Positions 1 through 64,000 of a stretch of DNA of 64,000 bases are shown here, piece by piece. The notes under the pieces are model-generated. The model had not been told where the DNA came from. It saw only the letters and a program-made list of their open reading frames with translations, and did not search any database. The position numbers were made by a program, and so were the translations under genes. The stretch's first letter is position 1. Each line of letters opens with the position of its first letter. The stretch comes from Pigmentibacter sp. JX0631 (GTDB taxonomy: Bacteria; Bdellovibrionota_B; Oligoflexia; Silvanigrellales; Silvanigrellaceae). The stretch lies in the NCBI RefSeq assembly GCF_029873255.1, contig NZ_CP123622.1, positions 962,501 to 1,026,500 on the forward strand. The letters run 5' to 3'.

Positions 1-179
1 TTTATGGTAGCTTTTACTCTACCTTGACGGTTCTTTCTTTTATGAAGGAACCTTGTAACTCGTCTCTTGCGATACGAATCACTACGCTCCCGCACTCTGT
101 TTCTGCTCTCTTCTCTTGTCAAATAACTTAACCAGTTTCAGGACTTCCACTCTCGTGGAGAACCGTCTGGTGAGTGATG
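1..179 (-). other. Structured, G+C-richer leader, probably of an rRNA operon lying left of the window
   Basis: This stretch has no convincing reading frame and is clearly richer in G+C than its surroundings. Read on the minus strand, it follows a strong promoter. It contains short hairpins (for example TCCAC/GTGGA around a TCTC loop near 147-160, and GGTTC/GAACC near 29-52). It also contains GTTATTTGACAA at 127-116, which resembles the boxA antitermination element GTTCTTTGACAA found before 16S genes. A stable-RNA leader running off the left edge is the inference. No rRNA sequence is itself visible, so a leader of another structured RNA remains possible. Confidence 0.35.
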
Positions 180-208
180 TAGCTACAGAAACCAAAATAT
201 TTTGTCAA
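180..208 (-). promoter_or_regulatory. Strong sigma70-type promoter pointing left
   Basis: On the minus strand a perfect -35 TTGACA (208-203) is followed after exactly 17 bases by a -10-like TAGCTA (185-180). The transcript would run left into the structured leader and out of the window. Spacing and the -35 box are ideal; the -10 box matches only about half of the consensus. The remaining bases up to dapB (209-353) are A/T-rich, with a run of ten T at 231-240 and a perfect TATAAT at 304-309 that may serve dapB, although no good -35 box stands at the right distance from it. Confidence 0.45.
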
Positions 209-353
209 ATTTTTTAATCGAAAATTTTAATTTTTTTTTTATATCATTATAAACAAATGGTTACATGAACAACAGACTTTCCTTTGAATTTTGTAGCATT
301 CGATATAATGTTCTTAACGTTTAGTAGTGCAGTCTTAGAGTTAAGGATAAACC

Positions 354-1079
354 ATGAATATTGTTTTGCTAGGTTCTAATGGAAGATTGGGTAGTCTTAT
401 ACATAATCAGTTAAACGCTGAAAATATTCCCACATTCGCTCTTGCAAAAGAAATTCTTGCAACAAAAAAAGATTTTCAAAATTTTTTCAGCAATCTACCC
501 GAAAATGCAATAATCTTGGATGTAAGTCTTCCAACAGGAACTGAACATTTAATAGAGCAGGTTAAACAACTCAATTCAGAGATTAAAAATAAATTGAAGG
601 GTATCGTCATTGGAACTACGGGGCATACAAATGCTCAACAAGAAAAAATTAAAGATCTTTCTAAAGAAATTCCTATTTGCCTTGTTTCAAATTTCTCTAA
701 AGGAGTTTTTCTATTTGATCAAATTTTAAACGCTAAAACATCTAATGGAATGACTGTCTGCGAATTGGCTCATTCATTAGGCTTTGATCTTGCATTGAAT
801 GAAATTCACCACACCCAAAAGAAAGATGCGCCCAGTGGAACAGCAGTTAGCCTTGCAAACACTGCGAATTTGCCTCTTGAACGAATCTCATCGACACGAG
901 TTGGGAATGTCATAGGTGAGCACACTCTGTATTTCAGCCAAGACTCAGAGATGCTCGAAATAAAGCATTCCGCTCACAGCCGAAAATTATTTGCTTTAGG
1001 CGCAATCCAAATTTGTAAAAATATAATTGCAAAAAGCCCAAATGCAGGACTTCTCGCAAAAGAAGAATTTTTTACTTAG
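354..1079 (+). CDS. dapB: 4-hydroxy-tetrahydrodipicolinate reductase (DapB)
   Basis: This enzyme reduces 4-hydroxy-tetrahydrodipicolinate to tetrahydrodipicolinate with NAD(P)H in the lysine/meso-diaminopimelate pathway, in the cytoplasm. The N-terminus has the Rossmann dinucleotide motif GSNGRLG (residues 7-13). GTTGHT (about 87-92) matches the family's GTTG loop. The signature EIHHTQKKDAPSGT (about 150-163) carries the paired His that includes the proton donor, the substrate-binding Lys and the DAPSGTA substrate loop. At 241 residues it is at the short end of the family. AAGGA lies 8 bases before the ATG. It stands alone, not in a dap operon. Motif match makes the identification secure. Confidence 0.95.
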   Translation: MNIVLLGSNGRLGSLIHNQLNAENIPTFALAKEILATKKDFQNFFSNLPENAIILDVSLPTGTEHLIEQVKQLNSEIKNKLKGIVIGTTGHTNAQQEKIKDLSKEIPICLVSNFSKGVFLFDQILNAKTSNGMTVCELAHSLGFDLALNEIHHTQKKDAPSGTAVSLANTANLPLERISSTRVGNVIGEHTLYFSQDSEMLEIKHSAHSRKLFALGAIQICKNIIAKSPNAGLLAKEEFFT

Positions 1080-1137
1080 TAATTCTAAATATATATTCAA
1101 TCTGTTGCAAAGCATAAATACCTCAATTATACCTTTG

Positions 1138-1153
1138 CTGGGATGAATCCCAG
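1138..1153. repeat. Short palindrome CTGGGAT-GA-ATCCCAG
   Basis: Seven-base arms separated by two bases lie between dapB and the next gene. There is no following T-run, so a Rho-independent terminator is unlikely. A protein-binding site or a simple stem ending the dapB message are both possible. Confidence 0.35.
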
Positions 1154-1232
1154 ACATTGCAAGTATGATTAAAATTTAATACCTTAATGTAAATTTTAAT
1201 TTTTTTCTTAACAAAAACTTCTTGGTTGGAAC

Positions 1233-1838
1233 ATGGATACTTTAATTTTAATTTTTCGGATACTTTTCATCATAATTGGTTCACTAACTGCAATTATTTA
1301 CATTCTCTTTCAATTTTATCAGAAAGTACCAAAAGCAGCATTTAAATTAATCACAGCGGATTACTTGGTTTATTCATTAATTTCATTGATCTTTGGATTT
1401 GGAACAAATTCTTACTATGGGCTTGCCTCGTTTATTCCATTGTTACTATTAAAATATGCAGCAAATAAATCGATTGTACCTGAAAAGCTCAACGGTTCTG
1501 GATTTTGGATGGAAATCGATTGGAAAAAATTAACTCCAAGAGGATTTAATAGAAATGTTCCAAAACACATTTTAGACGAAATGAATAAAATGTTAAACAG
1601 CACCCCTAAAGATACACACTTTATAGTTCCTAGATTTTATGCAATCATTGCTGTAAAATTTATGTTGCGAAAAATGCAAAAAGAATCAAAAAATATGCCA
1701 ACTAACTTTTCAGTTCAGCAACAAAATATGGGCATGGATCAAATAAATATGCTTGCAGAAAATATCTTAAATTTGGCAAAGGGAAAATCAGAAAAGAAAG
1801 ATTTTAATATTGGTGTACTTAAAATAACTAGGCACTAA
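1233..1838 (+). CDS. Hypothetical membrane protein, 201 aa
   Basis: I do not recognise a family. The first 80 residues hold about three hydrophobic segments (roughly 4-29, 43-58 and 60-75), so the protein is probably anchored in the inner membrane. The rest is soluble, basic and rich in Met, Gln and Asn (about 145-180), with no catalytic motif I can name. TTGGAA precedes the ATG. Its last bases overlap the end of the convergent gene on the other strand by four nucleotides, so there is no room for a separate terminator. Confidence 0.7.
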   Translation: MDTLILIFRILFIIIGSLTAIIYILFQFYQKVPKAAFKLITADYLVYSLISLIFGFGTNSYYGLASFIPLLLLKYAANKSIVPEKLNGSGFWMEIDWKKLTPRGFNRNVPKHILDEMNKMLNSTPKDTHFIVPRFYAIIAVKFMLRKMQKESKNMPTNFSVQQQNMGMDQINMLAENILNLAKGKSEKKDFNIGVLKITRH

Positions 1839-2479
1839 TTTATTATTTTTGGTAAATCCATAACCCAAGAAATATTGTTATCATCTCTATTCATTCCAGC
1901 AATAAACACTGCTGGAATGCTGTCATTTTCTGAAGAAATATTTAAAATTTCTGCAAATTGCTGAACTTCATCTAGGTTTTTATGTGACTCAACCCATTCT
2001 AAGAGAGGTTTCATTGCTGTACCAACCAACACTATTTTAGGACAAAGACTTTCTTCAAAATTTCCAATTAAATCGATTAAAGAAGTAGTTAAAGTACCTG
2101 AAAATGGTTTAGATTCTTTATACTTATCTATTCTATTGTCAACACACACAGGAAGTGCTAAAGTTTTTGCCAATGTTTCTGCTGTTTTTAAAGTACGATT
2201 TTCGTTACCAGCTACTATTAATACCTCAGAATAAAATTGTAGAGAAGCTTTCATAGCGTTAGAAAAGTCGCTTTGTTGTTTAAATGAACGCCAAATAACT
2301 TCGTCGTTTAAAGACTTTGCTCTTTCTGAATAGCTTGTATTAATTGGAATTTTTAGACTTTCAGAAATAAATGTAGATATAGTTTCAGCAAAAGTTTCTG
2401 CTCCTTGCTCACCTGTCCTGCTTAAATATTCAGGAGCTCCAGCTTCTCCTTGCGTAAAAAATAAAAATAAAGCTTTCAT
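1835..2479 (-). CDS. Degenerate histidine-phosphatase-like protein
   Basis: The 214-residue protein has the layout of the histidine phosphatase (phosphoglycerate mutase-like) superfamily. A first strand LFLFFTQGEAGAP sits where active members have L-x-x-x-RHGE, followed by a TGEQGAETFAE helix like the usual T-x-x-G-x-x-QA. A second strand, VLIVAGNENRTLKTAETLA, resembles the SxxxRAxxTA region. The catalytic RHG is replaced by TQG, so the phosphohistidine nucleophile is missing. It may be a pseudo-enzyme with a binding or regulatory role; assignment to the fold is an inference from motif spacing. It is transcribed divergently from the gene at 2635. Confidence 0.6.
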   Translation of the reverse strand: MKALFLFFTQGEAGAPEYLSRTGEQGAETFAETISTFISESLKIPINTSYSERAKSLNDEVIWRSFKQQSDFSNAMKASLQFYSEVLIVAGNENRTLKTAETLAKTLALPVCVDNRIDKYKESKPFSGTLTTSLIDLIGNFEESLCPKIVLVGTAMKPLLEWVESHKNLDEVQQFAEILNISSENDSIPAVFIAGMNRDDNNISWVMDLPKIIN

Positions 2480-2563
2480 AATGCTCCTTTCAGTAAAAGC
2501 TAGTGTAGCACTCTAATCAATACTCGCTTCACTTAAACTACTATAGTATGTTAGAAAACAATC

Positions 2564-2600
2564 TTTGCAAAATGTTATGATATCTTTTTGCAAAATATTA
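2564..2600. repeat. Direct repeats TTTGCAAAATRTTA (two copies, 23 bases apart)
   Basis: Two 14-base copies (2564-2577 and 2587-2600) differ at one position and begin 23 bases apart, about two helical turns. Each has the palindromic core TTTGCAAA. They lie 35-71 bases before the ATG of the gene at 2635, between two divergent genes, and are a plausible operator for an unknown regulator. Confidence 0.35.
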
Positions 2601-2634
2601 AATTGCATTAATAGTATTTCTTAGGAGTTTTAAA

Positions 2635-3426
2635 ATGTCTGCTGATACTGACAACACTCAGAATATTGAATTTGAAAATCATTTTGCTCTAAAGGTTGTC
2701 GTAATTTACTTTCCAAATGGCTATCATATAAATAGTGAAGAAAGTTTAAATATCTTAAAAAATGCTTGGTCTAAAAATTTAAAATCTTGGCACTCACCAT
2801 ATACATGCTTGTTTGATTTAAGAAATTTTACAATTAATTCAGAACTGGAACTTGAATTTGAAAAACTAATTAAGTTCTTTAAAAATTTTTTCATGCGAAA
2901 AATAATTGGATTTTATGATAAAAATTCACCTTCTGTAAATGTAAGTTTCGATAAAATAGAAGGTTTTGAAGAAGCTGCATCACAAACAGGCCTTGCAAGA
3001 GCAAATTCACCAGAAAGAAAAGTAACTGATTTAAGAAGTAAAATACAATTTGATAATGATTTTAACGCACATGTAATGGAAATAAGTTTTTTATCTGAAA
3101 CTGAATTAAATACTAAAGAAGATCTTGCAATATTAAAATCTAAATTACAAAATAATTTAATGTTATGGCATACTCCTTATTCTATTATTATTAACTGCCT
3201 CAATTTAAGTTTTTCAGCAGAAGCTAAAATTGAATTTAATAAAATAAATAAATTTCTGTCAGCTTTTTTCTGCAAAAAGATAGTAGGATATGCTCCAAAA
3301 GGACAGAAAGATACTTATCCATTTCTGACCTATCGCTCGCGCCATTTAGCCGCAGGTTCACTGGAAAATGAAGGCTTAGAAGCAGGAGACAAAGCAAATT
3401 GCTCTACACGTAAAATTGGCACATAG
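2635..3426 (+). CDS. Two-repeat protein of unknown function (possibly STAS/SpoIIAA-like)
   Basis: The 263-residue soluble protein contains the same module twice, at about residues 19-97 and 145-223. Shared landmarks are a SWHSPY / LWHTPY turn, a following hydrophobic strand ending in an N-containing loop, and a closing helix and strand, KKIVGY in copy two and RKIIGF in copy one. This beta-alpha pattern is reminiscent of STAS/SpoIIAA-type modules, but that is inference only. A polar C-terminal tail ends in GDKANCSTRKIG. The SD is TAGGAG. It lies 55 bases upstream of a kinase/receiver-like gene in the same orientation, so it may act in the same signalling route. Confidence 0.6.
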   Translation: MSADTDNTQNIEFENHFALKVVVIYFPNGYHINSEESLNILKNAWSKNLKSWHSPYTCLFDLRNFTINSELELEFEKLIKFFKNFFMRKIIGFYDKNSPSVNVSFDKIEGFEEAASQTGLARANSPERKVTDLRSKIQFDNDFNAHVMEISFLSETELNTKEDLAILKSKLQNNLMLWHTPYSIIINCLNLSFSAEAKIEFNKINKFLSAFFCKKIVGYAPKGQKDTYPFLTYRSRHLAAGSLENEGLEAGDKANCSTRKIGT

Positions 3427-3481
3427 ATAAATTAAAAAGTAGCTATAATTAGACATTCTATAGTTATAGGAGTCTATTTTT

Positions 3482-5032
3482 ATGCCTACTTCAAATACTG
3501 ATAAAGAAATACAAACTGCATTTGTTAAAAACGCATTACAAAAACTTCAAGAAATGAATGGAATAGCAAACGTTTTATTACGCGAAGGTGCTAAACCTGA
3601 GCTTACAGATGCTTTTTCGCGTGCTTCTAACGCATTAAAAAATTTTTCTGTTACTTGCCATCAGAATCAAGTAGCAGATTTTATAGCTGGAAAAATAGAT
3701 CCTCATTTTGAAGCAATACGTCTTGAAAATGTTAAAGTAACTGATGAACTTAAACAAAACATAAAAGACAAAATGTCTCAACTGAAAGAACTTATCCAAA
3801 ACATAGCGCAAGATGAAGCTATTGTTGTTCCGCAAGAGACTGAAAATATTCCTAAAGAAGATGAACAAAATTTACACTCCTTACTTTCTGCGATTGGGCA
3901 ATTAAGTGTTTGGAGTTTTCATGAACTCATGAACACATTAGCAAAAGTCCAAGGTTTTACCGAAATGCTTGATGATATTTATTCGCAAATTCCAGAAGCA
4001 GCTAAAGAAAGCCGAGATAATTTAAAAACAATTCAAAATAAATTATTAGCAAATACTTCACATATGACAGGAGTTATAAATAGAATTCGTTCCTTAAGAG
4101 GCAAAACTAAAATTGTTATTAAAGAATATAATATTCGTGATGTAGTAAAAAATATTCAAGAACTCACCCAACAGCCTCCCAAAACATTAAATTGGTCATC
4201 ACTGCATATACCAAGCGTGTTGGTACCTTTTGATCATATTATTTTTGAACAAATTTGGGTACATTTATGGAAATTATTAGGAGAATGGCTTCCTCCAAAA
4301 GCTAATGCGCAACCGAAATGTTTTGGAAAAATTGAGTTAAATAAAAATACTAATGATGCTAAATATAAAAACAATATTTCGCTTTATTTTTGGTATGAAC
4401 CTTATAAATCTGAAACTTTTGACCCCACATCATTAACGTATAGTAAACAAACTCCACAAGCAGATTTAGCTTATGTTTATCATTTTACTTCACAAATTGC
4501 GCAAAGAATTCATTCTTCTATCAGTGCAGCTAAAGCACCTTTTGGGGGAACGGTTTTTTCTATAACTCTACCGTGCGCAGATGTTGTTTCATCAGTAAGT
4601 GAAACAGGTTATCAAGTTCCCCAACCACTTCATATTGGTAAATTGGCAGAACCAGAAAAAAATTCAAAAACAGTACTAATTATTGATGATGAAAAAGATC
4701 TTAGAACAATCTTAAGTTTAAAAGTAAATAAGATGGGATATAATGTTTTTGTCGCTGAAAATATTTCTGAAGCAATTAATTTTTTAGATAGTAAAAAAAT
4801 TGATTTAATAATTTCTGATCTTTTTATTGGCCAAGAAAGTGGATTAGATTTATTAAAAACATTAACAGTATCAGACTCTAAAATTCCATTTATTTTTATC
4901 ACTGGTGCAAGTGAAGATGATATTTCAAAACCAATTCTTGATATATTAGCTAAATATTCTAAAGCATTTCTAACAAAACCGATTCCGACTCAGCTTCTAA
5001 AAGAAACTCTTGATAAATTTGTCCCAAAGTAA
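3482..5032 (+). CDS. Degenerate histidine kinase-like protein with C-terminal receiver domain
   Basis: This is a 516-residue cytoplasmic signalling protein with no membrane segment. A HisKA-like helix near residues 138-190 contains SFHELMNTLAKVQGF, where H147 could be the phospho-acceptor. An HATPase-like region follows but lacks clear N and G1 boxes; only a G2/G3-like FGGTVFSITLP is visible near 360. A full receiver domain follows (about 396-516), with acidic pair DDE, phospho-acceptor D in IISDLFIG (about 446), conserved T in FITGAS and K in LTKPIP. The receiver looks functional, while ATP binding is doubtful. It probably works with the two-repeat protein upstream. SD: TAGGAG. Confidence 0.7.
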   Translation: MPTSNTDKEIQTAFVKNALQKLQEMNGIANVLLREGAKPELTDAFSRASNALKNFSVTCHQNQVADFIAGKIDPHFEAIRLENVKVTDELKQNIKDKMSQLKELIQNIAQDEAIVVPQETENIPKEDEQNLHSLLSAIGQLSVWSFHELMNTLAKVQGFTEMLDDIYSQIPEAAKESRDNLKTIQNKLLANTSHMTGVINRIRSLRGKTKIVIKEYNIRDVVKNIQELTQQPPKTLNWSSLHIPSVLVPFDHIIFEQIWVHLWKLLGEWLPPKANAQPKCFGKIELNKNTNDAKYKNNISLYFWYEPYKSETFDPTSLTYSKQTPQADLAYVYHFTSQIAQRIHSSISAAKAPFGGTVFSITLPCADVVSSVSETGYQVPQPLHIGKLAEPEKNSKTVLIIDDEKDLRTILSLKVNKMGYNVFVAENISEAINFLDSKKIDLIISDLFIGQESGLDLLKTLTVSDSKIPFIFITGASEDDISKPILDILAKYSKAFLTKPIPTQLLKETLDKFVPK

Positions 5033-5064
5033 TAATATTTTTCCTAAAAATGAAAGGAATTTAT

Positions 5065-5838
5065 ATGTTAAAAATTCTTATAAATTATAAATATTTATTT
5101 ATTTTTAATATTTTTTTTAATGTAACAGTATTTGCTGATAATAATATTGATTTTAAATTTACTTCATCCCAAATTCCTGATAGCGATTATGAAAACATTG
5201 TGAAGCCTTTAATTAATCCAACAAGATTTCAATTTATGTCTGCACCAATTCCATCAAGTGGAAAAATTATTCCTTTAGGAATTTCTGCAGGAGGAGGAAT
5301 ATCATACTTTACTCCTCCGCAATCAATGATAGATTCTTTAAATAAATATTCTGATTCAGCTAATAATTTTCCAAATAGCATTATAATTCCCAGATTTATT
5401 GGAAAAATTGGAATTCCTTTTGGAATTGATGTAGCAGTTAACTATGCTAAGGTTCCACAAAGTACTATTGAGTTTTATGGAATAGGGGGACAATTTATTT
5501 TATCTAACCCTAGAGTAATACCAATTTCTTTAGCATTAAGAGGTGGATATACTCAGATTAATGGATTTGCACCTTTTGACGCTAATAGTACTAATGCTGA
5601 ACTACTTTTAGGCGTTCCTCTTCCAATTTTAAAACCCTACTTTGGAGGAGGAAGCAATTGGTCAAACGCTTCTACTACTTTCAAAATTGGAAATTCAACG
5701 TTAACAAAAAGCTCTTCATGGAACGAAATTTATGGAATTATTGGTTTTCAAATTATTACAATCTTAGCTTTAGATGTTGAAGCCCAAATCTCCCCAACTC
5801 AAACTATTTATAATGCAAAAATATCATTGGAAATTTAA
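5065..5838 (+). CDS. Putative outer-membrane or secreted protein
   Basis: I chose the ATG at 5065 because AAAGGA lies just before it. The in-frame ATG at 5050 has no ribosome site and would place MKGIY ahead of a normal signal peptide. The product (257 residues) starts with a signal sequence ending near VFA-DNN, followed by Gly- and aromatic-rich alternating segments (GISAGGGISYF, LALRGGYTQI, KPYFGGGSNW) typical of a small beta-barrel, and ends in ISLEI. Location in the outer membrane is an inference. No close family was recognised and no operon partner is obvious. Confidence 0.6.
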   Translation: MLKILINYKYLFIFNIFFNVTVFADNNIDFKFTSSQIPDSDYENIVKPLINPTRFQFMSAPIPSSGKIIPLGISAGGGISYFTPPQSMIDSLNKYSDSANNFPNSIIIPRFIGKIGIPFGIDVAVNYAKVPQSTIEFYGIGGQFILSNPRVIPISLALRGGYTQINGFAPFDANSTNAELLLGVPLPILKPYFGGGSNWSNASTTFKIGNSTLTKSSSWNEIYGIIGFQIITILALDVEAQISPTQTIYNAKISLEI

Positions 5839-5992
5839 TTATTTTTTATAAAATATTTAATTTTATTTTCCTACAATCAATTATATTTCAATATATTTTA
5901 ACATTAGGAAAATTTTGCTGCATTAAAGCTTTAAAAAGCAAACCGAAGCTTATTGGAAGTACAACCTGTTTTTTCTAGAGCAGGCTTACTGA

Positions 5993-6013
5993 AGGAATTC
6001 AAGAAGTATTCCT
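5993..6013. repeat. Hairpin upstream of the small gene at 6036
   Basis: AGGAAT and ATTCCT pair around a nine-base loop in the 5' region of the gene at 6036, shortly before its GGAGG ribosome site (6024-6028). A second weak stem (CCTG/CAGG) lies just upstream. It could be a leader structure; no terminator-like T-run follows the stem directly. Confidence 0.3.
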
Positions 6014-6035
6014 GATATGCCATGGAGGCTTTTTT

Positions 6036-6371
6036 ATGATTTTTTTTACGTTGCAAAAAAAACTGAGGGAACTTGTAACTTCTAAATGCACTTTACTATG
6101 GCTTGAAGGAACACAACATGAAAGAGTTCTTAAGATTAAGTTATCTGGGAGTAAAATAATATTAAATTTAGCTAATGGAACAACTAAAGTAATAGCATTT
6201 GAGAAATATACATTTACTTCAGTTGGGTTGCAATTTTGGTGCCAGGGAAAACCTGGAGTTTTATATAAGTGGGAGCAGGTAGGAAATACAGAAAGTTATA
6301 ATAATGAAAAAACAAAACTTGATGATAACGTTCCAGATGATGATCCAACTCCACCAGATATTGCAGCATAG
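6036..6371 (+). CDS. Small hypothetical protein, 111 aa, ahead of the SpoIIE-type phosphatase gene
   Basis: I do not recognise this protein. The first 75 residues look like a compact beta-rich domain (VLKIKLSGSKIILNL, TKVIAFEKYTF). The last 30 are disordered and acidic with Pro (DDNVPDDDPTPPD). It has no signal peptide or membrane segment. A good GGAGG is placed 7 bases before the ATG. It sits only 33 bases ahead of the membrane phosphatase gene at 6405 and is probably cotranscribed with it, so it may be a partner or substrate, but nothing in the sequence proves this. Confidence 0.55.
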   Translation: MIFFTLQKKLRELVTSKCTLLWLEGTQHERVLKIKLSGSKIILNLANGTTKVIAFEKYTFTSVGLQFWCQGKPGVLYKWEQVGNTESYNNEKTKLDDNVPDDDPTPPDIAA

Positions 6372-6404
6372 TTTTTTTGATTTCTAAAGATTTTTGGAGT
6401 TTTT

Positions 6405-8402
6405 ATGAGGCTAACGGCAAAAATTCTTTCTTGGTTACTCGCTTCGGTTGTCGTAGTGATGATCATGTTTACTAGTTTAGCTATTTATATGCTACAAAAA
6501 AATCTTGAAGAAGAGGCATTTCGTTCACATAAACTAATTTACTCTCTATTCTTACCTACAATTACTCGCTATCTTTGGGAATTCGATATTACAGGTATTA
6601 AAGAAACATTAACTAATATAATAGAAAATAATTATGCTAATAAAATTTATATTTATGATGCTGATTCAGTTCTAGTTACGTATTTATATAAAGACAAGAA
6701 AACAGGAAAGATTTCAAATATTAAAGATACTAAAATGAGTGAATCAGGTAATATTATCACACCAGAATTTAAAATGCAGTTAGATAAAAAATCTTTATCT
6801 AATGAAGAATTTTTTATCTATCAAGATAACATAATGAAAGATACCTCTAGAATTATTGGTGCTATGCTACATAAGAAAGGGACAAGCACTAGTTCATCGA
6901 TTATTGGTTACTTTGTGTTAGACTATTCAACAGATAATATTGCTGTTGCAGTTCAATCTATGGTTCGAGGAGTGGTCATTTTAGCTCTTTGTGTTACCAT
7001 AATGCTCGTTGTATCAATTGGATTTTTACTGAGACAATCATTGATAAATAATATTTTAAAATTAAGTCAAGCAAGCCTTGATATAACAAGGGGTACTTTT
7101 ACTCGTATTGAAGAGCCAAAACGCAGCAAAGATGAAATGGTTGATTTAGTAAAAAACTTTAATATTATGATTAGTCAAATAGAAATAAATCAAGAAAATT
7201 TAAAATTACTTGCTGAAGAAGGAATTAAGATCTCTAGTAAATTTGATATTAGTGATGTTGCAATTCAAATAGCTGAATCTTTACAAAAAATTGCAAAAAT
7301 TAATCTGCACATTGAAGTCTTTGTTATCTATTCTATGCTCGCTTCGGATCAAGTAGAAGGATATCATGAGATGATAAAATCAGGACAAAGAAACTTTATT
7401 CGCTTTGCAGAAGAATTAAAAGAACCACCAAATAAAAAACGCTTTGTAATAAAAGATAGTGCTGGACGTAATTGTGTTATTTTACAAATTGATGATCTAA
7501 GAGCTGTTCATCTGTTTTCCTTTACTGCAGCTCAATCAATTTATAATGCAATATTAGCTTTGCAAATCAGTATTACAAATGCTCTCGATAACATTCGTTT
7601 TGTTGCTGAACAAAAAGAACAACAAAGACTCGTCAGTGAGCAAGAAACTGCTCGCTTGGTTCAAAACAATCTCATGCCAAAATTTGAATATAGAAGAGTT
7701 GGTTTTTTTGAAATTGCAAATCATTTTGAAGCTGCAACGGAGTGTGCGGGAGATTGGTGGAATTATTATATTTTACCAAACAATAAACTCTTATTACTGC
7801 TTGGTGACGTAACAGGACATGGAACTGCAAGTGCAATTTTAACCGCAGTCGTGAAAGGATATTGTGACTCAATTCATATTCAACCAAATATTACAGCGAA
7901 TGAAATTCTGGCACAATTGGATTCCGTAATTCGTTCGAGTGGTGACGGCAGCAAAGTAATGACAATGTTTTCGGCAATTTTAGACCCAAATAATGGTGTC
8001 ATAGAGTTTTCAAATGCTGCGCATAATTTCCCAATGTTAATCAAAAGAAATAATGAGAAAAAATCTGTAGAAAAACTTGTCGCTCAAGGTCGTCCATTAG
8101 GCTATGAATTAGTTAACAATAAAGAAACAGAAAATCCTTATTCATACGCACTAAAAAGAATTCAACTAGAATCAGGTGATATACTATTTATTTTCTCAGA
8201 TGGATTAATTGAAGCCGTTAACTCAGAAGGGGAAGAATTTAGTGAAAAAAGGCTTAAAAATGCCTTACAACGTTATTCAGAAAGTGAAGCTTCAATTATA
8301 AAAGAAAATATTATGCACGATTTTAGAGAATTTACTTCTTACAAAAAATTAGATGATGATGTTACTTTCCTTGTCTGTAAGTTCAATAAAGAAGCGGCTT
8401 GA
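6405..8402 (+). CDS. Membrane sensor SpoIIE/RsbU-type PP2C serine phosphatase with HAMP domain
   Basis: A 665-residue inner-membrane signalling phosphatase. TM1 is at about 8-31, a periplasmic sensor at about 32-185, TM2 at about 186-208, then a HAMP linker containing EEPKRSKDEMVDLVKNF and a middle region that may be GAF-like. The C-terminal catalytic domain covers about 430-663. Metal-binding motifs are visible: GDWW (about 448), GDVTGHG (about 467), FSDGLIEA and DDDVTFLV. Proteins of this family dephosphorylate serine in anti-anti-sigma (STAS) partners. The preceding 111-aa gene is likely in the same operon. The gene ends two bases from the convergent ABC-F gene. Confidence 0.85.
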   Translation: MRLTAKILSWLLASVVVVMIMFTSLAIYMLQKNLEEEAFRSHKLIYSLFLPTITRYLWEFDITGIKETLTNIIENNYANKIYIYDADSVLVTYLYKDKKTGKISNIKDTKMSESGNIITPEFKMQLDKKSLSNEEFFIYQDNIMKDTSRIIGAMLHKKGTSTSSSIIGYFVLDYSTDNIAVAVQSMVRGVVILALCVTIMLVVSIGFLLRQSLINNILKLSQASLDITRGTFTRIEEPKRSKDEMVDLVKNFNIMISQIEINQENLKLLAEEGIKISSKFDISDVAIQIAESLQKIAKINLHIEVFVIYSMLASDQVEGYHEMIKSGQRNFIRFAEELKEPPNKKRFVIKDSAGRNCVILQIDDLRAVHLFSFTAAQSIYNAILALQISITNALDNIRFVAEQKEQQRLVSEQETARLVQNNLMPKFEYRRVGFFEIANHFEAATECAGDWWNYYILPNNKLLLLLGDVTGHGTASAILTAVVKGYCDSIHIQPNITANEILAQLDSVIRSSGDGSKVMTMFSAILDPNNGVIEFSNAAHNFPMLIKRNNEKKSVEKLVAQGRPLGYELVNNKETENPYSYALKRIQLESGDILFIFSDGLIEAVNSEGEEFSEKRLKNALQRYSESEASIIKENIMHDFREFTSYKKLDDDVTFLVCKFNKEAA

Positions 8403-8404
8403 TT

Positions 8405-10345
8405 TTATTTCTTTACAATTTTAGCTTCAATTTCTAACCATAATTCTTCATTATCGAAAAGTTTTTTCTTATTTACTTGCAAAGATTTTTCTAATTCACT
8501 CATTTTTTTATAGTCACTAGGATCAAGCTGGTGCATTTGTGCATCGATTTCTTTTATTTTTTCAGAAATTTGATAAATTTCAAGTTCAATTTTTTCTTTT
8601 GATTTTTCCAACTTTTGAATTTCTTTTTTACTATCAATCTCATTATCTTTTGCATTATTCGTAACTTTTGTATTCTCAACGGGCTCATCAATTAATTTCG
8701 CCATTTCCATACTTCTATCAGGACTCAAAATATCTGGAAATCCTGATAAGGGAGCAAGACGTTCATAGTCTTCGAGTTTTCCTTCAAATAAAGCAAAACG
8801 CCCATCATTGGTCATGGCAAAAACATGTGTACAAATAGAATCAATAAAATTTCTGTCATGGCTGACAAATAATACGGTTCCTTCATATTCATCAATTGCA
8901 TCAGCTAGTATTTCAGCGCTTGACATGTCTAAGTGGTTTGTGGGTTCATCAAGCAATAAGAAATTTGCATTTTTTAATAATAGACAGGCTAATCCAACTC
9001 TACTTTTTTCGCCACCTGAAAGAACTTTCACATATTTAAAAACATCATCACCACGAAATAAAAAGCTTCCTAAAACACTTCTTGCTTTTTTCTCACCAAT
9101 ATTATCAGAAACACTTAAAACATTATCTAAAATAGTTTTATTCTCGTCTAAAGTGTCTAATTGGTCTTGCGCAAAAAAAGCTAAAGAAACATTATGACCT
9201 AATGTAAATTCTCCTTCTAAAGGGTTTATTACATTTGATAATGTTTTAAGAAAAGTTGATTTTCCAATACCATTTGGACCAATAATTGCAATTTTCTGAC
9301 CACGCAAAACATTTAATTCTATATGTTTTGAAAGAATAGACTGATAACCAATACTCATTTTTTCAACTTTTAAAACTTCTTTCCCACTTTGCGTTACCTT
9401 GGGTAAAGAAAAAGAAATTTCATCAACAGAATTATCTATATCAAAGCTACCTTCTACTTCTTTCATTCTTTCAAGCATTTTCATCCGGCTTTGAGCTTGT
9501 TTTGCTTTAGAAGCTTTTGCTTTAAATCTATCGACAAACCGTTGAATTTCATCTGCTCGTTTTTTATGGCGTTCATATGCTGCTGTTTCAAGTTCGAGTC
9601 GTTGCTCTCTTTGTTCAAGAAATGAATCAAAATTTCCTTTATAAGGAGTAAATTTTCCGTTGAATAAATGTAAAGTAATTGTTGATAATCTGTTTAATAA
9701 GGCTCTATCATGGGAGACAAAAAGAAGGGTTCCGGCAAAACTTTGCAAAAACTTTTCTACCCATATAAGACTTGGTAAATCTAGGTGATTTGTAGGCTCA
9801 TCGAGAACCAAAAAATCTGGATCATTTAAAAAGACTTTTGCAAGCTCAAGACGCATGCGCCATCCACCTGAAAGCTGTTTAGGACTTTTATGGAGTTGAT
9901 TTCCAAGAAACCCTAAGCCAACTAAAATTCCTTTCGCTCTGGCTTCAAGAGCGTAGCCTCCTGCTTCTCGAAAAGCATCTTCTATTTTTTCAAATTTTTT
10001 ATGCACATCTTCGCTATAATTATTTTCCATTTCTAATAAAATAAGATCTAAATCGTGTTTTAATTTTTTTAACTTTAAAGCACCATCCATACATTCTTCT
10101 AGGACTGTATCTTTTGGATTCTGATTAGGTTCTTGGGGCAAATAACCTAAATTCATTTTAGCTGGTTTTAGAATTTGTCCATCATCAGGTTCTTCAATAC
10201 TACAAAGTATATTTAGCAAAGTTGATTTACCAGCACCATTTGGTCCAACTAAAGCAATTCGCTCTCCTTCAGGAAAGTGATATGAAGACTGACTAAATAG
10301 TATTTTACTGCCATATGCTTTACTTAAGTTTTCTATTCGAATCAT
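8405..10345 (-). CDS. ABC-F family ATPase (Uup/YheS-like)
   Basis: 646 residues with two ABC ATPase domains and no membrane segments, the ABC-F arrangement; such proteins act on ribosomes or in translation quality control rather than in transport. Domain 1 has Walker A GPNGAGKST (about 34-42), signature QLSGGWRMR and Walker B FLVLDEPTNHLD. The charged linker helices (about 240-300) match the P-site tRNA interaction motif region. Domain 2 has Walker A GPNGIGKST, signature LSGGEKSRVG and FLLLDEPTNHLD. The tail (about 560-646) is a predicted coiled coil as in Uup. Subtype within ABC-F cannot be settled by eye. It is followed on the same strand, upstream, by the hydrolase gene at 10350. Confidence 0.9.
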   Translation of the reverse strand: MIRIENLSKAYGSKILFSQSSYHFPEGERIALVGPNGAGKSTLLNILCSIEEPDDGQILKPAKMNLGYLPQEPNQNPKDTVLEECMDGALKLKKLKHDLDLILLEMENNYSEDVHKKFEKIEDAFREAGGYALEARAKGILVGLGFLGNQLHKSPKQLSGGWRMRLELAKVFLNDPDFLVLDEPTNHLDLPSLIWVEKFLQSFAGTLLFVSHDRALLNRLSTITLHLFNGKFTPYKGNFDSFLEQREQRLELETAAYERHKKRADEIQRFVDRFKAKASKAKQAQSRMKMLERMKEVEGSFDIDNSVDEISFSLPKVTQSGKEVLKVEKMSIGYQSILSKHIELNVLRGQKIAIIGPNGIGKSTFLKTLSNVINPLEGEFTLGHNVSLAFFAQDQLDTLDENKTILDNVLSVSDNIGEKKARSVLGSFLFRGDDVFKYVKVLSGGEKSRVGLACLLLKNANFLLLDEPTNHLDMSSAEILADAIDEYEGTVLFVSHDRNFIDSICTHVFAMTNDGRFALFEGKLEDYERLAPLSGFPDILSPDRSMEMAKLIDEPVENTKVTNNAKDNEIDSKKEIQKLEKSKEKIELEIYQISEKIKEIDAQMHQLDPSDYKKMSELEKSLQVNKKKLFDNEELWLEIEAKIVKK

Positions 10346-10349
10346 TTTA

Positions 10350-11246
10350 TTATTCCAATTTTAGTTCATACTTTCTTTGGGTCCAATGAAGTAAATCTGC
10401 TAATGCTTCGTTCCGTATTGGATCAATTTCATTAAAAATTTCATGCCCAGCTCCTTGCAACACTCTTAAAGAACTATCATTATGCGAAAAATAAGGCACG
10501 CATTTTTTAGTTACATCAACTTTTACTAATTTGTCATCCTCTGCCGCAACTATTGTAACAGGGGCGCTAATTAGTCGTATTGCTTGAATTATTTTTTTTT
10601 CTTCCACAGCACCTAAAAATGTATTCCCCATGCGAGCTGTTATGGTTGTTAACCGCAGAGTATCTTCTTCAGCAGCAATATTATTTTCAGGATTATTTGA
10701 TAAGTCATCTGAAGGTATGCCTATCGGAGCAGTTAATTGCGGTAAATATTTTGCCACGCTATTAGCGAGAAACTTTTTCCAACCTGGAATAGATTTTTTA
10801 ATAGCATAACAAGGTGAACTTAAAAAAACGGGCGGGCAAGAATCCGCCAGATGGGCAGCGGCATAAGTGACTAAAAGAGACCCAAAACTGTGCCCCATTA
10901 TTCCAAAAAAAGAATCTTTTTGTTTAGTTAAACCTAGTAATTGTTTCACGTGATTGGTCATAAAAATAACATCAAGAACCATTGCGTGTAAATTTTCAGC
11001 GTCACCCCGTTTCGGACCTGACTTTCCGTGCCCCCTTATGTCAAAGATAGCAAAGGCAAGATTTTGTGAACAAATAGCTTTTGCAACATGTGCATATCTG
11101 CCGCTGTGCTCACCAAATCCATGTACGGCAAGAACAACACCATTCAATTTTGACTCAGTAACAGTATTTTTTGACGGAGTATAAACTCTAAAAAATAATT
11201 CATTTCCATCGAAACTTTTTATGTTTTCAGCACGTTCTTGAAACAT
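10350..11246 (-). CDS. Alpha/beta hydrolase, monoacylglycerol lipase/lysophospholipase-like
   Basis: The 298-residue protein is of the serine aminopeptidase S33/Hydrolase_4 type. It shows the oxyanion motif VHGFGEHSGR (about 41-50), the RGHGKSG loop (about 71-77), the nucleophile elbow GHSFG (Ser about 120), the acid in AAEDDKLV (about 235-242) and the catalytic His in GAGHEIFNE. This set is typical of monoglyceride lipases and PldB-like lysophospholipases, so it probably cleaves acyl groups from glycerolipids. No signal peptide, so likely cytoplasmic. It lies 4 bases upstream of the ABC-F gene on the same strand and is probably cotranscribed with it. True substrate unknown. Confidence 0.85.
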   Translation of the reverse strand: MFQERAENIKSFDGNELFFRVYTPSKNTVTESKLNGVVLAVHGFGEHSGRYAHVAKAICSQNLAFAIFDIRGHGKSGPKRGDAENLHAMVLDVIFMTNHVKQLLGLTKQKDSFFGIMGHSFGSLLVTYAAAHLADSCPPVFLSSPCYAIKKSIPGWKKFLANSVAKYLPQLTAPIGIPSDDLSNNPENNIAAEEDTLRLTTITARMGNTFLGAVEEKKIIQAIRLISAPVTIVAAEDDKLVKVDVTKKCVPYFSHNDSSLRVLQGAGHEIFNEIDPIRNEALADLLHWTQRKYELKLE

Positions 11247-11381
11247 TTGTAATTACCCCTTGCTTCAAAATTTCCTATAGATTTTCAGATAGCTGCAATG
11301 TTTTCACACAACTTTTCTTCCAAAACAATTTATCCTACAAAAAGAATTTTATTCTTCTTTGGATGCTCAAAAGGAGGTCAT

Positions 11382-12167
11382 ATGCTTCGGAGTTTAAATA
11401 CAGCCGCAACAGGAATGGATTCCCAGCAACGCCTAATAGATACTCTCTCGAACAATATGGCTAACGTGAACACTATTGGTTTTAAAGCAAGTAAAGCGTA
11501 TTTTCATGATTTGCTCTATCAAAATATCAGAGCTCCTGGACTCCAGACTACGACAGGTGTGATAGCTCCAAGTGGAATCCAAATTGGAAATGGTTCTAAG
11601 ATAGTTTCTGTAGAAAAATCGTTTGATGAAGGTGCTATTAAAATTACAAACAAAGATACAGACATGGCCATTATGGGGAAGGGTTTTTTTCGAATTCAAC
11701 TATCTGATGGAACCATTGGTTACACAAGAGATGGAACTTTTAGAAGAAGTGCTGATGGTAGAATTGTTACTTCAGAAGGTCTACCACTCATCCCTGAAAT
11801 TGTGATTCCACCTAATACCCTCCATTTAACTATTGGCTTAGATGGTTTGGTATCAGCAAAAGTGAGTGGTGAACAAGAACCAAGAAATTTAGGACAAATT
11901 TTGTTAGCGAATTTTATAAATCCTGCTGGATTAAATTCAATGGGTCGAAATTTGTATACAGTAACACCATCCTCAGGTGAACCTATTGTAGCAATTCCTG
12001 GAGAAAATGGAATTGGAAATATCGATCAAGGAGAACTTGAAACCAGTAACGTTAATATTGTTGAAGAAATGGTTCAACTTATTGTTGGTCAAAGAGCTTA
12101 TGAACTAAACAGTAAAGTAATCAAAACTGGGGATGAAATGCTATCTTCAACTAATCAAATGAAATAA
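11382..12167 (+). CDS. flgG: Flagellar basal-body distal-rod protein FlgG
   Basis: FlgG polymerises into the distal rod of the flagellar basal body after export by the flagellar type III system. The start is at 11382, where AAAGGAGG lies directly upstream; the longer in-frame extension from 11298 adds a non-FlgG leader and has no ribosome site. The resulting 261 residues match the usual length. The N-terminal rod signature is present (LNTAATGMDSQQ, then TLSNNMANVNTIGFK), as is the C-terminal SNVNIVEEMVQLI with QRAYELNSKV. First gene of the flgG-A-H-I-J operon. A weak FliA-like element (CAAA, 15 bases, TCAGATAG at 11266-11292) lies upstream but is far from consensus. Confidence 0.95.
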   Translation: MLRSLNTAATGMDSQQRLIDTLSNNMANVNTIGFKASKAYFHDLLYQNIRAPGLQTTTGVIAPSGIQIGNGSKIVSVEKSFDEGAIKITNKDTDMAIMGKGFFRIQLSDGTIGYTRDGTFRRSADGRIVTSEGLPLIPEIVIPPNTLHLTIGLDGLVSAKVSGEQEPRNLGQILLANFINPAGLNSMGRNLYTVTPSSGEPIVAIPGENGIGNIDQGELETSNVNIVEEMVQLIVGQRAYELNSKVIKTGDEMLSSTNQMK

Positions 12168-12179
12168 TGGATAGTAAAA

Positions 12180-12974
12180 ATGTTATCTGCGTTACCTTCT
12201 ATTTATGTTGAATATAAAAATCTTGCAAAAGCAGATAGTATTGCTGAAATCCAAAAAGATCTTATTGTGCAATTCATGAAAAATTTAAAAAAAGATGACA
12301 ATATCATTGTGGATAATTCTAATCACCAAAAAACAGAAAATGAAAAAGATATTAATTACATAGTTCGTTGTATACAATGTAACGTAGAAGTCGGTCATGA
12401 CTATGAAATAATCCATTCATCAGTCAATAAAACAAAAAATGCTTTTACTAATCAATATGTTTTTGATCTAAGAAATGAAAAAAATCAAAAAACAACTTGG
12501 CGTCTTGAAATAACCGAAAAAAAAATAATTTTCTTTATTTCTGCTAAAAGTAATTTATTAATAAATAACATTCTAACTGATAAAGATTTAGAAATATCTC
12601 AATGCAATACTGATGATTTAAAATGCAATCCCAAAAATTATTTTTTAAATAAATCAGACGCTCAATCAAATCTAATTAAAGTAACCAATAAAAGGACAAA
12701 CACACCAATTAGACAAGGAAAAGAAATTGATATACTAACTTTGTCACAGGAAATTCTTGTTCATTCAGGAGAAAAAATAAAAATTATTTATTCTCCTACA
12801 GATAACCTAACTATTCAGACTTATGGAAAATCTCTTACTAATGGTGGACTTGGTGAGACTATTCGTGTTCAAATAAGCAACTGGTTTGACAATAGTTCAG
12901 TTTCACAACCCGCTGGAATTATTGAAGGAACTGTGGTAGCTCCTGGTGAGGTTAAATATGCAGTCAAACAATAA
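12180..12974 (+). CDS. flgA: Flagellar P-ring assembly chaperone FlgA (no visible signal peptide)
   Basis: The C-terminal part (about 160-264) is a SAF/FlgA domain. IRQGKEIDILTL resembles the family's PIRAGQ-x-L region, and the end GETIRVQISNW...GIIEGTVVAPGEV matches the G-D-x-I-R-V / G-x-V-V-x-P-G-x-V close of FlgA. The position between flgG and flgH/flgI agrees. FlgA normally acts in the periplasm to help FlgI form the P ring, but the N-terminus here (MLSALPSIYVEYKNL...) is not a recognisable Sec signal. The flgG stop codon lies in frame just upstream, so no longer start exists. The N-terminal 150 residues are divergent. SD is weak. Confidence 0.75.
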   Translation: MLSALPSIYVEYKNLAKADSIAEIQKDLIVQFMKNLKKDDNIIVDNSNHQKTENEKDINYIVRCIQCNVEVGHDYEIIHSSVNKTKNAFTNQYVFDLRNEKNQKTTWRLEITEKKIIFFISAKSNLLINNILTDKDLEISQCNTDDLKCNPKNYFLNKSDAQSNLIKVTNKRTNTPIRQGKEIDILTLSQEILVHSGEKIKIIYSPTDNLTIQTYGKSLTNGGLGETIRVQISNWFDNSSVSQPAGIIEGTVVAPGEVKYAVKQ

Positions 12975-14229
12975 ATACCAAAAATATCAACATATTTTTG
13001 ATGAAATTAATTTGCGCGAAGAAGATGGTTATGTTGAATCAAATTTAAATAAAATTTTTCATGAGTTACAAACAAAGCCACATAAATATAAAGCAAAAAC
13101 GAAACAAGAAAAAAAAGATCTTTGGTTTACAACGGTAGATAAATACCTAAATTCAATAGAGTATGCAATTGACAAAGGTAACAGCACAACTAAAAAAATG
13201 TCGCACGCCCTAGATAACATCCCCGAACCAACTTCTAAAAAATTTGTTGTAAGATTTACAATACTTTTTGTTGTTCTTGCACTAATTATTTTTTTTGCCA
13301 GTTGCAACAAAGCTTCTGCGCAGATCATTCCTTCAACCCAAGATTTACCTTTGCCTTTATCTAAAGCGGTCGAATTAAATAATCAAAAAAATCAACTTTC
13401 CCAAGAAAAGGAACAAGAACGTTTCTTTATTAAACGTGAAAAAATGCAAATAAAAATGAAAGAACCAGGTTCTACTACCGGAAGCATTTGGGCTGATTCT
13501 AGCCAGCCAAAATCTCTTGCAACCGAATATCAACCAACTCGTACGGGAGAAATAGTAACAGTTAACATTCCTGAAGATCTGCAATTTAAACCGCAGGAAC
13601 AAGCAGGAAACAATAATTCAAATCAAAAGTATGATCCAATAAAAACATTGAAGTTTGAAGTAGTCGGATTTGAACCCGGTGGAGATGTCTATCTGCGTGG
13701 AACAAAAAATTATGTCAGTGAATCTGGTGAACAAAAAAATATCATGATCATGGCAAAAATGCCGCAAAGAAATTTAAATAAATTTGAAATCGAGGCTAAA
13801 GATCTCACACAAGTAGCTATTACGAATAATAATAATGGAATGGTTTCAGAATATGCTGCTGCAGGTTGGGATTTAACCGTATCCAGACAACTTTCAGGAT
13901 ATGCTCCTGATTTAAATGCTGGCATTGCTGCGCTTGATGGCCAAAAAAAGGAGTTAGAAGTTCAACAAAAAGCTTTAAAAGATCAACAAAAATCAATCAC
14001 AGAAGAAGCTGATAGATTAAAGAAAGATAGAAATAGATTAAATGCAGAAGCAGCTCAAGCTAGGCAATTACTAGATTCCGCAACAATTATGGATCCTCCT
14101 GAAGAAGATGGAAACGGAAAAGATAAGAAAGGTAACGGAGGAAATAATAAACAAAATGCAGCCAGTGGAAACAGTGGAAACTCTAGTAATAATAAAAATG
14201 CTTCTGGCCAAGGAAATGGAAAAAAGTAA
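12958..14229 (+). CDS. flgH: FlgH-like flagellar L-ring protein with N-terminal extension and coiled-coil tail
   Basis: I use the ATG at 12958 with GAGG upstream rather than the in-frame GTG at 12946; it overlaps the end of flgA. Of 423 residues, 1-96 are hydrophilic and presumably cytoplasmic, 97-115 are a membrane segment ending in FFASC (a lipobox-like Cys116), and about 175-315 resemble FlgH: GSIWAD, TGEIVTVNIP, a strand like LKFEVVGFEPGGDVYLRG, and a GWDLTVSRQLSGY close. Then follow a coiled coil (about 320-375) and an Asn/Gly/Lys-rich tail. Normal FlgH is a lipoprotein of about 230 residues with a short signal. The operon position (flgA, this, flgI) strongly supports an L-ring role. Confidence 0.7.
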   Translation: MQSNNKYQKYQHIFDEINLREEDGYVESNLNKIFHELQTKPHKYKAKTKQEKKDLWFTTVDKYLNSIEYAIDKGNSTTKKMSHALDNIPEPTSKKFVVRFTILFVVLALIIFFASCNKASAQIIPSTQDLPLPLSKAVELNNQKNQLSQEKEQERFFIKREKMQIKMKEPGSTTGSIWADSSQPKSLATEYQPTRTGEIVTVNIPEDLQFKPQEQAGNNNSNQKYDPIKTLKFEVVGFEPGGDVYLRGTKNYVSESGEQKNIMIMAKMPQRNLNKFEIEAKDLTQVAITNNNNGMVSEYAAAGWDLTVSRQLSGYAPDLNAGIAALDGQKKELEVQQKALKDQQKSITEEADRLKKDRNRLNAEAAQARQLLDSATIMDPPEEDGNGKDKKGNGGNNKQNAASGNSGNSSNNKNASGQGNGKK

Positions 14230-14250
14230 GAAATAAAAAAGGAGGTTTAC

Positions 14251-15327
14251 TTGTTAAAAATACTTAAATTAAAAATTTTTATCAGCAAACTTCTTTTTGT
14301 TACATTATTGTCTAATTCTGCTCAATGTTTTGCCCAAGAAAAAGAAGCAGGTATTCGAATTAAAGATTTAGTAGAAATTAGAGGAGTTCGAGGCAATTCA
14401 CTCACTGGGTTAGGTCTTGTAGTAGGTTTACAGGGTACTGGTGACAGTAAAGCCAGTGTAGCTACAAATAAAGCAGCTGCTTCCGTCCTGAATAGACTCG
14501 GCATGAGCGTTACAGCGAACGAAGTCATAACAAAAAATACAGCCGTTGTTGCCGTTACAGCATCACTCCCTCCCTTTGCAAGAATAGGTGATAAAATTGA
14601 TGTACGAATTTCTAGTATTGGAGATAGCAGCAGTTTAGAAGGTGGTACCTTATTATTAACAACCTTAACAGCAGCTGATGGACAAGTATATGCGACAGCA
14701 CAAGGAAGTATAACACAGGGAACTTCAATGGCAGGAAACGAAGGAGGTGCTGGTCAACCTGCAAAAAGCTCTGCACCCAAAACTGTTTCTCTTGCTTTAA
14801 ATGGTATTGTGGAAAAAGAATTTCCCGCTACTTTTATTAATAATAATAAAATAGAATTAAGTTTAATTAATGCTGATTTTACAACTGCAAGTAGAATAGC
14901 AAAAGTTCTAAATGATTATTTTAATGATTTCATAGCAGACCCTGTTAACAGTGGATTGATTTCTGTAAAACTTCCAAGAACTGTTACAAGAAATAATCCA
15001 AGCTTTAATCCTGTTACTTTTGTAGCAATTCTTGAACAATTAAAAGTCGTTCCTGATTCTGTTGCGCAAATTGTAATTAATGAAAGAACAGGAACAATTA
15101 TAGCTGGAAATAATGTTATTTTAGAACCTGTTGCTATTAGCCATGGAAGACTTGAAATTATAGTTGGAAAAAAATCAAGTAAAGTAGCTGATCTTCCCTT
15201 AACAACGACTGTTGGCGAATTAGTGAGAGCCTTAAATACCTTAGGCGCAGGCCCAAAAGATGTTGTTTCTATTCTTCAGACTTTAGAAAGTTCCAAAGCC
15301 TTAAGAGCTAAAATAAAGATTTTATAA
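14251..15327 (+). CDS. flgI: Flagellar P-ring protein FlgI
   Basis: FlgI forms the periplasmic P ring around the rod. The start is a TTG at 14251, chosen because AAGGAGG lies directly before it and because it gives a proper signal peptide (MLKILKLKIF..., cleavage near CFA-QEK). The mature part opens with IRIKDLVEIRGVRGNSLTG and LGLVVGLQGTGD, the hallmark FlgI N-terminus. PPFARIGDKIDVRISSIGD and the C-terminal ERTGTIIAGNNV and VGELVRALNTLGAGPKD motifs are also present. The 358-residue length is normal. Tight spacing on both sides marks it as part of the flagellar operon. Confidence 0.96.
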   Translation: MLKILKLKIFISKLLFVTLLSNSAQCFAQEKEAGIRIKDLVEIRGVRGNSLTGLGLVVGLQGTGDSKASVATNKAAASVLNRLGMSVTANEVITKNTAVVAVTASLPPFARIGDKIDVRISSIGDSSSLEGGTLLLTTLTAADGQVYATAQGSITQGTSMAGNEGGAGQPAKSSAPKTVSLALNGIVEKEFPATFINNNKIELSLINADFTTASRIAKVLNDYFNDFIADPVNSGLISVKLPRTVTRNNPSFNPVTFVAILEQLKVVPDSVAQIVINERTGTIIAGNNVILEPVAISHGRLEIIVGKKSSKVADLPLTTTVGELVRALNTLGAGPKDVVSILQTLESSKALRAKIKIL

Positions 15328-15338
15328 AGGAATGAGGC

Positions 15339-15815
15339 ATGCGAATAAATTTAATGGATTCTGCTACGAAATATAATTCAAATGAACTTTCTACTAATGA
15401 AATTAGTAATGAAAAACCTCTTTCTGAATTTGAAAAGAAAAAAATTGAAAAATTAAAAGAGGCGCAAAATGTAGCAAAGGAATTTGAAAGTATCTATCTA
15501 GACATGATGATTAAAAGCATGCGCCAAACTGCAAAGCCAGAGGATGAAAGTAACGCCCATGATATTTTCCAAAGTATGCTAGATGGAGAATATTCTAAAC
15601 TTATGGCTGATTCTCAAAACTTTGGTATTCGGGATCTGGTTTTAAATTGGATGAAAGAAAATGATCCCATGTTAAATCCCAATTTAAAAACTCTGAATTC
15701 AAAATCTTTAGAAAACGAAATAAAATCAACCCGTAATACAATAAACGAAATAAAAAACAATAATTACCTGAATAAATTTGCTTTAGATCAATATAAAATA
15801 GAATTAAATAAATAA
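15339..15815 (+). CDS. flgJ: FlgJ-type rod-binding protein (no muramidase domain)
   Basis: This 158-residue protein matches the N-terminal rod-binding domain of FlgJ: AKEFESIYLDMMIKSMRQT, then a GEYSKLMADSQNFGIRDLV helix like the family's LDEQLAxxxAxxxGIGLAD. In enterobacteria FlgJ also carries a C-terminal peptidoglycan hydrolase domain; here the protein ends soon after the rod-binding part, as in many non-enterobacterial lineages, so another hydrolase must open the wall. It probably caps and assists rod assembly in the periplasm. ATG with AAGGAATGAGGC just upstream. Last gene of the flagellar operon; it ends six bases from the convergent lipoprotein gene. Confidence 0.88.
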   Translation: MRINLMDSATKYNSNELSTNEISNEKPLSEFEKKKIEKLKEAQNVAKEFESIYLDMMIKSMRQTAKPEDESNAHDIFQSMLDGEYSKLMADSQNFGIRDLVLNWMKENDPMLNPNLKTLNSKSLENEIKSTRNTINEIKNNNYLNKFALDQYKIELNK

Positions 15816-15821
15816 CTTTTT

Positions 15822-18800
15822 TTAATTCGCAATATAGTATCCATTAGAAGACATAACAGTACCCGATAGGTTTAATTTTTCACTCGCTAATGAAAAATTA
15901 ATATCTTCAAGTTCCGCATTAGATGTCCTGTCTAAATTAATTGTTAGCTCAGTAAATGAATTGCCAAAATCTTTGGAAACAAACACTTTTTGCGTAGTCA
16001 CAACAAATAGAGAATTTCCAATAACTTTGACAGATTTTATTGCACTTTCAATCAATCTTGAATTTATTTTATTGGCAGTACGATTATATATATGCAGTCC
16101 TTTATTTGTTCCGATAAATAATTTATTTTCAGTAAAATCAATTGCAGAAATTGTTAATCCATCTAATTTTATAGGCTGTTTATCAAAGTTTATTAAATCT
16201 TTTGTAAAATAAATTTCATTATTTATTGTGAAGTAAATATTATTTAAATTTGTAGAAAAATATTCAAAAGAAAAATCGTAATTTTTTACAAAATTTCCAT
16301 TCTTGAATTTAAAAATGCCGCTTCTACCTTTTATGTACAATTCATTATCAAAAATAAAAAACTTCTTTAATGAAGAATCATTATAACTGATTTGTTCTAG
16401 GCGTAAAGTCGATGAATTTTCTTTATAAATAAAATTACTAGAAAGAAAATACATGTTTCCTTGATAAAAAATACCATCAAGGAAATTACTTTGATCGGTT
16501 GAATTAGAAAGCGGAAGAAGTACAGAACTAACAAGACTTAAACTTTTCTTTTTTCTAATTTCATTTTCAGAAATAATATAATAGTAATTATTTCCTTCAA
16601 TTACTTTAATTAATTTTTCATTATTCTTAACAAATTTATTAAAATTTAAATCTTCATTTAGGGACAACAAAAACATGTTTTCATTTTTTATAATATAGGA
16701 ATAATGGAAGAAACCTTCTAAATTATCTATAGCATTATCATTAAATGCACTACTTTTTTTAAATACACCATTTAAACCATTCGTAGAAGCATACAACCCA
16801 TGGCTAGTGCTAAATAAGACATAATTATTATAAAAATAGATATTTTTTAAATTAATATTTACAGGGATATTTAAAGCAATTTTTTTAAATTTTATAGCGA
16901 TATTACTTTCCCAATTTCCGACACCATCCATCTCACTATAATACAGAGATTTCTCAGTCAATAAAAACAATTTTTTATTGATAAATTTAACAGATTGAAT
17001 ATTTTCAACAGAAGAAAAATTGTAATCAGATTGTGAAGCGTAATGGATAACAGCTAATTTTAATGAGTTTTGTGGACTAAAAGTGGCTAATAAAATATTT
17101 TTATTAGAAAAGACTACTAAGTTATTATTCACATTTTCCAAACCCACCATTGAAAAATTAGAAAATTTATTTTGCAAATAAAAATTTAGTTTTTCCCCAT
17201 TTTTAGAACAATATAATCCTCTTGAATTAACATTACTTCTAATTAATAAACAAATACTACTATTTACTTCGGTTAATGCTATAACATTATTTTCGTCAAA
17301 ACTAATTTCATCATTATTTTCAGTAAAAATTGCTACTGGAATTTTTGTAAATTCATCTTTTCCAAAATTCTTCGCCACAAATAGCCCTTTTTCTTGTCCC
17401 GATTTCAAAATATATATTTTATCTTTTGCCTTAAATATTTTAAGTACAGAATTCATTTCAAGTTTTTTTGGATAAAATGAATTTAAATATTTAAAACCCA
17501 TGTTTGTGGCTGCAATAATGTCATCTTGAGTAACTAAAACTCCTAAAAAACTTGATGCCCCCGTAGGATCCTTTTTAAAAAGAGGGGTTACTTCACTACT
17601 TAAACTGAATTTTTTTGTATATATCCCATTTTCTTTTGTACAATTTATCCCATTTTCTTTTGTGTTATTATTAACAAAACACATTGCAGCGATATATAAA
17701 GAGTCTCCAAACAATTTCATGTCATAAATATCATTGTTCTTAAAAGATAGATCCTCAACAAATCCATCTAAAAGAACATTTTCATAATCACTTCCAACGG
17801 CAGTTGATTTTGAGAAAAACAATCCCGAGTTTGTTCCTAAAACAACTCTTCCTTCATATGTGTACAAACTTTTTATTTCGTTTTGTGAAATATTCCTTCC
17901 AACTATTGGAATATCCGTTGCTATTTGAATAAAATTTTGACCGCCATTTTTTGAATAAAAAATATCTTTACCACGTACAGCAAAAATATTATTTTTTTCT
18001 GCAAATATGTCTTGAAAAATTCTAAAATTATATCCATTTATTTTAACAGGAATACTTTGTAAATTAATATTGTTATTATCAATACTAAAAAGGCCATTTT
18101 GCTTTGTGGCCAAATATACTTTTCTACCATTATTAGCTATACTAACAAAATCATCCACAGTTATTATTGAGTTTTTAATATTAAGTTTTTTTTCAATTTT
18201 CTTAAATACAGAAGGATTGTTTAAATCAGCAAAATATACCCCCCCTTTTTTACTTTCCTTATTATGTTTAAATGCTACGACATAAATTTTATCATTATGA
18301 ACCGTAAGTCCTCTAATTTCAATTCCTTTAGGAATCCCATTTACCGCATTAAATTGACCATTTACTCCATTTTTTGATACATACAAAGATTCTTTATCCG
18401 CACTATTCACAGCTACAAAAAGTAAATTTTCGTGTTTAAAAACCCTGAATATTGATAATTCATTAAAATCATTTGAATTAGAGACTGAATTTGAATTATT
18501 GTCTAATAATAATTCTAGATCTTTCTTAAATTCTTTTGTTTCTGCTTCTGCATGTGGATATTTAAATTCTACTCCTAATGAAAAATTTCTTTTCGAAATA
18601 CTCGTGTGAGGTAAAAATAATTTAGCTTGACAAGTTTCATTTACTTGCAATATTTTATTTAAGCAATTTTCATCAGTCATAAATTCATTCAAAAAATTTT
18701 CTATTTTTACAGGTGAAGTTCCATTATTTTTAAGCTCAATAGTCTCTGAATAAAATTGATTAACTTTAAATTTATTTTGTAAATTTGGGGATATTTCTAG

Positions 18801-19367
18801 GGAAAAAACACTACTGTAAAAATTTTTCTCATTTAATTTTTCTTCTATATTGCTGAAAATAATTTCTATATTATGAGAAATTAGCTTCTTAATTTTAAAA
18901 AAATATTGAGTACTATAATTTGTATTTAATGTATTAGTACTTCTAATTAATTGCAATATTTTAGAATCATAGTTATCAATCGGAATATCAATTCCAATTT
19001 CATTCGAAAAAGAAAATTTTTCATTATTCTTAGTATTAATTTCTAAATATATTAAATTTAAATTGCATTTTATGTCATCTTTTTTTAAAAATAATTGATT
19101 TTCTATTCCCTCTGAAAAATTGTTAATTTGCCAAATTTCATCATTTTTCCGACCAAAGCAATTAATATATTTTCCTTTTGCAATAACTTCCGAAATTTCA
19201 TTATTACCAATGGAACTATAATTTTTATTTATACTTATTTTTGGGTAGATTCCTTCTTCTAATAAAATATTTTTCTCTGAATCGGAATTATTACGACAAC
19301 TAGTAGAAATAATTATTGCAAAAAACAGATAAGTTAAGAAACCAAAATATTTCACAATTTTCTCCAT
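15822..19367 (-). CDS. Very large lipoprotein-like beta-propeller protein, 1181 aa
   Basis: The N-terminus is a signal sequence with a lipobox-like IIISTSC, so the protein is probably exported and lipid-anchored at about Cys24. After an all-beta N-terminal region (about 30-290), the rest is made of many loosely similar blade units. Each has a hydrophobic strand followed by phrases such as LYVSKNG, IFYSKNGGQNF, LYYSEMDG, YASTNG and VFVSKDFGNSF, resembling BNR/Ycf48- or sortilin-type propeller repeats. Two or more propellers are likely. Function unknown; surface binding is an inference. Two convergent flagellar gene ends meet its 3' end. A run of seven G (complement of 18239-18245) lies in the coding frame. 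Confidence 0.75.
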   Translation of the reverse strand: MEKIVKYFGFLTYLFFAIIISTSCRNNSDSEKNILLEEGIYPKISINKNYSSIGNNEISEVIAKGKYINCFGRKNDEIWQINNFSEGIENQLFLKKDDIKCNLNLIYLEINTKNNEKFSFSNEIGIDIPIDNYDSKILQLIRSTNTLNTNYSTQYFFKIKKLISHNIEIIFSNIEEKLNEKNFYSSVFSLEISPNLQNKFKVNQFYSETIELKNNGTSPVKIENFLNEFMTDENCLNKILQVNETCQAKLFLPHTSISKRNFSLGVEFKYPHAEAETKEFKKDLELLLDNNSNSVSNSNDFNELSIFRVFKHENLLFVAVNSADKESLYVSKNGVNGQFNAVNGIPKGIEIRGLTVHNDKIYVVAFKHNKESKKGGVYFADLNNPSVFKKIEKKLNIKNSIITVDDFVSIANNGRKVYLATKQNGLFSIDNNNINLQSIPVKINGYNFRIFQDIFAEKNNIFAVRGKDIFYSKNGGQNFIQIATDIPIVGRNISQNEIKSLYTYEGRVVLGTNSGLFFSKSTAVGSDYENVLLDGFVEDLSFKNNDIYDMKLFGDSLYIAAMCFVNNNTKENGINCTKENGIYTKKFSLSSEVTPLFKKDPTGASSFLGVLVTQDDIIAATNMGFKYLNSFYPKKLEMNSVLKIFKAKDKIYILKSGQEKGLFVAKNFGKDEFTKIPVAIFTENNDEISFDENNVIALTEVNSSICLLIRSNVNSRGLYCSKNGEKLNFYLQNKFSNFSMVGLENVNNNLVVFSNKNILLATFSPQNSLKLAVIHYASQSDYNFSSVENIQSVKFINKKLFLLTEKSLYYSEMDGVGNWESNIAIKFKKIALNIPVNINLKNIYFYNNYVLFSTSHGLYASTNGLNGVFKKSSAFNDNAIDNLEGFFHYSYIIKNENMFLLSLNEDLNFNKFVKNNEKLIKVIEGNNYYYIISENEIRKKKSLSLVSSVLLPLSNSTDQSNFLDGIFYQGNMYFLSSNFIYKENSSTLRLEQISYNDSSLKKFFIFDNELYIKGRSGIFKFKNGNFVKNYDFSFEYFSTNLNNIYFTINNEIYFTKDLINFDKQPIKLDGLTISAIDFTENKLFIGTNKGLHIYNRTANKINSRLIESAIKSVKVIGNSLFVVTTQKVFVSKDFGNSFTELTINLDRTSNAELEDINFSLASEKLNLSGTVMSSNGYYIAN

Positions 19368-19636
19368 TTTTAATTTTCTTAAATTTGAATTGCTGAAAAA
19401 TTACTTATCTTTTTTTTTAAGATAAATTTTCATAACTGATTATAATAAAAATGAAATTCTTTCAATCTACAAATTTTTCTTTTTTGTAAAAAATTCTTTT
19501 AATTAGGGAGTGTTCTCCAATATTGAAGAAGATTTGATTTTTGGCATGTTTCCCGCAAAATCTGGAGAAAGCATAACATTTATTGACAAATATAATAATA
19601 TTTGCTAGCATCATCTCTGCTGGGGGTGAAGAAAAT

Positions 19637-20962
19637 ATGTCTGAAAAGTTTCGAGTTATAACAGAGCTAGTAAGTAAAGATGGAATAATAATAGAGCGGA
19701 AAGAAGTATCTTCTTGCGAGTTATCTGAACCTTTAAATATAGAAGAATTAGGATATACCCATGTAGCACAAATAGAAATATTAAAAGATATTACTGAAAA
19801 TAAAATACACCATCAAACAAAATTAATAAGATCTAACACAATATGCCCTTCTTGCGGAAAAACAACTAATAAACATGGTACTTTTACTTCAAATTTTCAT
19901 TCTGTATTTAGTGATCATAAAGTTCAAATTCAAAGAAGAAATTGCAATTGTGGTTGGACAAATAAGTTTACGCTTGAGGGGCTATTTGGGTCTGCATTTC
20001 ACCCTGATCTATTGAAATTGCAGTGTGAATTTGGTTCAGATAATAGTTTTAAGCGAGCAGAAAATCTTTTAAAAGCTCTAAATACAAGACATCGTCCAGT
20101 AAATAATCATGTTCGTATTTCAAAAACAATTGAAAAAATAGGTTCTATAATAGGAGAATTTAAGACAGAAAATCCTGTGCAAATAGAAAAACCTGCAAAT
20201 ATTATGGTTGCCCAGATCGATGGTGGACATATTCAGCCAAAAGACAAAGACTTACGTAGTTATGAAGTTCTTGTAGCAAAATGCTATAATTTAGAAAATC
20301 AGATAGAAAAGGATCAACATCATACTGAACTATTAAAAAGTACTTGTATAGCTTCTGCTTTATCCGATCAAGGAGAGACAATAAAAAAGCAACTTATTTA
20401 TGCCGCTTTATCTGAAGGAATGACTAAAGAAACCACTGTATATGCCTTATCAGATGGAACTAAAAATTGTTGGTTTGCACTTTCTATTTTATCTGGAAAA
20501 TGCTCTCAACTTATAAAAATATTGGACTGGGAACATATTGCACGTAAGTTTAAGCTTGTAGAACAAACCTTAGCAGATGAATTAAAAGATAAATTAGAAA
20601 GTGCAAACAGAAAATTATGGCATGGAAATAGCAAAGATTGCATAGAAAAACTTTTATATATCAGAAATGAATTGGGAGAAATAGAAAATAAGAAGTTAAA
20701 TAATTTAACTGAATACCTTGTTAGGAATGAACATTACCTTATAAATTATGAAGAACAAAGGAATAATAATCTTCCCTATACCAGCAATGTAATTGAATCT
20801 GCTGTGGATACTCTTATAAATGAAAGACAAAAAAAGAATAAAAAAATGTCTTGGACAAGAGAAGGGGCTCATCATGTCCTTCAAATTAGAGCGTCTATTG
20901 CTAGTAAAACATGGGATATTGATTGGAAAGATGCTTTCACAGTTTTAACATCGGCTGTATAA
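19637..20962 (+). CDS. ISKra4-like family transposase, apparently intact
   Basis: The ATG at 19637 is preferred; an in-frame TTG at 19583 would add 18 residues. The 441-residue protein has zinc-binding pairs CPSCGK (near 92) and CNCGW, and an RNase H-like catalytic core: first Asp in AQIDGGHIQ, second in ALSDGTKNCW. The C-terminal SNVIESAVDTLINERQ and KMSWTREGAHHVLQIRAS are very like the ISKra4 hallmark around the catalytic Glu (SAV-x-x-x-x-x-R...MxWxxxGAxxLLQxR). A decayed second copy lies at 31008. No inverted repeats were confirmed; 19368-19570 before it is A/T-rich and apparently non-coding. Family name is by motif memory. Confidence 0.8.
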   Translation: MSEKFRVITELVSKDGIIIERKEVSSCELSEPLNIEELGYTHVAQIEILKDITENKIHHQTKLIRSNTICPSCGKTTNKHGTFTSNFHSVFSDHKVQIQRRNCNCGWTNKFTLEGLFGSAFHPDLLKLQCEFGSDNSFKRAENLLKALNTRHRPVNNHVRISKTIEKIGSIIGEFKTENPVQIEKPANIMVAQIDGGHIQPKDKDLRSYEVLVAKCYNLENQIEKDQHHTELLKSTCIASALSDQGETIKKQLIYAALSEGMTKETTVYALSDGTKNCWFALSILSGKCSQLIKILDWEHIARKFKLVEQTLADELKDKLESANRKLWHGNSKDCIEKLLYIRNELGEIENKKLNNLTEYLVRNEHYLINYEEQRNNNLPYTSNVIESAVDTLINERQKKNKKMSWTREGAHHVLQIRASIASKTWDIDWKDAFTVLTSAV

Positions 20963-21099
20963 ATAATTATCTGTCATTAAATACTATGCTTTCATTCATA
21001 TTGAAACTTTTTTTACTTTGCAAAATTACTAGTTTTAGATATTCTGTTAAGCGTTAAATTTTTTTAATGAATTTGATTTCTTAGTTTAAAGGATGTCTA

Positions 21100-22215
21100 A
21101 TGAATCCGAGCTACATTTTGCGCACAAGTTGTCCTGTTTGTCAGGGTAAAGAAATAAATTTGCATTATTCAAGCCATTTTCCCATACTACCAATTTGCAC
21201 AGAAAAAAAAGTTGAATTTGATATCAACATCCCCTTTGAAATAGGAATATGCAATGAATGCGGTCTCATTCAGTTAACGAAACTAGTGGAACCTTCTCTA
21301 CTCTATGACAATTTCCACTCTGAAGGTCTTGGTGAAACATGGAATAATCATTATGAGGCATTTTCAAATATAATTAAAAAACTACCAGTTAGGGTAGCTT
21401 TAGAAGTAGGAGCTGGTCAGGGTAAATTAACAGAAAAATTAAAAGAAAAGTTGCATTTGACTGTAGTTGATCCTTTATATAGAGGTAATAGAAATAATAT
21501 TGAAGTTTTTAGCACTATGTTTGATTCGAATATAAGCGACACTATGATGGGTAAATTTGAAATGGTTTACTCTTCCCATACTTTAGAACATTTTTATGAA
21601 TTCAATGAATATTTTCAAAATTCTTTTAAAGTTTTGCAAAGTAATGGATTTTTAGTTACCGCTGTTCCAAATTTAGAATTTTCATTTAACACAGGTTATA
21701 CAAATACTTTAAATACCGAACATACTTCTATTTTAAGTCTATCGCATCTTATAAATCTACATCAAAAAAACGGATTTATAATTAAAAGTATAGAATATTA
21801 CAAAGATCATAGTATTTATATTACTTCTCAAAAATCAGAAAAAATAAACACAAAGATAAATTCAGTAGAATATTCTCAGGTTTTACTTGAAAATTTTATT
21901 CTTCGAATAAAAAACAAAATTGATATTATTAGAAATAGAGCTAATGATAAAAAAATTAATTATCTTTTTGGTGCGAGTAACTTTGCTCAAACATTATTTG
22001 CATTTGGTTTACAAGAAAATTATTTTTCTAATTTATTAGATAATAGTGATATTAAAGCAAAAAAAAGACTATATGGAACTAATTTAGTATCTCTTCATCC
22101 AAAAGATATTGACCTTAATTCTGCTCGAATTTTTATTAATGCAGGGACATACTCAAAAGAAATCAATATTCAGCTTAAAAAATTAAACCAAAATATTGAG
22201 ACAATAATACTATGA
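21100..22215 (+). CDS. SAM-dependent methyltransferase with N-terminal zinc-binding domain
   Basis: 371 residues in the order found in sugar C-methyltransferases. A zinc-binding module carries CPVC (about 10-13) and CNECG (about 52-56). A class I methyltransferase core follows, with motif I ALEVGAGQGKLTEKL (about 103-117) and SSHTLEHFYEF. A C-terminal domain begins near YLFGASNFAQTLFAFG, like the C-methyltransferase C-terminal domain. Such enzymes methylate NDP-keto-sugars, so a branched or methylated sugar is suggested. AAAGGATG precedes the ATG. It opens the cassette operon and overlaps the next gene by four bases. The exact acceptor cannot be read from sequence. Confidence 0.85.
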   Translation: MNPSYILRTSCPVCQGKEINLHYSSHFPILPICTEKKVEFDINIPFEIGICNECGLIQLTKLVEPSLLYDNFHSEGLGETWNNHYEAFSNIIKKLPVRVALEVGAGQGKLTEKLKEKLHLTVVDPLYRGNRNNIEVFSTMFDSNISDTMMGKFEMVYSSHTLEHFYEFNEYFQNSFKVLQSNGFLVTAVPNLEFSFNTGYTNTLNTEHTSILSLSHLINLHQKNGFIIKSIEYYKDHSIYITSQKSEKINTKINSVEYSQVLLENFILRIKNKIDIIRNRANDKKINYLFGASNFAQTLFAFGLQENYFSNLLDNSDIKAKKRLYGTNLVSLHPKDIDLNSARIFINAGTYSKEINIQLKKLNQNIETIIL

Positions 22216-22925
22216 ATTTATCTATCGTAATTCCTTGTTTTAATGAAGAAAAGGCAATTCCTATTTTACTTGAAAAATATTATAATATTTCACTACTTAT
22301 ACCTCTGCAATTAATTCTTGTAGATAACGGCTCTACCGACAATACGAAAGGAATTATTGAAACTAAAAAATTAGATCCTAAGTTTAATTTTGTTACTTTT
22401 TTAAGAATTGAAAAGAATGTGGGTTACGGTCATGGAATTATGTTTGGAATAAAACATACTAAAACAGACTTTATTGGATTTACTCATTCAGATTTACAAT
22501 GCGATCCTGATGATATATTAAAAGCATACAATAGAATTTTAGAAATTGATCCAAATGATACTAAAGTTTTAATTAAAGGAAGAAGAATAGAAAGGCGGAA
22601 AGAGGAAAAATGGATTTCAGCAAAACTTGACTCTATTGCTTCTTTTTTGTTTTTTAGAAAATTTCATGATATTAATGGACAACCAAAAGTTTTCCATCGA
22701 TCACTTTTAGATTCATATATTTACTATCCAGTTGATATAACATTTGATGTATTTGTAACTTATAAAACAAAGCAACTAGGTTATCAAATAATTGATTTTC
22801 CTGTTTACTTTCATAAAAGACAATTTGGAAAATCAAGTTGGAATACTTCTGTTTTAAAACGTTGGAAAACCATTCTATCATTTTTTAAAACAATACTTTT
22901 TTTAGTATTTAAAATATATAAATAG
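22212..22925 (+). CDS. Family 2 glycosyltransferase (dolichyl-phosphate mannose synthase-like)
   Basis: The 237-residue GT-A enzyme begins LSIVIPCFNEEKAIP and continues with LVDNGSTDNT (nucleotide-binding Asp) and FTHSDLQCDPDDI (the metal-binding acidic motif). The gap GYGHGIMFGIKHT matches the G-x-x-x-A-x-x-x-G region of DPM/GtrB-like members. The C-terminus is hydrophobic (about 218-236) and could associate with the membrane. It probably transfers a sugar to a lipid or a growing glycan on the cytoplasmic face. Overlap (ATGA) with the methyltransferase gene shows translational coupling. Donor and acceptor are unknown. Confidence 0.85.
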   Translation: MNLSIVIPCFNEEKAIPILLEKYYNISLLIPLQLILVDNGSTDNTKGIIETKKLDPKFNFVTFLRIEKNVGYGHGIMFGIKHTKTDFIGFTHSDLQCDPDDILKAYNRILEIDPNDTKVLIKGRRIERRKEEKWISAKLDSIASFLFFRKFHDINGQPKVFHRSLLDSYIYYPVDITFDVFVTYKTKQLGYQIIDFPVYFHKRQFGKSSWNTSVLKRWKTILSFFKTILFLVFKIYK

Positions 22926-22937
22926 GATCTAAAAATT

Positions 22938-23624
22938 ATGATTTTTCAAAAAAACAAAATTAAAACAGTTGTTTTCGACCTTGACGATACATTAATTCCT
23001 TCTTCACAATTTTATCATGATTCATATCTTCTATGTGGAATTGACAGCCAAGGTGAAAATTTTAAAACAGCTAAAGAACTTGTTAAAAAAAGTTTAGGTA
23101 ATAATCACACAAGCTCTCATAATAGAATTTTATACTTTAAAAAATACTTAGAACTAGAAAATAATTTCACTTCTAAAAATCTCATCTCATTAGTCACAAA
23201 GTATAATTTCTACTTAAAATTACTAATAAAAGATTTTATTGAAAAATCTAAAAGAAATCTCCTCTTTAGACAATTAAAAGAAAAATATACATTAGCAATT
23301 ATTACTAATGAAACAACATTAAGTCAAATTATAAAATTAGAGGAAATTGATTCAAATGGGGAATTTTTTAGCAATATAATAACATCTGAAGAAATTGGGG
23401 TTGAGAAACCATCAGATGAAATTTATCAATATTTTTTTAAAACTTGTCAGACTCTTCCAGAAAACTGCCTATTTGTTGGAGACAACTTCACAACTGATCT
23501 CCAAAAACCAATTTTACTTGGCGCAAGTACAATACTAACTCAAGAATTTAATAATGAAAACGATGACTATCAAATTAATTGTACCAAAATAAAATCTCTA
23601 GAAGAATTAAAAGAGGTCTTATAA
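22938..23624 (+). CDS. HAD-family hydrolase (probable phosphatase)
   Basis: All four HAD motifs are visible in the 228 residues: VVFDLDDTLIP (motif I, nucleophile Asp and acid/base Asp near 15-17), IITNET (motif II), the Lys of EKPSDEIY (motif III) and FVGDNFTTD (motif IV). The alpha-helical cap between motifs I and II is of the C1 type. In this cassette a dephosphorylation step next to an aldolase and a nucleotidyltransferase suggests action on a sugar-phosphate intermediate, which is an inference. It lies 12 bases after the GT2 gene and 2 bases before the aldolase gene. Confidence 0.85.
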   Translation: MIFQKNKIKTVVFDLDDTLIPSSQFYHDSYLLCGIDSQGENFKTAKELVKKSLGNNHTSSHNRILYFKKYLELENNFTSKNLISLVTKYNFYLKLLIKDFIEKSKRNLLFRQLKEKYTLAIITNETTLSQIIKLEEIDSNGEFFSNIITSEEIGVEKPSDEIYQYFFKTCQTLPENCLFVGDNFTTDLQKPILLGASTILTQEFNNENDDYQINCTKIKSLEELKEVL

Positions 23625-23626
23625 AC

Positions 23627-24577
23627 ATGAGTATAAATGAACTTATTACAGCTTCAAATCTTATTGGAAATAAAATACCATTGTGGAATCAAGGAAAAGG
23701 CGGTAACTGTTCTTTTAAAAACAACTTAATAGATAATATTATATGGATAAAAGCATCTGGATACAGATTAGATAAAGTATCTTTAGAATCAGGACTCGTT
23801 TCAGTTGATATAGACAAAGCATCTAAAAAACTATTAGAAATATTTCATCAATTTTCAAATAGAGACATTAATTACGATGATGAGAAAGATTATGAGAACA
23901 TTTTATTAAATTCTGCTTATCATACAAATTCTAATTTAAAACCTTCAATGGAAACAGGACTTCATATTGTCTTAAAAAAAGATTTTGTTTTTCATTTCCA
24001 CTCAACTGCAGCATTAATAATGTATGAATTTAAAGATAAAACTAATGAATTCTATAAAAAATATCCTCAGTATAAAGTATCTTTTATAAAATTTATACAA
24101 CCTGGTCTTGAGTTAGCTTATGAAGTATGGAAAAAAAATGAAAGTGATATTTTTATTTTACAAAATCATGGTGTTATTTTACAATCAAACAACATAAATA
24201 TATTAAAATCATGGGAAATGATGGAAAAAGAATTTTTTCAATTTATAAAACGCCCTGATGTGAATAAATTATACACGTCTAATGCTAATTTTTCCTTAAA
24301 AGGCTCATCAGCCCCTCTTAAATTTTACTTCCCCGATTCATTAGTTTTTGAAAATAATTTAATTTCAATTTTAAAATTTATAAAGACAAAAAATGGTCAA
24401 AATTATTATGAAATAGATCCTCTCAAAAAAGAATTAGATAAAAATGCTTTTGAGCTTTGGGAAGCCACGTCTTTAATTTATAATTATTTCCCACAAACGT
24501 TAGAAATACCCAAAGAAGCGGGAAAAAGAACAATCGATCTTCCTTTTGAAAAACATAGAGTTTCACAAACACAATAA
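23627..24577 (+). CDS. Class II aldolase/adducin-family protein
   Basis: I start at the ATG 23627, with AGAGGTC upstream; the longer frame back to 23579 only overlaps the HAD gene. The 316 residues show the family landmarks: GKGGNCSFK near 24-32 (phosphate loop), MSINELITASNLIG helix, the zinc ligand pair in HFHST (about 123-126) and the third ligand in LQNHGVIL. Enzymes of this type split or join fuculose- or rhamnulose-1-phosphate, or epimerise ribulose phosphate, via a zinc enediolate. The C-terminus (about 220-316) is not typical of fuculose aldolase. The neighbours suggest it makes a phosphorylated precursor for an NDP-sugar. Confidence 0.8.
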   Translation: MSINELITASNLIGNKIPLWNQGKGGNCSFKNNLIDNIIWIKASGYRLDKVSLESGLVSVDIDKASKKLLEIFHQFSNRDINYDDEKDYENILLNSAYHTNSNLKPSMETGLHIVLKKDFVFHFHSTAALIMYEFKDKTNEFYKKYPQYKVSFIKFIQPGLELAYEVWKKNESDIFILQNHGVILQSNNINILKSWEMMEKEFFQFIKRPDVNKLYTSNANFSLKGSSAPLKFYFPDSLVFENNLISILKFIKTKNGQNYYEIDPLKKELDKNAFELWEATSLIYNYFPQTLEIPKEAGKRTIDLPFEKHRVSQTQ

Positions 24578-24592
24578 TGAGGATTATAAAAC

Positions 24593-26152
24593 ATGTCCAA
24601 AATAAAAATTCATTTGTTGATTCCCATGTCTGGCGAAGGAATTCGCTTTCAAAATTATGGTTATACTATTCCTAAACCTCTCGTTCCTATTTCTGGTGAA
24701 CCAATGATATCAAGAGTACTTGATAATTTCCCAGAGCATTGGGAATCACATTTTGTCATATCAGAGAATCATGCAAAAACACAATTACCCAGTATACTAA
24801 AAGATCTAAGAAAGAATTGTAACATATCGATAATTCCCCCCCATAAATTAGGTCCTTCATTTGCTGCACTTGAAGCCTTAAAACATATCCCCGTCAATGA
24901 ACCTGTTTTTGTCAGTTACTGTGATTATGGAATGATTTGGGATAGTAGCCAATTTGAAAGATTTATTGTCGATTCTTCTTGTGAGATCGCCCTTGTTTCT
25001 TATCGAGGATTCCATGCTCATTATTTAACAAGCCAAACTTATGCCTATTCAAAAATGAGTGGTGAGTTGGTAGATTGTGTGAAAGAAAAAGGATCTTTTA
25101 CAGATAATAGAGAGAATGAATTTGCATCTAGTGGTGGATATTATTTTCGTTCAGCTGGTCTATTAAAAGAATGTATTGATTTTCAAGTATCTAAAAATCT
25201 CAGCTATAATGGAGAGTTTTACACGAGTTTAACAGTTCAAGCATACTTGCAACAGAATCCATTAGCTCATGTAAGAGTATTTGAAATACCGGGTTTTTTT
25301 CAATGGGGAACCCCAGAGGATATTGTAACTTTTGAATATTGGGAAAAAACTTTTCGAGCATACAATCGAAATCAAAGACAACCAATTAAATACACTGAGC
25401 AAATAATCATGCCTATGGCAGGAAAAGGCTCTCGATTCTTAGAAAGTTCAAAACGTCCTAAACCATTTATAGATATAGATGGAATTCCAATGTATGAGAA
25501 AGCTTTGCAATCATTACCTCAAGCAAAAAAAACGAATATCATTATGCTTGATGAACATAAATCATATATTACTCATTCAAACTATAATTTCACTTCCCTA
25601 TCCGAAACACCTAACGGTCAAGCATTAAGCACAGAATTCGGTTTCCTTAACGTTGACATGAACAAAGATGTTATTGTTTCCTCCTGTGATCATGCAATTG
25701 TCTTGGATAGTCAAGTATGGCAAGAATTTCAAAAGATAAAAGATTGTGACGCGGCTATTTTTACAGTGAAAAGATATCCAGGAGTTGCTAGAACACCCCA
25801 TTCATATTCATATGTTATCATTGATAATCTAGCACATCCAAACAACTTCCCTCTCGTAAAAGGAATATCATTAAAAGCTCCTACTACAGAAAATCCTTTA
25901 GAAGAAGAGCTTCTTGTTGGAACCTTTTGGTTTAAAAAATGTTCTTTATTAAAACAAGGGATTGAAATGTTAAAAACTTCTCATTTTGATCTGAATAAAG
26001 AATTGTATCTTGACAGTATTTTTAATGTACTTATTCAAAATAATTATAAAGTATTATCAATACCATTAGATGGATATATTTGCTGGGGAGATCCCCAGGC
26101 ACTAAAAGAATCGCAATATTGGTATGAAATATTCACATGCAAAAAGGTATAG
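24593..26152 (+). CDS. Tandem-domain sugar nucleotidyltransferase
   Basis: Two nucleotidyltransferase-like (GT-A fold) domains are fused in 519 residues. Domain 1 (about 1-255) has MSGEGIRF and IPKPLVPISGEPM; domain 2 (about 264-519) has MAGKGSRF and RPKPFIDIDGIPM. Both keep the G-x-G-x-R-F nucleotide loop and the following PKP Lys, and each has a metal-site-like acidic patch (VSYCDYGMIWD, SSCDHAIVLD). Each also ends in a WGxPxx motif. This suggests internal duplication with both halves possibly active. The family forms NDP-sugars from sugar-1-phosphates and NTP. Base or sugar specificity cannot be told. A run of seven C at 24836-24842 lies in frame. Confidence 0.8.
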   Translation: MSKIKIHLLIPMSGEGIRFQNYGYTIPKPLVPISGEPMISRVLDNFPEHWESHFVISENHAKTQLPSILKDLRKNCNISIIPPHKLGPSFAALEALKHIPVNEPVFVSYCDYGMIWDSSQFERFIVDSSCEIALVSYRGFHAHYLTSQTYAYSKMSGELVDCVKEKGSFTDNRENEFASSGGYYFRSAGLLKECIDFQVSKNLSYNGEFYTSLTVQAYLQQNPLAHVRVFEIPGFFQWGTPEDIVTFEYWEKTFRAYNRNQRQPIKYTEQIIMPMAGKGSRFLESSKRPKPFIDIDGIPMYEKALQSLPQAKKTNIIMLDEHKSYITHSNYNFTSLSETPNGQALSTEFGFLNVDMNKDVIVSSCDHAIVLDSQVWQEFQKIKDCDAAIFTVKRYPGVARTPHSYSYVIIDNLAHPNNFPLVKGISLKAPTTENPLEEELLVGTFWFKKCSLLKQGIEMLKTSHFDLNKELYLDSIFNVLIQNNYKVLSIPLDGYICWGDPQALKESQYWYEIFTCKKV

Positions 26153-26163
26153 TAATATAAAAT

Positions 26164-28194
26164 ATGAATAAAATAAATTTTATAAAAATAAATTCTATAT
26201 CCAAAGTATTCTTAATTGGACTATTGCTTCGTTTATTTTGTCTATCTTATGATAATACTCTTTATTTAAGTAAATATTTCATTCCTTTTATCGATTGGAG
26301 TATCCTTCATCCTTTCGAAAATCCTTGGAAAGAGTTTCCACCTGTTTATTTTCCATACGGTTCATTTATTTATCTTTCATTGTTATTATCAAAAGCATTT
26401 GGTTATCTCATTTTTGGAGCCAGTTCATTAGGAGATACTGTCCTTAGCAATATTTTTATTAAAGCACCTCTCTTTTTATTTGACATATTACTATATAAAG
26501 TAATTGAAAAATTTACACATTCCAACAAGAATATCAATTATTTTTATTGGTTAAACCCTATTGTGATTTATGTTACTTATATTCTAGGATCAATTGATAT
26601 TGTTTCTATGTCTTTGTGTTTTTTGTCGTTACTTTTATTAGTTAGAAAACAGTATATTGCTTCTAGTATAGTTTTATCACTAGCTTGTTTGAGTAAATTT
26701 CATATATTTATTATTTATCCATTTATGCTCGCTTACATATATAGGTCTAATTTTTTATCAACTTCAATATTAAAAATAACAAAATCTATTCTAGTTTTTT
26801 TAATAATACTCTTTATTGGTCTTATTCCTATTTTACAAAGCGGACATTTATTATACGTATCCTTTGCTTCACCCCAAGCACTAAGTATTTTTTCACTTGC
26901 CTACAAAATAGATGATTCCTCATACTTATTTTATGGATTACTGTTCTTGTCAATTATTTTATATCGGCTTGTTTTTTCAGCTAATATTAATGAAAGAGGA
27001 TTGATTTTTGGAAGCAGTATTATTTTTTCTCTTTTAATCATTATAACACCGCCAGTAGCTAATTGGTATATTTGGTTAGTTCCTTTTTATTGCATATTCT
27101 TCATAATGTATAGCAATTCTCCAAAAAAACTATACTATTTATTTATCGCAACTTATACAGTAAAGTTCATAATTTTAAGTCATTTTAAAAATACCCCTAT
27201 TATTATGAATTCCTTTTTAATAACAGCTCTTCAGTCAATAGTAATTTTAATTGCAATTTACATGTGGATTCTTGTAATTATACATGACTGCCCCATAGGA
27301 AAAAAAATAAAACCAATTGTAATTGGGATATCAGGAAATTCAGCCGCCGGTAAAAATACTTTAAGTTTTGTCATTTCCAAACTATTTGAACAAAAAGCTC
27401 TCACAGTAATCGATGGAGATGACTATCATAAATGGGAAAGAGGAAATGAAAGATGGGAAAAAATAACTCATTTAGATCCCAAAGCTAATAACCTCCATTA
27501 TTTATTTACCCACCTTACAAATATTTTTAGAGGAAGATCTATTTATAAAACTTTTTACGATCATAGTAATGGTAAATTTACACCATTTAAAGAAGTAAGA
27601 TCTTCACCAGCAATTGTACTTCAAGGACTTCATATTTTTTATCAAGCAAAACTTCGCAGATATATTGACATTAAAATTTTTCTTGATCCAAGTGATGAAA
27701 TTATTTTATATTGGAAAATAAATAGAGATGTCAATGAAAGAAACTATAAACTCAATGACGTATTGAAATCCATTGAAAGAAGATATGAAGACACTAAAAA
27801 ATATATTACTCCTCAGAAGCAATATGCTGATTGGATAATAAATTATTTCCCATTGCATGAAATATCTAGAGAAGAAATTTTAGCTGGTAAAAAACCAATA
27901 CTAGCAGTAAAACATATTCTATATAATGACTTTCCAAGTGATGAACTTTCGCATGCTCTTTTAAGCTCTTGTAATGTTGAAATTAAAGTTAATTCCTTTC
28001 AAAATGACATTAATAAAATTGAAATAACCATTCTTCAAGAGCCTAGTGCACATGATATTTACAAAGCATCTATTGTACTTTTTGATAATTTGCCATCGTT
28101 ACTTCGTTTAAGTCACCCTCCAAAATGGAGTTCTGGTTTTCAAGGTATCAATCAACTCATTTTTTTAATCCTAATCAATAAGAGTTATATGTAA
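26164..28194 (+). CDS. Membrane glycosyltransferase (GT-C-like) fused to a uridine-kinase-like domain
   Basis: Residues 1-375 form a multi-pass membrane domain (about ten segments) with a loop rich in aromatic residues (WSILHPFENPWKEFPPVYF) after TM1, as in GT-C mannosyltransferases using lipid-phosphate donors. Residues about 384-590 are a phosphoribulokinase/uridine kinase-type P-loop domain: GISGNSAAGKNT (about 388-399), then VIDGDDYHKWER, and IVLQGLHIFY. The residue after the Walker A Lys is Asn rather than Ser/Thr. A third region (about 600-676) is unrecognised. The fusion suggests coupled phosphorylation and transfer. The end overlaps the next gene start. The GT-C call rests on topology. 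Confidence 0.7.
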   Translation: MNKINFIKINSISKVFLIGLLLRLFCLSYDNTLYLSKYFIPFIDWSILHPFENPWKEFPPVYFPYGSFIYLSLLLSKAFGYLIFGASSLGDTVLSNIFIKAPLFLFDILLYKVIEKFTHSNKNINYFYWLNPIVIYVTYILGSIDIVSMSLCFLSLLLLVRKQYIASSIVLSLACLSKFHIFIIYPFMLAYIYRSNFLSTSILKITKSILVFLIILFIGLIPILQSGHLLYVSFASPQALSIFSLAYKIDDSSYLFYGLLFLSIILYRLVFSANINERGLIFGSSIIFSLLIIITPPVANWYIWLVPFYCIFFIMYSNSPKKLYYLFIATYTVKFIILSHFKNTPIIMNSFLITALQSIVILIAIYMWILVIIHDCPIGKKIKPIVIGISGNSAAGKNTLSFVISKLFEQKALTVIDGDDYHKWERGNERWEKITHLDPKANNLHYLFTHLTNIFRGRSIYKTFYDHSNGKFTPFKEVRSSPAIVLQGLHIFYQAKLRRYIDIKIFLDPSDEIILYWKINRDVNERNYKLNDVLKSIERRYEDTKKYITPQKQYADWIINYFPLHEISREEILAGKKPILAVKHILYNDFPSDELSHALLSSCNVEIKVNSFQNDINKIEITILQEPSAHDIYKASIVLFDNLPSLLRLSHPPKWSSGFQGINQLIFLILINKSYM

Positions 28195-28841
28195 TGCAAC
28201 TACCAACTTTCGTTAGACATAGAGTTAATAGTATAAAAGATTTAAGTAATCATGCGCCAAACTGGGGAGCTGAAATTGATATTCGATCAAATGTTAATAT
28301 CCCAGGGGAGCTTCATCTTTCCCATGATCCATGGACATTAGGAGATAATTTTGACTTATGGCTCAATGCTTTTGTAAAATTAAATATTTCTGGGCCACTT
28401 ATTCTCAATACTAAAGAAGATGGATTAGAATCAATTCTAATAGAAAAACTTCAAGAAAGAAAAATAACTAATTATTTTTTTCTTGATACTACTCCTCCAA
28501 CTCTTATAAAATATGCTTTTGGTCTGAATATTAGAAATTTTGCTATTAGAGTATCTCAGTTTGAGAATGTCGAAAATGCTTTATTATTTAAAGATCACGT
28601 AGATTGGGTTTGGTTAGATTGTTTTGCTGGTGTCCCTGTAGACATAAACATATTAAAGCCAATCTTACTGCATTTTAAAGTGTGTATTGTTTCACCTGAA
28701 CTCCAATCATGTCAATTAGAAGATAATTATTTAAAATTTCTTCCTCTAGTTCAAAAAGCTAAGTTAATTTGCACAAAGTCTCCTAATTTTTGGTTAAATA
28801 AAATGTTAGACAATAATAAATCTAGAGAAGTCCAGTATTAA
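28194..28841 (+). CDS. GDPD/PI-PLC-like phosphodiesterase-fold protein
   Basis: The 215-residue protein starts with FVRHRVN (about 6-12), then GAEIDIRS (about 26-33) and HLSHDPW (about 42-48), which follow the glycerophosphodiesterase pattern H-R, E-x-D and HD. LILNTKEDG (about 71-79) fits the next strand, and the remaining alternating strands and helices fit a TIM barrel. At 215 residues it is shorter than most GDPDs and has no signal peptide. It is the last rightward gene of the cassette, overlapping the fusion gene by one base. It may hydrolyse a phosphodiester or have been recruited to another reaction on a sugar-phosphate; this part is inference. Confidence 0.65.
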   Translation: MQLPTFVRHRVNSIKDLSNHAPNWGAEIDIRSNVNIPGELHLSHDPWTLGDNFDLWLNAFVKLNISGPLILNTKEDGLESILIEKLQERKITNYFFLDTTPPTLIKYAFGLNIRNFAIRVSQFENVENALLFKDHVDWVWLDCFAGVPVDINILKPILLHFKVCIVSPELQSCQLEDNYLKFLPLVQKAKLICTKSPNFWLNKMLDNNKSREVQY

Positions 28842-28860
28842 TTATCAATTTTCAAAAAAT

Positions 28861-30783
28861 TTAGAAACGTTTCATTAAAACTAATGGCAAAGAATAAATA
28901 TTATTAATAATTTTCCATTCCTTCCAACCATTTTTAATCAGTTCAGGTATTAAACTTGTACTATTTGGATGAATAACTAACACTTTAATATTTGAATTAT
29001 TTTGTATACAATGAATTAAATCTTGAGAAGGCTTACAATATAAAACTTGATCATAAATCAATCTAGAACTTAAATATTGTTTTATAGTATAATCATTAAT
29101 GATAACTGAAAATACAATATAACTTGGATCTATAACAAACTCATTCCCTGCCAATCCATTGGCTTTTAATTCCTTAAAAACAAGATCATAATTGACTGGA
29201 AATTGAGAAATAACTCCATTCTTATAAATAGGCAAGTTATTTTTAATAGAATCTCCTAAATTAATTTTTACAAATTTTATTTGATAAATATTATACAAAT
29301 TATAACAAATTATAAATATTAAAACAAATGCTGTATATTTATGAAAATATTTATAAATTAAAGACACTATGTAAACAAAGCCTAAAACAAAAAATGGAGC
29401 TACATACTCTGCTTGATATCTCCCCCCCCCCCAGAGAGTACAATTTATAGAGTAAAATAAGCAATATCCAAGAATAAATAACATTAGAGCTAATAAATGA
29501 TTTAATATATTTTTTCTTGCAGTTGGAATAAATGAAAACAATGCAATTACCACCCCACCAATTCCAATTGCATTAGAGATAGATAAATATGGTATTTCAG
29601 TTCTAAAAGATAATATAATTCGTTCTAATACATTATAGTGTAAAGGAATAAAAAAACACTCACCGGGCGAATAAGAAGCAGGAGAAGATGAATATAACAA
29701 TCTAATTATATAAGGAATAGCAGACAGAATAGGTAATAAAAAAATTAATAAATTTTTATAAGTATAATTATATTCTCTTCTTTTAATAATTATGAGTATA
29801 AAAATTGGTATAACTGCTAAAATAGCTGTATGACGAATTAAAGTAAAAATTGAGATAATAGAAACTATTCTTATTATATTTTCAATTGTAAGAGAGCTAC
29901 TATATTTATAGATAAATAGTAATGACAAACTCCAAGCACAACCAGACCAAATAGAGAACTCAAGTATAGTAGATGAATACCATAGAACAGGAATAGTAAC
30001 AACACATAAACTTGATAGAAAAGATAAAAAAAATGAAAAATTATTTCTTATAATTTTAAAGACTGTAAAGCCTAAAAGTAATAAACATAAAATTTGAGGA
30101 AGGAAAAATTGATAATTATTCACCAAACTAATAGAACTAAAAAAAGACGGAAGCAGAGTTCTTAGAGGTGGATGAAATTCAGTAAAACTATAACCACCAA
30201 AATACCTAAAAGAAAACAAATAAAGAAAAATAAAAATACAATTAAAAAAAACATAAATATGCCATGTTTTTTTTAATAATTTATTATGAATAATAAACAA
30301 AACATAAAAAAACATAATTAAACCAATATTTACAAAAAAAAGAGGCCACTTAAAAAAAAGACTATCTATATTTAATTGTGAATATATATCAAACTTAGAT
30401 AAATGATATAATATATTTTTAGTTATTTCTATCGAATAAAATTTTGAAAAATAAGCATGATATATTTGATCTCCAGTTAATGAAAAATCAAACAATTCAT
30501 TATACGAAAAAAGAATTAAAAAAAACAAAATACCTAAGATAACGATAATATCTATTTTTCTAAGAACAATTACATCTTTATATTTTTCATTAGTCAGTGA
30601 TAAATATAATAATAAATTCATTATTGACAACAAAATAAAAGGCTCAAAAAAAATAATTATCTTATTTGTACTAGGTATAATAAGTAAAATATTAAAGCCG
30701 CGTTGTAATGTGTAACTAAATATAAAACATAATAATATAATTTTAAACCAGTTTAAATTTATATAAATTAGATTTTCTTTCAT
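28861..30783 (-). CDS. Membrane glycosyltransferase-like protein (GT-C/GT39-like) with in-frame G11 tract
   Basis: A 640-residue polytopic inner-membrane protein with about 12-14 hydrophobic segments and a C-terminal soluble part (about 520-640). TM1 is followed by loops with acidic residues (FDFSLTGDQIYHAYF, FTEFHPPLRT), the layout of GT-C enzymes. It is the only leftward gene in the IS-bracketed cassette. Codons 451-454 (Trp-Gly-Gly-Gly) are encoded by a T followed by eleven G (complement of 29422-29432). Loss or gain of one G would frameshift the last 186 residues. As sequenced the frame is open. The donor is probably a polyprenyl-phosphate sugar; function is inferred from topology only. 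Confidence 0.75.
   Translation of the reverse strand: MKENLIYINLNWFKIILLCFIFSYTLQRGFNILLIIPSTNKIIIFFEPFILLSIMNLLLYLSLTNEKYKDVIVLRKIDIIVILGILFFLILFSYNELFDFSLTGDQIYHAYFSKFYSIEITKNILYHLSKFDIYSQLNIDSLFFKWPLFFVNIGLIMFFYVLFIIHNKLLKKTWHIYVFFNCIFIFLYLFSFRYFGGYSFTEFHPPLRTLLPSFFSSISLVNNYQFFLPQILCLLLLGFTVFKIIRNNFSFFLSFLSSLCVVTIPVLWYSSTILEFSIWSGCAWSLSLLFIYKYSSSLTIENIIRIVSIISIFTLIRHTAILAVIPIFILIIIKRREYNYTYKNLLIFLLPILSAIPYIIRLLYSSSPASYSPGECFFIPLHYNVLERIILSFRTEIPYLSISNAIGIGGVVIALFSFIPTARKNILNHLLALMLFILGYCLFYSINCTLWGGGRYQAEYVAPFFVLGFVYIVSLIYKYFHKYTAFVLIFIICYNLYNIYQIKFVKINLGDSIKNNLPIYKNGVISQFPVNYDLVFKELKANGLAGNEFVIDPSYIVFSVIINDYTIKQYLSSRLIYDQVLYCKPSQDLIHCIQNNSNIKVLVIHPNSTSLIPELIKNGWKEWKIINNIYSLPLVLMKRF
29422..29432 (-). 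repeat. Poly-G tract of 11 inside a coding sequence (probable contingency locus)
   Basis: Eleven consecutive C on the plus strand (G on the coding strand) fall inside a membrane glycosyltransferase gene. In sequence of roughly 30% G+C such a run is very unlikely by chance. Long G tracts in surface-glycan genes are the classical substrate for slipped-strand phase variation, as in Campylobacter, Helicobacter and Neisseria. The length here keeps the frame open (ON). Confidence 0.75.
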
Positions 30784-31007
30784 AAAATTTGTTTGAAAAT
30801 AAGTTTTGATAATTAACCCCTTTCATGTTAAGTGATTTATCAAGATTATCTTTAGCCTCATCAGATTGACTAAAAATATGTTACTTTGTTTTGAAGAGTT
30901 TCAGCTTTCAAAGGAAAGTCCTCAAAAGCTTTATATAAACAGTAACTTATTTAAGCTCCAAAAAAATACTATATATTACTTTTGTTAAAGAGGAAGAATA
31001 AATGAGA

Positions 31008-31758
31008 GCATAACATTTATTGACAAATATAATAATATTTGCTATCAGCATCTCTGCTGGGACTGAAGATGAAATAATAATAGAGCGGAAAGAAGTATCT
31101 TCTTGCGAGTTATCTGAACCTTTAAATATAGAAGAATTAGGATATACCCATGTAGCACAAATAGAAATATTAAAAGATATTACTGAAAATAAAATACACC
31201 ATCAAACAAAATTAATAAGATCTAACACAATATGCCCTTCTTGCGGAAAAACAACTAATAAACATGGTACTTTTACTTCAAATTTTCATTCTGTATTTAG
31301 TGATCATAAAGTTCAAATTCAAAGAAGAAATTGCAATTGTGGTTGGACAAATAAGTTTACGCTTGAGGGGCTATTTGGGTCTGCATTTCACCCTGATCTA
31401 TTGAAATTGCAGTGTGAATTTGGTTCAGATAATAGTTTTAAGCGAGCAGAAAATCTTTTAAAAGCTCTAAATACAAGACATCGTCCAGTAAATAATCATG
31501 TTCGTATTTCAAAAACAATTGAAAAAATAGGTTCTATAATAGGAGAATTTAAGACAGAAAATCCTGTGCAAACAGAAAATTATGGCATGGAAATAGCAAA
31601 GATTGCAAAGAAAAACTTTTATATATCAGAAATGAATTGGGAGAAATAGAAAATAAGAAGTTAAATAATTTAACTGAATACCTTGTTAGGAATGAACATT
31701 ACCTTATAAATTATGAAGAACAAAGGAATAATAATCTTCCCTATACCAGCAATGTAAT
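31008..31758 (+). pseudogene. Decayed ISKra4-like transposase copy
   Basis: This stretch is almost identical to the left copy starting at 19571 but has three defects. First, a net loss of 48 bases near the 5' end removes the ATG of the intact copy. Second, a 424-base deletion joins the two GTGCAAA repeats found at 20177 and 20601 of the left copy (junction at 31566-31572), shifting the frame. Third, similarity stops at about 31758, where the left copy continues to the catalytic Glu region. An N-terminal open frame of about 209 codons survives (zinc-finger part) but no catalytic core. The near-identity of the rest suggests recent decay. 30784-31007 before it holds no gene I can support. Confidence 0.85.
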
Positions 31759-31775
31759 ATTAGAGAATTACAACT

Positions 31776-31805
31776 AACCAATATAATACATTGATTATAT
31801 TGGTT
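31776..31805. terminator. Strong 11-bp hairpin next to the IS remnant
   Basis: AACCAATATAA (31776-31786) and TTATATTGGTT (31795-31805) are perfect complements around an eight-base loop, followed by TTAAAATAAATT. It could terminate transcription coming from the IS remnant or serve as a binding site. The T-run is short, so factor-independent termination is not certain. Confidence 0.45.
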
Positions 31806-31882
31806 TTAAAATAAATTATTAAGAAAAGCTAAATCATCCCGATAACCGTACATGCTACTTAATGCAAAGGGAGGACTTCACT

Positions 31883-33097
31883 TTGGTAATTAAAAAAGTG
31901 GCTCAAAAATCTACTGATTCCTTGGCTTCTATTAGAATGTTTCTTGTGGAAAATAGTAGAACAAATTCAGCAAAAGAAGTCAGAAATAATGTCCTAGTAG
32001 CATATAAAAATCTTTCTGAGGTTGAGAAAGATTATTGTAGTAAATTTACAGCAGATCTTCTTCTTTCAAAATTTAAAAGACATGATAAATTCACAGAATA
32101 TCTTCATTCCTACATAATGCTTTCAGCACAAGAAAAAGATTGGGATCATACTTTAAAACTTTATGATCTTCTTTTGAAAGAAGAAAACTCTTACTTTTTT
32201 ATCAAAAAGTTAAGTGAAGCATTGATTGAATTAGTGAATCATGAATTCGAAAATGAATTTATAAATGAAACTATGTTAGCTCACTATCTTACCTTACTTG
32301 TTAATATTGCAATTACAAATCATAGTTTAATAGAAAAAAACAAGTATGATAGAATTCAAATAGAAGGTATTATAGATTATATTTCTTCTAATATTATAGC
32401 TATGTGCAATGTTAATAGTATTGAAATAAGAATTGCAGCAGTTATTCTCCTCAATAAAATTTCAGGAAAAGGGAATTACAATCTCCAAAAAATTCTTTCT
32501 CGATTTGGTCAGACTTTATTGGAGCATATTTTTCAAAAATATTTTCAAAATGCTGAAAGCAAAGATATTGCATTTAATTTTTTTAATGCTCATTTTGAAA
32601 TATTCATTTCTAGTTCCCCTTATTTGGCAGAAATGACTAATTCTGTTATGCAAAGTCAAATGTTAAAAAATGAGAAAGTTTTTTTAGACTTTCTAGTTCA
32701 CTATATAGATAATCATCATAATAATATAGATGTTTTAAAGTCATTATCAATTCATCTATCTTTTCTTCTTAGAAGAAGCTGTGATTTAAATAAACAAGAT
32801 TTAATTAGATATTTAATAGATCTTATCTTTAAAAATCTTGAATTAATTCAAAATAATTCAGAAATTTTATTTGTAGAAAGCTTTGAAAATGTTATAGAAA
32901 TTTTGTCAAAAGTCCATTCTAAAAATATTAGAGAAGCGATAAATTTAATAACAAAATATTACCTAGATAAAAATAAAAAACAGACCAAGACACCTAATAA
33001 TAAAATAATAAATATTTCCTCTAAAAGATTAAAAAAATCTACCCAAAAAGATGAAAATAAAAGTTACTTTGATGAGATCTTTCTTTTGGCAAAATAA
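31883..33097 (+). CDS. Helical-repeat protein of unknown function, 404 aa
   Basis: The start is probably the TTG at 31883, with GGGAGG placed 8 bases before it; an ATG at 31862 in the same frame has no ribosome site and contains that SD in its own codons. The product is almost entirely alpha-helical, with repeating helix pairs rich in Leu, Ile and Asn suggesting a HEAT/TPR-like solenoid. It has no membrane segment, signal or catalytic motif. The C-terminal 40 residues are basic. It lies between the decayed IS copy and the cyclase gene, in the same orientation as the latter. A scaffold role is only inference. Confidence 0.6.
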   Translation: MVIKKVAQKSTDSLASIRMFLVENSRTNSAKEVRNNVLVAYKNLSEVEKDYCSKFTADLLLSKFKRHDKFTEYLHSYIMLSAQEKDWDHTLKLYDLLLKEENSYFFIKKLSEALIELVNHEFENEFINETMLAHYLTLLVNIAITNHSLIEKNKYDRIQIEGIIDYISSNIIAMCNVNSIEIRIAAVILLNKISGKGNYNLQKILSRFGQTLLEHIFQKYFQNAESKDIAFNFFNAHFEIFISSSPYLAEMTNSVMQSQMLKNEKVFLDFLVHYIDNHHNNIDVLKSLSIHLSFLLRRSCDLNKQDLIRYLIDLIFKNLELIQNNSEILFVESFENVIEILSKVHSKNIREAINLITKYYLDKNKKQTKTPNNKIINISSKRLKKSTQKDENKSYFDEIFLLAK

Positions 33098-33168
33098 CAC
33101 ATTTTTTCCTATTTGTTGAACTTTGAAATATCCATAATAGTAGAAAGAAAATACTAAAAGGATTCGCA

Positions 33169-35544
33169 ATGAGCACAAAGCAATCAACATCAGAGCATTC
33201 TCAGAAAAAAAGTAAATTATTTCATTTTCTTCTAAAACCATCTTCATTTAAAGTTGGAATTATTCTTACTGCCTTATCTTTATTTTTTTTAGTAAGACAT
33301 TACACTTTGCCAAAAAATTCAATTGACATTGTTGGACAACTAGAAAGAGAGCTATACGATATAAGATTTAAATTAAGAGGACAAAGAGAATTTACTGGAA
33401 TTGTTGGCACACTTTCTGCAGATGACAAAAGTTTGGAGAAATTTGGGCGTTGGCCTTTTCCCAGAGGAGTATATGCTCAAGCGTTTGAAAATCTAAAAAA
33501 TGCAGGAGTTAAATGGATAGGTTTTGATGTTTTCTTTTCTGAACAATCGCATAGACTTTTAAAAGAATCTGTTCCTGAATTAAAAGAAATTATTAAAAAT
33601 AACTCTTACTCTTCTGAAAAATATGACAAGTTATTTTTAGATTTAGAAGAATTTAGTCCGGGTGATGTTTCTTTAGGGAAAAGTATAGAATCTTTTGGAA
33701 AAATTGCTCAAGGTTTTTTTTATGTCGAACATGCAAATCAAATAAAAGATTCTAGTTATGATTGGTATACAAGCTTTTTACGTTTAAAAAACTCCGCTAT
33801 TGATTTTTTGGATTTTCCTACAGGATATAAACTAGCAAATTATCGGGATATTCTTTCTCCAGGAGTTGTAACCAATACTGCAGTTATTGCTGGTAAAGCA
33901 AAATATATGGGTTTTGCGAATAATCAATCGGACAGCGATGGCATGATAAGAAAATCAACCTTAATTCGAGGTATTGAACCAATAAATAAATTTGGCGAGA
34001 AATTAGCTCCTCCCATTTTGGTTCCCAGTTTGGCTTTATCTTTGGCAGCTAACTACCTAGAAAGCGCAATTATTGTCCACTTTGATTCTGCCGGAGTCGA
34101 TTCAATTGAATTATATCCGAGCGATAATAAGAAAAAACAAATTAAAATTCCTGTTTACTTTGATGGATTAGGAAAACTTCTAATTAATCACTATGCTGAA
34201 TTTTCTAAAATACCTCAAATTTCTCTTGTTGATGCTTATGATAATAAACTACCAAAGAATATTCCTAAAATATTAGTATATGGAGGAACTGCAACGGGTA
34301 CGAATGATAAAAGACCTTCACCATTTGATGAAAACTTTGATGGAGTTGGGCATCATGTCGCCATAATAGAAAATATTTTAACTCAAAATTTTATGCAAAG
34401 ACCCTTATCTGCTCCAGTCATCGAAGTTTCCTTATTACTAATATCAGGAATTATTTTTTCTTATGCATTAAAATACTTAAATGCTTTAAAATCTTCAATA
34501 TTTATTATCTCAGTGTTACTTTCCTTTTTTTATATTGACGAACATTATCTTTTTGGCAAAGGTAACTGGTATTATGCTGGCATGTTTTATGTGCAAAGCA
34601 TTTCTATTTACTTTGGGATAACAGTTTTTAAATATTTTACTGAAGAAAAAGAAAAGAAAAAGGTTCGAGGAGCCTTTCAACACTATTTAAACCCCGCAGT
34701 CATTAATCAGCTATTAGAACATCCTGAGCGATTAAAATTAGGTGGCGATAAAAAGTTTATGACTGTTTTTTTCTCAGATGTTCGAGGATTTACAACGATT
34801 AGCGAAAGCCTAACTCCAGAGAAATTGACCTCTGTATTAAATGAATATTTTACCCCGATGACAAAAATAATATTAGATTCCAATGGTTTATTAGATAAAT
34901 ACATTGGAGATGCTATTATGGCTGTTTGGGGAGCACCTATTCCAATAGAGGATCATGCTGATAGAGCTTTAATATCGAGTTTAAAAATGCTTGATGAGCT
35001 TGAAAAACTGCAGAAAAAATGGGCTGCTGAAGGTTTGCCTTTTTTAGATATTGGGATTGGACTGAATACCGGTGACATGGTTGTAGGAAATATGGGGAGT
35101 GATCAACGTTTTGACTATACTGTTCTTGGGGACTCTGTAAATTTAGGTGCACGATTAGAAGGTATCAACAAAAACTATGGTACAAGAATTATTTGTTCTG
35201 AATTCACAGTTAAATCATTAAAAAACCCGCAAAAATTTCTCCTCAGAGAATTGGATAATATTCAGGTCAAAGGAAAAAATGAACCTGTACGTATTTTTGA
35301 GGTGATGCGCTTCATAGAAAGTGATAGACAAAAAGTTATAGAACTTGTTAAGTTGTTTGAAGAAGGCTTAGCCTTCTATAGACAGCAAGAGTGGGATTTA
35401 GCAATTCAAAAATTTAACTCAGCCATTCAGCTTAATAATGGCAGCGATCCTCCCAGCAAAGAATTCATTGAACGCTGCAATTATTTAAAGCAAAAAGGTC
35501 TAGAAAAAGATTGGAATGGCGTATGGGTCTTCAAAACAAAATAG
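33169..35544 (+). CDS. CHASE2-domain class III adenylate cyclase
   Basis: The 791-residue membrane cyclase makes cAMP from ATP. TM1 is at about 23-40, then an extracytoplasmic CHASE2 sensor (about 50-400, including GRWPFPRGVYAQ and KWIGFDVFFSE). Three TM segments follow (about 420-485), then a cyclase catalytic domain (about 520-710). Metal-binding Asp residues are in FFSDVRGFTTIS and YIGDAIMAVWGAP. The purine-specificity Lys in LDKYIGD and the Asp in FDYTVLGDSVNLGARLE point to ATP rather than GTP, with the transition-state Asn and Arg in SVNLGARLE. The C-terminal 70 residues look TPR-like. It is followed by a yqeY-like gene after 9 bases. Confidence 0.93.
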   Translation: MSTKQSTSEHSQKKSKLFHFLLKPSSFKVGIILTALSLFFLVRHYTLPKNSIDIVGQLERELYDIRFKLRGQREFTGIVGTLSADDKSLEKFGRWPFPRGVYAQAFENLKNAGVKWIGFDVFFSEQSHRLLKESVPELKEIIKNNSYSSEKYDKLFLDLEEFSPGDVSLGKSIESFGKIAQGFFYVEHANQIKDSSYDWYTSFLRLKNSAIDFLDFPTGYKLANYRDILSPGVVTNTAVIAGKAKYMGFANNQSDSDGMIRKSTLIRGIEPINKFGEKLAPPILVPSLALSLAANYLESAIIVHFDSAGVDSIELYPSDNKKKQIKIPVYFDGLGKLLINHYAEFSKIPQISLVDAYDNKLPKNIPKILVYGGTATGTNDKRPSPFDENFDGVGHHVAIIENILTQNFMQRPLSAPVIEVSLLLISGIIFSYALKYLNALKSSIFIISVLLSFFYIDEHYLFGKGNWYYAGMFYVQSISIYFGITVFKYFTEEKEKKKVRGAFQHYLNPAVINQLLEHPERLKLGGDKKFMTVFFSDVRGFTTISESLTPEKLTSVLNEYFTPMTKIILDSNGLLDKYIGDAIMAVWGAPIPIEDHADRALISSLKMLDELEKLQKKWAAEGLPFLDIGIGLNTGDMVVGNMGSDQRFDYTVLGDSVNLGARLEGINKNYGTRIICSEFTVKSLKNPQKFLLRELDNIQVKGKNEPVRIFEVMRFIESDRQKVIELVKLFEEGLAFYRQQEWDLAIQKFNSAIQLNNGSDPPSKEFIERCNYLKQKGLEKDWNGVWVFKTK

Positions 35545-35553
35545 GTACGCATT

Positions 35554-35988
35554 ATGTCTTCATTAAAAGAAACGTTAACAAACGATTTAAAAACCGCATT
35601 AAAAAGCCAAGACAAAGAACTCACTGCTGCAATCAGAATGCTCATAAGTGCAATTCAATATGGACAAACAGCAGCCAAGCCTGTTCCTGAATTTGATTCT
35701 GTCCTAGGTTATAGAAAACAACTTGCAGATTCACTAGAAATGTTTCCTAAAGATGGCGAAAAATATATTCAAGTACAAAAAGAATTAGAAATTGTTGACA
35801 GATATCTTCCAAAACCTCCAACTGACGCAGAATTGAATGATATTATTTCTATCAATTTAGCAAAAATTCAACCTCAAGAAAAACCAAATATTGGAATAAT
35901 AATTAAAGAAATTAAAAATAAATTTCCAACTTGTGATGCCAAAGCTGCTATGGCACTTATTCAAAAGGCTATTTCAGAAAAAAAATAA
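35554..35988 (+). CDS. yqeY: GatB/YqeY domain protein
   Basis: This 144-residue helical protein matches the YqeY family, which resembles the C-terminal domain of the GatB amidotransferase subunit and probably binds tRNA. It opens with LKETLTNDLKTALKSQDKE and RMLISAIQ, followed by the family's YLP motif (VDRYLPKPPTDAEL) and the C-terminal DAKAAMALIQKAIS helix. Length is typical. Cellular role is unclear in the family. It is nine bases after the cyclase gene and 22 bases before the MFS transporter, so possibly cotranscribed. Confidence 0.9.
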   Translation: MSSLKETLTNDLKTALKSQDKELTAAIRMLISAIQYGQTAAKPVPEFDSVLGYRKQLADSLEMFPKDGEKYIQVQKELEIVDRYLPKPPTDAELNDIISINLAKIQPQEKPNIGIIIKEIKNKFPTCDAKAAMALIQKAISEKK

Positions 35989-36010
35989 TAATTGAATATA
36001 TTTTTATAGG

Positions 36011-37282
36011 ATGAATATGACTACTCATCAACAATCTGATAAAAAGACTTTGTTTCTTTGTTCTTTAGGTGGCGCTTTTGAGTTCTATGATTTTTCTCTT
36101 TTTGCTATTATGTCGCCTATTATTAGCCAGCATTTCTTTGATAGTTCAGATCCTAACTTAGCTTTAATAAAATCATATGGAGTCCTAGCTACAGGTTATT
36201 TTGCTCGTTTTCTTGGAGGTTTTTATTTCAGCCATCTTGGTGATACCTCCGGTAGAAAAAAGCCCTTTATGTGGACTTTGTTTTTAATGGCTTTACCGAC
36301 ATTAAGCATTGCTTTCTTGCCTACTTATCAACAAATTGGAATCATTGCTCCACTTTTTTTAATCTTTTTTAGAATTATTCAAGGATTTGCTTTAGGAGGA
36401 GAAGCACCTTGTGCTATGACTTATATTCATGAATATTCAAGTGATAAAAAAAGAAGCTTATCAATGAGCATTTTATTTTGTGGAATATTATTAGGTTCAT
36501 TTTTTGCTTCTCTTATCAATACATCTTTAACATCTCTACTTGCAAAAAGCGATTATGAAAGTTGGGGTTGGAGAATTCCTTTTGCTATAGGTGGAATTTT
36601 AGGATTAATAGGTCTTTATTTAAGAAAAAATTTGCAGGAAAGTAAAATTTTTATTGCATGTAAAAATGAAAATAAATTATCAAAAACTCCATTTTTTACT
36701 CTTCTAAAAAATAATTATAAAAATGTTTTTTTAGGCATTACAATTTTGTTACCTTCGGCCACTGCATTTTTACATTTTTTAATATTATCATCTGCAAATC
36801 TGCAAAAAAATTATAATTTTAATAAACAAGACATTCAAGAAATTGTTTCTTTAGGATTTTTAGTTAATGCATTTTCTTGTGTTTTTTTTGGATACTTTGC
36901 TGACAAAATAAATCCAAAGAAGATATATTCAACTGGTATAGTTTGTTTATTTATTTTAACTGTTATTTCATCTTCTATTTTTAGTACGCAAAACTTTTTT
37001 TATTTAAGTATTTATATTTTTATTTTAGCTATTGTATTGGGAAGTTGTGTTGGTACTGTGTTCCATCTTTTAGCAAATTTATTTTCTACCCATACAAGAA
37101 CTTCTGGTATTGCCTTATGTATGAATACTACAAATGGTCTTTTTATTGGTCTAACACCTATAGTATTTACCGAAATACTAACAAAGACCAATTTTAAACT
37201 TTTTCCAAGTTATTATATATGCTTTTTGTGTTTTATAGGATTAATAAGTATAAGCTTAACAGGCAAAAGGAAATTTCAGTAA
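36011..37282 (+). CDS. MFS transporter, metabolite:H+ symporter (ProP-like) subfamily
   Basis: 423 residues with about 12 transmembrane segments. Family marks are GGAFEFYDFSLFAIMS in TM1, the loop GDTSGRKKPFMW between TM2 and TM3 (MFS motif A), and RIIQGFALGGEAPCAM in TM4, the pattern of the MHS group that includes proline/betaine and dicarboxylate symporters. It therefore imports a small organic solute with protons across the inner membrane; the substrate is not readable. The start may be the ATG at 36011 or 36017. A palindromic pair follows its stop codon. Confidence 0.88.
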   Translation: MNMTTHQQSDKKTLFLCSLGGAFEFYDFSLFAIMSPIISQHFFDSSDPNLALIKSYGVLATGYFARFLGGFYFSHLGDTSGRKKPFMWTLFLMALPTLSIAFLPTYQQIGIIAPLFLIFFRIIQGFALGGEAPCAMTYIHEYSSDKKRSLSMSILFCGILLGSFFASLINTSLTSLLAKSDYESWGWRIPFAIGGILGLIGLYLRKNLQESKIFIACKNENKLSKTPFFTLLKNNYKNVFLGITILLPSATAFLHFLILSSANLQKNYNFNKQDIQEIVSLGFLVNAFSCVFFGYFADKINPKKIYSTGIVCLFILTVISSSIFSTQNFFYLSIYIFILAIVLGSCVGTVFHLLANLFSTHTRTSGIALCMNTTNGLFIGLTPIVFTEILTKTNFKLFPSYYICFLCFIGLISISLTGKRKFQ

Positions 37283-37291
37283 TTAAATGCA

Positions 37292-37318
37292 AGAATTGCA
37301 ATTCTCATTTAAAATGAG
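37292..37318. terminator. Paired palindromes between convergent genes
   Basis: AGAATTGCAATTCT (37292-37305) is a perfect 14-base palindrome and CTCATTT-A-AAATGAG (37304-37318) is another stem, together lying between the ends of the transporter gene and the convergent gene. They could stop transcription from both directions. No long T-run is seen, so this is tentative. Confidence 0.35.
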
Positions 37319-37761
37319 TAACTTAAACTCACACCCATAGCCAATTGATTTAATTTTTCAACTTGAAAAAAGTCAGAAGATGACTCGGTTTTTATATCAA
37401 CTTCAGCTTTATTTTCTGGTAAAAGAGTTAACAATGGGGATGCTTGAAATCCTGGTTTTTCTTTATTTAAAGTATGTTTTTGGTTACAATCAGATAAAGA
37501 TAGTTCCACAATTCCAACCACAGCACCCACACCTGTACCGATTAAAGTAGCAGTTGCAAGATTTGCTGCTATATTATTTGAATTTTGGTTTGCAACTAGA
37601 ACAAGAGCTCCAACTCCTAAACCTAAACCGGCACCAAAAAGAGTGTCCCGAAAGATAACAGGCCCTACATCACAGGCTGCATTTGCTTGTTGCATTACAG
37701 GAAATATAGCTAAACAAGTTACTATAGAGAGTTTAAGTTTCTTTATTAATTTATTTTTCAT
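37309..37761 (-). CDS. Small exported protein with glycine-zipper segments
   Basis: A clear signal peptide (KKLKLSIVTCLAIFPVMQ, cleavage near ANA-ACD) is followed by two Gly-rich hydrophobic stretches (GAGLGLGVGALVLVA and ATLIGTGVGAVVGIV) joined by an Asn/Ala loop. The latter look like glycine-zipper helices. The protein ends in MGVSLSYSF, whose aromatic last residue is typical of outer-membrane beta strands. Of its 150 residues, about 95-135 are polar. Location is the periplasm or outer membrane; function is unknown. No family name is recognised. Confidence 0.65.
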   Translation of the reverse strand: MKNKLIKKLKLSIVTCLAIFPVMQQANAACDVGPVIFRDTLFGAGLGLGVGALVLVANQNSNNIAANLATATLIGTGVGAVVGIVELSLSDCNQKHTLNKEKPGFQASPLLTLLPENKAEVDIKTESSSDFFQVEKLNQLAMGVSLSYSF

Positions 37762-37845
37762 AAAAACACCAATTGTGAACTATAAGAAAAAATCAAACTT
37801 TTTGTTTGAAAGAAGAGAATAAACAAAAATAAAAATATTTGCAAA

Positions 37846-38298
37846 TCAATTGCCTTTTGAATGTTCCTTCAATTTTTGCAGAAAAGCTTCGTCAAAATCA
37901 GCAGCTATCACACTTTCATCTATTCCGCCATTAGAAATATATTGTACTGCTAATTGGAGGAAGTTCTTCTCATTTCCTAATGAAAGATATTTCACTGCTT
38001 GAGGAAATAGATACCAACTAACAGCACAAATTTCATTTGCTATTTGAATTGTTTTTGGCAACTGAGATACATCCTCAACCTTTGCCCATTCAACTAAATA
38101 TTTTATTGTTTCACCTTTATTGATGTAAAAATCAAAGTCATTTTTTCTTTTACAGAAATTAGTTTCAATAAATTTTTGGAGCTCGTTTCTTTCAACAGCA
38201 AAAGTTGGAATTCCTACCGTAGTTGAAATAGCAAATAGTATTTTTGGATATGAATCATTTCTAGAAAAAACTGAATAAAACAAAATTTTCAAACTCAT
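37846..38298 (-). CDS. Hypothetical protein, 150 aa
   Basis: No family recognised. It is a soluble alpha/beta protein with no signal or membrane segment, containing two Cys residues and a helix-rich C-terminal half (QLAVQYISNGGIDESVIAADFDEAF). It lies 14 bases downstream of the cystathionine beta-synthase-like gene on the same strand and probably belongs to the same transcript, which hints at, but does not show, a link to sulfur metabolism. Confidence 0.6.
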   Translation of the reverse strand: MSLKILFYSVFSRNDSYPKILFAISTTVGIPTFAVERNELQKFIETNFCKRKNDFDFYINKGETIKYLVEWAKVEDVSQLPKTIQIANEICAVSWYLFPQAVKYLSLGNEKNFLQLAVQYISNGGIDESVIAADFDEAFLQKLKEHSKGN

Positions 38299-38312
38299 AT
38301 CCTTTTAATTCC

Positions 38313-39296
38313 TTACTTTGAGAAAATATTATTCGGTAGAACAGCTTGCTTAAAGGAGTTTTTTTGCAACCAATCATTGTCCATCATTTTAGTCATGTAA
38401 TTGCGAATGCCATCTGGTAAAATTACAACTAATTTGGAGCCAGCAGGAACCTCTGGTAAAATTTCACTTACACCAAATAAAGCAGTACCTGAGCTTCCTC
38501 CGCATAAAAAGCCTTCCTCACGAATAGCTTTCCTGGCCCAGTGAAAACTAGGTTCATCAGTAGTTTTCACCCATTTATCTATCAAGTTCACCGCTAATGC
38601 CTTAGGAAAAAAATCGTATCCAATTCCTTCTACTTGATAAGTTGAAACCTCAGTTCCACCACCTAAAATACTTCCTACTGGATCACAACCAATTATGTTG
38701 CAACTAGGTTTAAGCTCCTTAAACTTTTTTGCAATCCCAGAAATAGTACCACCAGTTCCAGCCCCAGCAACCAAATAATCAGGAACACAGCCCAAATCAT
38801 CGATTATTTCTTGTGCAGTGTACAAATAATGCGCTTCTGCATTTGATGGGTTGGCATATTGATCTAGAACATGGGCGTTTGGCAATTCTTTAGCAAGTCG
38901 ATTGGCTACAGAGATGTGACTTTCTGGTGCATCAAAAGCAGCTTCCGTAGGAGTGCGAATAATTTCAGCTCCTAACGCAGCAAGAACAACTTGTTTTTCT
39001 TTACTCATTTTTTCTGGCAAAGTTATAATAACTCTATACCCTAATACGGCACCAGCTAAAGCTATACCTATACCTGTATTCCCGCTTGTGGGTTCAATTA
39101 ATATATCTCCAGGTTTGATACGTCCAGACTTTTGTGCATCTAAGACCATTTGGTAGCCAATTCTGTCTTTAACAGACCCCCCTGGATTCATAAACTCACA
39201 TTTTGCATAGATCTCAACCCCAGGTTTATGAAATAAGCGATTTATCTTTACAAGTGGAGTTTTCCCAATGGACTCTAAAATATTTTTTGTTTGCAT
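38313..39296 (-). CDS. Cystathionine beta-synthase-like PLP enzyme (catalytic domain only)
   Basis: The 327-residue fold-type II PLP enzyme has the Schiff-base Lys in NPGGSVKDRIG (about 37-47), the PTSGNTGIGIA substrate loop and the phosphate-binding GAGTGGTISG. The C-terminal VEGIGYDFFPKAL, EEGFLCGGSSGTA and VVILPDGIRNYMTKMMDNDW are closer to eukaryotic-type cystathionine beta-synthase than to O-acetylserine sulfhydrylase. Regulatory CBS domains are absent. It probably condenses serine (or O-acetylserine) with homocysteine or sulfide. Divergent from the PRMT-like gene at 39369. Confidence 0.85.
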   Translation of the reverse strand: MQTKNILESIGKTPLVKINRLFHKPGVEIYAKCEFMNPGGSVKDRIGYQMVLDAQKSGRIKPGDILIEPTSGNTGIGIALAGAVLGYRVIITLPEKMSKEKQVVLAALGAEIIRTPTEAAFDAPESHISVANRLAKELPNAHVLDQYANPSNAEAHYLYTAQEIIDDLGCVPDYLVAGAGTGGTISGIAKKFKELKPSCNIIGCDPVGSILGGGTEVSTYQVEGIGYDFFPKALAVNLIDKWVKTTDEPSFHWARKAIREEGFLCGGSSGTALFGVSEILPEVPAGSKLVVILPDGIRNYMTKMMDNDWLQKNSFKQAVLPNNIFSK

Positions 39297-39368
39297 TTTA
39301 ATACCTTCCTATGCGACTAGTTGGAGTCGGCTTTTATTCAAAATGCTATTAACTCAAAAAGGGTAAAT

Positions 39369-40655
39369 ATGTCCAAGCAATCAGCGAAACAGAAAAAAAT
39401 CAATTTAAAAGTTGCCAAAGGACTTCGTCTTCGAATTGCAGAAGATGGAAACATTTATGGATCTATTTCTAGCTCTTCTGGAGAATTTTTTATTGCTCCA
39501 GAAGTACTCACCCTTCTTACCTTACTTGCTAATTGCAAAAATTCACTTTTAGTTAATGATCTTCCTAAACTTTTAAAACAAAATTATCAAGGACTGCAAG
39601 CTAATCTTCCTACCAATGAAGAATGCGAACAACTATTAAGTGACCTACTAGGAGCTGGCGTACTTGTTAGTGATGAAGTGCAATCTGTAAAGCATATGCA
39701 AAACGATGGATTTGGTGATCCTTGGGCGCAATGGACAATGCTAGCGGATACTCCACGATGTGATGCCTACTATAAAGCACTTTCTAAAAAAGTAACTGAG
39801 AAAACAATTGTATTAGATGTGGGATCTGGATCTGGATTATTGTCTGCAATTTCTCTCCATTTAAAAGCTAAAAAAGTTGTTGCTATTGAAGAAACAAATG
39901 CTGCAAAATATATTCAACCAATCCTCCAAAATCTTCGCTTAGATATCAGTAAAAATCGATTTATTTTACACAATAAGAATAGTTTTGATGTCACTTTGTC
40001 AGAAGATATTTCTTTAATTGTAAGTGAACTATTTGGAAATGATCCTTTTCAGGAAGGAATTCTACCGACATTAAGAGAAACAGCACAAAAATTTTCAAAT
40101 CAAAACATTAATTATATTCCTGAAAAATTGACTGTATTTGCTCAAATTATAGATTTAAAACAGCATGCTGCAAAAAATAGAATTCAAAGTTTTCAATCTT
40201 TAAAAAAAGAAGAAAACAATTTTTTATCGCAATTTTTCCAATCAGCATTAAATGCTTTAGATCTTGATGAAATTTCTTTTTCATTACCATTAACTAGCAA
40301 TGATTTTACAACTATTTCCCAACCAGTGGAATTGGGATTATCTGCTCTAAATCCCCCACCAGTTTATTCAAAAAAATTCAACCCGTTTCATGGTAGAAAA
40401 GAAATTCATATTGAAAAAGATTCTTCTACTAGCATTTGCATTATATGGTTTAGAGTTCATTTGTTAAAAGATATTAGCATTTCATCTCTTATAACTGAAA
40501 GTGACGCTTGCGACCATTGGAGTCCAATTGTAATTCCCTTGAAAAAAAGTCTACAAAAAAATGATAAATTGGAAATCGAATATGAATTGAATGATTTAGA
40601 AAATTTTTTAAATTGCAAAATTTATAAGAAAAAAGAATTGATAGGATCTAGATAA
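39369..40655 (+). CDS. PRMT-like SAM-dependent methyltransferase
   Basis: I use the ATG at 39369 (MSKQSAKQKK); the longer frame from 39321 overlaps the divergent promoter area. Of 428 residues, about 1-115 form a small N-terminal domain. Motif I IVLDVGSGSGLLSAISLHL is near 145-163, followed by VVAIEETN for ribose binding. A SELFGNDPFQEGILP segment fits the double-Glu loop (SE-x6-E) of protein arginine methyltransferases. The C-terminal 180 residues are beta-rich, as expected for a PRMT barrel. The substrate may be protein or a small molecule. It is followed after two bases by an rRNA methyltransferase-like gene. Confidence 0.72.
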   Translation: MSKQSAKQKKINLKVAKGLRLRIAEDGNIYGSISSSSGEFFIAPEVLTLLTLLANCKNSLLVNDLPKLLKQNYQGLQANLPTNEECEQLLSDLLGAGVLVSDEVQSVKHMQNDGFGDPWAQWTMLADTPRCDAYYKALSKKVTEKTIVLDVGSGSGLLSAISLHLKAKKVVAIEETNAAKYIQPILQNLRLDISKNRFILHNKNSFDVTLSEDISLIVSELFGNDPFQEGILPTLRETAQKFSNQNINYIPEKLTVFAQIIDLKQHAAKNRIQSFQSLKKEENNFLSQFFQSALNALDLDEISFSLPLTSNDFTTISQPVELGLSALNPPPVYSKKFNPFHGRKEIHIEKDSSTSICIIWFRVHLLKDISISSLITESDACDHWSPIVIPLKKSLQKNDKLEIEYELNDLENFLNCKIYKKKELIGSR

Positions 40656-40657
40656 AT

Positions 40658-41947
40658 ATGGATATTATAAACTTAGAAAGACAGATAAAAAAGAATATTT
40701 ATGGAAAACCGCAAACAGCTAAATTATTTTATCCACCTGGATTCGGCGAAACGGCTAAAAGTGAACTCAGTACAATCTTAGCAAATCTTTGGTATCCACA
40801 AAACACAAAAAATACTTATGAATTAAATGCTAAATATATTGACTTAAAAGACACTCACATTTCAGTTTTAATGGAAATAATATTGCGTACAAAATGTTTA
40901 TCAGATGTTCATTTAGTTTTAACGTATGAAAAATGTCATAACAAGGATGAATTTCGAAAAATTTGTTCTAGTATCAAATGGAATTACTATTTAGAAAAAA
41001 ACCTAAATATAAAAATTAAAGTTAATTCAACAGCCAGTAAGGCCTTTCACGAATCTAGCTTAAAAGAAATAGCAAATGAAATATTATCTCCACTCGTAAA
41101 TAATATATACTCTGGAGAAAAATCTAATGAAGATACCGTTATCAGCTTTGAATTATATAAAGATAAGTTAACTACTAGTATTTCTCTTGCGGGACAACCC
41201 TTATACAAACGAGGATACAAAAAAGATTTAAAAACATTAGCTCCTTTGCGCGAAGATCTTGCAGCTTGTTGCATTCAAAAGTTTTTTAACACCTTAAAAC
41301 AAAAAGATATTCATAATATTCCTGATAAAGTCTATGTGCCTTTCGCAGGCAGTGGTACACTTGCATTTGAAACTCATTTTTATTTGAATAATATTAATAA
41401 TCATTATTTTGAACGTGAATATGTTTTTATGAAGCTTCCATTTTTTAAAAAAGAAAATTACAACTTTCTCATAAAAAAATCCTCTGAAATAATGAAAACT
41501 TTCAATGATATTGAAATACTTTGTATTGATACTGCCGAGTCTGCAGTAAAAAATAACCTTGAAAATATAGAAAATTATTTAACTCTAAAAAATCAATTTT
41601 CTTCTGCAAAACTAAATATAAAAGTCGAAAAAAATGACTTTTTTCAAAACAACTCTTTTACCTTAAACCAAAATTTTGACTTTCTATTTATCCCCTTAAA
41701 CCCTCCCTATGGTTTACGAATTCAAAACAAACTTAACTCAACGCATTTCTATCAAAAAATTGCCCAAACCCTCAACCAGTTAAATGAATGTAAGACTGAA
41801 GAACAGAAACACATAGGTGGATTTATTCTTTGCCCAACTGAAGAAGCATGGTCATCATTTTTAAAAACTTTAAAATTTAATACAAAAGACACATATCATT
41901 TTACTCAAGGAGGGCTTGATATTAGAGTTTGTCAGTTTTATTCATGA
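40658..41947 (+). CDS. RlmL-like RNA methyltransferase (THUMP and UPF0020 domains)
   Basis: 429 residues ordered as in the N-terminal half of RlmL (23S rRNA m2G methylation). A ferredoxin-like/THUMP region covers about 20-180, then the hallmark LYKRGYKK and APLREDLAACCI link, motif I VPFAGSGTLAFE, and motif IV as LNPPYGLRI. The NPPYG motif is that of amino-group N-methyltransferases. The second (RlmK) domain of the E. coli enzyme is absent. Its likely target is a guanine in rRNA. The two-base spacing with the PRMT-like gene suggests an operon. It ends before a 300-base gene-poor stretch. Confidence 0.88.
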   Translation: MDIINLERQIKKNIYGKPQTAKLFYPPGFGETAKSELSTILANLWYPQNTKNTYELNAKYIDLKDTHISVLMEIILRTKCLSDVHLVLTYEKCHNKDEFRKICSSIKWNYYLEKNLNIKIKVNSTASKAFHESSLKEIANEILSPLVNNIYSGEKSNEDTVISFELYKDKLTTSISLAGQPLYKRGYKKDLKTLAPLREDLAACCIQKFFNTLKQKDIHNIPDKVYVPFAGSGTLAFETHFYLNNINNHYFEREYVFMKLPFFKKENYNFLIKKSSEIMKTFNDIEILCIDTAESAVKNNLENIENYLTLKNQFSSAKLNIKVEKNDFFQNNSFTLNQNFDFLFIPLNPPYGLRIQNKLNSTHFYQKIAQTLNQLNECKTEEQKHIGGFILCPTEEAWSSFLKTLKFNTKDTYHFTQGGLDIRVCQFYS

Positions 41948-42253
41948 TTAAAAATCTAACGTAAGAGAAGAAAATAAATTTAGAAAAGCTACATTTGAGA
42001 ATGTTCTATGCAAACCAGAGACACCCCTTATTCCAAATATGATCCTTAGATGCATGATTAAAATTACATATTGGTTTAGAAAATATGAGGTATGATACGT
42101 TTTTACATAATTTGTGGTATAAAGTTATTGTTTATCTGTGTGCACTAAAAAGATGAACCTAATGGTAGTGGCTTATTAAGCCATAAGAAACGATCAATAT
42201 GTTTATAACAATAAATAATAGATTTGCATTAGGATAAAAAAATATGCTACTAT
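41948..42253 (+). promoter_or_regulatory. Leader region of the polysaccharide operon with extended -10-like box and ops-like element
   Basis: This 306-base stretch has no gene. TGGTATAAA (42115-42123) has the form of an extended -10 box, without a clear -35. Downstream, AATGGTAGTG (42161-42170) shares GGTAG-G with the RfaH-recruiting ops core GGCGGTAGCGT, and is followed by a six-base stem TGGCTT/AAGCCA with a three-base loop (42169-42183). Elements of this type stand in leaders of polysaccharide operons. Function here is inferred from position and partial similarity. Confidence 0.3.
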
Positions 42254-42280
42254 TTGAGAAATATAGTAAATGAGAATAAT

Positions 42281-42463
42281 ATGAACTTTAAAAATATCAA
42301 AGACCTTAGGCTTGTATTTTACAAAAATTTAGATAGAGAAAAAATTATAGCATTCAGTGGCAATGCTGTTGCAAAAGGTTTAATGGACAAGTTGAGGTTT
42401 TTTGTAAGATACAGAATACTTGTTCAAATTAGCTCTAACAATAAAGTTATAACTTATTTTTAA
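42281..42463 (+). CDS. Small hypothetical protein ahead of the polysaccharide operon
   Basis: A 60-codon frame starts at ATG 42281 (an in-frame TTG at 42254 would add nine residues). The product is basic, with no signal peptide or membrane segment and no recognised family. The ribosome site is weak. It lies 24 bases upstream of the initiating glycosyltransferase gene, so it may be a small regulator or a chance frame in the leader. Confidence 0.3.
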   Translation: MNFKNIKDLRLVFYKNLDREKIIAFSGNAVAKGLMDKLRFFVRYRILVQISSNNKVITYF

Positions 42464-42487
42464 CCGCTATACATCGGGAGTTTTATT

Positions 42488-44281
42488 TTGATAGGGATTT
42501 ATATTCTCCTCATTTTTTTTACTGCGTTTGTTTTATCCTTGTTATTAGTGCCATTAATAATTAAATTTGCGAAAGTCAATAAACTATATGATTTACCAGA
42601 TTTAGTAACTGAAAAAAATCAAATAAACCCTAATGTTTTAAATTACGAAAGTTCCTTTGATCCGCCAAGAAGAATTCACACAAAACCGATACCAAGACTT
42701 GGAGGAGTTGCAATTATTATTGGATTTTTTTCCAGCCTCATCATCTGGAAATTTCCTTTAAACATGGTCGGTATATTTATATGCTCATTTATTATGTTCT
42801 TAACTGGATTTATTGATGATATCAAATCTCTTTCAGCAAAGTTTAGACTTTTTATACAAGTAACAACTTCTTTAGCAGTTGTGTTAATATCTAATTTACA
42901 AATTCATTCCATTGCATTGAGTCAAACAACTTTCTTGCAAATACCTTTTGCATTAGGATTAATATTATCAACCTTTATTATAATTGGTGCAATTAATTCA
43001 ATTAATATGATCGATGGTCTTGATGGATTAGCTGGAGGTGTAGTTCTAATCGGCATATCTCTATTAAGTTATATCTACTTTTTGTCAACCCATAATTTAA
43101 ACTTACTAATTGTTTTTAGTATTCCTATTATAGGAGCTATACTTGGTTTTTTAAAATACAATACACATCCTTCCAGTATATTTATGGGAGACTCAGGTAG
43201 TAATTGGTTAGGATTTATGGTTGGTGTATTTATAATACTTATTATGAATAATTTCACTATTTCAGAAAATATCAGTAAGTTAGATATAATTAGTAATTCT
43301 TCGATGCAATTTATACCCATAATTAGTATAGTATTATGTCTATCAATTCCAATTTTTGATACAGCTCATGTAATTCTATTAAGGTTATTTGAAGGTAAAA
43401 ACCCAATGAAGCCTGATAAAAGACATTTTCACCATTCTCTAATGAAAATTGGATTTACACATTCACAAAGTGTTATTATTGTATATTTTTTAATGCTATT
43501 TTTTGGAATACTCGGAATATTACCTGTTGCATATCCTCAATATGGCCTTACCTGGACTCCTTATGCAGGAATAATATTGCTTATAATTTGTATAACATTT
43601 TCAGTTAAATTAAATGAAGGATTTATTACAAATTTAGCTGGATATAAATTATTCTTAGCTTCTCAAAAAACGACTGGTCCAAGAATATCATTCATTTTAA
43701 AATATTGGGAACATTTAAATCGATATACTATATATTCTATTTTACTTGCAACGCCTTTTTTATCTGATATAGCACCAAAAAATGTTGCTTTAGCTTCTGC
43801 TGCTATGTGTTTTGTTATGATTTGCACAGTTTTTATAAGAAAATCTGACAGCTTTTTTGAATCATTTATCATAGCTATATCAACTACAATTTTACTTACC
43901 GCAAACAATTCAAATATCATTTGGATAGAAATTTTTAGTAATAAGTACAATTTACAAGAGGCATATAATGTTTTATTTATTTGGCTTCTAATAAGTACAT
44001 TACTATTTTTTATCGTCACCTTCAAACGCAAGTATTTAGTTATTGCTCCAACAGATTTTCTTTTAGCAATTTTACCACTTATACTTCTTTTATTACCCAT
44101 TGAAATTCAAAATGAATACAAATTAAATATTATCGCTTTAAGAAGTCTTGTTTTATTTGCAGCCCTAAGAACATTATCTAAAAGACATAATACCTTTTTT
44201 TACAAAGTTCATTTTATCTGTATAATAGCATTAGGCTGGATAGCTTTAACTAGTTTAGCAGGATTAAGATTGGTGCATTAA
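42488..44281 (+). CDS. WecA/MraY-family polyprenyl-phosphate HexNAc-1-phosphate transferase with extra C-terminal membrane domain
   Basis: This membrane enzyme starts glycan synthesis by moving a sugar-1-phosphate from a UDP-sugar to undecaprenyl phosphate. The start is TTG with GGGAG upstream. Motifs: IPRLGGVAI after TM1, FIDDIKSLSAKFRL (catalytic Asp pair), NMIDGLDGLAGG, IFMGDSGSNWLGF and the cytoplasmic KRHFHHSL His motif. This core takes about 370 residues, the usual size. Residues about 385-597 form an additional region with about six or seven hydrophobic segments and no known motif. First large gene of the polysaccharide operon running to about 50.7 kb. Confidence 0.9.
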   Translation: MIGIYILLIFFTAFVLSLLLVPLIIKFAKVNKLYDLPDLVTEKNQINPNVLNYESSFDPPRRIHTKPIPRLGGVAIIIGFFSSLIIWKFPLNMVGIFICSFIMFLTGFIDDIKSLSAKFRLFIQVTTSLAVVLISNLQIHSIALSQTTFLQIPFALGLILSTFIIIGAINSINMIDGLDGLAGGVVLIGISLLSYIYFLSTHNLNLLIVFSIPIIGAILGFLKYNTHPSSIFMGDSGSNWLGFMVGVFIILIMNNFTISENISKLDIISNSSMQFIPIISIVLCLSIPIFDTAHVILLRLFEGKNPMKPDKRHFHHSLMKIGFTHSQSVIIVYFLMLFFGILGILPVAYPQYGLTWTPYAGIILLIICITFSVKLNEGFITNLAGYKLFLASQKTTGPRISFILKYWEHLNRYTIYSILLATPFLSDIAPKNVALASAAMCFVMICTVFIRKSDSFFESFIIAISTTILLTANNSNIIWIEIFSNKYNLQEAYNVLFIWLLISTLLFFIVTFKRKYLVIAPTDFLLAILPLILLLLPIEIQNEYKLNIIALRSLVLFAALRTLSKRHNTFFYKVHFICIIALGWIALTSLAGLRLVH

Positions 44282-44306
44282 ATATACCTGTATTTAGGAG
44301 TACAAG

Positions 44307-45314
44307 TTGATTTTATCTAAATATCATAAACATCTTGAAAAATATATAGTCAGCTTTGGCAATAAAGATATTTTTGATTTTTTGATTTTCATTAATTTAA
44401 ACAAAAGTAGACTATTTTTAGGAATTATCTTCACTATAATTATTGGTTTTATTGTAATTTATATTAACATAAAAAATACTCCTTACATAACTGCTATAAA
44501 AGTAGAGCCTTATTTTGTAAACTCAATTTATCCCACTGATATTAAAAGAAACTTAATCTATTACAATCAAAGTATTAACAGAGAAGAATTTCTTAATAAA
44601 GTATTTAAAGAATTAAATCATTATGACATCAAAAAAATTAAATTTGAAATTGTAGTTAATGAATTTAACCAAAATTCCATTTTGAAATTTTTTTTACCAC
44701 AAGAAATAAATAAAGATGAATCAAATAAAATTATCCAATCATTCTTAGCAGAAGTTAAAAATGAAAACGAAACAATAGCTAAAAATTTAAATTTATTTTT
44801 AAATAATCCCTTTAATTCCAATAAAAATCAACTTGAATTTCAAGAAAATTTAATTCATATTTCTATAAAAATGAAAATAATTATAGATAAGTTAATAAAA
44901 AAATATAAAATAGATTTATCTGCGCAAAATTATAGTAACTCAGCATACATTTATTCATCTTTAGATCATTCTACAGTATTCACTTCAATCATAGGAATTT
45001 TGATTAATTCAAATAAAATCAATTTTAAAGAAATTGAACCCGATATAAAATCTTTTGCAATTCTTAAAAACGATTTTGATATACTATCAAATAATAATTA
45101 TGCTTTAGGCGTAAAACTAAGAGATAGTATTCTTCCTATTTTTAATCCCAATAATTTTGAATATTTGACGATAAATGAAAAGAAAAAATTATTGCAAGAA
45201 AATTTAAAGATTTTTATTTCAATTTTAGTCTTAGGACTTTTAATTTCATTAATTGTATGTTTTTTCATTGATTTTCATAGAAATTATAAAATTCGTTATA
45301 AAGGAAATAATTAG
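44307..45314 (+). CDS. Wzz-like chain-length/polysaccharide co-polymerase protein
   Basis: The start is TTG with AGGAG upstream. Of 335 residues, TM1 is at about 33-52 and TM2 at about 300-322, flanking a large periplasmic helical region. This is the two-membrane-hairpin topology of Wzz-type proteins that set the length of O-antigen or capsule chains. The proline-rich second TM motif of classic Wzz is not obvious, so the call rests on topology and on position between the initiating transferase and sugar genes. The stop codon overlaps the GTG of the next gene by one base. Confidence 0.55.
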   Translation: MILSKYHKHLEKYIVSFGNKDIFDFLIFINLNKSRLFLGIIFTIIIGFIVIYINIKNTPYITAIKVEPYFVNSIYPTDIKRNLIYYNQSINREEFLNKVFKELNHYDIKKIKFEIVVNEFNQNSILKFFLPQEINKDESNKIIQSFLAEVKNENETIAKNLNLFLNNPFNSNKNQLEFQENLIHISIKMKIIIDKLIKKYKIDLSAQNYSNSAYIYSSLDHSTVFTSIIGILINSNKINFKEIEPDIKSFAILKNDFDILSNNNYALGVKLRDSILPIFNPNNFEYLTINEKKKLLQENLKIFISILVLGLLISLIVCFFIDFHRNYKIRYKGNN

Positions 45315-47164
45315 TGTGCGGAATATTTGGCATAATCTCAAGACCGAACGTGTTTAATGAGAAAATTGTTAGGGACGCTCTAAATAAGATATCTCATAGA
45401 GGTCCTGATGATTGGGGGCTTGAAAAACTAGAATTAAAAGACAAATGGGATGTTTGGTTTGGTCAAAGAAGATTATCAATAATTGATCTGTCTTCCGCAG
45501 GTCATCAACCTATGACTAAATTTTTACCTGATAATATTATATCACTATGTTTTAATGGTGAAATTTATAATTTTAATCAACTTAAAGAACAATTAAAAGA
45601 TAATTGGAAGTTCCAATCAGGTACAGATACTGAAGTTATTTTAGCAGGAATTCATTTATTAGGAAATGATTTTTTAAAAAAGCTTAATGGAATGCTTGCA
45701 ATGGCTTTTTTCAATCAAAATGAGCATAAAATTACTTTCGCAAGAGATAGATTAGGAAAAAAACCTTTATATATTTATAAGTCTAAAGATTGCATAGCGT
45801 TTTCATCAGAATTAAAATCAATTATCAATTTAAAATTACCATTAACCATAAATAATGAAGCTTTAGAGTTTTATCGTTGGCTTGGTTACATACCTGCAAA
45901 TCTAACTATTTATAATGAATGTTTTAAGTTAAGCGCAGGCTCTTACCTTAATCTTGATCTCTCTAAAAATAATCTAGAATTAGAAAATGAAACATTATAC
46001 TGGGATCCATTTATTGGATACGGCAGACAATACAAACATTCTTATGATGAAGCGATAGATGAATTTTTAGAATTATTAGATGATGCGACTAAAATAAGAT
46101 TAGTCTCCGACGTACCTGTAGGAGCATTCTTGTCAGGAGGGATAGATTCTTCTTTAGTATTATCGAGTATAAAGAAATTAAATATTCCTAATTTTCAGTC
46201 ATTTACAGTTCAATATGATAATAAAGAATTTGATGAATCTTCAATTGCAATCGAAACATCAAATAATTTAGACATTCCTATTCAATTATTGCATTTAAAA
46301 GAATCAGATTATCAAAACCAAATTCTAAAAATCCCATTTCATTATGACGAACCATTTTCAGATAGTTCACAAATTCCAACAATGGCTATTTCAGAAGCAG
46401 CAAGAAAATTCGTTACAGTTGTTCTAACTGGAGATGGTGGAGATGAGGTATTCTTAGGGTATCCTAGATTTTCCTACACTAAAAAACTTGTCATTATAAA
46501 TCAATTAACAAAATTAATTCCATTTTTAAATAAAACAATTGCTTCTTCTTTAAAAACTAAACTTGGAAAAATACTATTTAGAAAAATATTAAACTTGTTC
46601 TCTGTAAATTCAACAAATTTAGATTCAAAGCTTGAAAAAATAAACGAAATTTTATCTGCTAAAAATGAATTTCAATTATATGATATAATTTTACGAACAA
46701 ATCCAAAATCAAAAACAAATAACCCTTTAAATAATTTTAATAGCTATTTCGAATTTACTAAGAATTGGTATCCTAACTATTCTTGGCAGAATCTTGATAA
46801 TAGAAGCATAGAAGAAAAATTTGCCGCATTAGATCTAGTAACTTATCTAAGAGATGACGTGTTAGTAAAAGTTGATAGAGCAACGATGGCCTATTCTCTA
46901 GAAGCCCGTTCACCTCTGCTAGACTATAGAATTGTTGAATTCGGTACTTCTTTGCCTCTCCATTTCAAAATTCAAAATAATGTCTACAAAAAAATCCTGA
47001 GAGATGCATTAGCGAGAAGGACGCAAGGAAAAGTATTGAGCATGCCCAAAAAAGGATTTGGTGTTCCACTGCCTGCTAACCTTCCAAATGGATCAAATTT
47101 AAATTCTAGATGGAATTTATTTATTGAAAATGAATGGGAAAAATATACTAAGCAACATAGTTAG
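45314..47164 (+). CDS. AsnB-type glutamine-dependent amidotransferase (asparagine synthase family)
   Basis: The GTG start gives MCGIFGII, so that Cys2 becomes the N-terminal nucleophile after Met removal; the class II glutaminase then follows (SHRGPDD, FNGEIYN). The C-terminal synthetase domain (about 230-600) has the PP-loop LSGGIDSSLV (about 275-284) and VLTGDGGDEVFLGYPR. Length 616 residues is typical. In surface-polysaccharide loci AsnB-like enzymes often amidate sugar carboxyl groups (as WbpS) rather than make Asn. The next gene makes a uronic acid, which favours this role here. Free asparagine synthesis remains possible. Confidence 0.9.
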   Translation: MCGIFGIISRPNVFNEKIVRDALNKISHRGPDDWGLEKLELKDKWDVWFGQRRLSIIDLSSAGHQPMTKFLPDNIISLCFNGEIYNFNQLKEQLKDNWKFQSGTDTEVILAGIHLLGNDFLKKLNGMLAMAFFNQNEHKITFARDRLGKKPLYIYKSKDCIAFSSELKSIINLKLPLTINNEALEFYRWLGYIPANLTIYNECFKLSAGSYLNLDLSKNNLELENETLYWDPFIGYGRQYKHSYDEAIDEFLELLDDATKIRLVSDVPVGAFLSGGIDSSLVLSSIKKLNIPNFQSFTVQYDNKEFDESSIAIETSNNLDIPIQLLHLKESDYQNQILKIPFHYDEPFSDSSQIPTMAISEAARKFVTVVLTGDGGDEVFLGYPRFSYTKKLVIINQLTKLIPFLNKTIASSLKTKLGKILFRKILNLFSVNSTNLDSKLEKINEILSAKNEFQLYDIILRTNPKSKTNNPLNNFNSYFEFTKNWYPNYSWQNLDNRSIEEKFAALDLVTYLRDDVLVKVDRATMAYSLEARSPLLDYRIVEFGTSLPLHFKIQNNVYKKILRDALARRTQGKVLSMPKKGFGVPLPANLPNGSNLNSRWNLFIENEWEKYTKQHS

Positions 47165-47172
47165 GAAATATT

Positions 47173-48516
47173 ATGCAAAATCATATGTCAACAGAGATTC
47201 TTGAAATTAAATCAACAAAAATTGGAGTAATTGGCTTAGGTTATGTTGGTTTGCCTTTAGCAATTTCTTTTTCCAAAAAATATAATGTTATTGGTTTTGA
47301 CATAAATAACGAAAAAATTGAAAAATTAAAAGCAGGAAAAGATTATACTGGAGAGATAGAAAATACAAACATTTTAAATAATGATAATATTTTATATACA
47401 TCTGATTATACAGATTTAACAACATGTAAAGTTATAATAGTTGCGGTTCCTACTCCAATTGATAATGGAAATAATCCTGATTTAACTCCACTTTTGTCGG
47501 CTTGCTCCTTAATTGGAGAAATTTTAAAATTAAATTCAAATATTTATTATATTTGTTTTGAGTCAACGGTCTATCCTGGTTGCACAGAGGAAGATTGTAA
47601 ACCATTAATTGAAAAAATTTCTGGCAAAACTCATGGTGTAGATTTTTATTTAGGCTATTCACCAGAAAGAATAAATCCTGGCGATAAAAAACATACATTT
47701 GAAAATATTACTAAAGTAGTCTCTGGATGCTGTAACCATTCACGTGATTTTTTTGCCCAATTATATAATTCGGTTATATCAGCTGGCGTTCATATTGCTT
47801 CCAGCATCAAAGTTGCTGAAGCTGCTAAAATTATAGAAAACACTCAAAGAGACATTAATATAGCACTTATAAATGAATTATCCATAATTTTTTCCAAATT
47901 AAATATTGATACACATGAAGTTCTAAGCGCAGCAAGAACAAAATGGAATTTTCTCGATTTCATTCCTGGCTTGGTGGGCGGTCATTGTATTGGAGTCGAT
48001 CCCTATTATTTGACTTATAAGGCAGAGACAGTGGGATATATTCCAAAAGTTATTTTATCAGGAAGAACAATAAATGATTCAATGGCATCATTCGTTGCTT
48101 CTCAAGCAGTAAAATTGGCTCTAAAAAATAAGCCTAAAAACTCAGAATTATATAGATGTCTTATATTAGGTTTTACATTTAAAGAAAATATTTCTGATTT
48201 TAGAAATACTAAGGTAGCACAAATAATTAATTCTTTAAAAGAATATAATTTCCATACAGACGTTATTGATCCACTTGTAGATAAAAAAGATGTCCATTCT
48301 GAATATAATATTGAAATAAATACTCATTTAAATATTGATTTTCAATTATATGATTGCATTATACTTGCAGTACCTCATCGCGAACTTGTTCCTACAATTG
48401 AAGAAATAATTAATCCAGATAAACAATATAACGGCGTTTTTGTAGATGTAAAAGCATACTTAAATTCAACTCAAATAGCGCAGATATCAAATCACATAAC
48501 TTATTGGCGTCTTTAA
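47173..48516 (+). CDS. UDP-N-acetylhexosamine 6-dehydrogenase (WbpA/TviB-like)
   Basis: This enzyme oxidises C6 of a UDP-HexNAc to the uronic acid with two NAD+. It has the Rossmann motif GVIGLGYVGLPLA (about 18-30), AVPTPID, the Glu in CFESTVYPGCTEE, substrate-binding KVAEAAKIIENTQRDINIA and the catalytic Cys in LVGGHCIGVDPYY. FTFKENISDFRNTK matches the family's K-x-N/D-x-x-D-x-R-N C-terminal motif. The 447 residues are typical. It is nine bases after the amidotransferase gene, so an amidated uronic acid (HexNAcA-amide) is a reasonable inference. Confidence 0.92.
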   Translation: MQNHMSTEILEIKSTKIGVIGLGYVGLPLAISFSKKYNVIGFDINNEKIEKLKAGKDYTGEIENTNILNNDNILYTSDYTDLTTCKVIIVAVPTPIDNGNNPDLTPLLSACSLIGEILKLNSNIYYICFESTVYPGCTEEDCKPLIEKISGKTHGVDFYLGYSPERINPGDKKHTFENITKVVSGCCNHSRDFFAQLYNSVISAGVHIASSIKVAEAAKIIENTQRDINIALINELSIIFSKLNIDTHEVLSAARTKWNFLDFIPGLVGGHCIGVDPYYLTYKAETVGYIPKVILSGRTINDSMASFVASQAVKLALKNKPKNSELYRCLILGFTFKENISDFRNTKVAQIINSLKEYNFHTDVIDPLVDKKDVHSEYNIEINTHLNIDFQLYDCIILAVPHRELVPTIEEIINPDKQYNGVFVDVKAYLNSTQIAQISNHITYWRL

Positions 48517-48550
48517 TTTTATCGAGTTAATTTTAAATTAGGATTTTAAT

Positions 48551-49465
48551 ATGAATAATAATTTTGAAGATATCATTGACAAATCAATTTTTCAAAATGT
48601 GATTATAAGAAATAATTTTATTCAAAGTACAGACATAAATATTCAATATACCGGAAATGCAGAAACGGTTAAATCATTTGGAGAAGAATGGAATATTTTT
48701 AAACATTCTGATTTATCCTTAACTGAAACAGCTGCAAAAGAATATTTTGACGTTTTTCCATTAGAGCAATTAAATAAAAATTGGATTGGAGTAGATGTTG
48801 GCTGCGGTACTGGAAGATGGGCTAGAAGAATTAGCCCCTATGTAAAAACTCTGTACGGCGTAGATCCTTCAGAAGCGATAAATATATTTATGGAAAATAC
48901 TAAAAATGATGACAACATCATTCCAGTTAAGGCGTACGCAGAAAATTTGCCGTTTCAAGATAAATCTATCGATTTTGCTCTTTCATACGGAGTCTTACAT
49001 CATATTGAAAAAACCGAAGAATCAATAGCAGAAATAAATCGAATCCTAAAAAATGATGGTATTTTTCTTTTTTATTTTTATTATAATTTAGATAACAGAT
49101 CTTTTTTGTTTAAATGCATTTTTTTAATTGTAAATATTATGAGAAAGTGTATTAGCAAATTTCCTCCATTTTTAAAAAAAATAACATGCGATTTACTAGC
49201 AGCATTTATTTATTTGCCATGTGTTATTCTAGCAAAAATAGTTAAATTAATTTTTGGTGAAAAACTAGCTGAAAAACTTCCTCTTTCTTCCTACAGAAAC
49301 AAAAATTTTTATATAATGAGAAATGATAGCCTTGATAGATTTGGGACACCGCTTGAAAAAAGATATTCAAAAGAACAATTAACAAAACTTCTAAAAGATA
49401 ATGGTTTTAAAAATGTTGTATTTTCAAATAATATACCTTATTGGCATGGTTATGCAGTAAAGTAA
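48551..49465 (+). CDS. Class I SAM-dependent methyltransferase
   Basis: The 304-residue protein has motif I GVDVGCGTGRWARRIS (about 81-96), the acidic VDPSEAI at strand two, and SYGVLHHIEKTEESIAEI, all typical of the Methyltransf_11 group. The region about 180-240 is hydrophobic and may touch the membrane or a lipid-linked substrate. In this operon it probably methylates a sugar or a glycan end. RBS TAGGA. The substrate cannot be read from the sequence. Confidence 0.85.
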   Translation: MNNNFEDIIDKSIFQNVIIRNNFIQSTDINIQYTGNAETVKSFGEEWNIFKHSDLSLTETAAKEYFDVFPLEQLNKNWIGVDVGCGTGRWARRISPYVKTLYGVDPSEAINIFMENTKNDDNIIPVKAYAENLPFQDKSIDFALSYGVLHHIEKTEESIAEINRILKNDGIFLFYFYYNLDNRSFLFKCIFLIVNIMRKCISKFPPFLKKITCDLLAAFIYLPCVILAKIVKLIFGEKLAEKLPLSSYRNKNFYIMRNDSLDRFGTPLEKRYSKEQLTKLLKDNGFKNVVFSNNIPYWHGYAVK

Positions 49466-49488
49466 TTTGAATATTAAGGTAAATTTTA

Positions 49489-50718
49489 ATGACCATTCCG
49501 TTCTTGACACCTACTATATTTTTTATATTAGTTACGATTTTTATCATGTACAAAAATGGAAAATATTTTTTTTACAAATTTCTATTTTTATTTGTTTATT
49601 TATTTTTAACCTCATTTTTTCTTAAAAGAGAGCCTGATCATTATACTTACTTAAACTTTATGACAAATACTTATACGTCTATAAGTACTGCTTTAAAAGC
49701 AAATAGCGGAGTTTATACTTTTGCAGCTTCTTTAGTGTATATTATTAACCAATTTGTTAGGTCTATTGATTTAAGTATTTTAATTAATAACAGCTTTACA
49801 ATAACATGTATTATTTGTATACCAAATATTTTTTCTAATAATAATTCAATTATTCCTTTAAAAAAACATATATTTCAATTAGCTTTAATTATACTTTCTC
49901 CTATGATAGTCACTTCAGGAAAAAATATGAATAAAGATTTAGCAGTTTCATTTTATTTATGTCTTTCTTTTTATACATTTTACTACATGATTGAAAAAAT
50001 GAGAGAAATTATACATTTAAAAATTAAAGATATAACAAATATTATATTTATGATACTGTTATTTATCATTTCTACTACCTATTTAAATTTTGTAAGATCA
50101 TCTTTGTGTAGTATTTTTATTGTGTCTATAATTATTTTTATTATATCAAAAATTTTATATTTTATTTTTAATAAAAAAGTACATATAAATTTTATAAGTA
50201 TAATTTTAATTTTTATTTCAATATCATACATTCAATTGTTTAAATGGGATAGTTTAATTTTCTCTCAATCCGAAAATCTAGGTAACGCTACGATAAAAGA
50301 ACTTCAAGGATTAAGTCAGCCTTATATTTTTGATACTCTTTTTTACTCTTTGCAAGGATATTTTTATTCTTTTTTTGGAATATACATTTCACAATTAAGT
50401 ACAAACACATTATCTTTAATTAACTTTATCCCTTCTGTAATAATAAATATCACGTATTTAATTTTAATAATCAAATTGATTAAAAGTGATAAAAATAATC
50501 TAACATTACAAAATCTCTGTTTTTGTTTTATATTTTTTCATATTGGAATACAAATATGGGGTACACCAAATTATTCAAATTTATTTAGACAACAAATTCC
50601 TGACGTTTTTCTAATTGCAATTTTTTTACTTATCCATAAAATGAAGCTAAAAGATAATAAAGTTGAACCTCCAAATTATTCAAATATACAAATATCTGTT
50701 ATTAAGAATTCTAATTAA
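49489..50718 (+). CDS. Polytopic membrane protein, probable Wzy-type glycan polymerase
   Basis: 409 residues, strongly hydrophobic, with about 10-12 transmembrane segments and a larger hydrophilic loop near residues 265-290. It starts with two N-terminal segments and FFLKREPDHYTYLNF, which resembles the EpsG/Wzy-like D-x-x-x-Y pattern. Polymerases are known to be weakly conserved, so the call rests on topology and on its place in a Wzz-containing locus. It is the last gene of this rightward block, followed by a 353-base intergenic region. Confidence 0.6.
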   Translation: MTIPFLTPTIFFILVTIFIMYKNGKYFFYKFLFLFVYLFLTSFFLKREPDHYTYLNFMTNTYTSISTALKANSGVYTFAASLVYIINQFVRSIDLSILINNSFTITCIICIPNIFSNNNSIIPLKKHIFQLALIILSPMIVTSGKNMNKDLAVSFYLCLSFYTFYYMIEKMREIIHLKIKDITNIIFMILLFIISTTYLNFVRSSLCSIFIVSIIIFIISKILYFIFNKKVHINFISIILIFISISYIQLFKWDSLIFSQSENLGNATIKELQGLSQPYIFDTLFYSLQGYFYSFFGIYISQLSTNTLSLINFIPSVIINITYLILIIKLIKSDKNNLTLQNLCFCFIFFHIGIQIWGTPNYSNLFRQQIPDVFLIAIFLLIHKMKLKDNKVEPPNYSNIQISVIKNSN

Positions 50719-51071
50719 ATGTCTTTTTATATTTTAAGGTTCATCTCTAAAATATCATTTTTGAACTACTATATAAATCCAAGATCCATAAAATTTTAAA
50801 GTAGAATATTTATAATAAAAAACAAGAGTATAATATAAAATTTATAAATAATTATTTGCTTTAATTTGTGCAATATATTATTTTAGAAAGTAGTTTTGCT
50901 AAACCATTATATAAATTATTAATGGGGAAGCTTTTTATCTCATAAAAACTAAAGTAGGCAGAAATTTAAGTGATAACTGGAATAATATTAACATAAATTA
51001 GAAAATTTGAAGTATACCTTTAGAATGATCTATACTTCATGGATTTAAATTAATAAAATTGGAGAACCTAT
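50719..51071 (+). promoter_or_regulatory. A/T-rich intergenic region before the transketolase operon
   Basis: No gene is supported in these 353 bases. The region contains several TATAAT-like boxes (for example TATAAT at 50831-50836) without a confident -35, and an inverted repeat close to the transketolase start (described separately). GGAG at 51061-51064 is the ribosome site for the ATG at 51072. It probably holds the promoter of the transketolase-epimerase operon. Confidence 0.35.
51009..51038. repeat. Inverted repeat GAAGTATA / TATACTTC before the transketolase operon
   Basis: Two perfectly complementary eight-base arms (51009-51016 and 51031-51038) are separated by 14 bases and lie 34 bases before the ATG at 51072. 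Without a T-run it is not a typical terminator; it could be an operator or a leader stem. Confidence 0.4.
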
Positions 51072-51884
51072 ATGCTAAAACCTTATTCTAAAGAGATAAA
51101 TCCAAATAACCTGAGAAAAAATATTTTAAACATGGCTAAAGTAGGTAATTCTGTACATATTGCATGCGCTTTTTCAATTGTTGAGATTCTTTCCGTTCTT
51201 TATCAAAATTTCATTAATATAGATCCTAGTAACCTTAAAAATACTAATAGAGATCTCTTTTGCCTAAGTAAGGGGCATGGAGTCATGGCCTTATATTCAT
51301 GCCTTTATGAAATTGGAATATTACCTGAAGAATACTTGAACAAATATTTCCAAGATGGAAGTAAATTAAAGGGACTTTCAGATGCAAATATTCCAGGAAT
51401 TGAAGTGTCCGGAGGTTCGCTAGGGCATGGAATTACTGTTTCTGTTGGATTAGCGCTCGCCGCCAAATTAAAAAATAAATCAAATAAAATATACTGTCTA
51501 ATAGGTGATGGAGAAATGAATGAAGGAAGTGTTTGGGAAGCATTACTTTTTTCGAAACATTGGAATCTTGATAATTTGATTTTAATAGTTGATGCAAACC
51601 AGTATCAAGCAATGGGACTATGTTCCGAGATTCTAGATTGTGAACCTTTTTATAATAAATTTGAAGCGTTTGGTTTTGAAACATGGGAATGCGATGGACA
51701 TTCTGTATTAGAACTTAATAGAGTATTCAATCAAGCTTTAATAAGTAAGCACGAAAAACCCAAAGTGGTTATAGCAAGAACTGTTAAAGGAAAAGGCGTG
51801 TCGTTTATGGAGAATAATAACGCTTGGCATTATTCTCGACTAAATAACGAATTATTTCAAAAGTGTCTTGAGGAGTTATCTTAA
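51072..51884 (+). CDS. Split transketolase, N-terminal (ThDP-binding) subunit
   Basis: The 270-residue protein covers the first domain of transketolase. It has LSKGHGVMALYSCL (conserved His), SGGSLGHGITVSVGLALA, and the thiamine diphosphate motif GDGEMNEGSVWEALLF (about 143-158) with the later Asn (DANQYQA). A separate downstream gene encodes the rest, overlapping by an ATGA-type junction. Transketolases move two-carbon units between ketose and aldose phosphates. Inside a polysaccharide locus such a pair may make an unusual sugar precursor or transfer the unit to an activated sugar. GGAG is well placed. Confidence 0.9.
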   Translation: MLKPYSKEINPNNLRKNILNMAKVGNSVHIACAFSIVEILSVLYQNFINIDPSNLKNTNRDLFCLSKGHGVMALYSCLYEIGILPEEYLNKYFQDGSKLKGLSDANIPGIEVSGGSLGHGITVSVGLALAAKLKNKSNKIYCLIGDGEMNEGSVWEALLFSKHWNLDNLILIVDANQYQAMGLCSEILDCEPFYNKFEAFGFETWECDGHSVLELNRVFNQALISKHEKPKVVIARTVKGKGVSFMENNNAWHYSRLNNELFQKCLEELS

Positions 51885-52804
51885 TGAGAGAAACAATTTC
51901 AAATTTCTTAGCTGAAACAGCTTTAAATAATCCTGATTTTTATGTTTTAAGCGGTGATCATGGTTATGCACTTTTTGATGAAATTAGAAAATCAGCTCCA
52001 AAACAATTTATTAATGTTGGAGTATCAGAACAAGCGATGGTTGGTTATGCTGCAGGAATGATAAAACAAGGCTTAAAAGTTGTAATTTATGGTCTTTCCT
52101 CTTTTGTTCCAATTAGAGTTATAGAATTTATTAAAATGGATATTTGTTATGAATCTCTACCACTAATTATTTTAGGGGATGGCGCTGGTTTGGTATATTC
52201 TACTTTAGGGCCAAGTCATCAATCAGCAGAAGATATCGCTTGTATGAGATCTTTGCCAAACATAAATATTTTCTCTCCCGCAGATAAATATGAAATGTCT
52301 GCAAGTTTAAATAAAGCGCTAATTTTAAATTCGCCCTCCTACATTAGAATTGGAAAATCTGATAAGCCATGTGTACACAATCAAAGTTTTCAAATGCCCA
52401 AAGTTTCAAGATTAATTTCAATTTCAGAATCATATTCAAATGAAAATTGTATTGTAGCTACAGGATCCATGGTTTCAACTGGAATAAATATCTCAAAAAA
52501 ATTAAATGTTGATATATTTTCTTTTATTGAATTAACAAACTTTGATGAAAAAATAGTCGTAGATCAAATAAAAAAATATAAGAATGTATTTACTTTAGAA
52601 GAACATTCTATCAATGGAGGAATTGGCTCTATTCTATCAGAAGTAATCGCAGAAAATGGTTTGAAAATAAATTTAAAAAGAATTGGGATCAAGAATAAGT
52701 TCTCACAAAAATGTGGCAGTTATGAGTATTTGATGAAAGAACATGAGCTTGATGAGTCTTCAATATACTCTCACTTATCAAATTTCATCGAGAATAAAGG
52801 TTAA
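51884..52804 (+). CDS. Split transketolase, C-terminal subunit
   Basis: 306 residues corresponding to the pyrimidine-binding and C-terminal domains. FINVGVSEQAMVGYAAGMI has the catalytic Glu that activates the thiamine ring. STLGPSHQSAEDIACMRSLPNI and IFSPADKYEM follow, then a C-terminal domain with IVATGSM and TLEEHSINGGIGS. With the preceding gene it forms a complete split transketolase of the DXS-like/transketolase type; the two overlap by one base, which suggests equal expression. The following epimerase gene is in the same transcript. Confidence 0.9.
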   Translation: MRETISNFLAETALNNPDFYVLSGDHGYALFDEIRKSAPKQFINVGVSEQAMVGYAAGMIKQGLKVVIYGLSSFVPIRVIEFIKMDICYESLPLIILGDGAGLVYSTLGPSHQSAEDIACMRSLPNINIFSPADKYEMSASLNKALILNSPSYIRIGKSDKPCVHNQSFQMPKVSRLISISESYSNENCIVATGSMVSTGINISKKLNVDIFSFIELTNFDEKIVVDQIKKYKNVFTLEEHSINGGIGSILSEVIAENGLKINLKRIGIKNKFSQKCGSYEYLMKEHELDESSIYSHLSNFIENKG

Positions 52805-52809
52805 AATAA

Positions 52810-53847
52810 TTGTTAAATAATCTATATATAACAGATTTAGAACATATATATACACATACACAAGAAGTATTTAACGAAATTTCAAACAAAAGAATTTTTG
52901 TTACGGGCTGTACAGGATTTTTTGGAATATGGTTAATTGAAAGTTTTCTATACATTAATAAAAAAATGAATTTAAACTCTCACATGACTATTTTAACAAG
53001 AAATAAAAAAAAATTTATTTCGTTACATAATCATTTAACTAACTTTAGCGAAATTGATTTCTTAGAAGGTGATATTTGTTCTTTTGAATTCCCTCAAAAT
53101 AAATATGAATATATTATTCATGGAGCTGCTGAAGTAAGCAATGACGAAATCTCAGCTATTGAAACAGTTGCAACTATCGTAAATGGAACTAAACATATTT
53201 TAGATTTTGCTAATCATAATCAAACAAAAAAATTATTATTTATTAGTTCAGGAGCCGCATATGGCAAACAAATTGCCTCGCTCCCATATATCACTGAAGA
53301 ATCAAATATAGCTCCCCTTACAACTGACTCGACATCAGTTTATGGTGAGTCAAAACGATTAGCTGAATTATTATGTGTATTAGCTGCTAAAAAAGGGATA
53401 TTAGAAATTAAAATTGCAAGATGTTTTGCTTTTATTGGACCTTACTTACCTTTGAATAGTAGGTTTGCTGTTGGAAATTTTATTAAGGATGTGATCGAAG
53501 GAAAAAATATTGTTATAAAAAGTAATATTCAAGTATATAGATCCTATTTATACGCTTCTGATTTAGCTATTTGGCTTTGGACAATACTCATTAAGGGTAA
53601 TAATTGCGAAATATATAATGTTGGATCAGATAAAGAAATATCTTTAATTGAATTGGCAAATTTAATATTGAAAGTTTCAAAAAGTAATTGCAAAGTTCTT
53701 GTTAATTCTTCTCAAAACAATTTAAATTTAATAGACAGGTATGTCCCATCGATTGAAAAATCAAATAGCTCATTAAATCTAAAGCCAACAATTAGTCTAG
53801 AATTGGCTATTGAAAAAACTTTAAATTGGAATAAAAAGTTATTTTGA
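52810..53847 (+). CDS. NAD-dependent epimerase/dehydratase (SDR family)
   Basis: The start is TTG at 52810, with AAAGG about ten bases upstream. The 345-residue extended SDR has the Rossmann motif VTGCTGFFGIWL (about 31-42), the acidic GDI strand loop, IIHGAAEVS, the catalytic Ser (SSGAAYG) and YxxxK in VYGESKRLAE. NVGSDKEISL marks the usual C-terminal sugar-binding part. These enzymes convert NDP-sugars by epimerisation, dehydration or reduction. Linked to the split transketolase, it may act on the two-carbon-extended product. Its end overlaps the convergent ABC exporter gene by nine bases. Confidence 0.88.
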   Translation: MLNNLYITDLEHIYTHTQEVFNEISNKRIFVTGCTGFFGIWLIESFLYINKKMNLNSHMTILTRNKKKFISLHNHLTNFSEIDFLEGDICSFEFPQNKYEYIIHGAAEVSNDEISAIETVATIVNGTKHILDFANHNQTKKLLFISSGAAYGKQIASLPYITEESNIAPLTTDSTSVYGESKRLAELLCVLAAKKGILEIKIARCFAFIGPYLPLNSRFAVGNFIKDVIEGKNIVIKSNIQVYRSYLYASDLAIWLWTILIKGNNCEIYNVGSDKEISLIELANLILKVSKSNCKVLVNSSQNNLNLIDRYVPSIEKSNSSLNLKPTISLELAIEKTLNWNKKLF

Positions 53848-55620
53848 AGAAACCTCAATAATTTTATCTATATTTTTTAACGCTCCTGTTCTGTGGGATA
53901 CAATTATTGTTGTGCACTGTTTCTTCAATTTTGAGATTGATTCACAAACTTCATTTTCAGTACTTTCATCTAAATTAGAAGTTGGTTCATCTAATATCAA
54001 AATTTGTGGATTATTTAAGATGGCTCTTGCAATGCATAATCTTTGTTTCTGTCCGGCCGATAATTCAGAATGATTTTCGCTAACTCTATAATTTAGCGTT
54101 TTAGATAAAAAATCTTTTTTTAACGAAACAAGTTCTAGCGTACTCCATATTTTATCTTCATCTGGTATAGAATCTAAACCATAAAGTAAATTTTCTTTTA
54201 TGCTTCCTTCAATTAAAAAAGGCTCTGGTCCAACATATCCTAGTTTAATATTGTTATTAAAAAAATAGTCTTTAGGTGATTTACCATCGACCCAAATATT
54301 TCCATGTTGTGGTTCCAAAATACCTAATAAAAGCATTAATAAAGTAGTTTTCCCTGACCCACTAGAACCTATTATACCTAACTGTTCTCCCGATTTTAAA
54401 ATCATACTGAAATTTTCAAGAATTTTCTTTTCATTCGTATCATAGTAAAAACTTACAGCATCAAAATTAATTTCTGGTGCATTTTTAAGAACCGCAGACA
54501 TTACTTGTTTATGAATTTTCTGATTATCTACTAAATTAATATCTGGTGTTAATGTCGAGCCTTTAAATTTTATATGTGTTATAGGCAATGAAGATAGCAT
54601 TTTATCTCTATCTGAAAACTCATTAAAATATTGAACAGATTTTTTGAACTGCGGATATGAAATATTTAACATTCCAAAAGAATTTGTTATTACTGAAAGA
54701 TTTTGGATAAATCTTACTAACATATAAAGAAATGAAATCAAAACTATTGACTTTGTGTGCCAAAACTCTTGACTTATAAAAATCGTCACAACCAAAAGAA
54801 TTATACCAAGAAAAGGAGTTCCAATAGAATTAAAATTATTTAAAAAACAAACTCTAATGTAATTTAATGAATAATTCAATGAGTTTTTTATAAGTCTTAT
54901 ATATTCTTGATTATTTGTTTTCATTATTTTTATGAAAAGAATGTTTCTTGATACTTTTTCAATACCTTTATTTATTTCCTCTTGTTCTGATGGTATTTTT
55001 TTTGACAAAGACCTTATTTTTTTGTTATTTTTAGATATTATAAATCCAATAACTAAAATACCTAGCAAACAAACAATTGCTTCCTTCCATGCTATAGCTA
55101 TTAAAAAAATTAATAGTAAACTACACTGTATTAATGTTGATACCAATGAAAGACTACTCGACATAAAAATTGAAAGTTTTGGTGCTAATTCTGAGATCAT
55201 GAAATTGACGTTAGAAGAACTTATTTTTTTTGAAGAAGATTGAAATAAAAGATCATATATAGCTAGATGTTTAATTCTACAATTCGAATATTCAGTTATA
55301 TATGTTAAACTTTGAGAATTTATCAGTTGTGATATAAATCTCAAAAATCCTATAAAAAACAGTAAAACAAGAACAGTCAAAATTGTTAATTTAGGAAAAC
55401 TATAACCAAAAATAGTTACATTGTTACTTATAAATCCAAAACTAATAAGCAAAAATTGTATTGCTAAAGCAAACAAAAACTCAATAAATGATAATAAAAT
55501 AGAAGAGAAAATTCCAAGAAAAAAAACAAAAATAGCTTTTTTACCCATAAATTGAAATATTTTTTGGATTTTATAAAACCCATTTAACCCAGCAAATCTC
55601 TTATAATACAATGATTTCAT
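53839..55620 (-). CDS. ABC exporter (PglK/MsbA-like half transporter)
   Basis: 593 residues with a six-segment type IV exporter domain (about 20-320) fused to an ATPase domain. The ATPase has Walker A GSSGSGKTTLL, signature ELSAGQKQRLCIARA, Walker B ILILDEPTSNLD and the switch His in IVSHR; LSAGQ replaces the common LSGGQ. Such half transporters act as homodimers. In glycan loci the PglK type flips lipid-linked oligosaccharides, whereas MsbA flips lipid A. No dedicated Wzx flippase was seen nearby, so this could be the flippase of the locus. It is transcribed against the neighbouring operon. Confidence 0.85.
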   Translation of the reverse strand: MKSLYYKRFAGLNGFYKIQKIFQFMGKKAIFVFFLGIFSSILLSFIEFLFALAIQFLLISFGFISNNVTIFGYSFPKLTILTVLVLLFFIGFLRFISQLINSQSLTYITEYSNCRIKHLAIYDLLFQSSSKKISSSNVNFMISELAPKLSIFMSSSLSLVSTLIQCSLLLIFLIAIAWKEAIVCLLGILVIGFIISKNNKKIRSLSKKIPSEQEEINKGIEKVSRNILFIKIMKTNNQEYIRLIKNSLNYSLNYIRVCFLNNFNSIGTPFLGIILLVVTIFISQEFWHTKSIVLISFLYMLVRFIQNLSVITNSFGMLNISYPQFKKSVQYFNEFSDRDKMLSSLPITHIKFKGSTLTPDINLVDNQKIHKQVMSAVLKNAPEINFDAVSFYYDTNEKKILENFSMILKSGEQLGIIGSSGSGKTTLLMLLLGILEPQHGNIWVDGKSPKDYFFNNNIKLGYVGPEPFLIEGSIKENLLYGLDSIPDEDKIWSTLELVSLKKDFLSKTLNYRVSENHSELSAGQKQRLCIARAILNNPQILILDEPTSNLDESTENEVCESISKLKKQCTTIIVSHRTGALKNIDKIIEVSSK

Positions 55621-55764
55621 TTCGTATTCTCAAATTAAAATATTTTTAAAAATTCTTATAAATTAATTAACTATTCTCAAGATTAATAAAATCTTAAAAA
55701 ATCTTATTAATCTTATAAAACATTTTACTGTCACTTACATTAAATAACTTCCTATAGTTCATCT

Positions 55765-56715
55765 TTATCTTGCAAATAAACATCTAATTTTGAATATTCC
55801 TTTTTTCAAGTTTTTCCTAAATCTTTGTGAAGTAACAGCAACTATAGCATCATAAACTATATTTCTTGATTTCATACAAAGGTAATGTTTAATGCCATAA
55901 ATTTTTAATAGTTTAATTCCGTATAAATTTGATAAGAAGAAAAGATATTGAGTGTGTCTATACCAAATCTGCTTTCCCCAATTCATTGGAGCTCTTTCTT
56001 TCCTTACTTCAACTATAGGAAAATTAAAAATAGTCACACCTGTATTAGTATTTGCAAGTCCAACTTGTAAACCATACATATGAGCATATAAAGTTTTTAT
56101 AGTTTTTGCTGATACTTCATTATTAAAAATATCTTTCCGAAAAATATTAGCACTAATAAGGGTATGTGCTAAAAGATTATGTGGATTATTTTTGACAGAG
56201 AATAAAGCAAAATCTTTATAGCTTTTAAAATATTTTCCTTCCAAGCCTAATGAAATTGTTTTGGGCAATATAAAGAGTCCTGTATCAGATTTAACTTTTA
56301 ATTCATTTAATACTAGGAGAATTGAATTCGGAAAGATAAGTTCATCATCACCAAGTATCCAAACATACGTTCCAGAAGATCGCAGAGTACAATAAAAAAT
56401 ATTATTTATCCCACCAATATTATTAGAATTAATATAATAAGTTAACCTAGAAAGGTTTATATAACTATTTTGAAGAAAAGCATTAGTATCATCCGTAGAA
56501 GAATTATTTGAAATTAAAATTTCTATAAATTCATTTTGGGGATCTACTGTCTCACATTGAGGAATAAGGTCTTTCAATATTTCTGATAAATAAAAACATC
56601 TATTGAAAGTGGGTATAGCAATTGTCAAAATTGGTTTTTTAATTAAAGACTTTTTAACTAACCCATTTTTAGAGTCTGATAAGTAATTTTTTTCAATACT
56701 TTTATTATCTTTCAT
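55765..56715 (-). CDS. Family 2 glycosyltransferase
   Basis: The 316-residue protein begins with a 25-residue polar tail, then LTIAIPTFNRCFYLSEIL, LISNNSSTDDT (nucleotide-binding Asp) and VWILGDDELI, which provides the acidic metal motif. The C-terminal part (about 210-316) is basic and ends in IFKIRCLFAR. It probably transfers an activated sugar to a lipid-linked acceptor in the cytoplasm. It overlaps the preceding epimerase gene (ATGA), forming a two-gene leftward unit. Donor unknown. The gap 55621-55764 is A/T-rich with no gene. Confidence 0.85.
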   Translation of the reverse strand: MKDNKSIEKNYLSDSKNGLVKKSLIKKPILTIAIPTFNRCFYLSEILKDLIPQCETVDPQNEFIEILISNNSSTDDTNAFLQNSYINLSRLTYYINSNNIGGINNIFYCTLRSSGTYVWILGDDELIFPNSILLVLNELKVKSDTGLFILPKTISLGLEGKYFKSYKDFALFSVKNNPHNLLAHTLISANIFRKDIFNNEVSAKTIKTLYAHMYGLQVGLANTNTGVTIFNFPIVEVRKERAPMNWGKQIWYRHTQYLFFLSNLYGIKLLKIYGIKHYLCMKSRNIVYDAIVAVTSQRFRKNLKKGIFKIRCLFAR

Positions 56716-57632
56716 TTTAATTTATTCCGATAAATATTAATAATTTCTTCTATTCCTTGCTGATAATTAATTTTTGCTTTCCATCCCAAAGCCTCTAAAT
56801 TTGAGTTATTTGCACAAGAACTCATAATTTCATCTTCCCGATAAGGAATGGCACCATACTCTAATTTAGAACTACTTTTTGAATATTTAAGGACAAAATC
56901 AGTAAACTCTCTAAGTTCAAAAGCTTTACCTGTTCCAACTTCATAAATTTGATAACCATTATGGTTTCGTAATTCATATTTTAATATTTTTAAATAAGCA
57001 TCGACTACGTCTGTGATAAAAATGAAATCTCTTTTTTGATGTCCATAAGTTAAGTTAACAATAGGGAGTTCTTTTATAGCAATATTTTGAATAACTCCCT
57101 CTATGAATTTTTGCGGTTTATCGAATGGACCATAAATATGTTCTAACATAAGATCTATAACTCTTATTTTGCTAGAATAAAATTTAAGCCAATAGTTTAA
57201 ACTTTTTTTAGTCAATGAATAATTAAGTAAATATGAATAAAATGCATTATCTTTATTGAAATAAGAATCAGTATTTATAAAAATTTTTAAATTATTCATA
57301 ACACCTAATTCTAACAATCTTAAAGGAAGTGTTAAATTAGCTAGAATTACATCTGAAGTTGAAGCAAAATTTCTTCCATACTCAGTTGCTGTATGAATAA
57401 TTACATTAATATTATAATTTTTAAATAGAAAATCAAGATCATCCTTATTTATACAAAAAAACTTAAGTTTATTACAATTGAACAATTCTAGCTTAGTAAG
57501 ATCAGAAGATTCTCGATGTAAAACTATGACGCTAAAATTATTTTCTAATAATTCAGGTAACAATCTAGAGCCTAAGAAACCCGTTGCTCCAGTCAACAAA
57601 ACCGTTGGTTCTTGATTTCTATTCATTGTCAT
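56712..57632 (-). CDS. NAD-dependent sugar epimerase/dehydratase (extended SDR)
   Basis: 306 residues with VLLTGATGFLGSRLLPELL (dinucleotide site, about 11-29), VIIHTATEYG, catalytic TDSYFN..YLLNYSLTK (Tyr and Lys about four residues apart) and a GTGKAFELREFTDF C-terminal motif. It acts on an NDP-sugar; the exact change (epimerase, dehydratase or reductase) cannot be decided. It is translated just before the GT2 at 55765 and is probably transcribed from the promoter at 57673-57700. MTMNRN offers two possible Met starts (57632 or two codons later). Confidence 0.87.
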   Translation of the reverse strand: MTMNRNQEPTVLLTGATGFLGSRLLPELLENNFSVIVLHRESSDLTKLELFNCNKLKFFCINKDDLDFLFKNYNINVIIHTATEYGRNFASTSDVILANLTLPLRLLELGVMNNLKIFINTDSYFNKDNAFYSYLLNYSLTKKSLNYWLKFYSSKIRVIDLMLEHIYGPFDKPQKFIEGVIQNIAIKELPIVNLTYGHQKRDFIFITDVVDAYLKILKYELRNHNGYQIYEVGTGKAFELREFTDFVLKYSKSSSKLEYGAIPYREDEIMSSCANNSNLEALGWKAKINYQQGIEEIINIYRNKLK

Positions 57633-57672
57633 TTTATACTGAATTCCCCTGCTTAAAAAGTAAAATACAAAG

Positions 57673-57700
57673 ATTATACTTTATAAATAAATATTGACAC
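57673..57700 (-). promoter_or_regulatory. Promoter of the epimerase-GT2 unit
   Basis: On the minus strand GTGTCA (57700-57695) and a perfect TATAAT (57678-57673) are 16 bases apart, about 40 bases upstream of the epimerase ATG. This is the best promoter-like sequence in the gap 57633-57815. Confidence 0.45.
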
Positions 57701-57797
57701 ATGAATTTCCCTAATCATAATTTTCATAAAAATCAATGCTTATTGACAAGTACTATTCAACGTTTTAAGAGTAATGCATACAATTCTATTTTACAAC

Positions 57798-57813
57798 AAA
57801 GAGCAAACTCTTT
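57798..57813 (-). terminator. Hairpin just after the gene at 57816
   Basis: AAAGAG-TTTG-CTCTTT on the minus strand starts two bases beyond the stop codon and is followed by GTTGTAAAA. The six-base A/T-rich stem with only a short T-run makes it a weak terminator candidate. Confidence 0.4.
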
Positions 57814-57815
57814 TA

Positions 57816-58985
57816 CTAATTTTTACCCCATATAGCTTCTCTATATTGATTTATTGCTAGGTCATACTTATTTTTAAGTGCTAATATTAGCTCATTCCTA
57901 TTTAATATATTATTTGCACTAATAGCATTCTTTTCATAATATTCAATTAAGTCATTTGGGCTTTTAATTTCAGGTAGATAAATTACCCCTTCTGAATATT
58001 CTTGTGAGTAAATTGAAGTATCAACATCATGGGGGTTAAGCATAAGGACATGTTTTTTTCCAAATTGACTTGCCTCAAGTAGAGAAGAAGAAGCTAAAGA
58101 TAAAATAACATTAGACTTAAGCAGATCTTCTGATAATGTAGAATTAGAAATATCCCAGTTTAAATGCTTTTTATATTTTTTAAAAAAAATTTCTCTTTCA
58201 GAGGGATGTGGTCGATAAATAAAATACTCATCTTTAAAATTAAATTTTTCTTTTAATTTATCTCTTATTTTATTCATAAAATCATAATATTTCATTACTG
58301 TATCAAAAGAATATGACTCCTCAAACCCTCCCATAAATAGAATGTAGTTTTGTGTTATTTCTATTTCTTGCACTGTATTTAAGTATTGCATAGCCTCATA
58401 AAATCTATAAATACATAAAGTAAAATACATATCATTAAACACAATTTGCTTATTCAGAAAGAATTTATATTTTTTATACAGTTTATTTTTAGGTAATTTT
58501 CCAAAATATAAAATTTTTGATTCAGAAAACTTCCTGCCAATATGATGAATGCCGTGCGGTAAATACACTACTTTAATAAATCCATTTAGCCATCTATCAA
58601 GAATAACTAAGCCACAAGTTAAATATGTAAGATCATCTACCACAATAAAATGGATGGAAGGACGACAAAAAACTAGTTTTAATAAAAAAGCTCTTATACA
58701 TGATACAATGCGCATTTTTCTATTCATAGGGATAACTTCTTGTAATTTTGTTCCAATTTTATGAGGAAAAAACAAGAAATGAGGAACATTATATCTCTTC
58801 AATAAAGCTTTGTCTTCAGGGCTCAAAGGATAAGACGTCACAAAGATTAAAGGGTAACGTTTTTCATCAGATGCAGATATTACACTAAAAAAATGAGCCT
58901 TAGTGAAGTACTCAGAAACAGCAACCCTATATTTTTTACGGGAAAAAGTTGTAAGAATAAAATAATAAAGTGCTTTAAATATCAT
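57816..58985 (-). CDS. TagB/capsule-type GT-B transferase (glycerophosphotransferase-like)
   Basis: 389 residues. Key phrases are VYLPHGIHHIG (about 145-155), FIYRPHPSERE (about 258-268) and a late SLASSSLLEASQFGKK, the order seen in CDP-glycerol glycerophosphotransferases and in capsule polysaccharide transferases, where the two His are catalytic and the late Ser and Glu bind the nucleotide. It probably adds an activated sugar or polyol-phosphate to the glycan. The ATG has GAAAGGGAG upstream. It is encoded alone leftward between the epimerase unit and a 441-base gap. Exact donor uncertain. Confidence 0.6.
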   Translation of the reverse strand: MIFKALYYFILTTFSRKKYRVAVSEYFTKAHFFSVISASDEKRYPLIFVTSYPLSPEDKALLKRYNVPHFLFFPHKIGTKLQEVIPMNRKMRIVSCIRAFLLKLVFCRPSIHFIVVDDLTYLTCGLVILDRWLNGFIKVVYLPHGIHHIGRKFSESKILYFGKLPKNKLYKKYKFFLNKQIVFNDMYFTLCIYRFYEAMQYLNTVQEIEITQNYILFMGGFEESYSFDTVMKYYDFMNKIRDKLKEKFNFKDEYFIYRPHPSEREIFFKKYKKHLNWDISNSTLSEDLLKSNVILSLASSSLLEASQFGKKHVLMLNPHDVDTSIYSQEYSEGVIYLPEIKSPNDLIEYYEKNAISANNILNRNELILALKNKYDLAINQYREAIWGKN

Positions 58986-59426
58986 TTACTCCCTTTCAAG
59001 GTTTAAATAACCAATAGTGAAAGTATTATATTACATAATTTTTTCAAATTTAATAGGGTGTGTTTTGGATTACACAAATCTAGCCAACAGAATTAACTGT
59101 AAATCCCTTCAAATACAAAAAGCGGTTTAAATTTAAGTTTAGAGAGAATGTATGATTTTTTTATACTTCTCTACAAATTAGAATAATACATTTCATAGTT
59201 TTCAGATTTTTGTAAGTTAGCATAGAATTAACTTAGACATTCTTTTGCCAAAAACCTCCTTTTATATTTAGAAACATGAAAACGTTTAAATTAGTAGCAG
59301 ATTTCCTCCCAAAATGGGTTAAATTGCATAGAACGCAAGCACTATAAAATAATGATAAAACTATTGAAATTTCTTCGTTATAAATTACTATATCATCGTT
59401 GTTACTTTTAGAAAGGAAAATAAAAT
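58986..59426 (+). promoter_or_regulatory. Gene-free intergenic region with a tiny open frame
   Basis: This 441-base stretch lies between two divergent glycan genes and presumably contains both promoters; TTGAAA at about 59365 followed by A/T-rich TATA-like bases could serve the rightward gene, but no match is strong. A 23-codon frame at 59276-59347 begins MKTFKLVADFLPKW and resembles a transposase N-terminus, but it is too short to call. Confidence 0.3.
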
Positions 59427-60245
59427 TTGTTTATTAAAAAATTAATAAAAAATGTAATGCCAATCGGATTGTATATTTTATCTAATAAGATAAAATATTT
59501 AATTTATCAATTGAGAACCTCTAATGGGTACAAAGGAAAATACAATTCATTTAGTGATGCTATAAATTTTAACAATAAGTATATTGATGGATTTAAATCA
59601 GAAGAATACAATAAAAATATTTTAAAAAAGACAAAAAATATTGAAAATAATATCAAAAGCTTAACACCAGTTGTAAATATAAATGATTTTATTTTAAGTA
59701 TGGAAATTATTTTACATATATCCCAAGGAAATAAAATACTTGATATAGGAGGGAGCATTGGCCATCATTACTTAAACATAAAATCTACAATAAATGACCT
59801 CGACTTCTATAAATCCAGTGAGCCAAAATATTTTATTATGGAGAATAAAAACTTATTAAATTCTATCAACTCCTATTTCTTTAATGAAAAATTTATAGGA
59901 ATAACTGAACACCCTATTAAAGCTGATTTAGTAATAATGAGTAGTACATTACATTACATCGAAGATTGGAAAAGTTTAATAAAAACTTTAATTGATTTAG
60001 GAACTAAAAAATTCGTTTTATCCAGAGTACCCGTTCATTCTGGAAATACTTTTATTTCATTTCAAGTAATCGAAGAAGGAGGCTTTCCCTGCTACTTTTT
60101 TAATGAAAAAGATATAATTGATTTTTTTTCTGAAAATCAATTTTATCTTAAAAAGAAATGGGCTTGCCCTGAAAATCATGCTGTTTATTTTGGGCCTGCA
60201 AAAAATGATTCAAAATACGGATATGGTTTCATATTTCAAAAATGA
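59427..60245 (+). CDS. TIGR04325-type putative methyltransferase
   Basis: The start is TTG with GAAAGGA upstream. The 272 residues fit the methyltransferase family found in many polysaccharide loci: an N-terminal membrane-proximal helix, a YNSFSDAINFNNKYIDGF segment like the family's Y-x-S-W-x-E-A...GYDS, motif I ILDIGGSIGHHYLN (about 108-121) and MSSTLHYIEDWKSLI, where the usual SGVLQY-like phrase stands. It probably modifies a sugar on the glycan. Lone rightward gene at the end of the locus. It is followed at 60244-60263 by a stem GAGTTAA/TTAACTC. Confidence 0.78.
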   Translation: MFIKKLIKNVMPIGLYILSNKIKYLIYQLRTSNGYKGKYNSFSDAINFNNKYIDGFKSEEYNKNILKKTKNIENNIKSLTPVVNINDFILSMEIILHISQGNKILDIGGSIGHHYLNIKSTINDLDFYKSSEPKYFIMENKNLLNSINSYFFNEKFIGITEHPIKADLVIMSSTLHYIEDWKSLIKTLIDLGTKKFVLSRVPVHSGNTFISFQVIEEGGFPCYFFNEKDIIDFFSENQFYLKKKWACPENHAVYFGPAKNDSKYGYGFIFQK

Positions 60246-60263
60246 GTTAAATATTTTTAACTC
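60244..60263 (+). terminator. Stem-loop at the end of the methyltransferase gene
   Basis: GAGTTAA and TTAACTC form a seven-base stem with a six-base loop overlapping the stop codon. No T-run follows, so termination is uncertain. The remaining bases to 60484 hold no gene. Confidence 0.35.
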
Positions 60264-60484
60264 CCAAAATTCATAGAATATTCAAGATAGTGTTTTTGAT
60301 TTAAGAAAACAGCCTCTTTCCGCCCAAACAAAAGACTAATTTACGTTTATTATAATGTCCTTATGAAGACTCTTGAAGTTCAAAATAATGAACATCACCA
60401 ATTGCAAGGCATCCTTCCGACAAGTTTGTTTGCAAGAAGTAAATTAGTTAAGTAAAGAATTCAATTGAGGCTAGTAGTGGAATT

Positions 60485-62020
60485 CTAAGAGAGCCATTTG
60501 TCAGAATTATTCATAATATTTTTACTGTTATGAAGAAGTTCAGTGAGATATTTAATTAAATTAATCTTATTGGTATAGGCGTTGGCTAAAATGGAAGTGA
60601 TTATGGCTACAACATAAGCATCATTTTGGTTTTTGAAGAAATGAGAATTTCTTCTATAGCGAATGGCAATTTTTAGCATTCTTTCGCTCAGGATGTTTTC
60701 AAGTGGTGCATTTTTAATTTCACAAAATGCGCAAAGTTTTTCGAAATATTGAATAATATATTTATACGCTTTTCCTATTGGTGAATTAGGTTCTACCAGT
60801 TTTTCATTTAGTCCTGATTGAAAGATATACAAAATTTTATTCATTATTAGTAAAGAATATTTTTTATGAAATAGTAGACGTTCTATTCGATTAAGTTTTT
60901 TCTTTTTTGCTTTGCGAGCATTGAGTAAAATGTCTCGATATAAAAGTAAAATTTTATCTACTTTTTCAGTGAACTGTTTCCTTAAGTCGTAAAAATTTCT
61001 TCTAGGATGGACATAGCATAACGATAAATCAACTTTATTTTTATCAATTTATTTTAGTTACTAGAAAGATTATCTATCATAATAACGACTTTTTCTGAGT
61101 TGGTTCTTTGATTGCAAAATACAGAAAGTCGATTTCCAGCATGTTTTGAACCGAATAAATAATGAACAATTTTTTATTCGGGAAATAATGCAATTATGTT
61201 AGTTATTCTAGTTTTCGTTGAAATTTGATTTGCTTTTTGTCCCTTTACAATTCTAATTTTTTTTTGCTTTTTTAAATCTTTTTTTAAATTAATTATGAGA
61301 AAAGGAGAACCATCGGCACGAAGAATATCAGCATAATGAGCAAAATAATCTTTTAAAAATTGATAGAATTGACGAAGTTTTTTAGCCACCTGTTCCAGGA
61401 GATCCCATTGAGTAGCATCAGGAATTCTTGCACCAACTTGAGAGGATAAAAATTCAAAACAACAAGCAAGCATTCCAAACTGATAACGAAATGATGTTAA
61501 AGTTGCTACAGCCGAATGATGATAACGACCAATTTTATGATAAGTTAATTCTTCTAGTAAAATAGGTTTTTCAATATGATTACCACAAGAACAACGTAAC
61601 GATGGCATATGGAAAAATTTAACTTTTAATAGAGGCATGGATAGAACAAGTGTTTGTTTTTCGATATATCCTTGATTTAATGTTTCTTTATGACAAGATG
61701 GACATTGTTTGATATCGTCAGGAGTTATCAGTACTTTTTTAGCATTCAGATAGTTTATCTTTCCTGAGGATTATTTCTTTTTAAAATTAGAATCGATTGA
61801 ATTATCAGCTGAATCTTTTTGTAGCTCAATTTGATTATTTTCAGACTCAACTGTTTTTTCATTGTAATCAAACAGAAAAGCTTCATTATGTGAACCAAAA
61901 GTTAGCTTTTGGAGTTTTGTACATGCAATTCTTTTTTGTTTCACTTTCATTGATAAACAATAATGTTCTTCAATAATTTTTAAAAAACTCTTATTTTATC
62001 ATTTGGAAGATTGTTGCCGT
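60485..62020 (-). pseudogene. IS66-family transposase (TnpC) remnant
   Basis: Minus-strand pieces in successive frames reassemble into an IS66 TnpC: an N-terminal KLQKLTFGSHNEAF piece (about 61900), a zinc-binding CPSCHKETLNQG (about 61700), the open piece 61174-61638 (KIGRYHHSAV..., DATQWDLLEQV, ILRADGSPF, the last being the first catalytic Asp), CYVHPRRNFYDL (about 61010) and the C-terminal open piece 60485-60844 with SPIGKAYKYI and ENILSERMLKIAIRYRRN (third catalytic acid region). Several frameshifts and stop codons separate them, so it is inactive. A tnpB remnant lies upstream, as expected for IS66. Confidence 0.8.
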
Positions 62021-62172
62021 GGACAAAAAATTCATCATATCGTCTTTTTCGGCAGTGAGAAAGTCATTATTATTTTATCTAAATTAGAACCTATAAAAAA
62101 CATTATACAAAAAGAATAAATGACTAATAATTTAATTAATTGTCAAATTTTATAAATAAATTAAATTATTTT

Positions 62173-62438
62173 TCAATCTCTCAATGTTATAGCTCTATTT
62201 AAATCACATCCAAGTATGATAATTTGTAGCTTTTTTAAATCCAATTTTTCACACTCTTCCTCTGAATTAGGTGTTTTAAACTTTCCGTTTAACATTCTTT
62301 TTGTTGAATGCAAAAATCAATGTCCATCATAATACAGAATTTGCAGACAAGTTTTTTGTTTATTTCTAAAAACAAATAAAGAGGATTACTAAAGTCTCTA
62401 AAGTGATCCCTTTTATGTAAAATAATACTTTTGCTCAT
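62173..62438 (-). pseudogene. IS66-family TnpB (Orf2) remnant
   Basis: Minus-strand reading from the ATG at 62438 gives HKRDHFRDFSNPLYLFLE; after one frameshift it continues as LQILYYDGHWFLHSTKRML and NGKFKTPNSEEECEKLDLKKLQIIILGCDL, ending at a stop at 62173. This matches the TnpB pattern (P-F-x-G-x-L-F-x-F, I-L-x-W-D-x-x-G-F, KR-L-x-x-G-x-F-x-x-P, L-x-x-L-L-x-G). It is too short and frameshifted to be active. It stands upstream of the tnpC remnant in the normal IS66 gene order. Confidence 0.7.
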
Positions 62439-62465
62439 AATAATTTATTACTTTTCACCCTTATA

Positions 62466-63452
62466 CTACTTTGATTTTTTCCCTGTATATAATAAACAAT
62501 CTGAATAATGATATTTTGATACAATGCACTCATATTCAAGCTCCATTCTGTGGAAGAAATCTGATAATTCACAAAAAATTTCTTTGTTATTATCTTTATG
62601 AATATTTAGTAATGGATCTGACAATGCAATCTCTCCATTAGGTTGCGGTTTTGAATTTTGAAGCCAAAAAATTTGATTAAAAACAGGATAACCTTGAAGC
62701 CCTTTAATACTACCTTCAAAGCCACAGACTTTAAAAACTTCAATTAAAGATGTTGGTGTAAAATAATGGATATGAGCTTTATGATAAAAGAAATTAGAAT
62801 AACCAAGATTTTTGTAAAGTGATAGTAAAGCATCAAAATGATTCGGAACTTCAAAATGAATAATTCCATTATCAGATAATAGTGAATGAGCTTTTCTGAG
62901 AAATTGAACAGGGTTTGCAACATGTTCCAAGACTTCAAAACTTGTAATTATATCGTATTGTTGATTTGCTATAAAATCAATAAAATTAACATTAAATATA
63001 TTTGCCTTCAAGTATTCATTTTTGGCATATTGATAATCTTCTCTATTTGGTTCAATGCCATGAATAATTTTAGCTTTAGAATGTTGTAAGACATTAGAAA
63101 TAACTCCACCAAATGAGCAGCCTATTTCTAAATAATTCGTATTTTCTGTTATATGGTTAGAAAATGAATCATATTGCTTTTTATTTAATTTACTATATAT
63201 TCTCCTGTGCTGATCAGATTTTGTATGAGAATTAAGAGTTGAAGAAAATTCTTTTCTATAATTTTCTTCATAATAATTTTCACTCTCCCAAAACTCTTTT
63301 CCTAATATTCCATGTCCATTAAATTTATTTTCCCAAATATAAGCATTTCTACCATCACGAAGAGTAATCTCTTTTTTATAATAATCACTAACAGACTCAT
63401 GTTCAAAACCGACTTGATCTAGCATTTCTCTTGTAATTTTTGTTTCATTCAT
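62466..63452 (-). CDS. Class I SAM-dependent methyltransferase (sugar/glycan type)
   Basis: 328 residues with AAAGGAGA before the ATG. After a 100-residue N-terminal part lies motif I YLEIGCSFGGVIS (about 109-121), then IHGIEPNRED, SFEVLEHVANPVQFL and a IIHFEVPNHFDALL segment, matching the Methyltransf_23 group of glycan-modifying enzymes. It has no zinc-binding N-terminal domain, unlike the enzyme at 21100. It stands alone between IS debris on both sides, suggesting it is the survivor of a larger glycan module. Substrate unknown. Confidence 0.83.
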   Translation of the reverse strand: MNETKITREMLDQVGFEHESVSDYYKKEITLRDGRNAYIWENKFNGHGILGKEFWESENYYEENYRKEFSSTLNSHTKSDQHRRIYSKLNKKQYDSFSNHITENTNYLEIGCSFGGVISNVLQHSKAKIIHGIEPNREDYQYAKNEYLKANIFNVNFIDFIANQQYDIITSFEVLEHVANPVQFLRKAHSLLSDNGIIHFEVPNHFDALLSLYKNLGYSNFFYHKAHIHYFTPTSLIEVFKVCGFEGSIKGLQGYPVFNQIFWLQNSKPQPNGEIALSDPLLNIHKDNNKEIFCELSDFFHRMELEYECIVSKYHYSDCLLYTGKKSK

Positions 63453-63803
63453 AAAATCTCCTTTAGAGTTAGTCTTTTATAAAATAATAATCCATAATAT
63501 TCTTTTATAAAAATCAAATCAATATGTTAAAAGAAAATCGACTTTTACATAATAATTTTATCCAATTTTAGTTGAACTATTTTCTTTACATCCTAAATTT
63601 GAGCACATTCTATAAATCATTTTTTAAAGATAAATAATAATAGTTAAATCGGTCTTTCATTTTATGCTTAAACCATCCTTTCAATAAATTTGTATTGATT
63701 ATAGCGTCCCCCATCGTCAAGACAAAAAGAGAACTAATTTCATTAATGCACAACATGATCTAATACTTCTATATTTCTATCCCCTTTTAAGCTAAACTGA
63801 CCA
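63453..63803. other. Gene-free stretch between methyltransferase and IS fragment
   Basis: About 350 A/T-rich bases contain no supported gene, RNA or clear terminator. The promoter of the leftward methyltransferase gene probably lies in the part next to 63453, but I could not pick a convincing pair of boxes. Confidence 0.4.
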
Positions 63804-64000
63804 TCATGCAAACCTCCTGTTGTTGTTATTTTGATCCTGTGAACTGACAATGGTATTGTAATCCAAAGATTGATGAAAACTTTCGTAATTATAAAATCTA
63901 AAATACTCTGTAATTCCTATTCTAAAATTTGTATAAGTTTCGTATTTTAAGCTCCACTGGAATCACTGGACAAATAAATTATCAAGAAAACACCGTCTGC
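63804..64000 (-). pseudogene. IS3-family transposase C-terminal fragment, cut by the window edge
   Basis: On the minus strand from the right edge one frame reads DNLFVQ, then a stop, then FQWSLKYETYTNFRIG, ITEYFRFYNYESFHQSLDYN and ends at a TGA at 63804. This is the end of the integrase core of IS3-family OrfB (compare DNxFxERFWRSLKYE ... YFxFYNxERxHQxLxYxTP), with the catalytic Glu codon area altered: the usual VERF reads VQ-stop-F. It is therefore a broken copy. The rest lies outside the window. Confidence 0.75.

Follow-up and report, generated by a model that had tools for sequence, protein, structure and literature searches.

The window analysed here is a 64,000 nt stretch of the Pigmentibacter sp. 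JX0631 chromosome (contig NZ_CP123622.1, positions 962,501 to 1,026,500), in which eight genes lie between two insertion sequence (IS) copies at positions 21100–30783, seven on the forward strand and one on the reverse strand. These begin with a methyltransferase (Methyltransf_23; 21100–22215, +) and continue with a GT2 glycosyltransferase of the polyprenyl-phosphate sugar transferase type (22212–22925, +), which matches the Pfam Glycos_transf_2 model and, below its cut-off, a polyprenyl-phosphate transferase model. A HAD family phosphatase (22938–23624, +), a class II aldolase family protein (23579–24577, +) and a double nucleotidyltransferase with two MobA-like domains (24593–26152, +) follow, leading to a gene that specifies a fusion of a GT-C membrane glycosyltransferase-like domain with a phosphoribulokinase (PRK)-like domain (26164–28194, +). 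The last forward-strand gene encodes a GDPD-like phosphodiesterase of a family without a Pfam match (28194–28841, +), and the single reverse-strand gene a polytopic GT-C-like protein (28861–30783, −) with a weak PMT_2 match and, on a simple count, 13 predicted membrane spans. The HAD protein additionally resembles ribulose-1,5-bisphosphate 5-phosphatase, though weakly (73 bits, cut-off 330), which suits PRK-type chemistry without proving it. Foreign composition was considered as a sign of recent import and set aside, as the codon usage and GC3 of the cassette matched those of its neighbours (Mann-Whitney p 0.64 and 0.37, respectively; eight cassette genes against native genes of > 550 bp); thus, composition does not point to a donor that was foreign or very recent.

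Both IS copies belong to the ISKra4 family and share the same orientation. Copy 1 (19567–20993, +) is apparently intact, with two terminal repeats present and matching ends: as judged by eye, it reads GAAAGCATA..ATTTA.TGACA from 19567, and the reverse complement ends at 20993. Similar ends were found in relatives of the IS from Acaryochloris. The transposase ORF (19583–20962, +) matched the NCBIfam ISKra4 model at 205 bits, a borderline assignment that exactly equals the cut-off of 205, and by eye the ATG at 19637 is a likelier start than 19583. Copy 2 (31004–31758, +) is decayed, having lost 48 bp at one place, 424 bp between two near-identical GTGCAAAYAGAAAA repeats of 14 bp at another, and also its 3′ (outer, right) end. 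Ungapped blocks of 514 bp (two mismatches, one near each end) and 193 bp (one mismatch) are nevertheless shared by the two copies, as is a third block of 66 bp at the left end with five mismatches; the two long blocks combined differ at only three positions in 707 bp. The first-pass annotation had described near-identical IS copies in direct orientation around eight glycan genes, one intact-looking and the other degenerate, and all of this was borne out. It had also placed an ISKra4-like block at 19571–31758, for which the family and the right edge hold, with the left edge moved to 19567. Given three mismatches in 707 bp, although copy 2 is dead and the nearest relative (genome G011) differs from the window by 16–18 %, we consider the bracketing of the cassette both real and recent.

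Had the element been scattered at random through the genome, its position around the cassette could have been a coincidence. DNA searches (40 of 206 candidates scored) and protein searches (nine of nine candidates scored) agreed, however, in finding just two copies in the 3.65 Mb genome, which are those at the cassette edges; two copies placed at random would lie within 11.4 kb of each other with a probability of ∼0.6 %. Beyond this genome, the transposase was without a match in 12 of the 13 other family genomes, with a weak 25 % match in the remaining one, and no match was found in one further genome of the order. A search of plasmids likewise returned no near relative, the best match being a 41 % identical protein from Acaryochloris. 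Target duplications, proposed earlier as a check, were not found at the ends tried of either copy, the outer end of copy 2 being lost. As none was visible by eye in two Acaryochloris relatives of the IS either (the closest multi-copy relatives found), this absence says little.

Copy 1 directly abuts a 66-bp end of an IS5-like element (19501–19566) sharing 88 % identity with a decayed copy at another place in the genome, from which the family name was assigned by eye (L005, 1500–2356). We considered a matching right-hand end for this remnant, and a genome search with the element returned the left end alone in the window. The fuller copy lies at G000:C1:2253047; its reading frame is interrupted, and it is adjoined on one side by what appears by eye to be a LanC-type cyclase-like gene (L005, 2362–3066) and on the other by the end of an RND efflux pump gene; a 290-bp piece of the same element lies 7 kb away at 2260104. 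Outside the cassette, the left-hand neighbour is a lipoprotein-like gene on the reverse strand (15822–19367, 1181 aa), which reads leftward and away from the cassette, whilst the right-hand neighbour is on the forward strand beyond the last, reverse-strand cassette gene. This arrangement of strands means that the outer genes share no transcript with the cassette, as had been claimed. A promoter and terminator scan gave counts similar to those from shuffled sequence (100 against 82.4, sd 8.2; 4 against 3.4) and was not used. The flagellar genes flgI and flgJ, as read from their translations, end ∼3.7 kb to the left of the block, and their nearness to the cassette is probably incidental. By comparison with these conserved genes the adjacent lipoprotein-like protein is fast-changing, with identities of 69 % in G011, 28 % in G010 and, along part of the protein only, ∼21 % in G013 and G009.

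These four genomes are all the relatives read that carry both flanks of the cassette, and in none of them is the cassette, or the ISKra4 element, present at the site. In G011, which is 82–84 % identical to the window at the nucleotide level, both flanks are kept and enclose ∼122 bp of unalignable spacer, as opposed to 12.3 kb in the window; alignment of the flanks delimits the block without counterpart as 19482–31781. The same interval in G010 holds a three-gene RND efflux operon (L051, 12941–18348) beside that genome's own lipoprotein gene, and in G013 and G009 the stretch from flgJ to the right-hand gene is filled by other genes, among them, in G013, a chemoreceptor (Pfam). The spot is therefore variable within the genus. 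The comparison suggested by the first-pass annotation thus found conserved flanks in G011 with the cassette absent from the site in all four genomes, and in none of the four the same gene order lacking the IS copies, which had been named as one outcome that would speak against it. With an empty site in G011 and varied cargo in the other relatives, it is simpler to assume that the window lineage gained the block. This gain has good support, and acquisition here rather than loss elsewhere is the most likely history of the cassette.

The role of the IS pair in that gain is a separate matter. In three of the four relatives, in which no ISKra4 transposase was found, the interval holds other genes, so exchange at this spot does not need the element. 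It is accordingly conceivable, at somewhat less than even strength, that the IS took no part in the gain. The cassette would then have come in differently, for instance when flanking DNA of a close relative recombined homologously with the chromosome, and the IS would have reached both edges later by local transposition or duplication. Turnover of the spot without this IS, the native composition of the cassette, the lack of a target duplication, the presence of a second, IS5-like, remnant at the left edge, and the near-identity of the two copies, which makes them younger than the species split, all suit such a sequence of events. It would, however, require two separate insertions in the same orientation, one at each edge, of an element for which the searches gave no further copy in the genome.

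The conserved cargo is the most interesting part of the locus and more worth following than its bracketing. Six of the genes, encoding the double nucleotidyltransferase (NTP), the GT2 enzyme, the GDPD-like protein, the GT-C/PRK fusion, the HAD phosphatase and the class II aldolase (ALD), form a core that recurs across many phyla. A pattern search of one genome per species gave at least 586 matches; among the matches listed, 439 code for proteins related to the fusion, of which the best 80 were kept; these came from many phyla and one archaeon. Together with three family contigs and three plasmids they make up 86 loci, in which we labelled the fusion 80 times, NTP 73, HAD 72, ALD 69, GT2 69 and GDPD-like 68 times. 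These counts are biased by the many loci that end at contig ends and by an ORF filter that missed an annotated fusion gene in L074, and they include three contigs twice (L057/L080, L058/L103 and L059/L090); a hand count without duplicates gave, out of 83, fusion 77, NTP 71, HAD 69, ALD 67, GT2 68 and GDPD-like 66. The methyltransferase was tried as a core member and rejected, as it occurred in none of the 86 loci. The window transposase was likewise absent from all 86, such that related modules exist elsewhere without the ISKra4 element. Among the 80 loci with the fusion, a simple hydrophobicity count placed another large polytopic protein nearby in 55 and a small one, of GtrA size, in 19. Within the phylum of the window, the fusion was found in eight of 58 genomes, representing four of 30 genera. 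No description of the six-gene core was found in titles, the opening lines of abstracts or a full-text search covering largely non-subscription journals.

In a tree of 77 fusion sequences, from which the three duplicate contigs and rows of < 600 aa were left out, the window protein falls in a group of nine (support 100) comprising eight Bdellovibrionota, itself included, and one sequence labelled Myxococcota; its closest relatives are 39 % identical to it. Related modules also occur in two genomes of the same genus, G007 (L058) and G012 (L059), and in G003 of the same family. Taken with the well-supported grouping among Bdellovibrionota, these might suggest that the genus had the cassette ancestrally and that the other species lost it by deletion. 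We regard this as distinctly improbable: the fusion proteins of the three same-genus genomes lie in three different clades at 28–30 % identity, those of G007 and G012 mainly among beta/gamma- and alphaproteobacteria, and hence do not represent one inherited locus, and the cassette is missing at this site from all four relatives that have both flanks. The pattern instead points to separate acquisitions, with the caveat, which applies equally to the ancestral reading, that the G007 and G012 copies are on short contigs of 9.7 and 6.2 kb that could be misbinned.

An independent instance of the same core between direct IS copies was found on plasmids of Escherichia coli S1-CAM-01-A (typed IncR) and ES3, two of 5426 genomes; it is known from annotated records, and no paper on it was found. 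As in the window, a nucleotidyltransferase, GT2, GDPD-like protein, GT-C/PRK fusion, HAD and class II aldolase are accompanied by a large protein at the end, and two direct copies of one IS surround them. Unlike the window, the IS is IS26 rather than ISKra4, the location is a plasmid rather than the chromosome, the gene order differs, GtrA is present (Pfam) and the methyltransferase absent; the fusion protein is 27 % identical to that of the window. The two IS26 copies of ES3 are identical over 821 bp, and in S1-CAM-01-A the left copy is one base short. Thus, modules of this kind do get bracketed by IS, and by elements unrelated to one another.

Drawing on these comparisons, we read the locus as a module for surface-glycan modification that was acquired at a variable intergenic spot, with an IS pair marking a recent IS-linked event, a proposal of route and function to which we assign evenly balanced confidence. 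An IS-linked gain is favoured by the empty site in G011 together with the location of both IS copies at the cassette edges and their absence, in our searches, from the rest of the genome. The module would have arrived bracketed by ISKra4 copies, through composite transposition or recombination between IS copies; copy 2 would then have decayed by repeat-mediated deletion of 424 bp and loss of its outer end, leaving the unit frozen in place. The arrangement resembles that of composite and pseudo-compound transposons in that cargo missing from the nearest relative is enclosed by a directly repeated IS; in contrast to those, copy 2 is dead, its outer end is gone and no target duplication is seen. 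Both sides may, in the past, have had usable outer ends. The missing duplication, the native composition, the 39 % identity of the closest fusion relatives and the variability of the spot without the IS all count against the proposal, and whether the pair carried the cassette is about an even bet. The earlier suggestion of IS-driven capture or exchange of a whole module therefore stands in part: the empty site and the IS26 case speak for it, whilst the absent duplication, the lost outer end, native codon usage, related modules without ISKra4 elsewhere and other cargo in three of the four relatives speak against it.

Structure predictions were made for the fusion and the GDPD-like protein using 41 and 44 sequences, respectively. 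For the fusion (mean pLDDT 91.8), the N-terminal part matched Candida GPI mannosyltransferase I (Z 27.9 over 343 residues, rmsd 3.9, 14 % identity), ALG3 (Z 26.7, 331 residues, rmsd 3.5) and ALG6 (Z 25.6, 349 residues, rmsd 3.4), all of which use polyprenyl-linked sugars, and the C-terminal part matched cyanobacterial PRK (Z 29.7, 285 residues, rmsd 2.6, 27 % identity). The folds of a PIG-M type GT-C enzyme and of a PRK thus match the two halves which, unlike in those enzymes, are joined in one chain. In disagreement with an active GT-C domain is the observation that the first-loop acid is not conserved, being D or E in just 20 of the 41 sequences. The GDPD-like protein of the window was modelled with a mean pLDDT of 96.5 and has a GDPD fold; none of the 44 sequences of its family matched Pfam and a sequence search of the PDB gave no match, such that it was placed by fold search alone. 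Its residues E27, D29 and H44 are conserved in all 44. Active-site residues are conserved in the aldolase, in the Walker A motif of the kinase and in the GDPD-like protein.

Taken together, the module probably resembles gtr serotype-conversion operons in producing a polyprenyl-linked sugar for transfer to a surface glycan; we infer this chemistry from its gene content. In such a pathway the aldolase, the kinase domain and the HAD phosphatase would shape a short ketose or pentose phosphate, which the double nucleotidyltransferase may activate as an unusual sugar; the GT2 enzyme would load the activated sugar on a polyprenyl phosphate carrier, and on the outer side of the membrane the GT-C enzymes would join it to the surface glycan, in the manner of gtr serotype conversion. 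A phosphodiester along the way might be cleaved or edited by the GDPD-like enzyme. The gtr operons of Shigella and Salmonella are described as horizontally gained and as keeping gtrA and gtrB constant next to a gtr(type) gene that varies (PMC3259042, PMC3688519). The module shares with them a GT2 enzyme, which may use a polyprenyl carrier like GtrB, and a putative polytopic transferase and, at some loci, a small protein (of GtrA size in the 19 of 80 loci above, drawn from the best 80 of 439 relatives, and confirmed as GtrA by Pfam in E. coli). It differs in carrying its own sugar-making enzymes and the GT-C/kinase fusion, and the window cassette differs further in having no GtrA-like gene among its eight. 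The term 'serotype-like' used for the cassette in the first-pass annotation is a putative label that fits this gene content.

A broader proposal, which we offer tentatively and hold to be doubtful as a whole, is that the core is a widespread, undescribed mobile surface-sugar module, marked by the GT-C/PRK fusion and the GDPD-like enzyme outside Pfam, which would make a new polyprenyl-linked sugar by pentulose-phosphate-type chemistry and be packaged repeatedly between direct copies of an IS, namely ISKra4 in the window and IS26 in E. coli, so that bacteria, and at least one archaeon, would share a serotype switch able to transpose. Recognition of a cell by phages, hosts and immune systems depends on its surface sugars; if the core is one module travelling between IS pairs, it would represent a general route of surface change, currently hidden by annotation under 'uridine kinase' and 'hypothetical protein'. 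The fusion of a membrane glycosyltransferase to a sugar kinase, which keeps the same partners from Bacteroidota to Patescibacteria, is in addition a target for enzymology. Within the IS26-bracketed stretch of ES3 (L163, 2838–15129), a broken gene for an AIDA-repeat protein adjoins the sugar module, and this protein is a possible target of glycosylation.

Follow-up and report, generated by a model that had tools for sequence, protein, structure and literature searches.

The glycosyltransferase gene and its G tract

The window analysed here is a stretch of 64,000 nucleotides from Pigmentibacter sp. JX0631 (genome positions 962501-1026500), whose genome is assembled as a single contig of 3,654,982 bp with 98.8% completeness and whose affiliation with the Bdellovibrionota, suspected from the letters of the sequence, holds. 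It carries a gene for a 640-aa protein, predicted to be a membrane glycosyltransferase, that contains a run of eleven G residues (G11) on its coding strand (Table 1). Together with the preceding T, these residues form codons 451-454, read as TGG GGG GGG GGG, an assignment that had been proposed beforehand and is borne out by translation of the open reading frame. The G+C content is 28.6% in the window and 22.5% in the tract-bearing gene, and the next-longest G/C runs within the 64-kb window are two C7 runs.

Table 1. Features of the glycosyltransferase locus, its surroundings and the second G11 (positions refer to the window unless marked as genome positions).
Feature	Position	Strand	Basis or detail
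G11 tract (C11 on the + strand)	29422..29432	-	T + G11 = W451-G452-G453-G454; genome 991922-991932
Tract-bearing gene, predicted 640-aa multi-pass membrane glycosyltransferase (GT-C, PMT_2-like)	28861..30783	-	ORF, translation, PF13231
3' part removed when the tract changes by 1 or 2 bases	28861..29421	-	Last hydrophobic segment (458-480) and C-terminal domain, 186 codons
LWGGGRYQ motif codons (family pattern L-W-G-x-x-R-Y-Q)	29413..29436	-	Residues 450-457; homologue alignment
Convergent cluster, predicted glycan precursors	21100..28841	+	20 bp separate its end from the glycosyltransferase stop
Large surface-polysaccharide cluster, start	42488..58985	.	Runs on past the window end; holds the second G11
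Second G11	genome 1036962-1036972		In frame, HddA-like GHMP kinase; lies 45 kb from the first tract and 10.5 kb beyond the end of the window

The 640-codon frame is uninterrupted at the assembled tract length of 11, which is of the form 3n+2. When the alternative frames were computed, tract changes of -1, +1, -2 and +2 gave products of 460, 477, 476 and 461 aa, respectively, the shifted frames reaching a stop after about 6-23 codons, while changes of three bases in either direction preserved the frame. These computations agree with the original prediction that the frame is open at eleven and that a gain or loss of one or two bases removes the last 186 residues. A change of one or two bases therefore cuts the protein from 640 aa to 460-477 aa, as is expected of a contingency locus, and the truncation would probably abolish glycosyltransferase activity.

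In a profile search, the protein matched PF13231 (PMT_2) at 6.5e-07, with 30.1 bits against a curated cut-off of 26.1, although the match spans only residues 204-355. Together with roughly a dozen hydrophobic stretches, this match is consistent with a membrane glycosyltransferase of the GT-C type, the kind of enzyme that had been anticipated. Searches of solved structures, NCBIfam, PHROGs, plasmids and viral contigs returned no match, and a structure prediction from a three-sequence alignment reached a pLDDT of 40 and was not used. Seven further genomes of the genus lack the gene. A search of 96 genomes turned up relatives in only two others, both in another family of the same class, with 21-22% identity in the full-length alignment; a scan of contigs that used the protein alone yielded no relatives, while a scan with the alignment recovered two loci, which encode the two homologues already known.

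In both, the tract region aligns without gaps, with LWGLARYQ and LWGGARYQ in the homologues against LWGGGRYQ here, and W451, G452, R455, Y456 and Q457 are invariant across the three sequences. The two homologues encode the motif with mixed codons and have no long G run. The ungapped alignment indicates that the assembled tract length gives the right spacing and that the downstream frame is real, so that eleven can be taken as the full-length (ON) length.

The convergent cluster encodes a methyltransferase, a GT2 glycosyltransferase, a HAD phosphatase, a class II aldolase-like protein, a two-domain nucleotidyltransferase-like protein, a PRK/uridine-kinase-like protein and a product without a match. 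Directly before it lies an ISKra4-family transposase gene (19583-20962), which suggests an acquired island, and the tract gene and the cluster together fit such an island devoted to a surface glycan. The large cluster further along encodes a Glycos_transf_4 protein, asparagine synthase, UDP-sugar dehydrogenase, a methyltransferase, an ABC transporter, a GT2 glycosyltransferase and an epimerase. The 676-aa protein at 26164-28194, within the convergent cluster, combines a phosphoribulokinase/uridine-kinase-like C-terminal domain (residues 382-602) with an N-terminal half that has no match; it adjoins the two-domain nucleotidyltransferase-like and aldolase-like proteins, with which it possibly forms an unusual glycan-precursor pathway. 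A CHASE2-domain adenylate/guanylate cyclase is encoded at 33169-35544, near the glycosyltransferase gene.

The second G11 and long runs in the genome and genus

The second G11 lies in a GHMP kinase gene, where it codes for the conserved motif RISFGGGGTDL. The kinase matches the NCBIfam model for HddA (NF049969) over residues 138-467 at 2.2e-81, with a score of 273.9 bits that lies below the curated cut-off of 600 bits, and it possesses an additional N-terminal CBS domain besides its GHMP domains; the exact substrate is therefore uncertain, and it is designated here only as an HddA-like GHMP kinase. In all six listed kinase homologues, the longest G run at this motif is at most five. Nearby genes encode, among other products, a cytidylyltransferase and a further nucleotidyltransferase, a NeuB-family synthase fused to a TIM barrel, a SIS-domain isomerase, short-chain dehydrogenases and proteins resembling glycosyltransferases. 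Judged by these predicted functions, the surroundings are a capsule or nonulosonate cluster.

A pattern search of the whole genome found 27 G/C runs of at least 7 and only five of at least 8, namely three of exactly 8 and two of exactly 11, with none of 9 or 10. The two runs of at least 9 in 3.65 Mb are thus the two in-frame G11 tracts. One of the 8-base runs lies as C8 in a PPP motif of a valyl-tRNA synthetase-like gene, another at a site without an ORF of 50 codons, and the remaining one in a gene whose product we take, from our own reading of its sequence, to be an FAD/NAD-binding-type protein. The genome-wide search for long G runs in glycan genes that the original prediction had proposed was thus mildly positive, the sole other run of at least 9 being in a surface-glycan gene.

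Several expectations bear on whether such runs arise by chance. From base composition, we estimate about 0.004 runs of at least 11 in the genome. From protein sequences and codon usage, taken from 87 ORFs of the genome in which GGG makes up about 10% of glycine codons, about 0.10 would be expected per genome (two or more, P about 0.005), a figure inflated by the presence of both tract genes in the sample. Six congeneric genomes together contain 158 runs of at least 7 and 15 of at least 9 but none of at least 11, and extrapolation of this genus tail gives 0.24 runs of at least 11 in the genome (two, P about 0.025). The probability that both G11s fall in glycan genes by chance is 0.0025 to 0.01 if such genes make up 5-10% of the genome, a coincidence that was noticed post hoc. 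Across the genus, 3 of the 17 tracts of at least 9 are glycan-associated, with P ranging from 0.01 to 0.24 according to the assumed gene share. The two G11 runs are more than chance would give, but not overwhelmingly so.

Evidence that G tracts change comes from G003 and G007, nearly identical genomes of one sister lineage, which were compared at loci other than the G11 gene. In a receiver-domain gene (L127 versus L128), G003 carries G9 with a split frame and G007 carries G7 with 268 codons open, in surroundings that are 99% identical. At a second site, C9 in G003 faces C5 in G007, with a net difference of three bases; at a third, the G10 of G007 has the same length in G003 but is interrupted by two substitutions. 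None of the three long tracts is common to both genomes, and one is a pure change in repeat number that alters the frame. This frame-changing difference between near-identical genomes indicates that G tracts are labile in the genus, with the reservation that the draft assembly of G003, in 130 contigs, may contain a tract error.

Other tracts of G9-10 in the congeners fall for the most part outside glycan genes: their sites include dnaX, ribD, a cheA-like gene, a GH3 gene, small protein genes, the vicinity of an antitoxin-like gene and intergenic sequence. The C10 in dnaX, an essential gene of a congener (L065:5995-6004, G004:C7), encodes a conserved EEPPPQ motif. In its own capsule cluster, G007 has a G9 (L052:6032-6040; G007:C1, about 2300531-2300539) upstream of a GT4 glycosyltransferase gene, at nine bases from the start codon, where it could tune expression by spacing; this region is absent from G003.

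Possible slippage switching, known systems and rival explanations

Slippage-driven glycan switching is a well-known kind of system, and the glycosyltransferase G11 may be a slipped-strand ON/OFF switch of a surface glycan, with a second switch in the heptose-kinase-like gene; this is the likeliest reading, and we give it an even chance of being correct. Replication slippage would add or remove G residues in the glycosyltransferase tract, so that lengths of 3n+2 would yield the intact enzyme and changes of one or two bases would lead to an early stop that deprives the protein of its final membrane helix and C-terminal domain. In the OFF frame, a lipid-linked sugar transfer step in the assembly of a glycan presumably displayed at the surface would be lost. 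The second G11 would independently turn the provision of one nucleotide sugar on or off through the heptose-kinase-like gene, and two independent switches could produce up to four glycan states, a variability that may have been selected.

Tracts of more than 7 G belong to a hypermutable class, with rates of 1e-5 to 1e-2 per division (PMC4235727), and G11 exceeds this published length. Tract instability has been measured in wild-type and repair-deficient meningococci alike (PMC4085013). MutS and MutL are present and intact in the genome; missing mismatch repair was therefore rejected as a driver of the tracts, and the slippage rate should be below that of Campylobacter. Intact mismatch repair, the presence of only two tract genes without a phasome, and the location of most G9-10 tracts of the congeners outside glycan genes count against a dedicated system, as does the lack of a glycan bias among tracts of at least 11 in nine sampled frames elsewhere in the phylum. 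The fuller proposal of a minimal two-gene poly-G contingency system that operates with intact mismatch repair and creates four surface-glycan states, perhaps directed against phages or host immunity, is advanced tentatively and is more doubtful than not.

The locus shares several features with the poly-G/poly-C loci of the Campylobacter jejuni capsule and LOS, namely an AT-rich genome, tracts of about 8-11 G inside glycan-synthesis genes, enzymes that slippage would truncate and, for one tract, a location in a heptose-type kinase of a capsule cluster. Unlike the present genome with its intact MutS/MutL, C. jejuni lacks mismatch repair, and strain NCTC11168 has 29 G/C tracts of at least 7, compared with two of at least 9 here (PMC4235727, PMC4965091). 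Its very high poly-G rates are tied to the absent repair (PMC4235727). Switching is proven in C. jejuni, whereas the tracts described here are known from assembled sequence.

Neisseria offers a comparison with mismatch repair in place, as in the present genome. Its phase-variable LPS glycosyltransferase genes contain poly-G/poly-C tracts that are ON at one length modulo 3, and here too the tract lies inside a glycosyltransferase gene. These Neisseria genes, of which lgtG is mentioned in PMC4085013, differ in enzyme family and genomic setting, and the present tract codes for a conserved motif within the final third of its gene. A limited literature search turned up no phase variation reported for Bdellovibrionota or Silvanigrellales. 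If the tracts do switch, slippage-driven surface-glycan variation would extend to the Silvanigrellales, whose members include a parasite of Daphnia and human opportunists that were reported recently, and single-clone genomes of the group would capture just one of several possible surface states.

Alternatively, both tracts could be unselected homopolymers, in which GGG codons piled up at conserved glycine motifs (WGGGR, GGGGTD) and grew by slippage, any switching being a cost; we regard this as a serious possibility, though one that falls somewhat short of even. At both G11 sites the protein calls for three or four glycines, so that silent drift towards GGG combined with slippage would suffice without selection for switching. 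Housekeeping genes of the genus carry G9-10 tracts, including the proline motif of DnaX, the genus tail predicts 0.24 runs of at least 11, which gives a pair P about 0.025, mismatch repair is intact, and in the near-identical genomes substitutions, besides length changes, account for the gain or loss of other G tracts. However, both of the G11s, 45 kb apart, lie in surface-glycan genes, GGG is a minor choice among glycine codons, and an unstable run in a constitutively needed gene should be broken by purifying selection.

An error of sequencing or assembly, whereby the true tract would have another length and the gene would really be frameshifted or its tract shorter, is improbable. Long-read data are error-prone at homopolymers of such length, but both G11s are in frame, the neighbouring genes are intact, and a single contig of 98.8% completeness was assembled; the exact match to the spacing of the homologues in the ungapped motif makes an error of one or two bases unlikely at the glycosyltransferase tract. 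Least probable is an action at the RNA level, in which transcriptional slippage, a behaviour of RNA polymerase on long homopolymers discussed for Buchnera poly(A) (PMC2831843), or ribosomal frameshifting on G11 would give a fixed mix of full-length and truncated protein from unchanged DNA, since the shifted frames end quickly and offer no conserved alternative C-terminus.

Long runs across the phylum

Runs of at least 11 were found in 30 of 58 genomes of the phylum, mostly genomes that are richer in G+C or fragmented, and a good part of these runs lie at contig ends. A phylum-wide poly-G system linked to glycans was considered and rejected, as none of nine sampled coding frames was a recognisable glycan gene and many runs were at contig ends. 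One genome of the same class, G032, contains 48 runs of at least 11 G, and of the 23 on the minus strand, 22 lie no more than about 220 bases from a contig start, a pattern suggestive of an artefact of sequencing or assembly.
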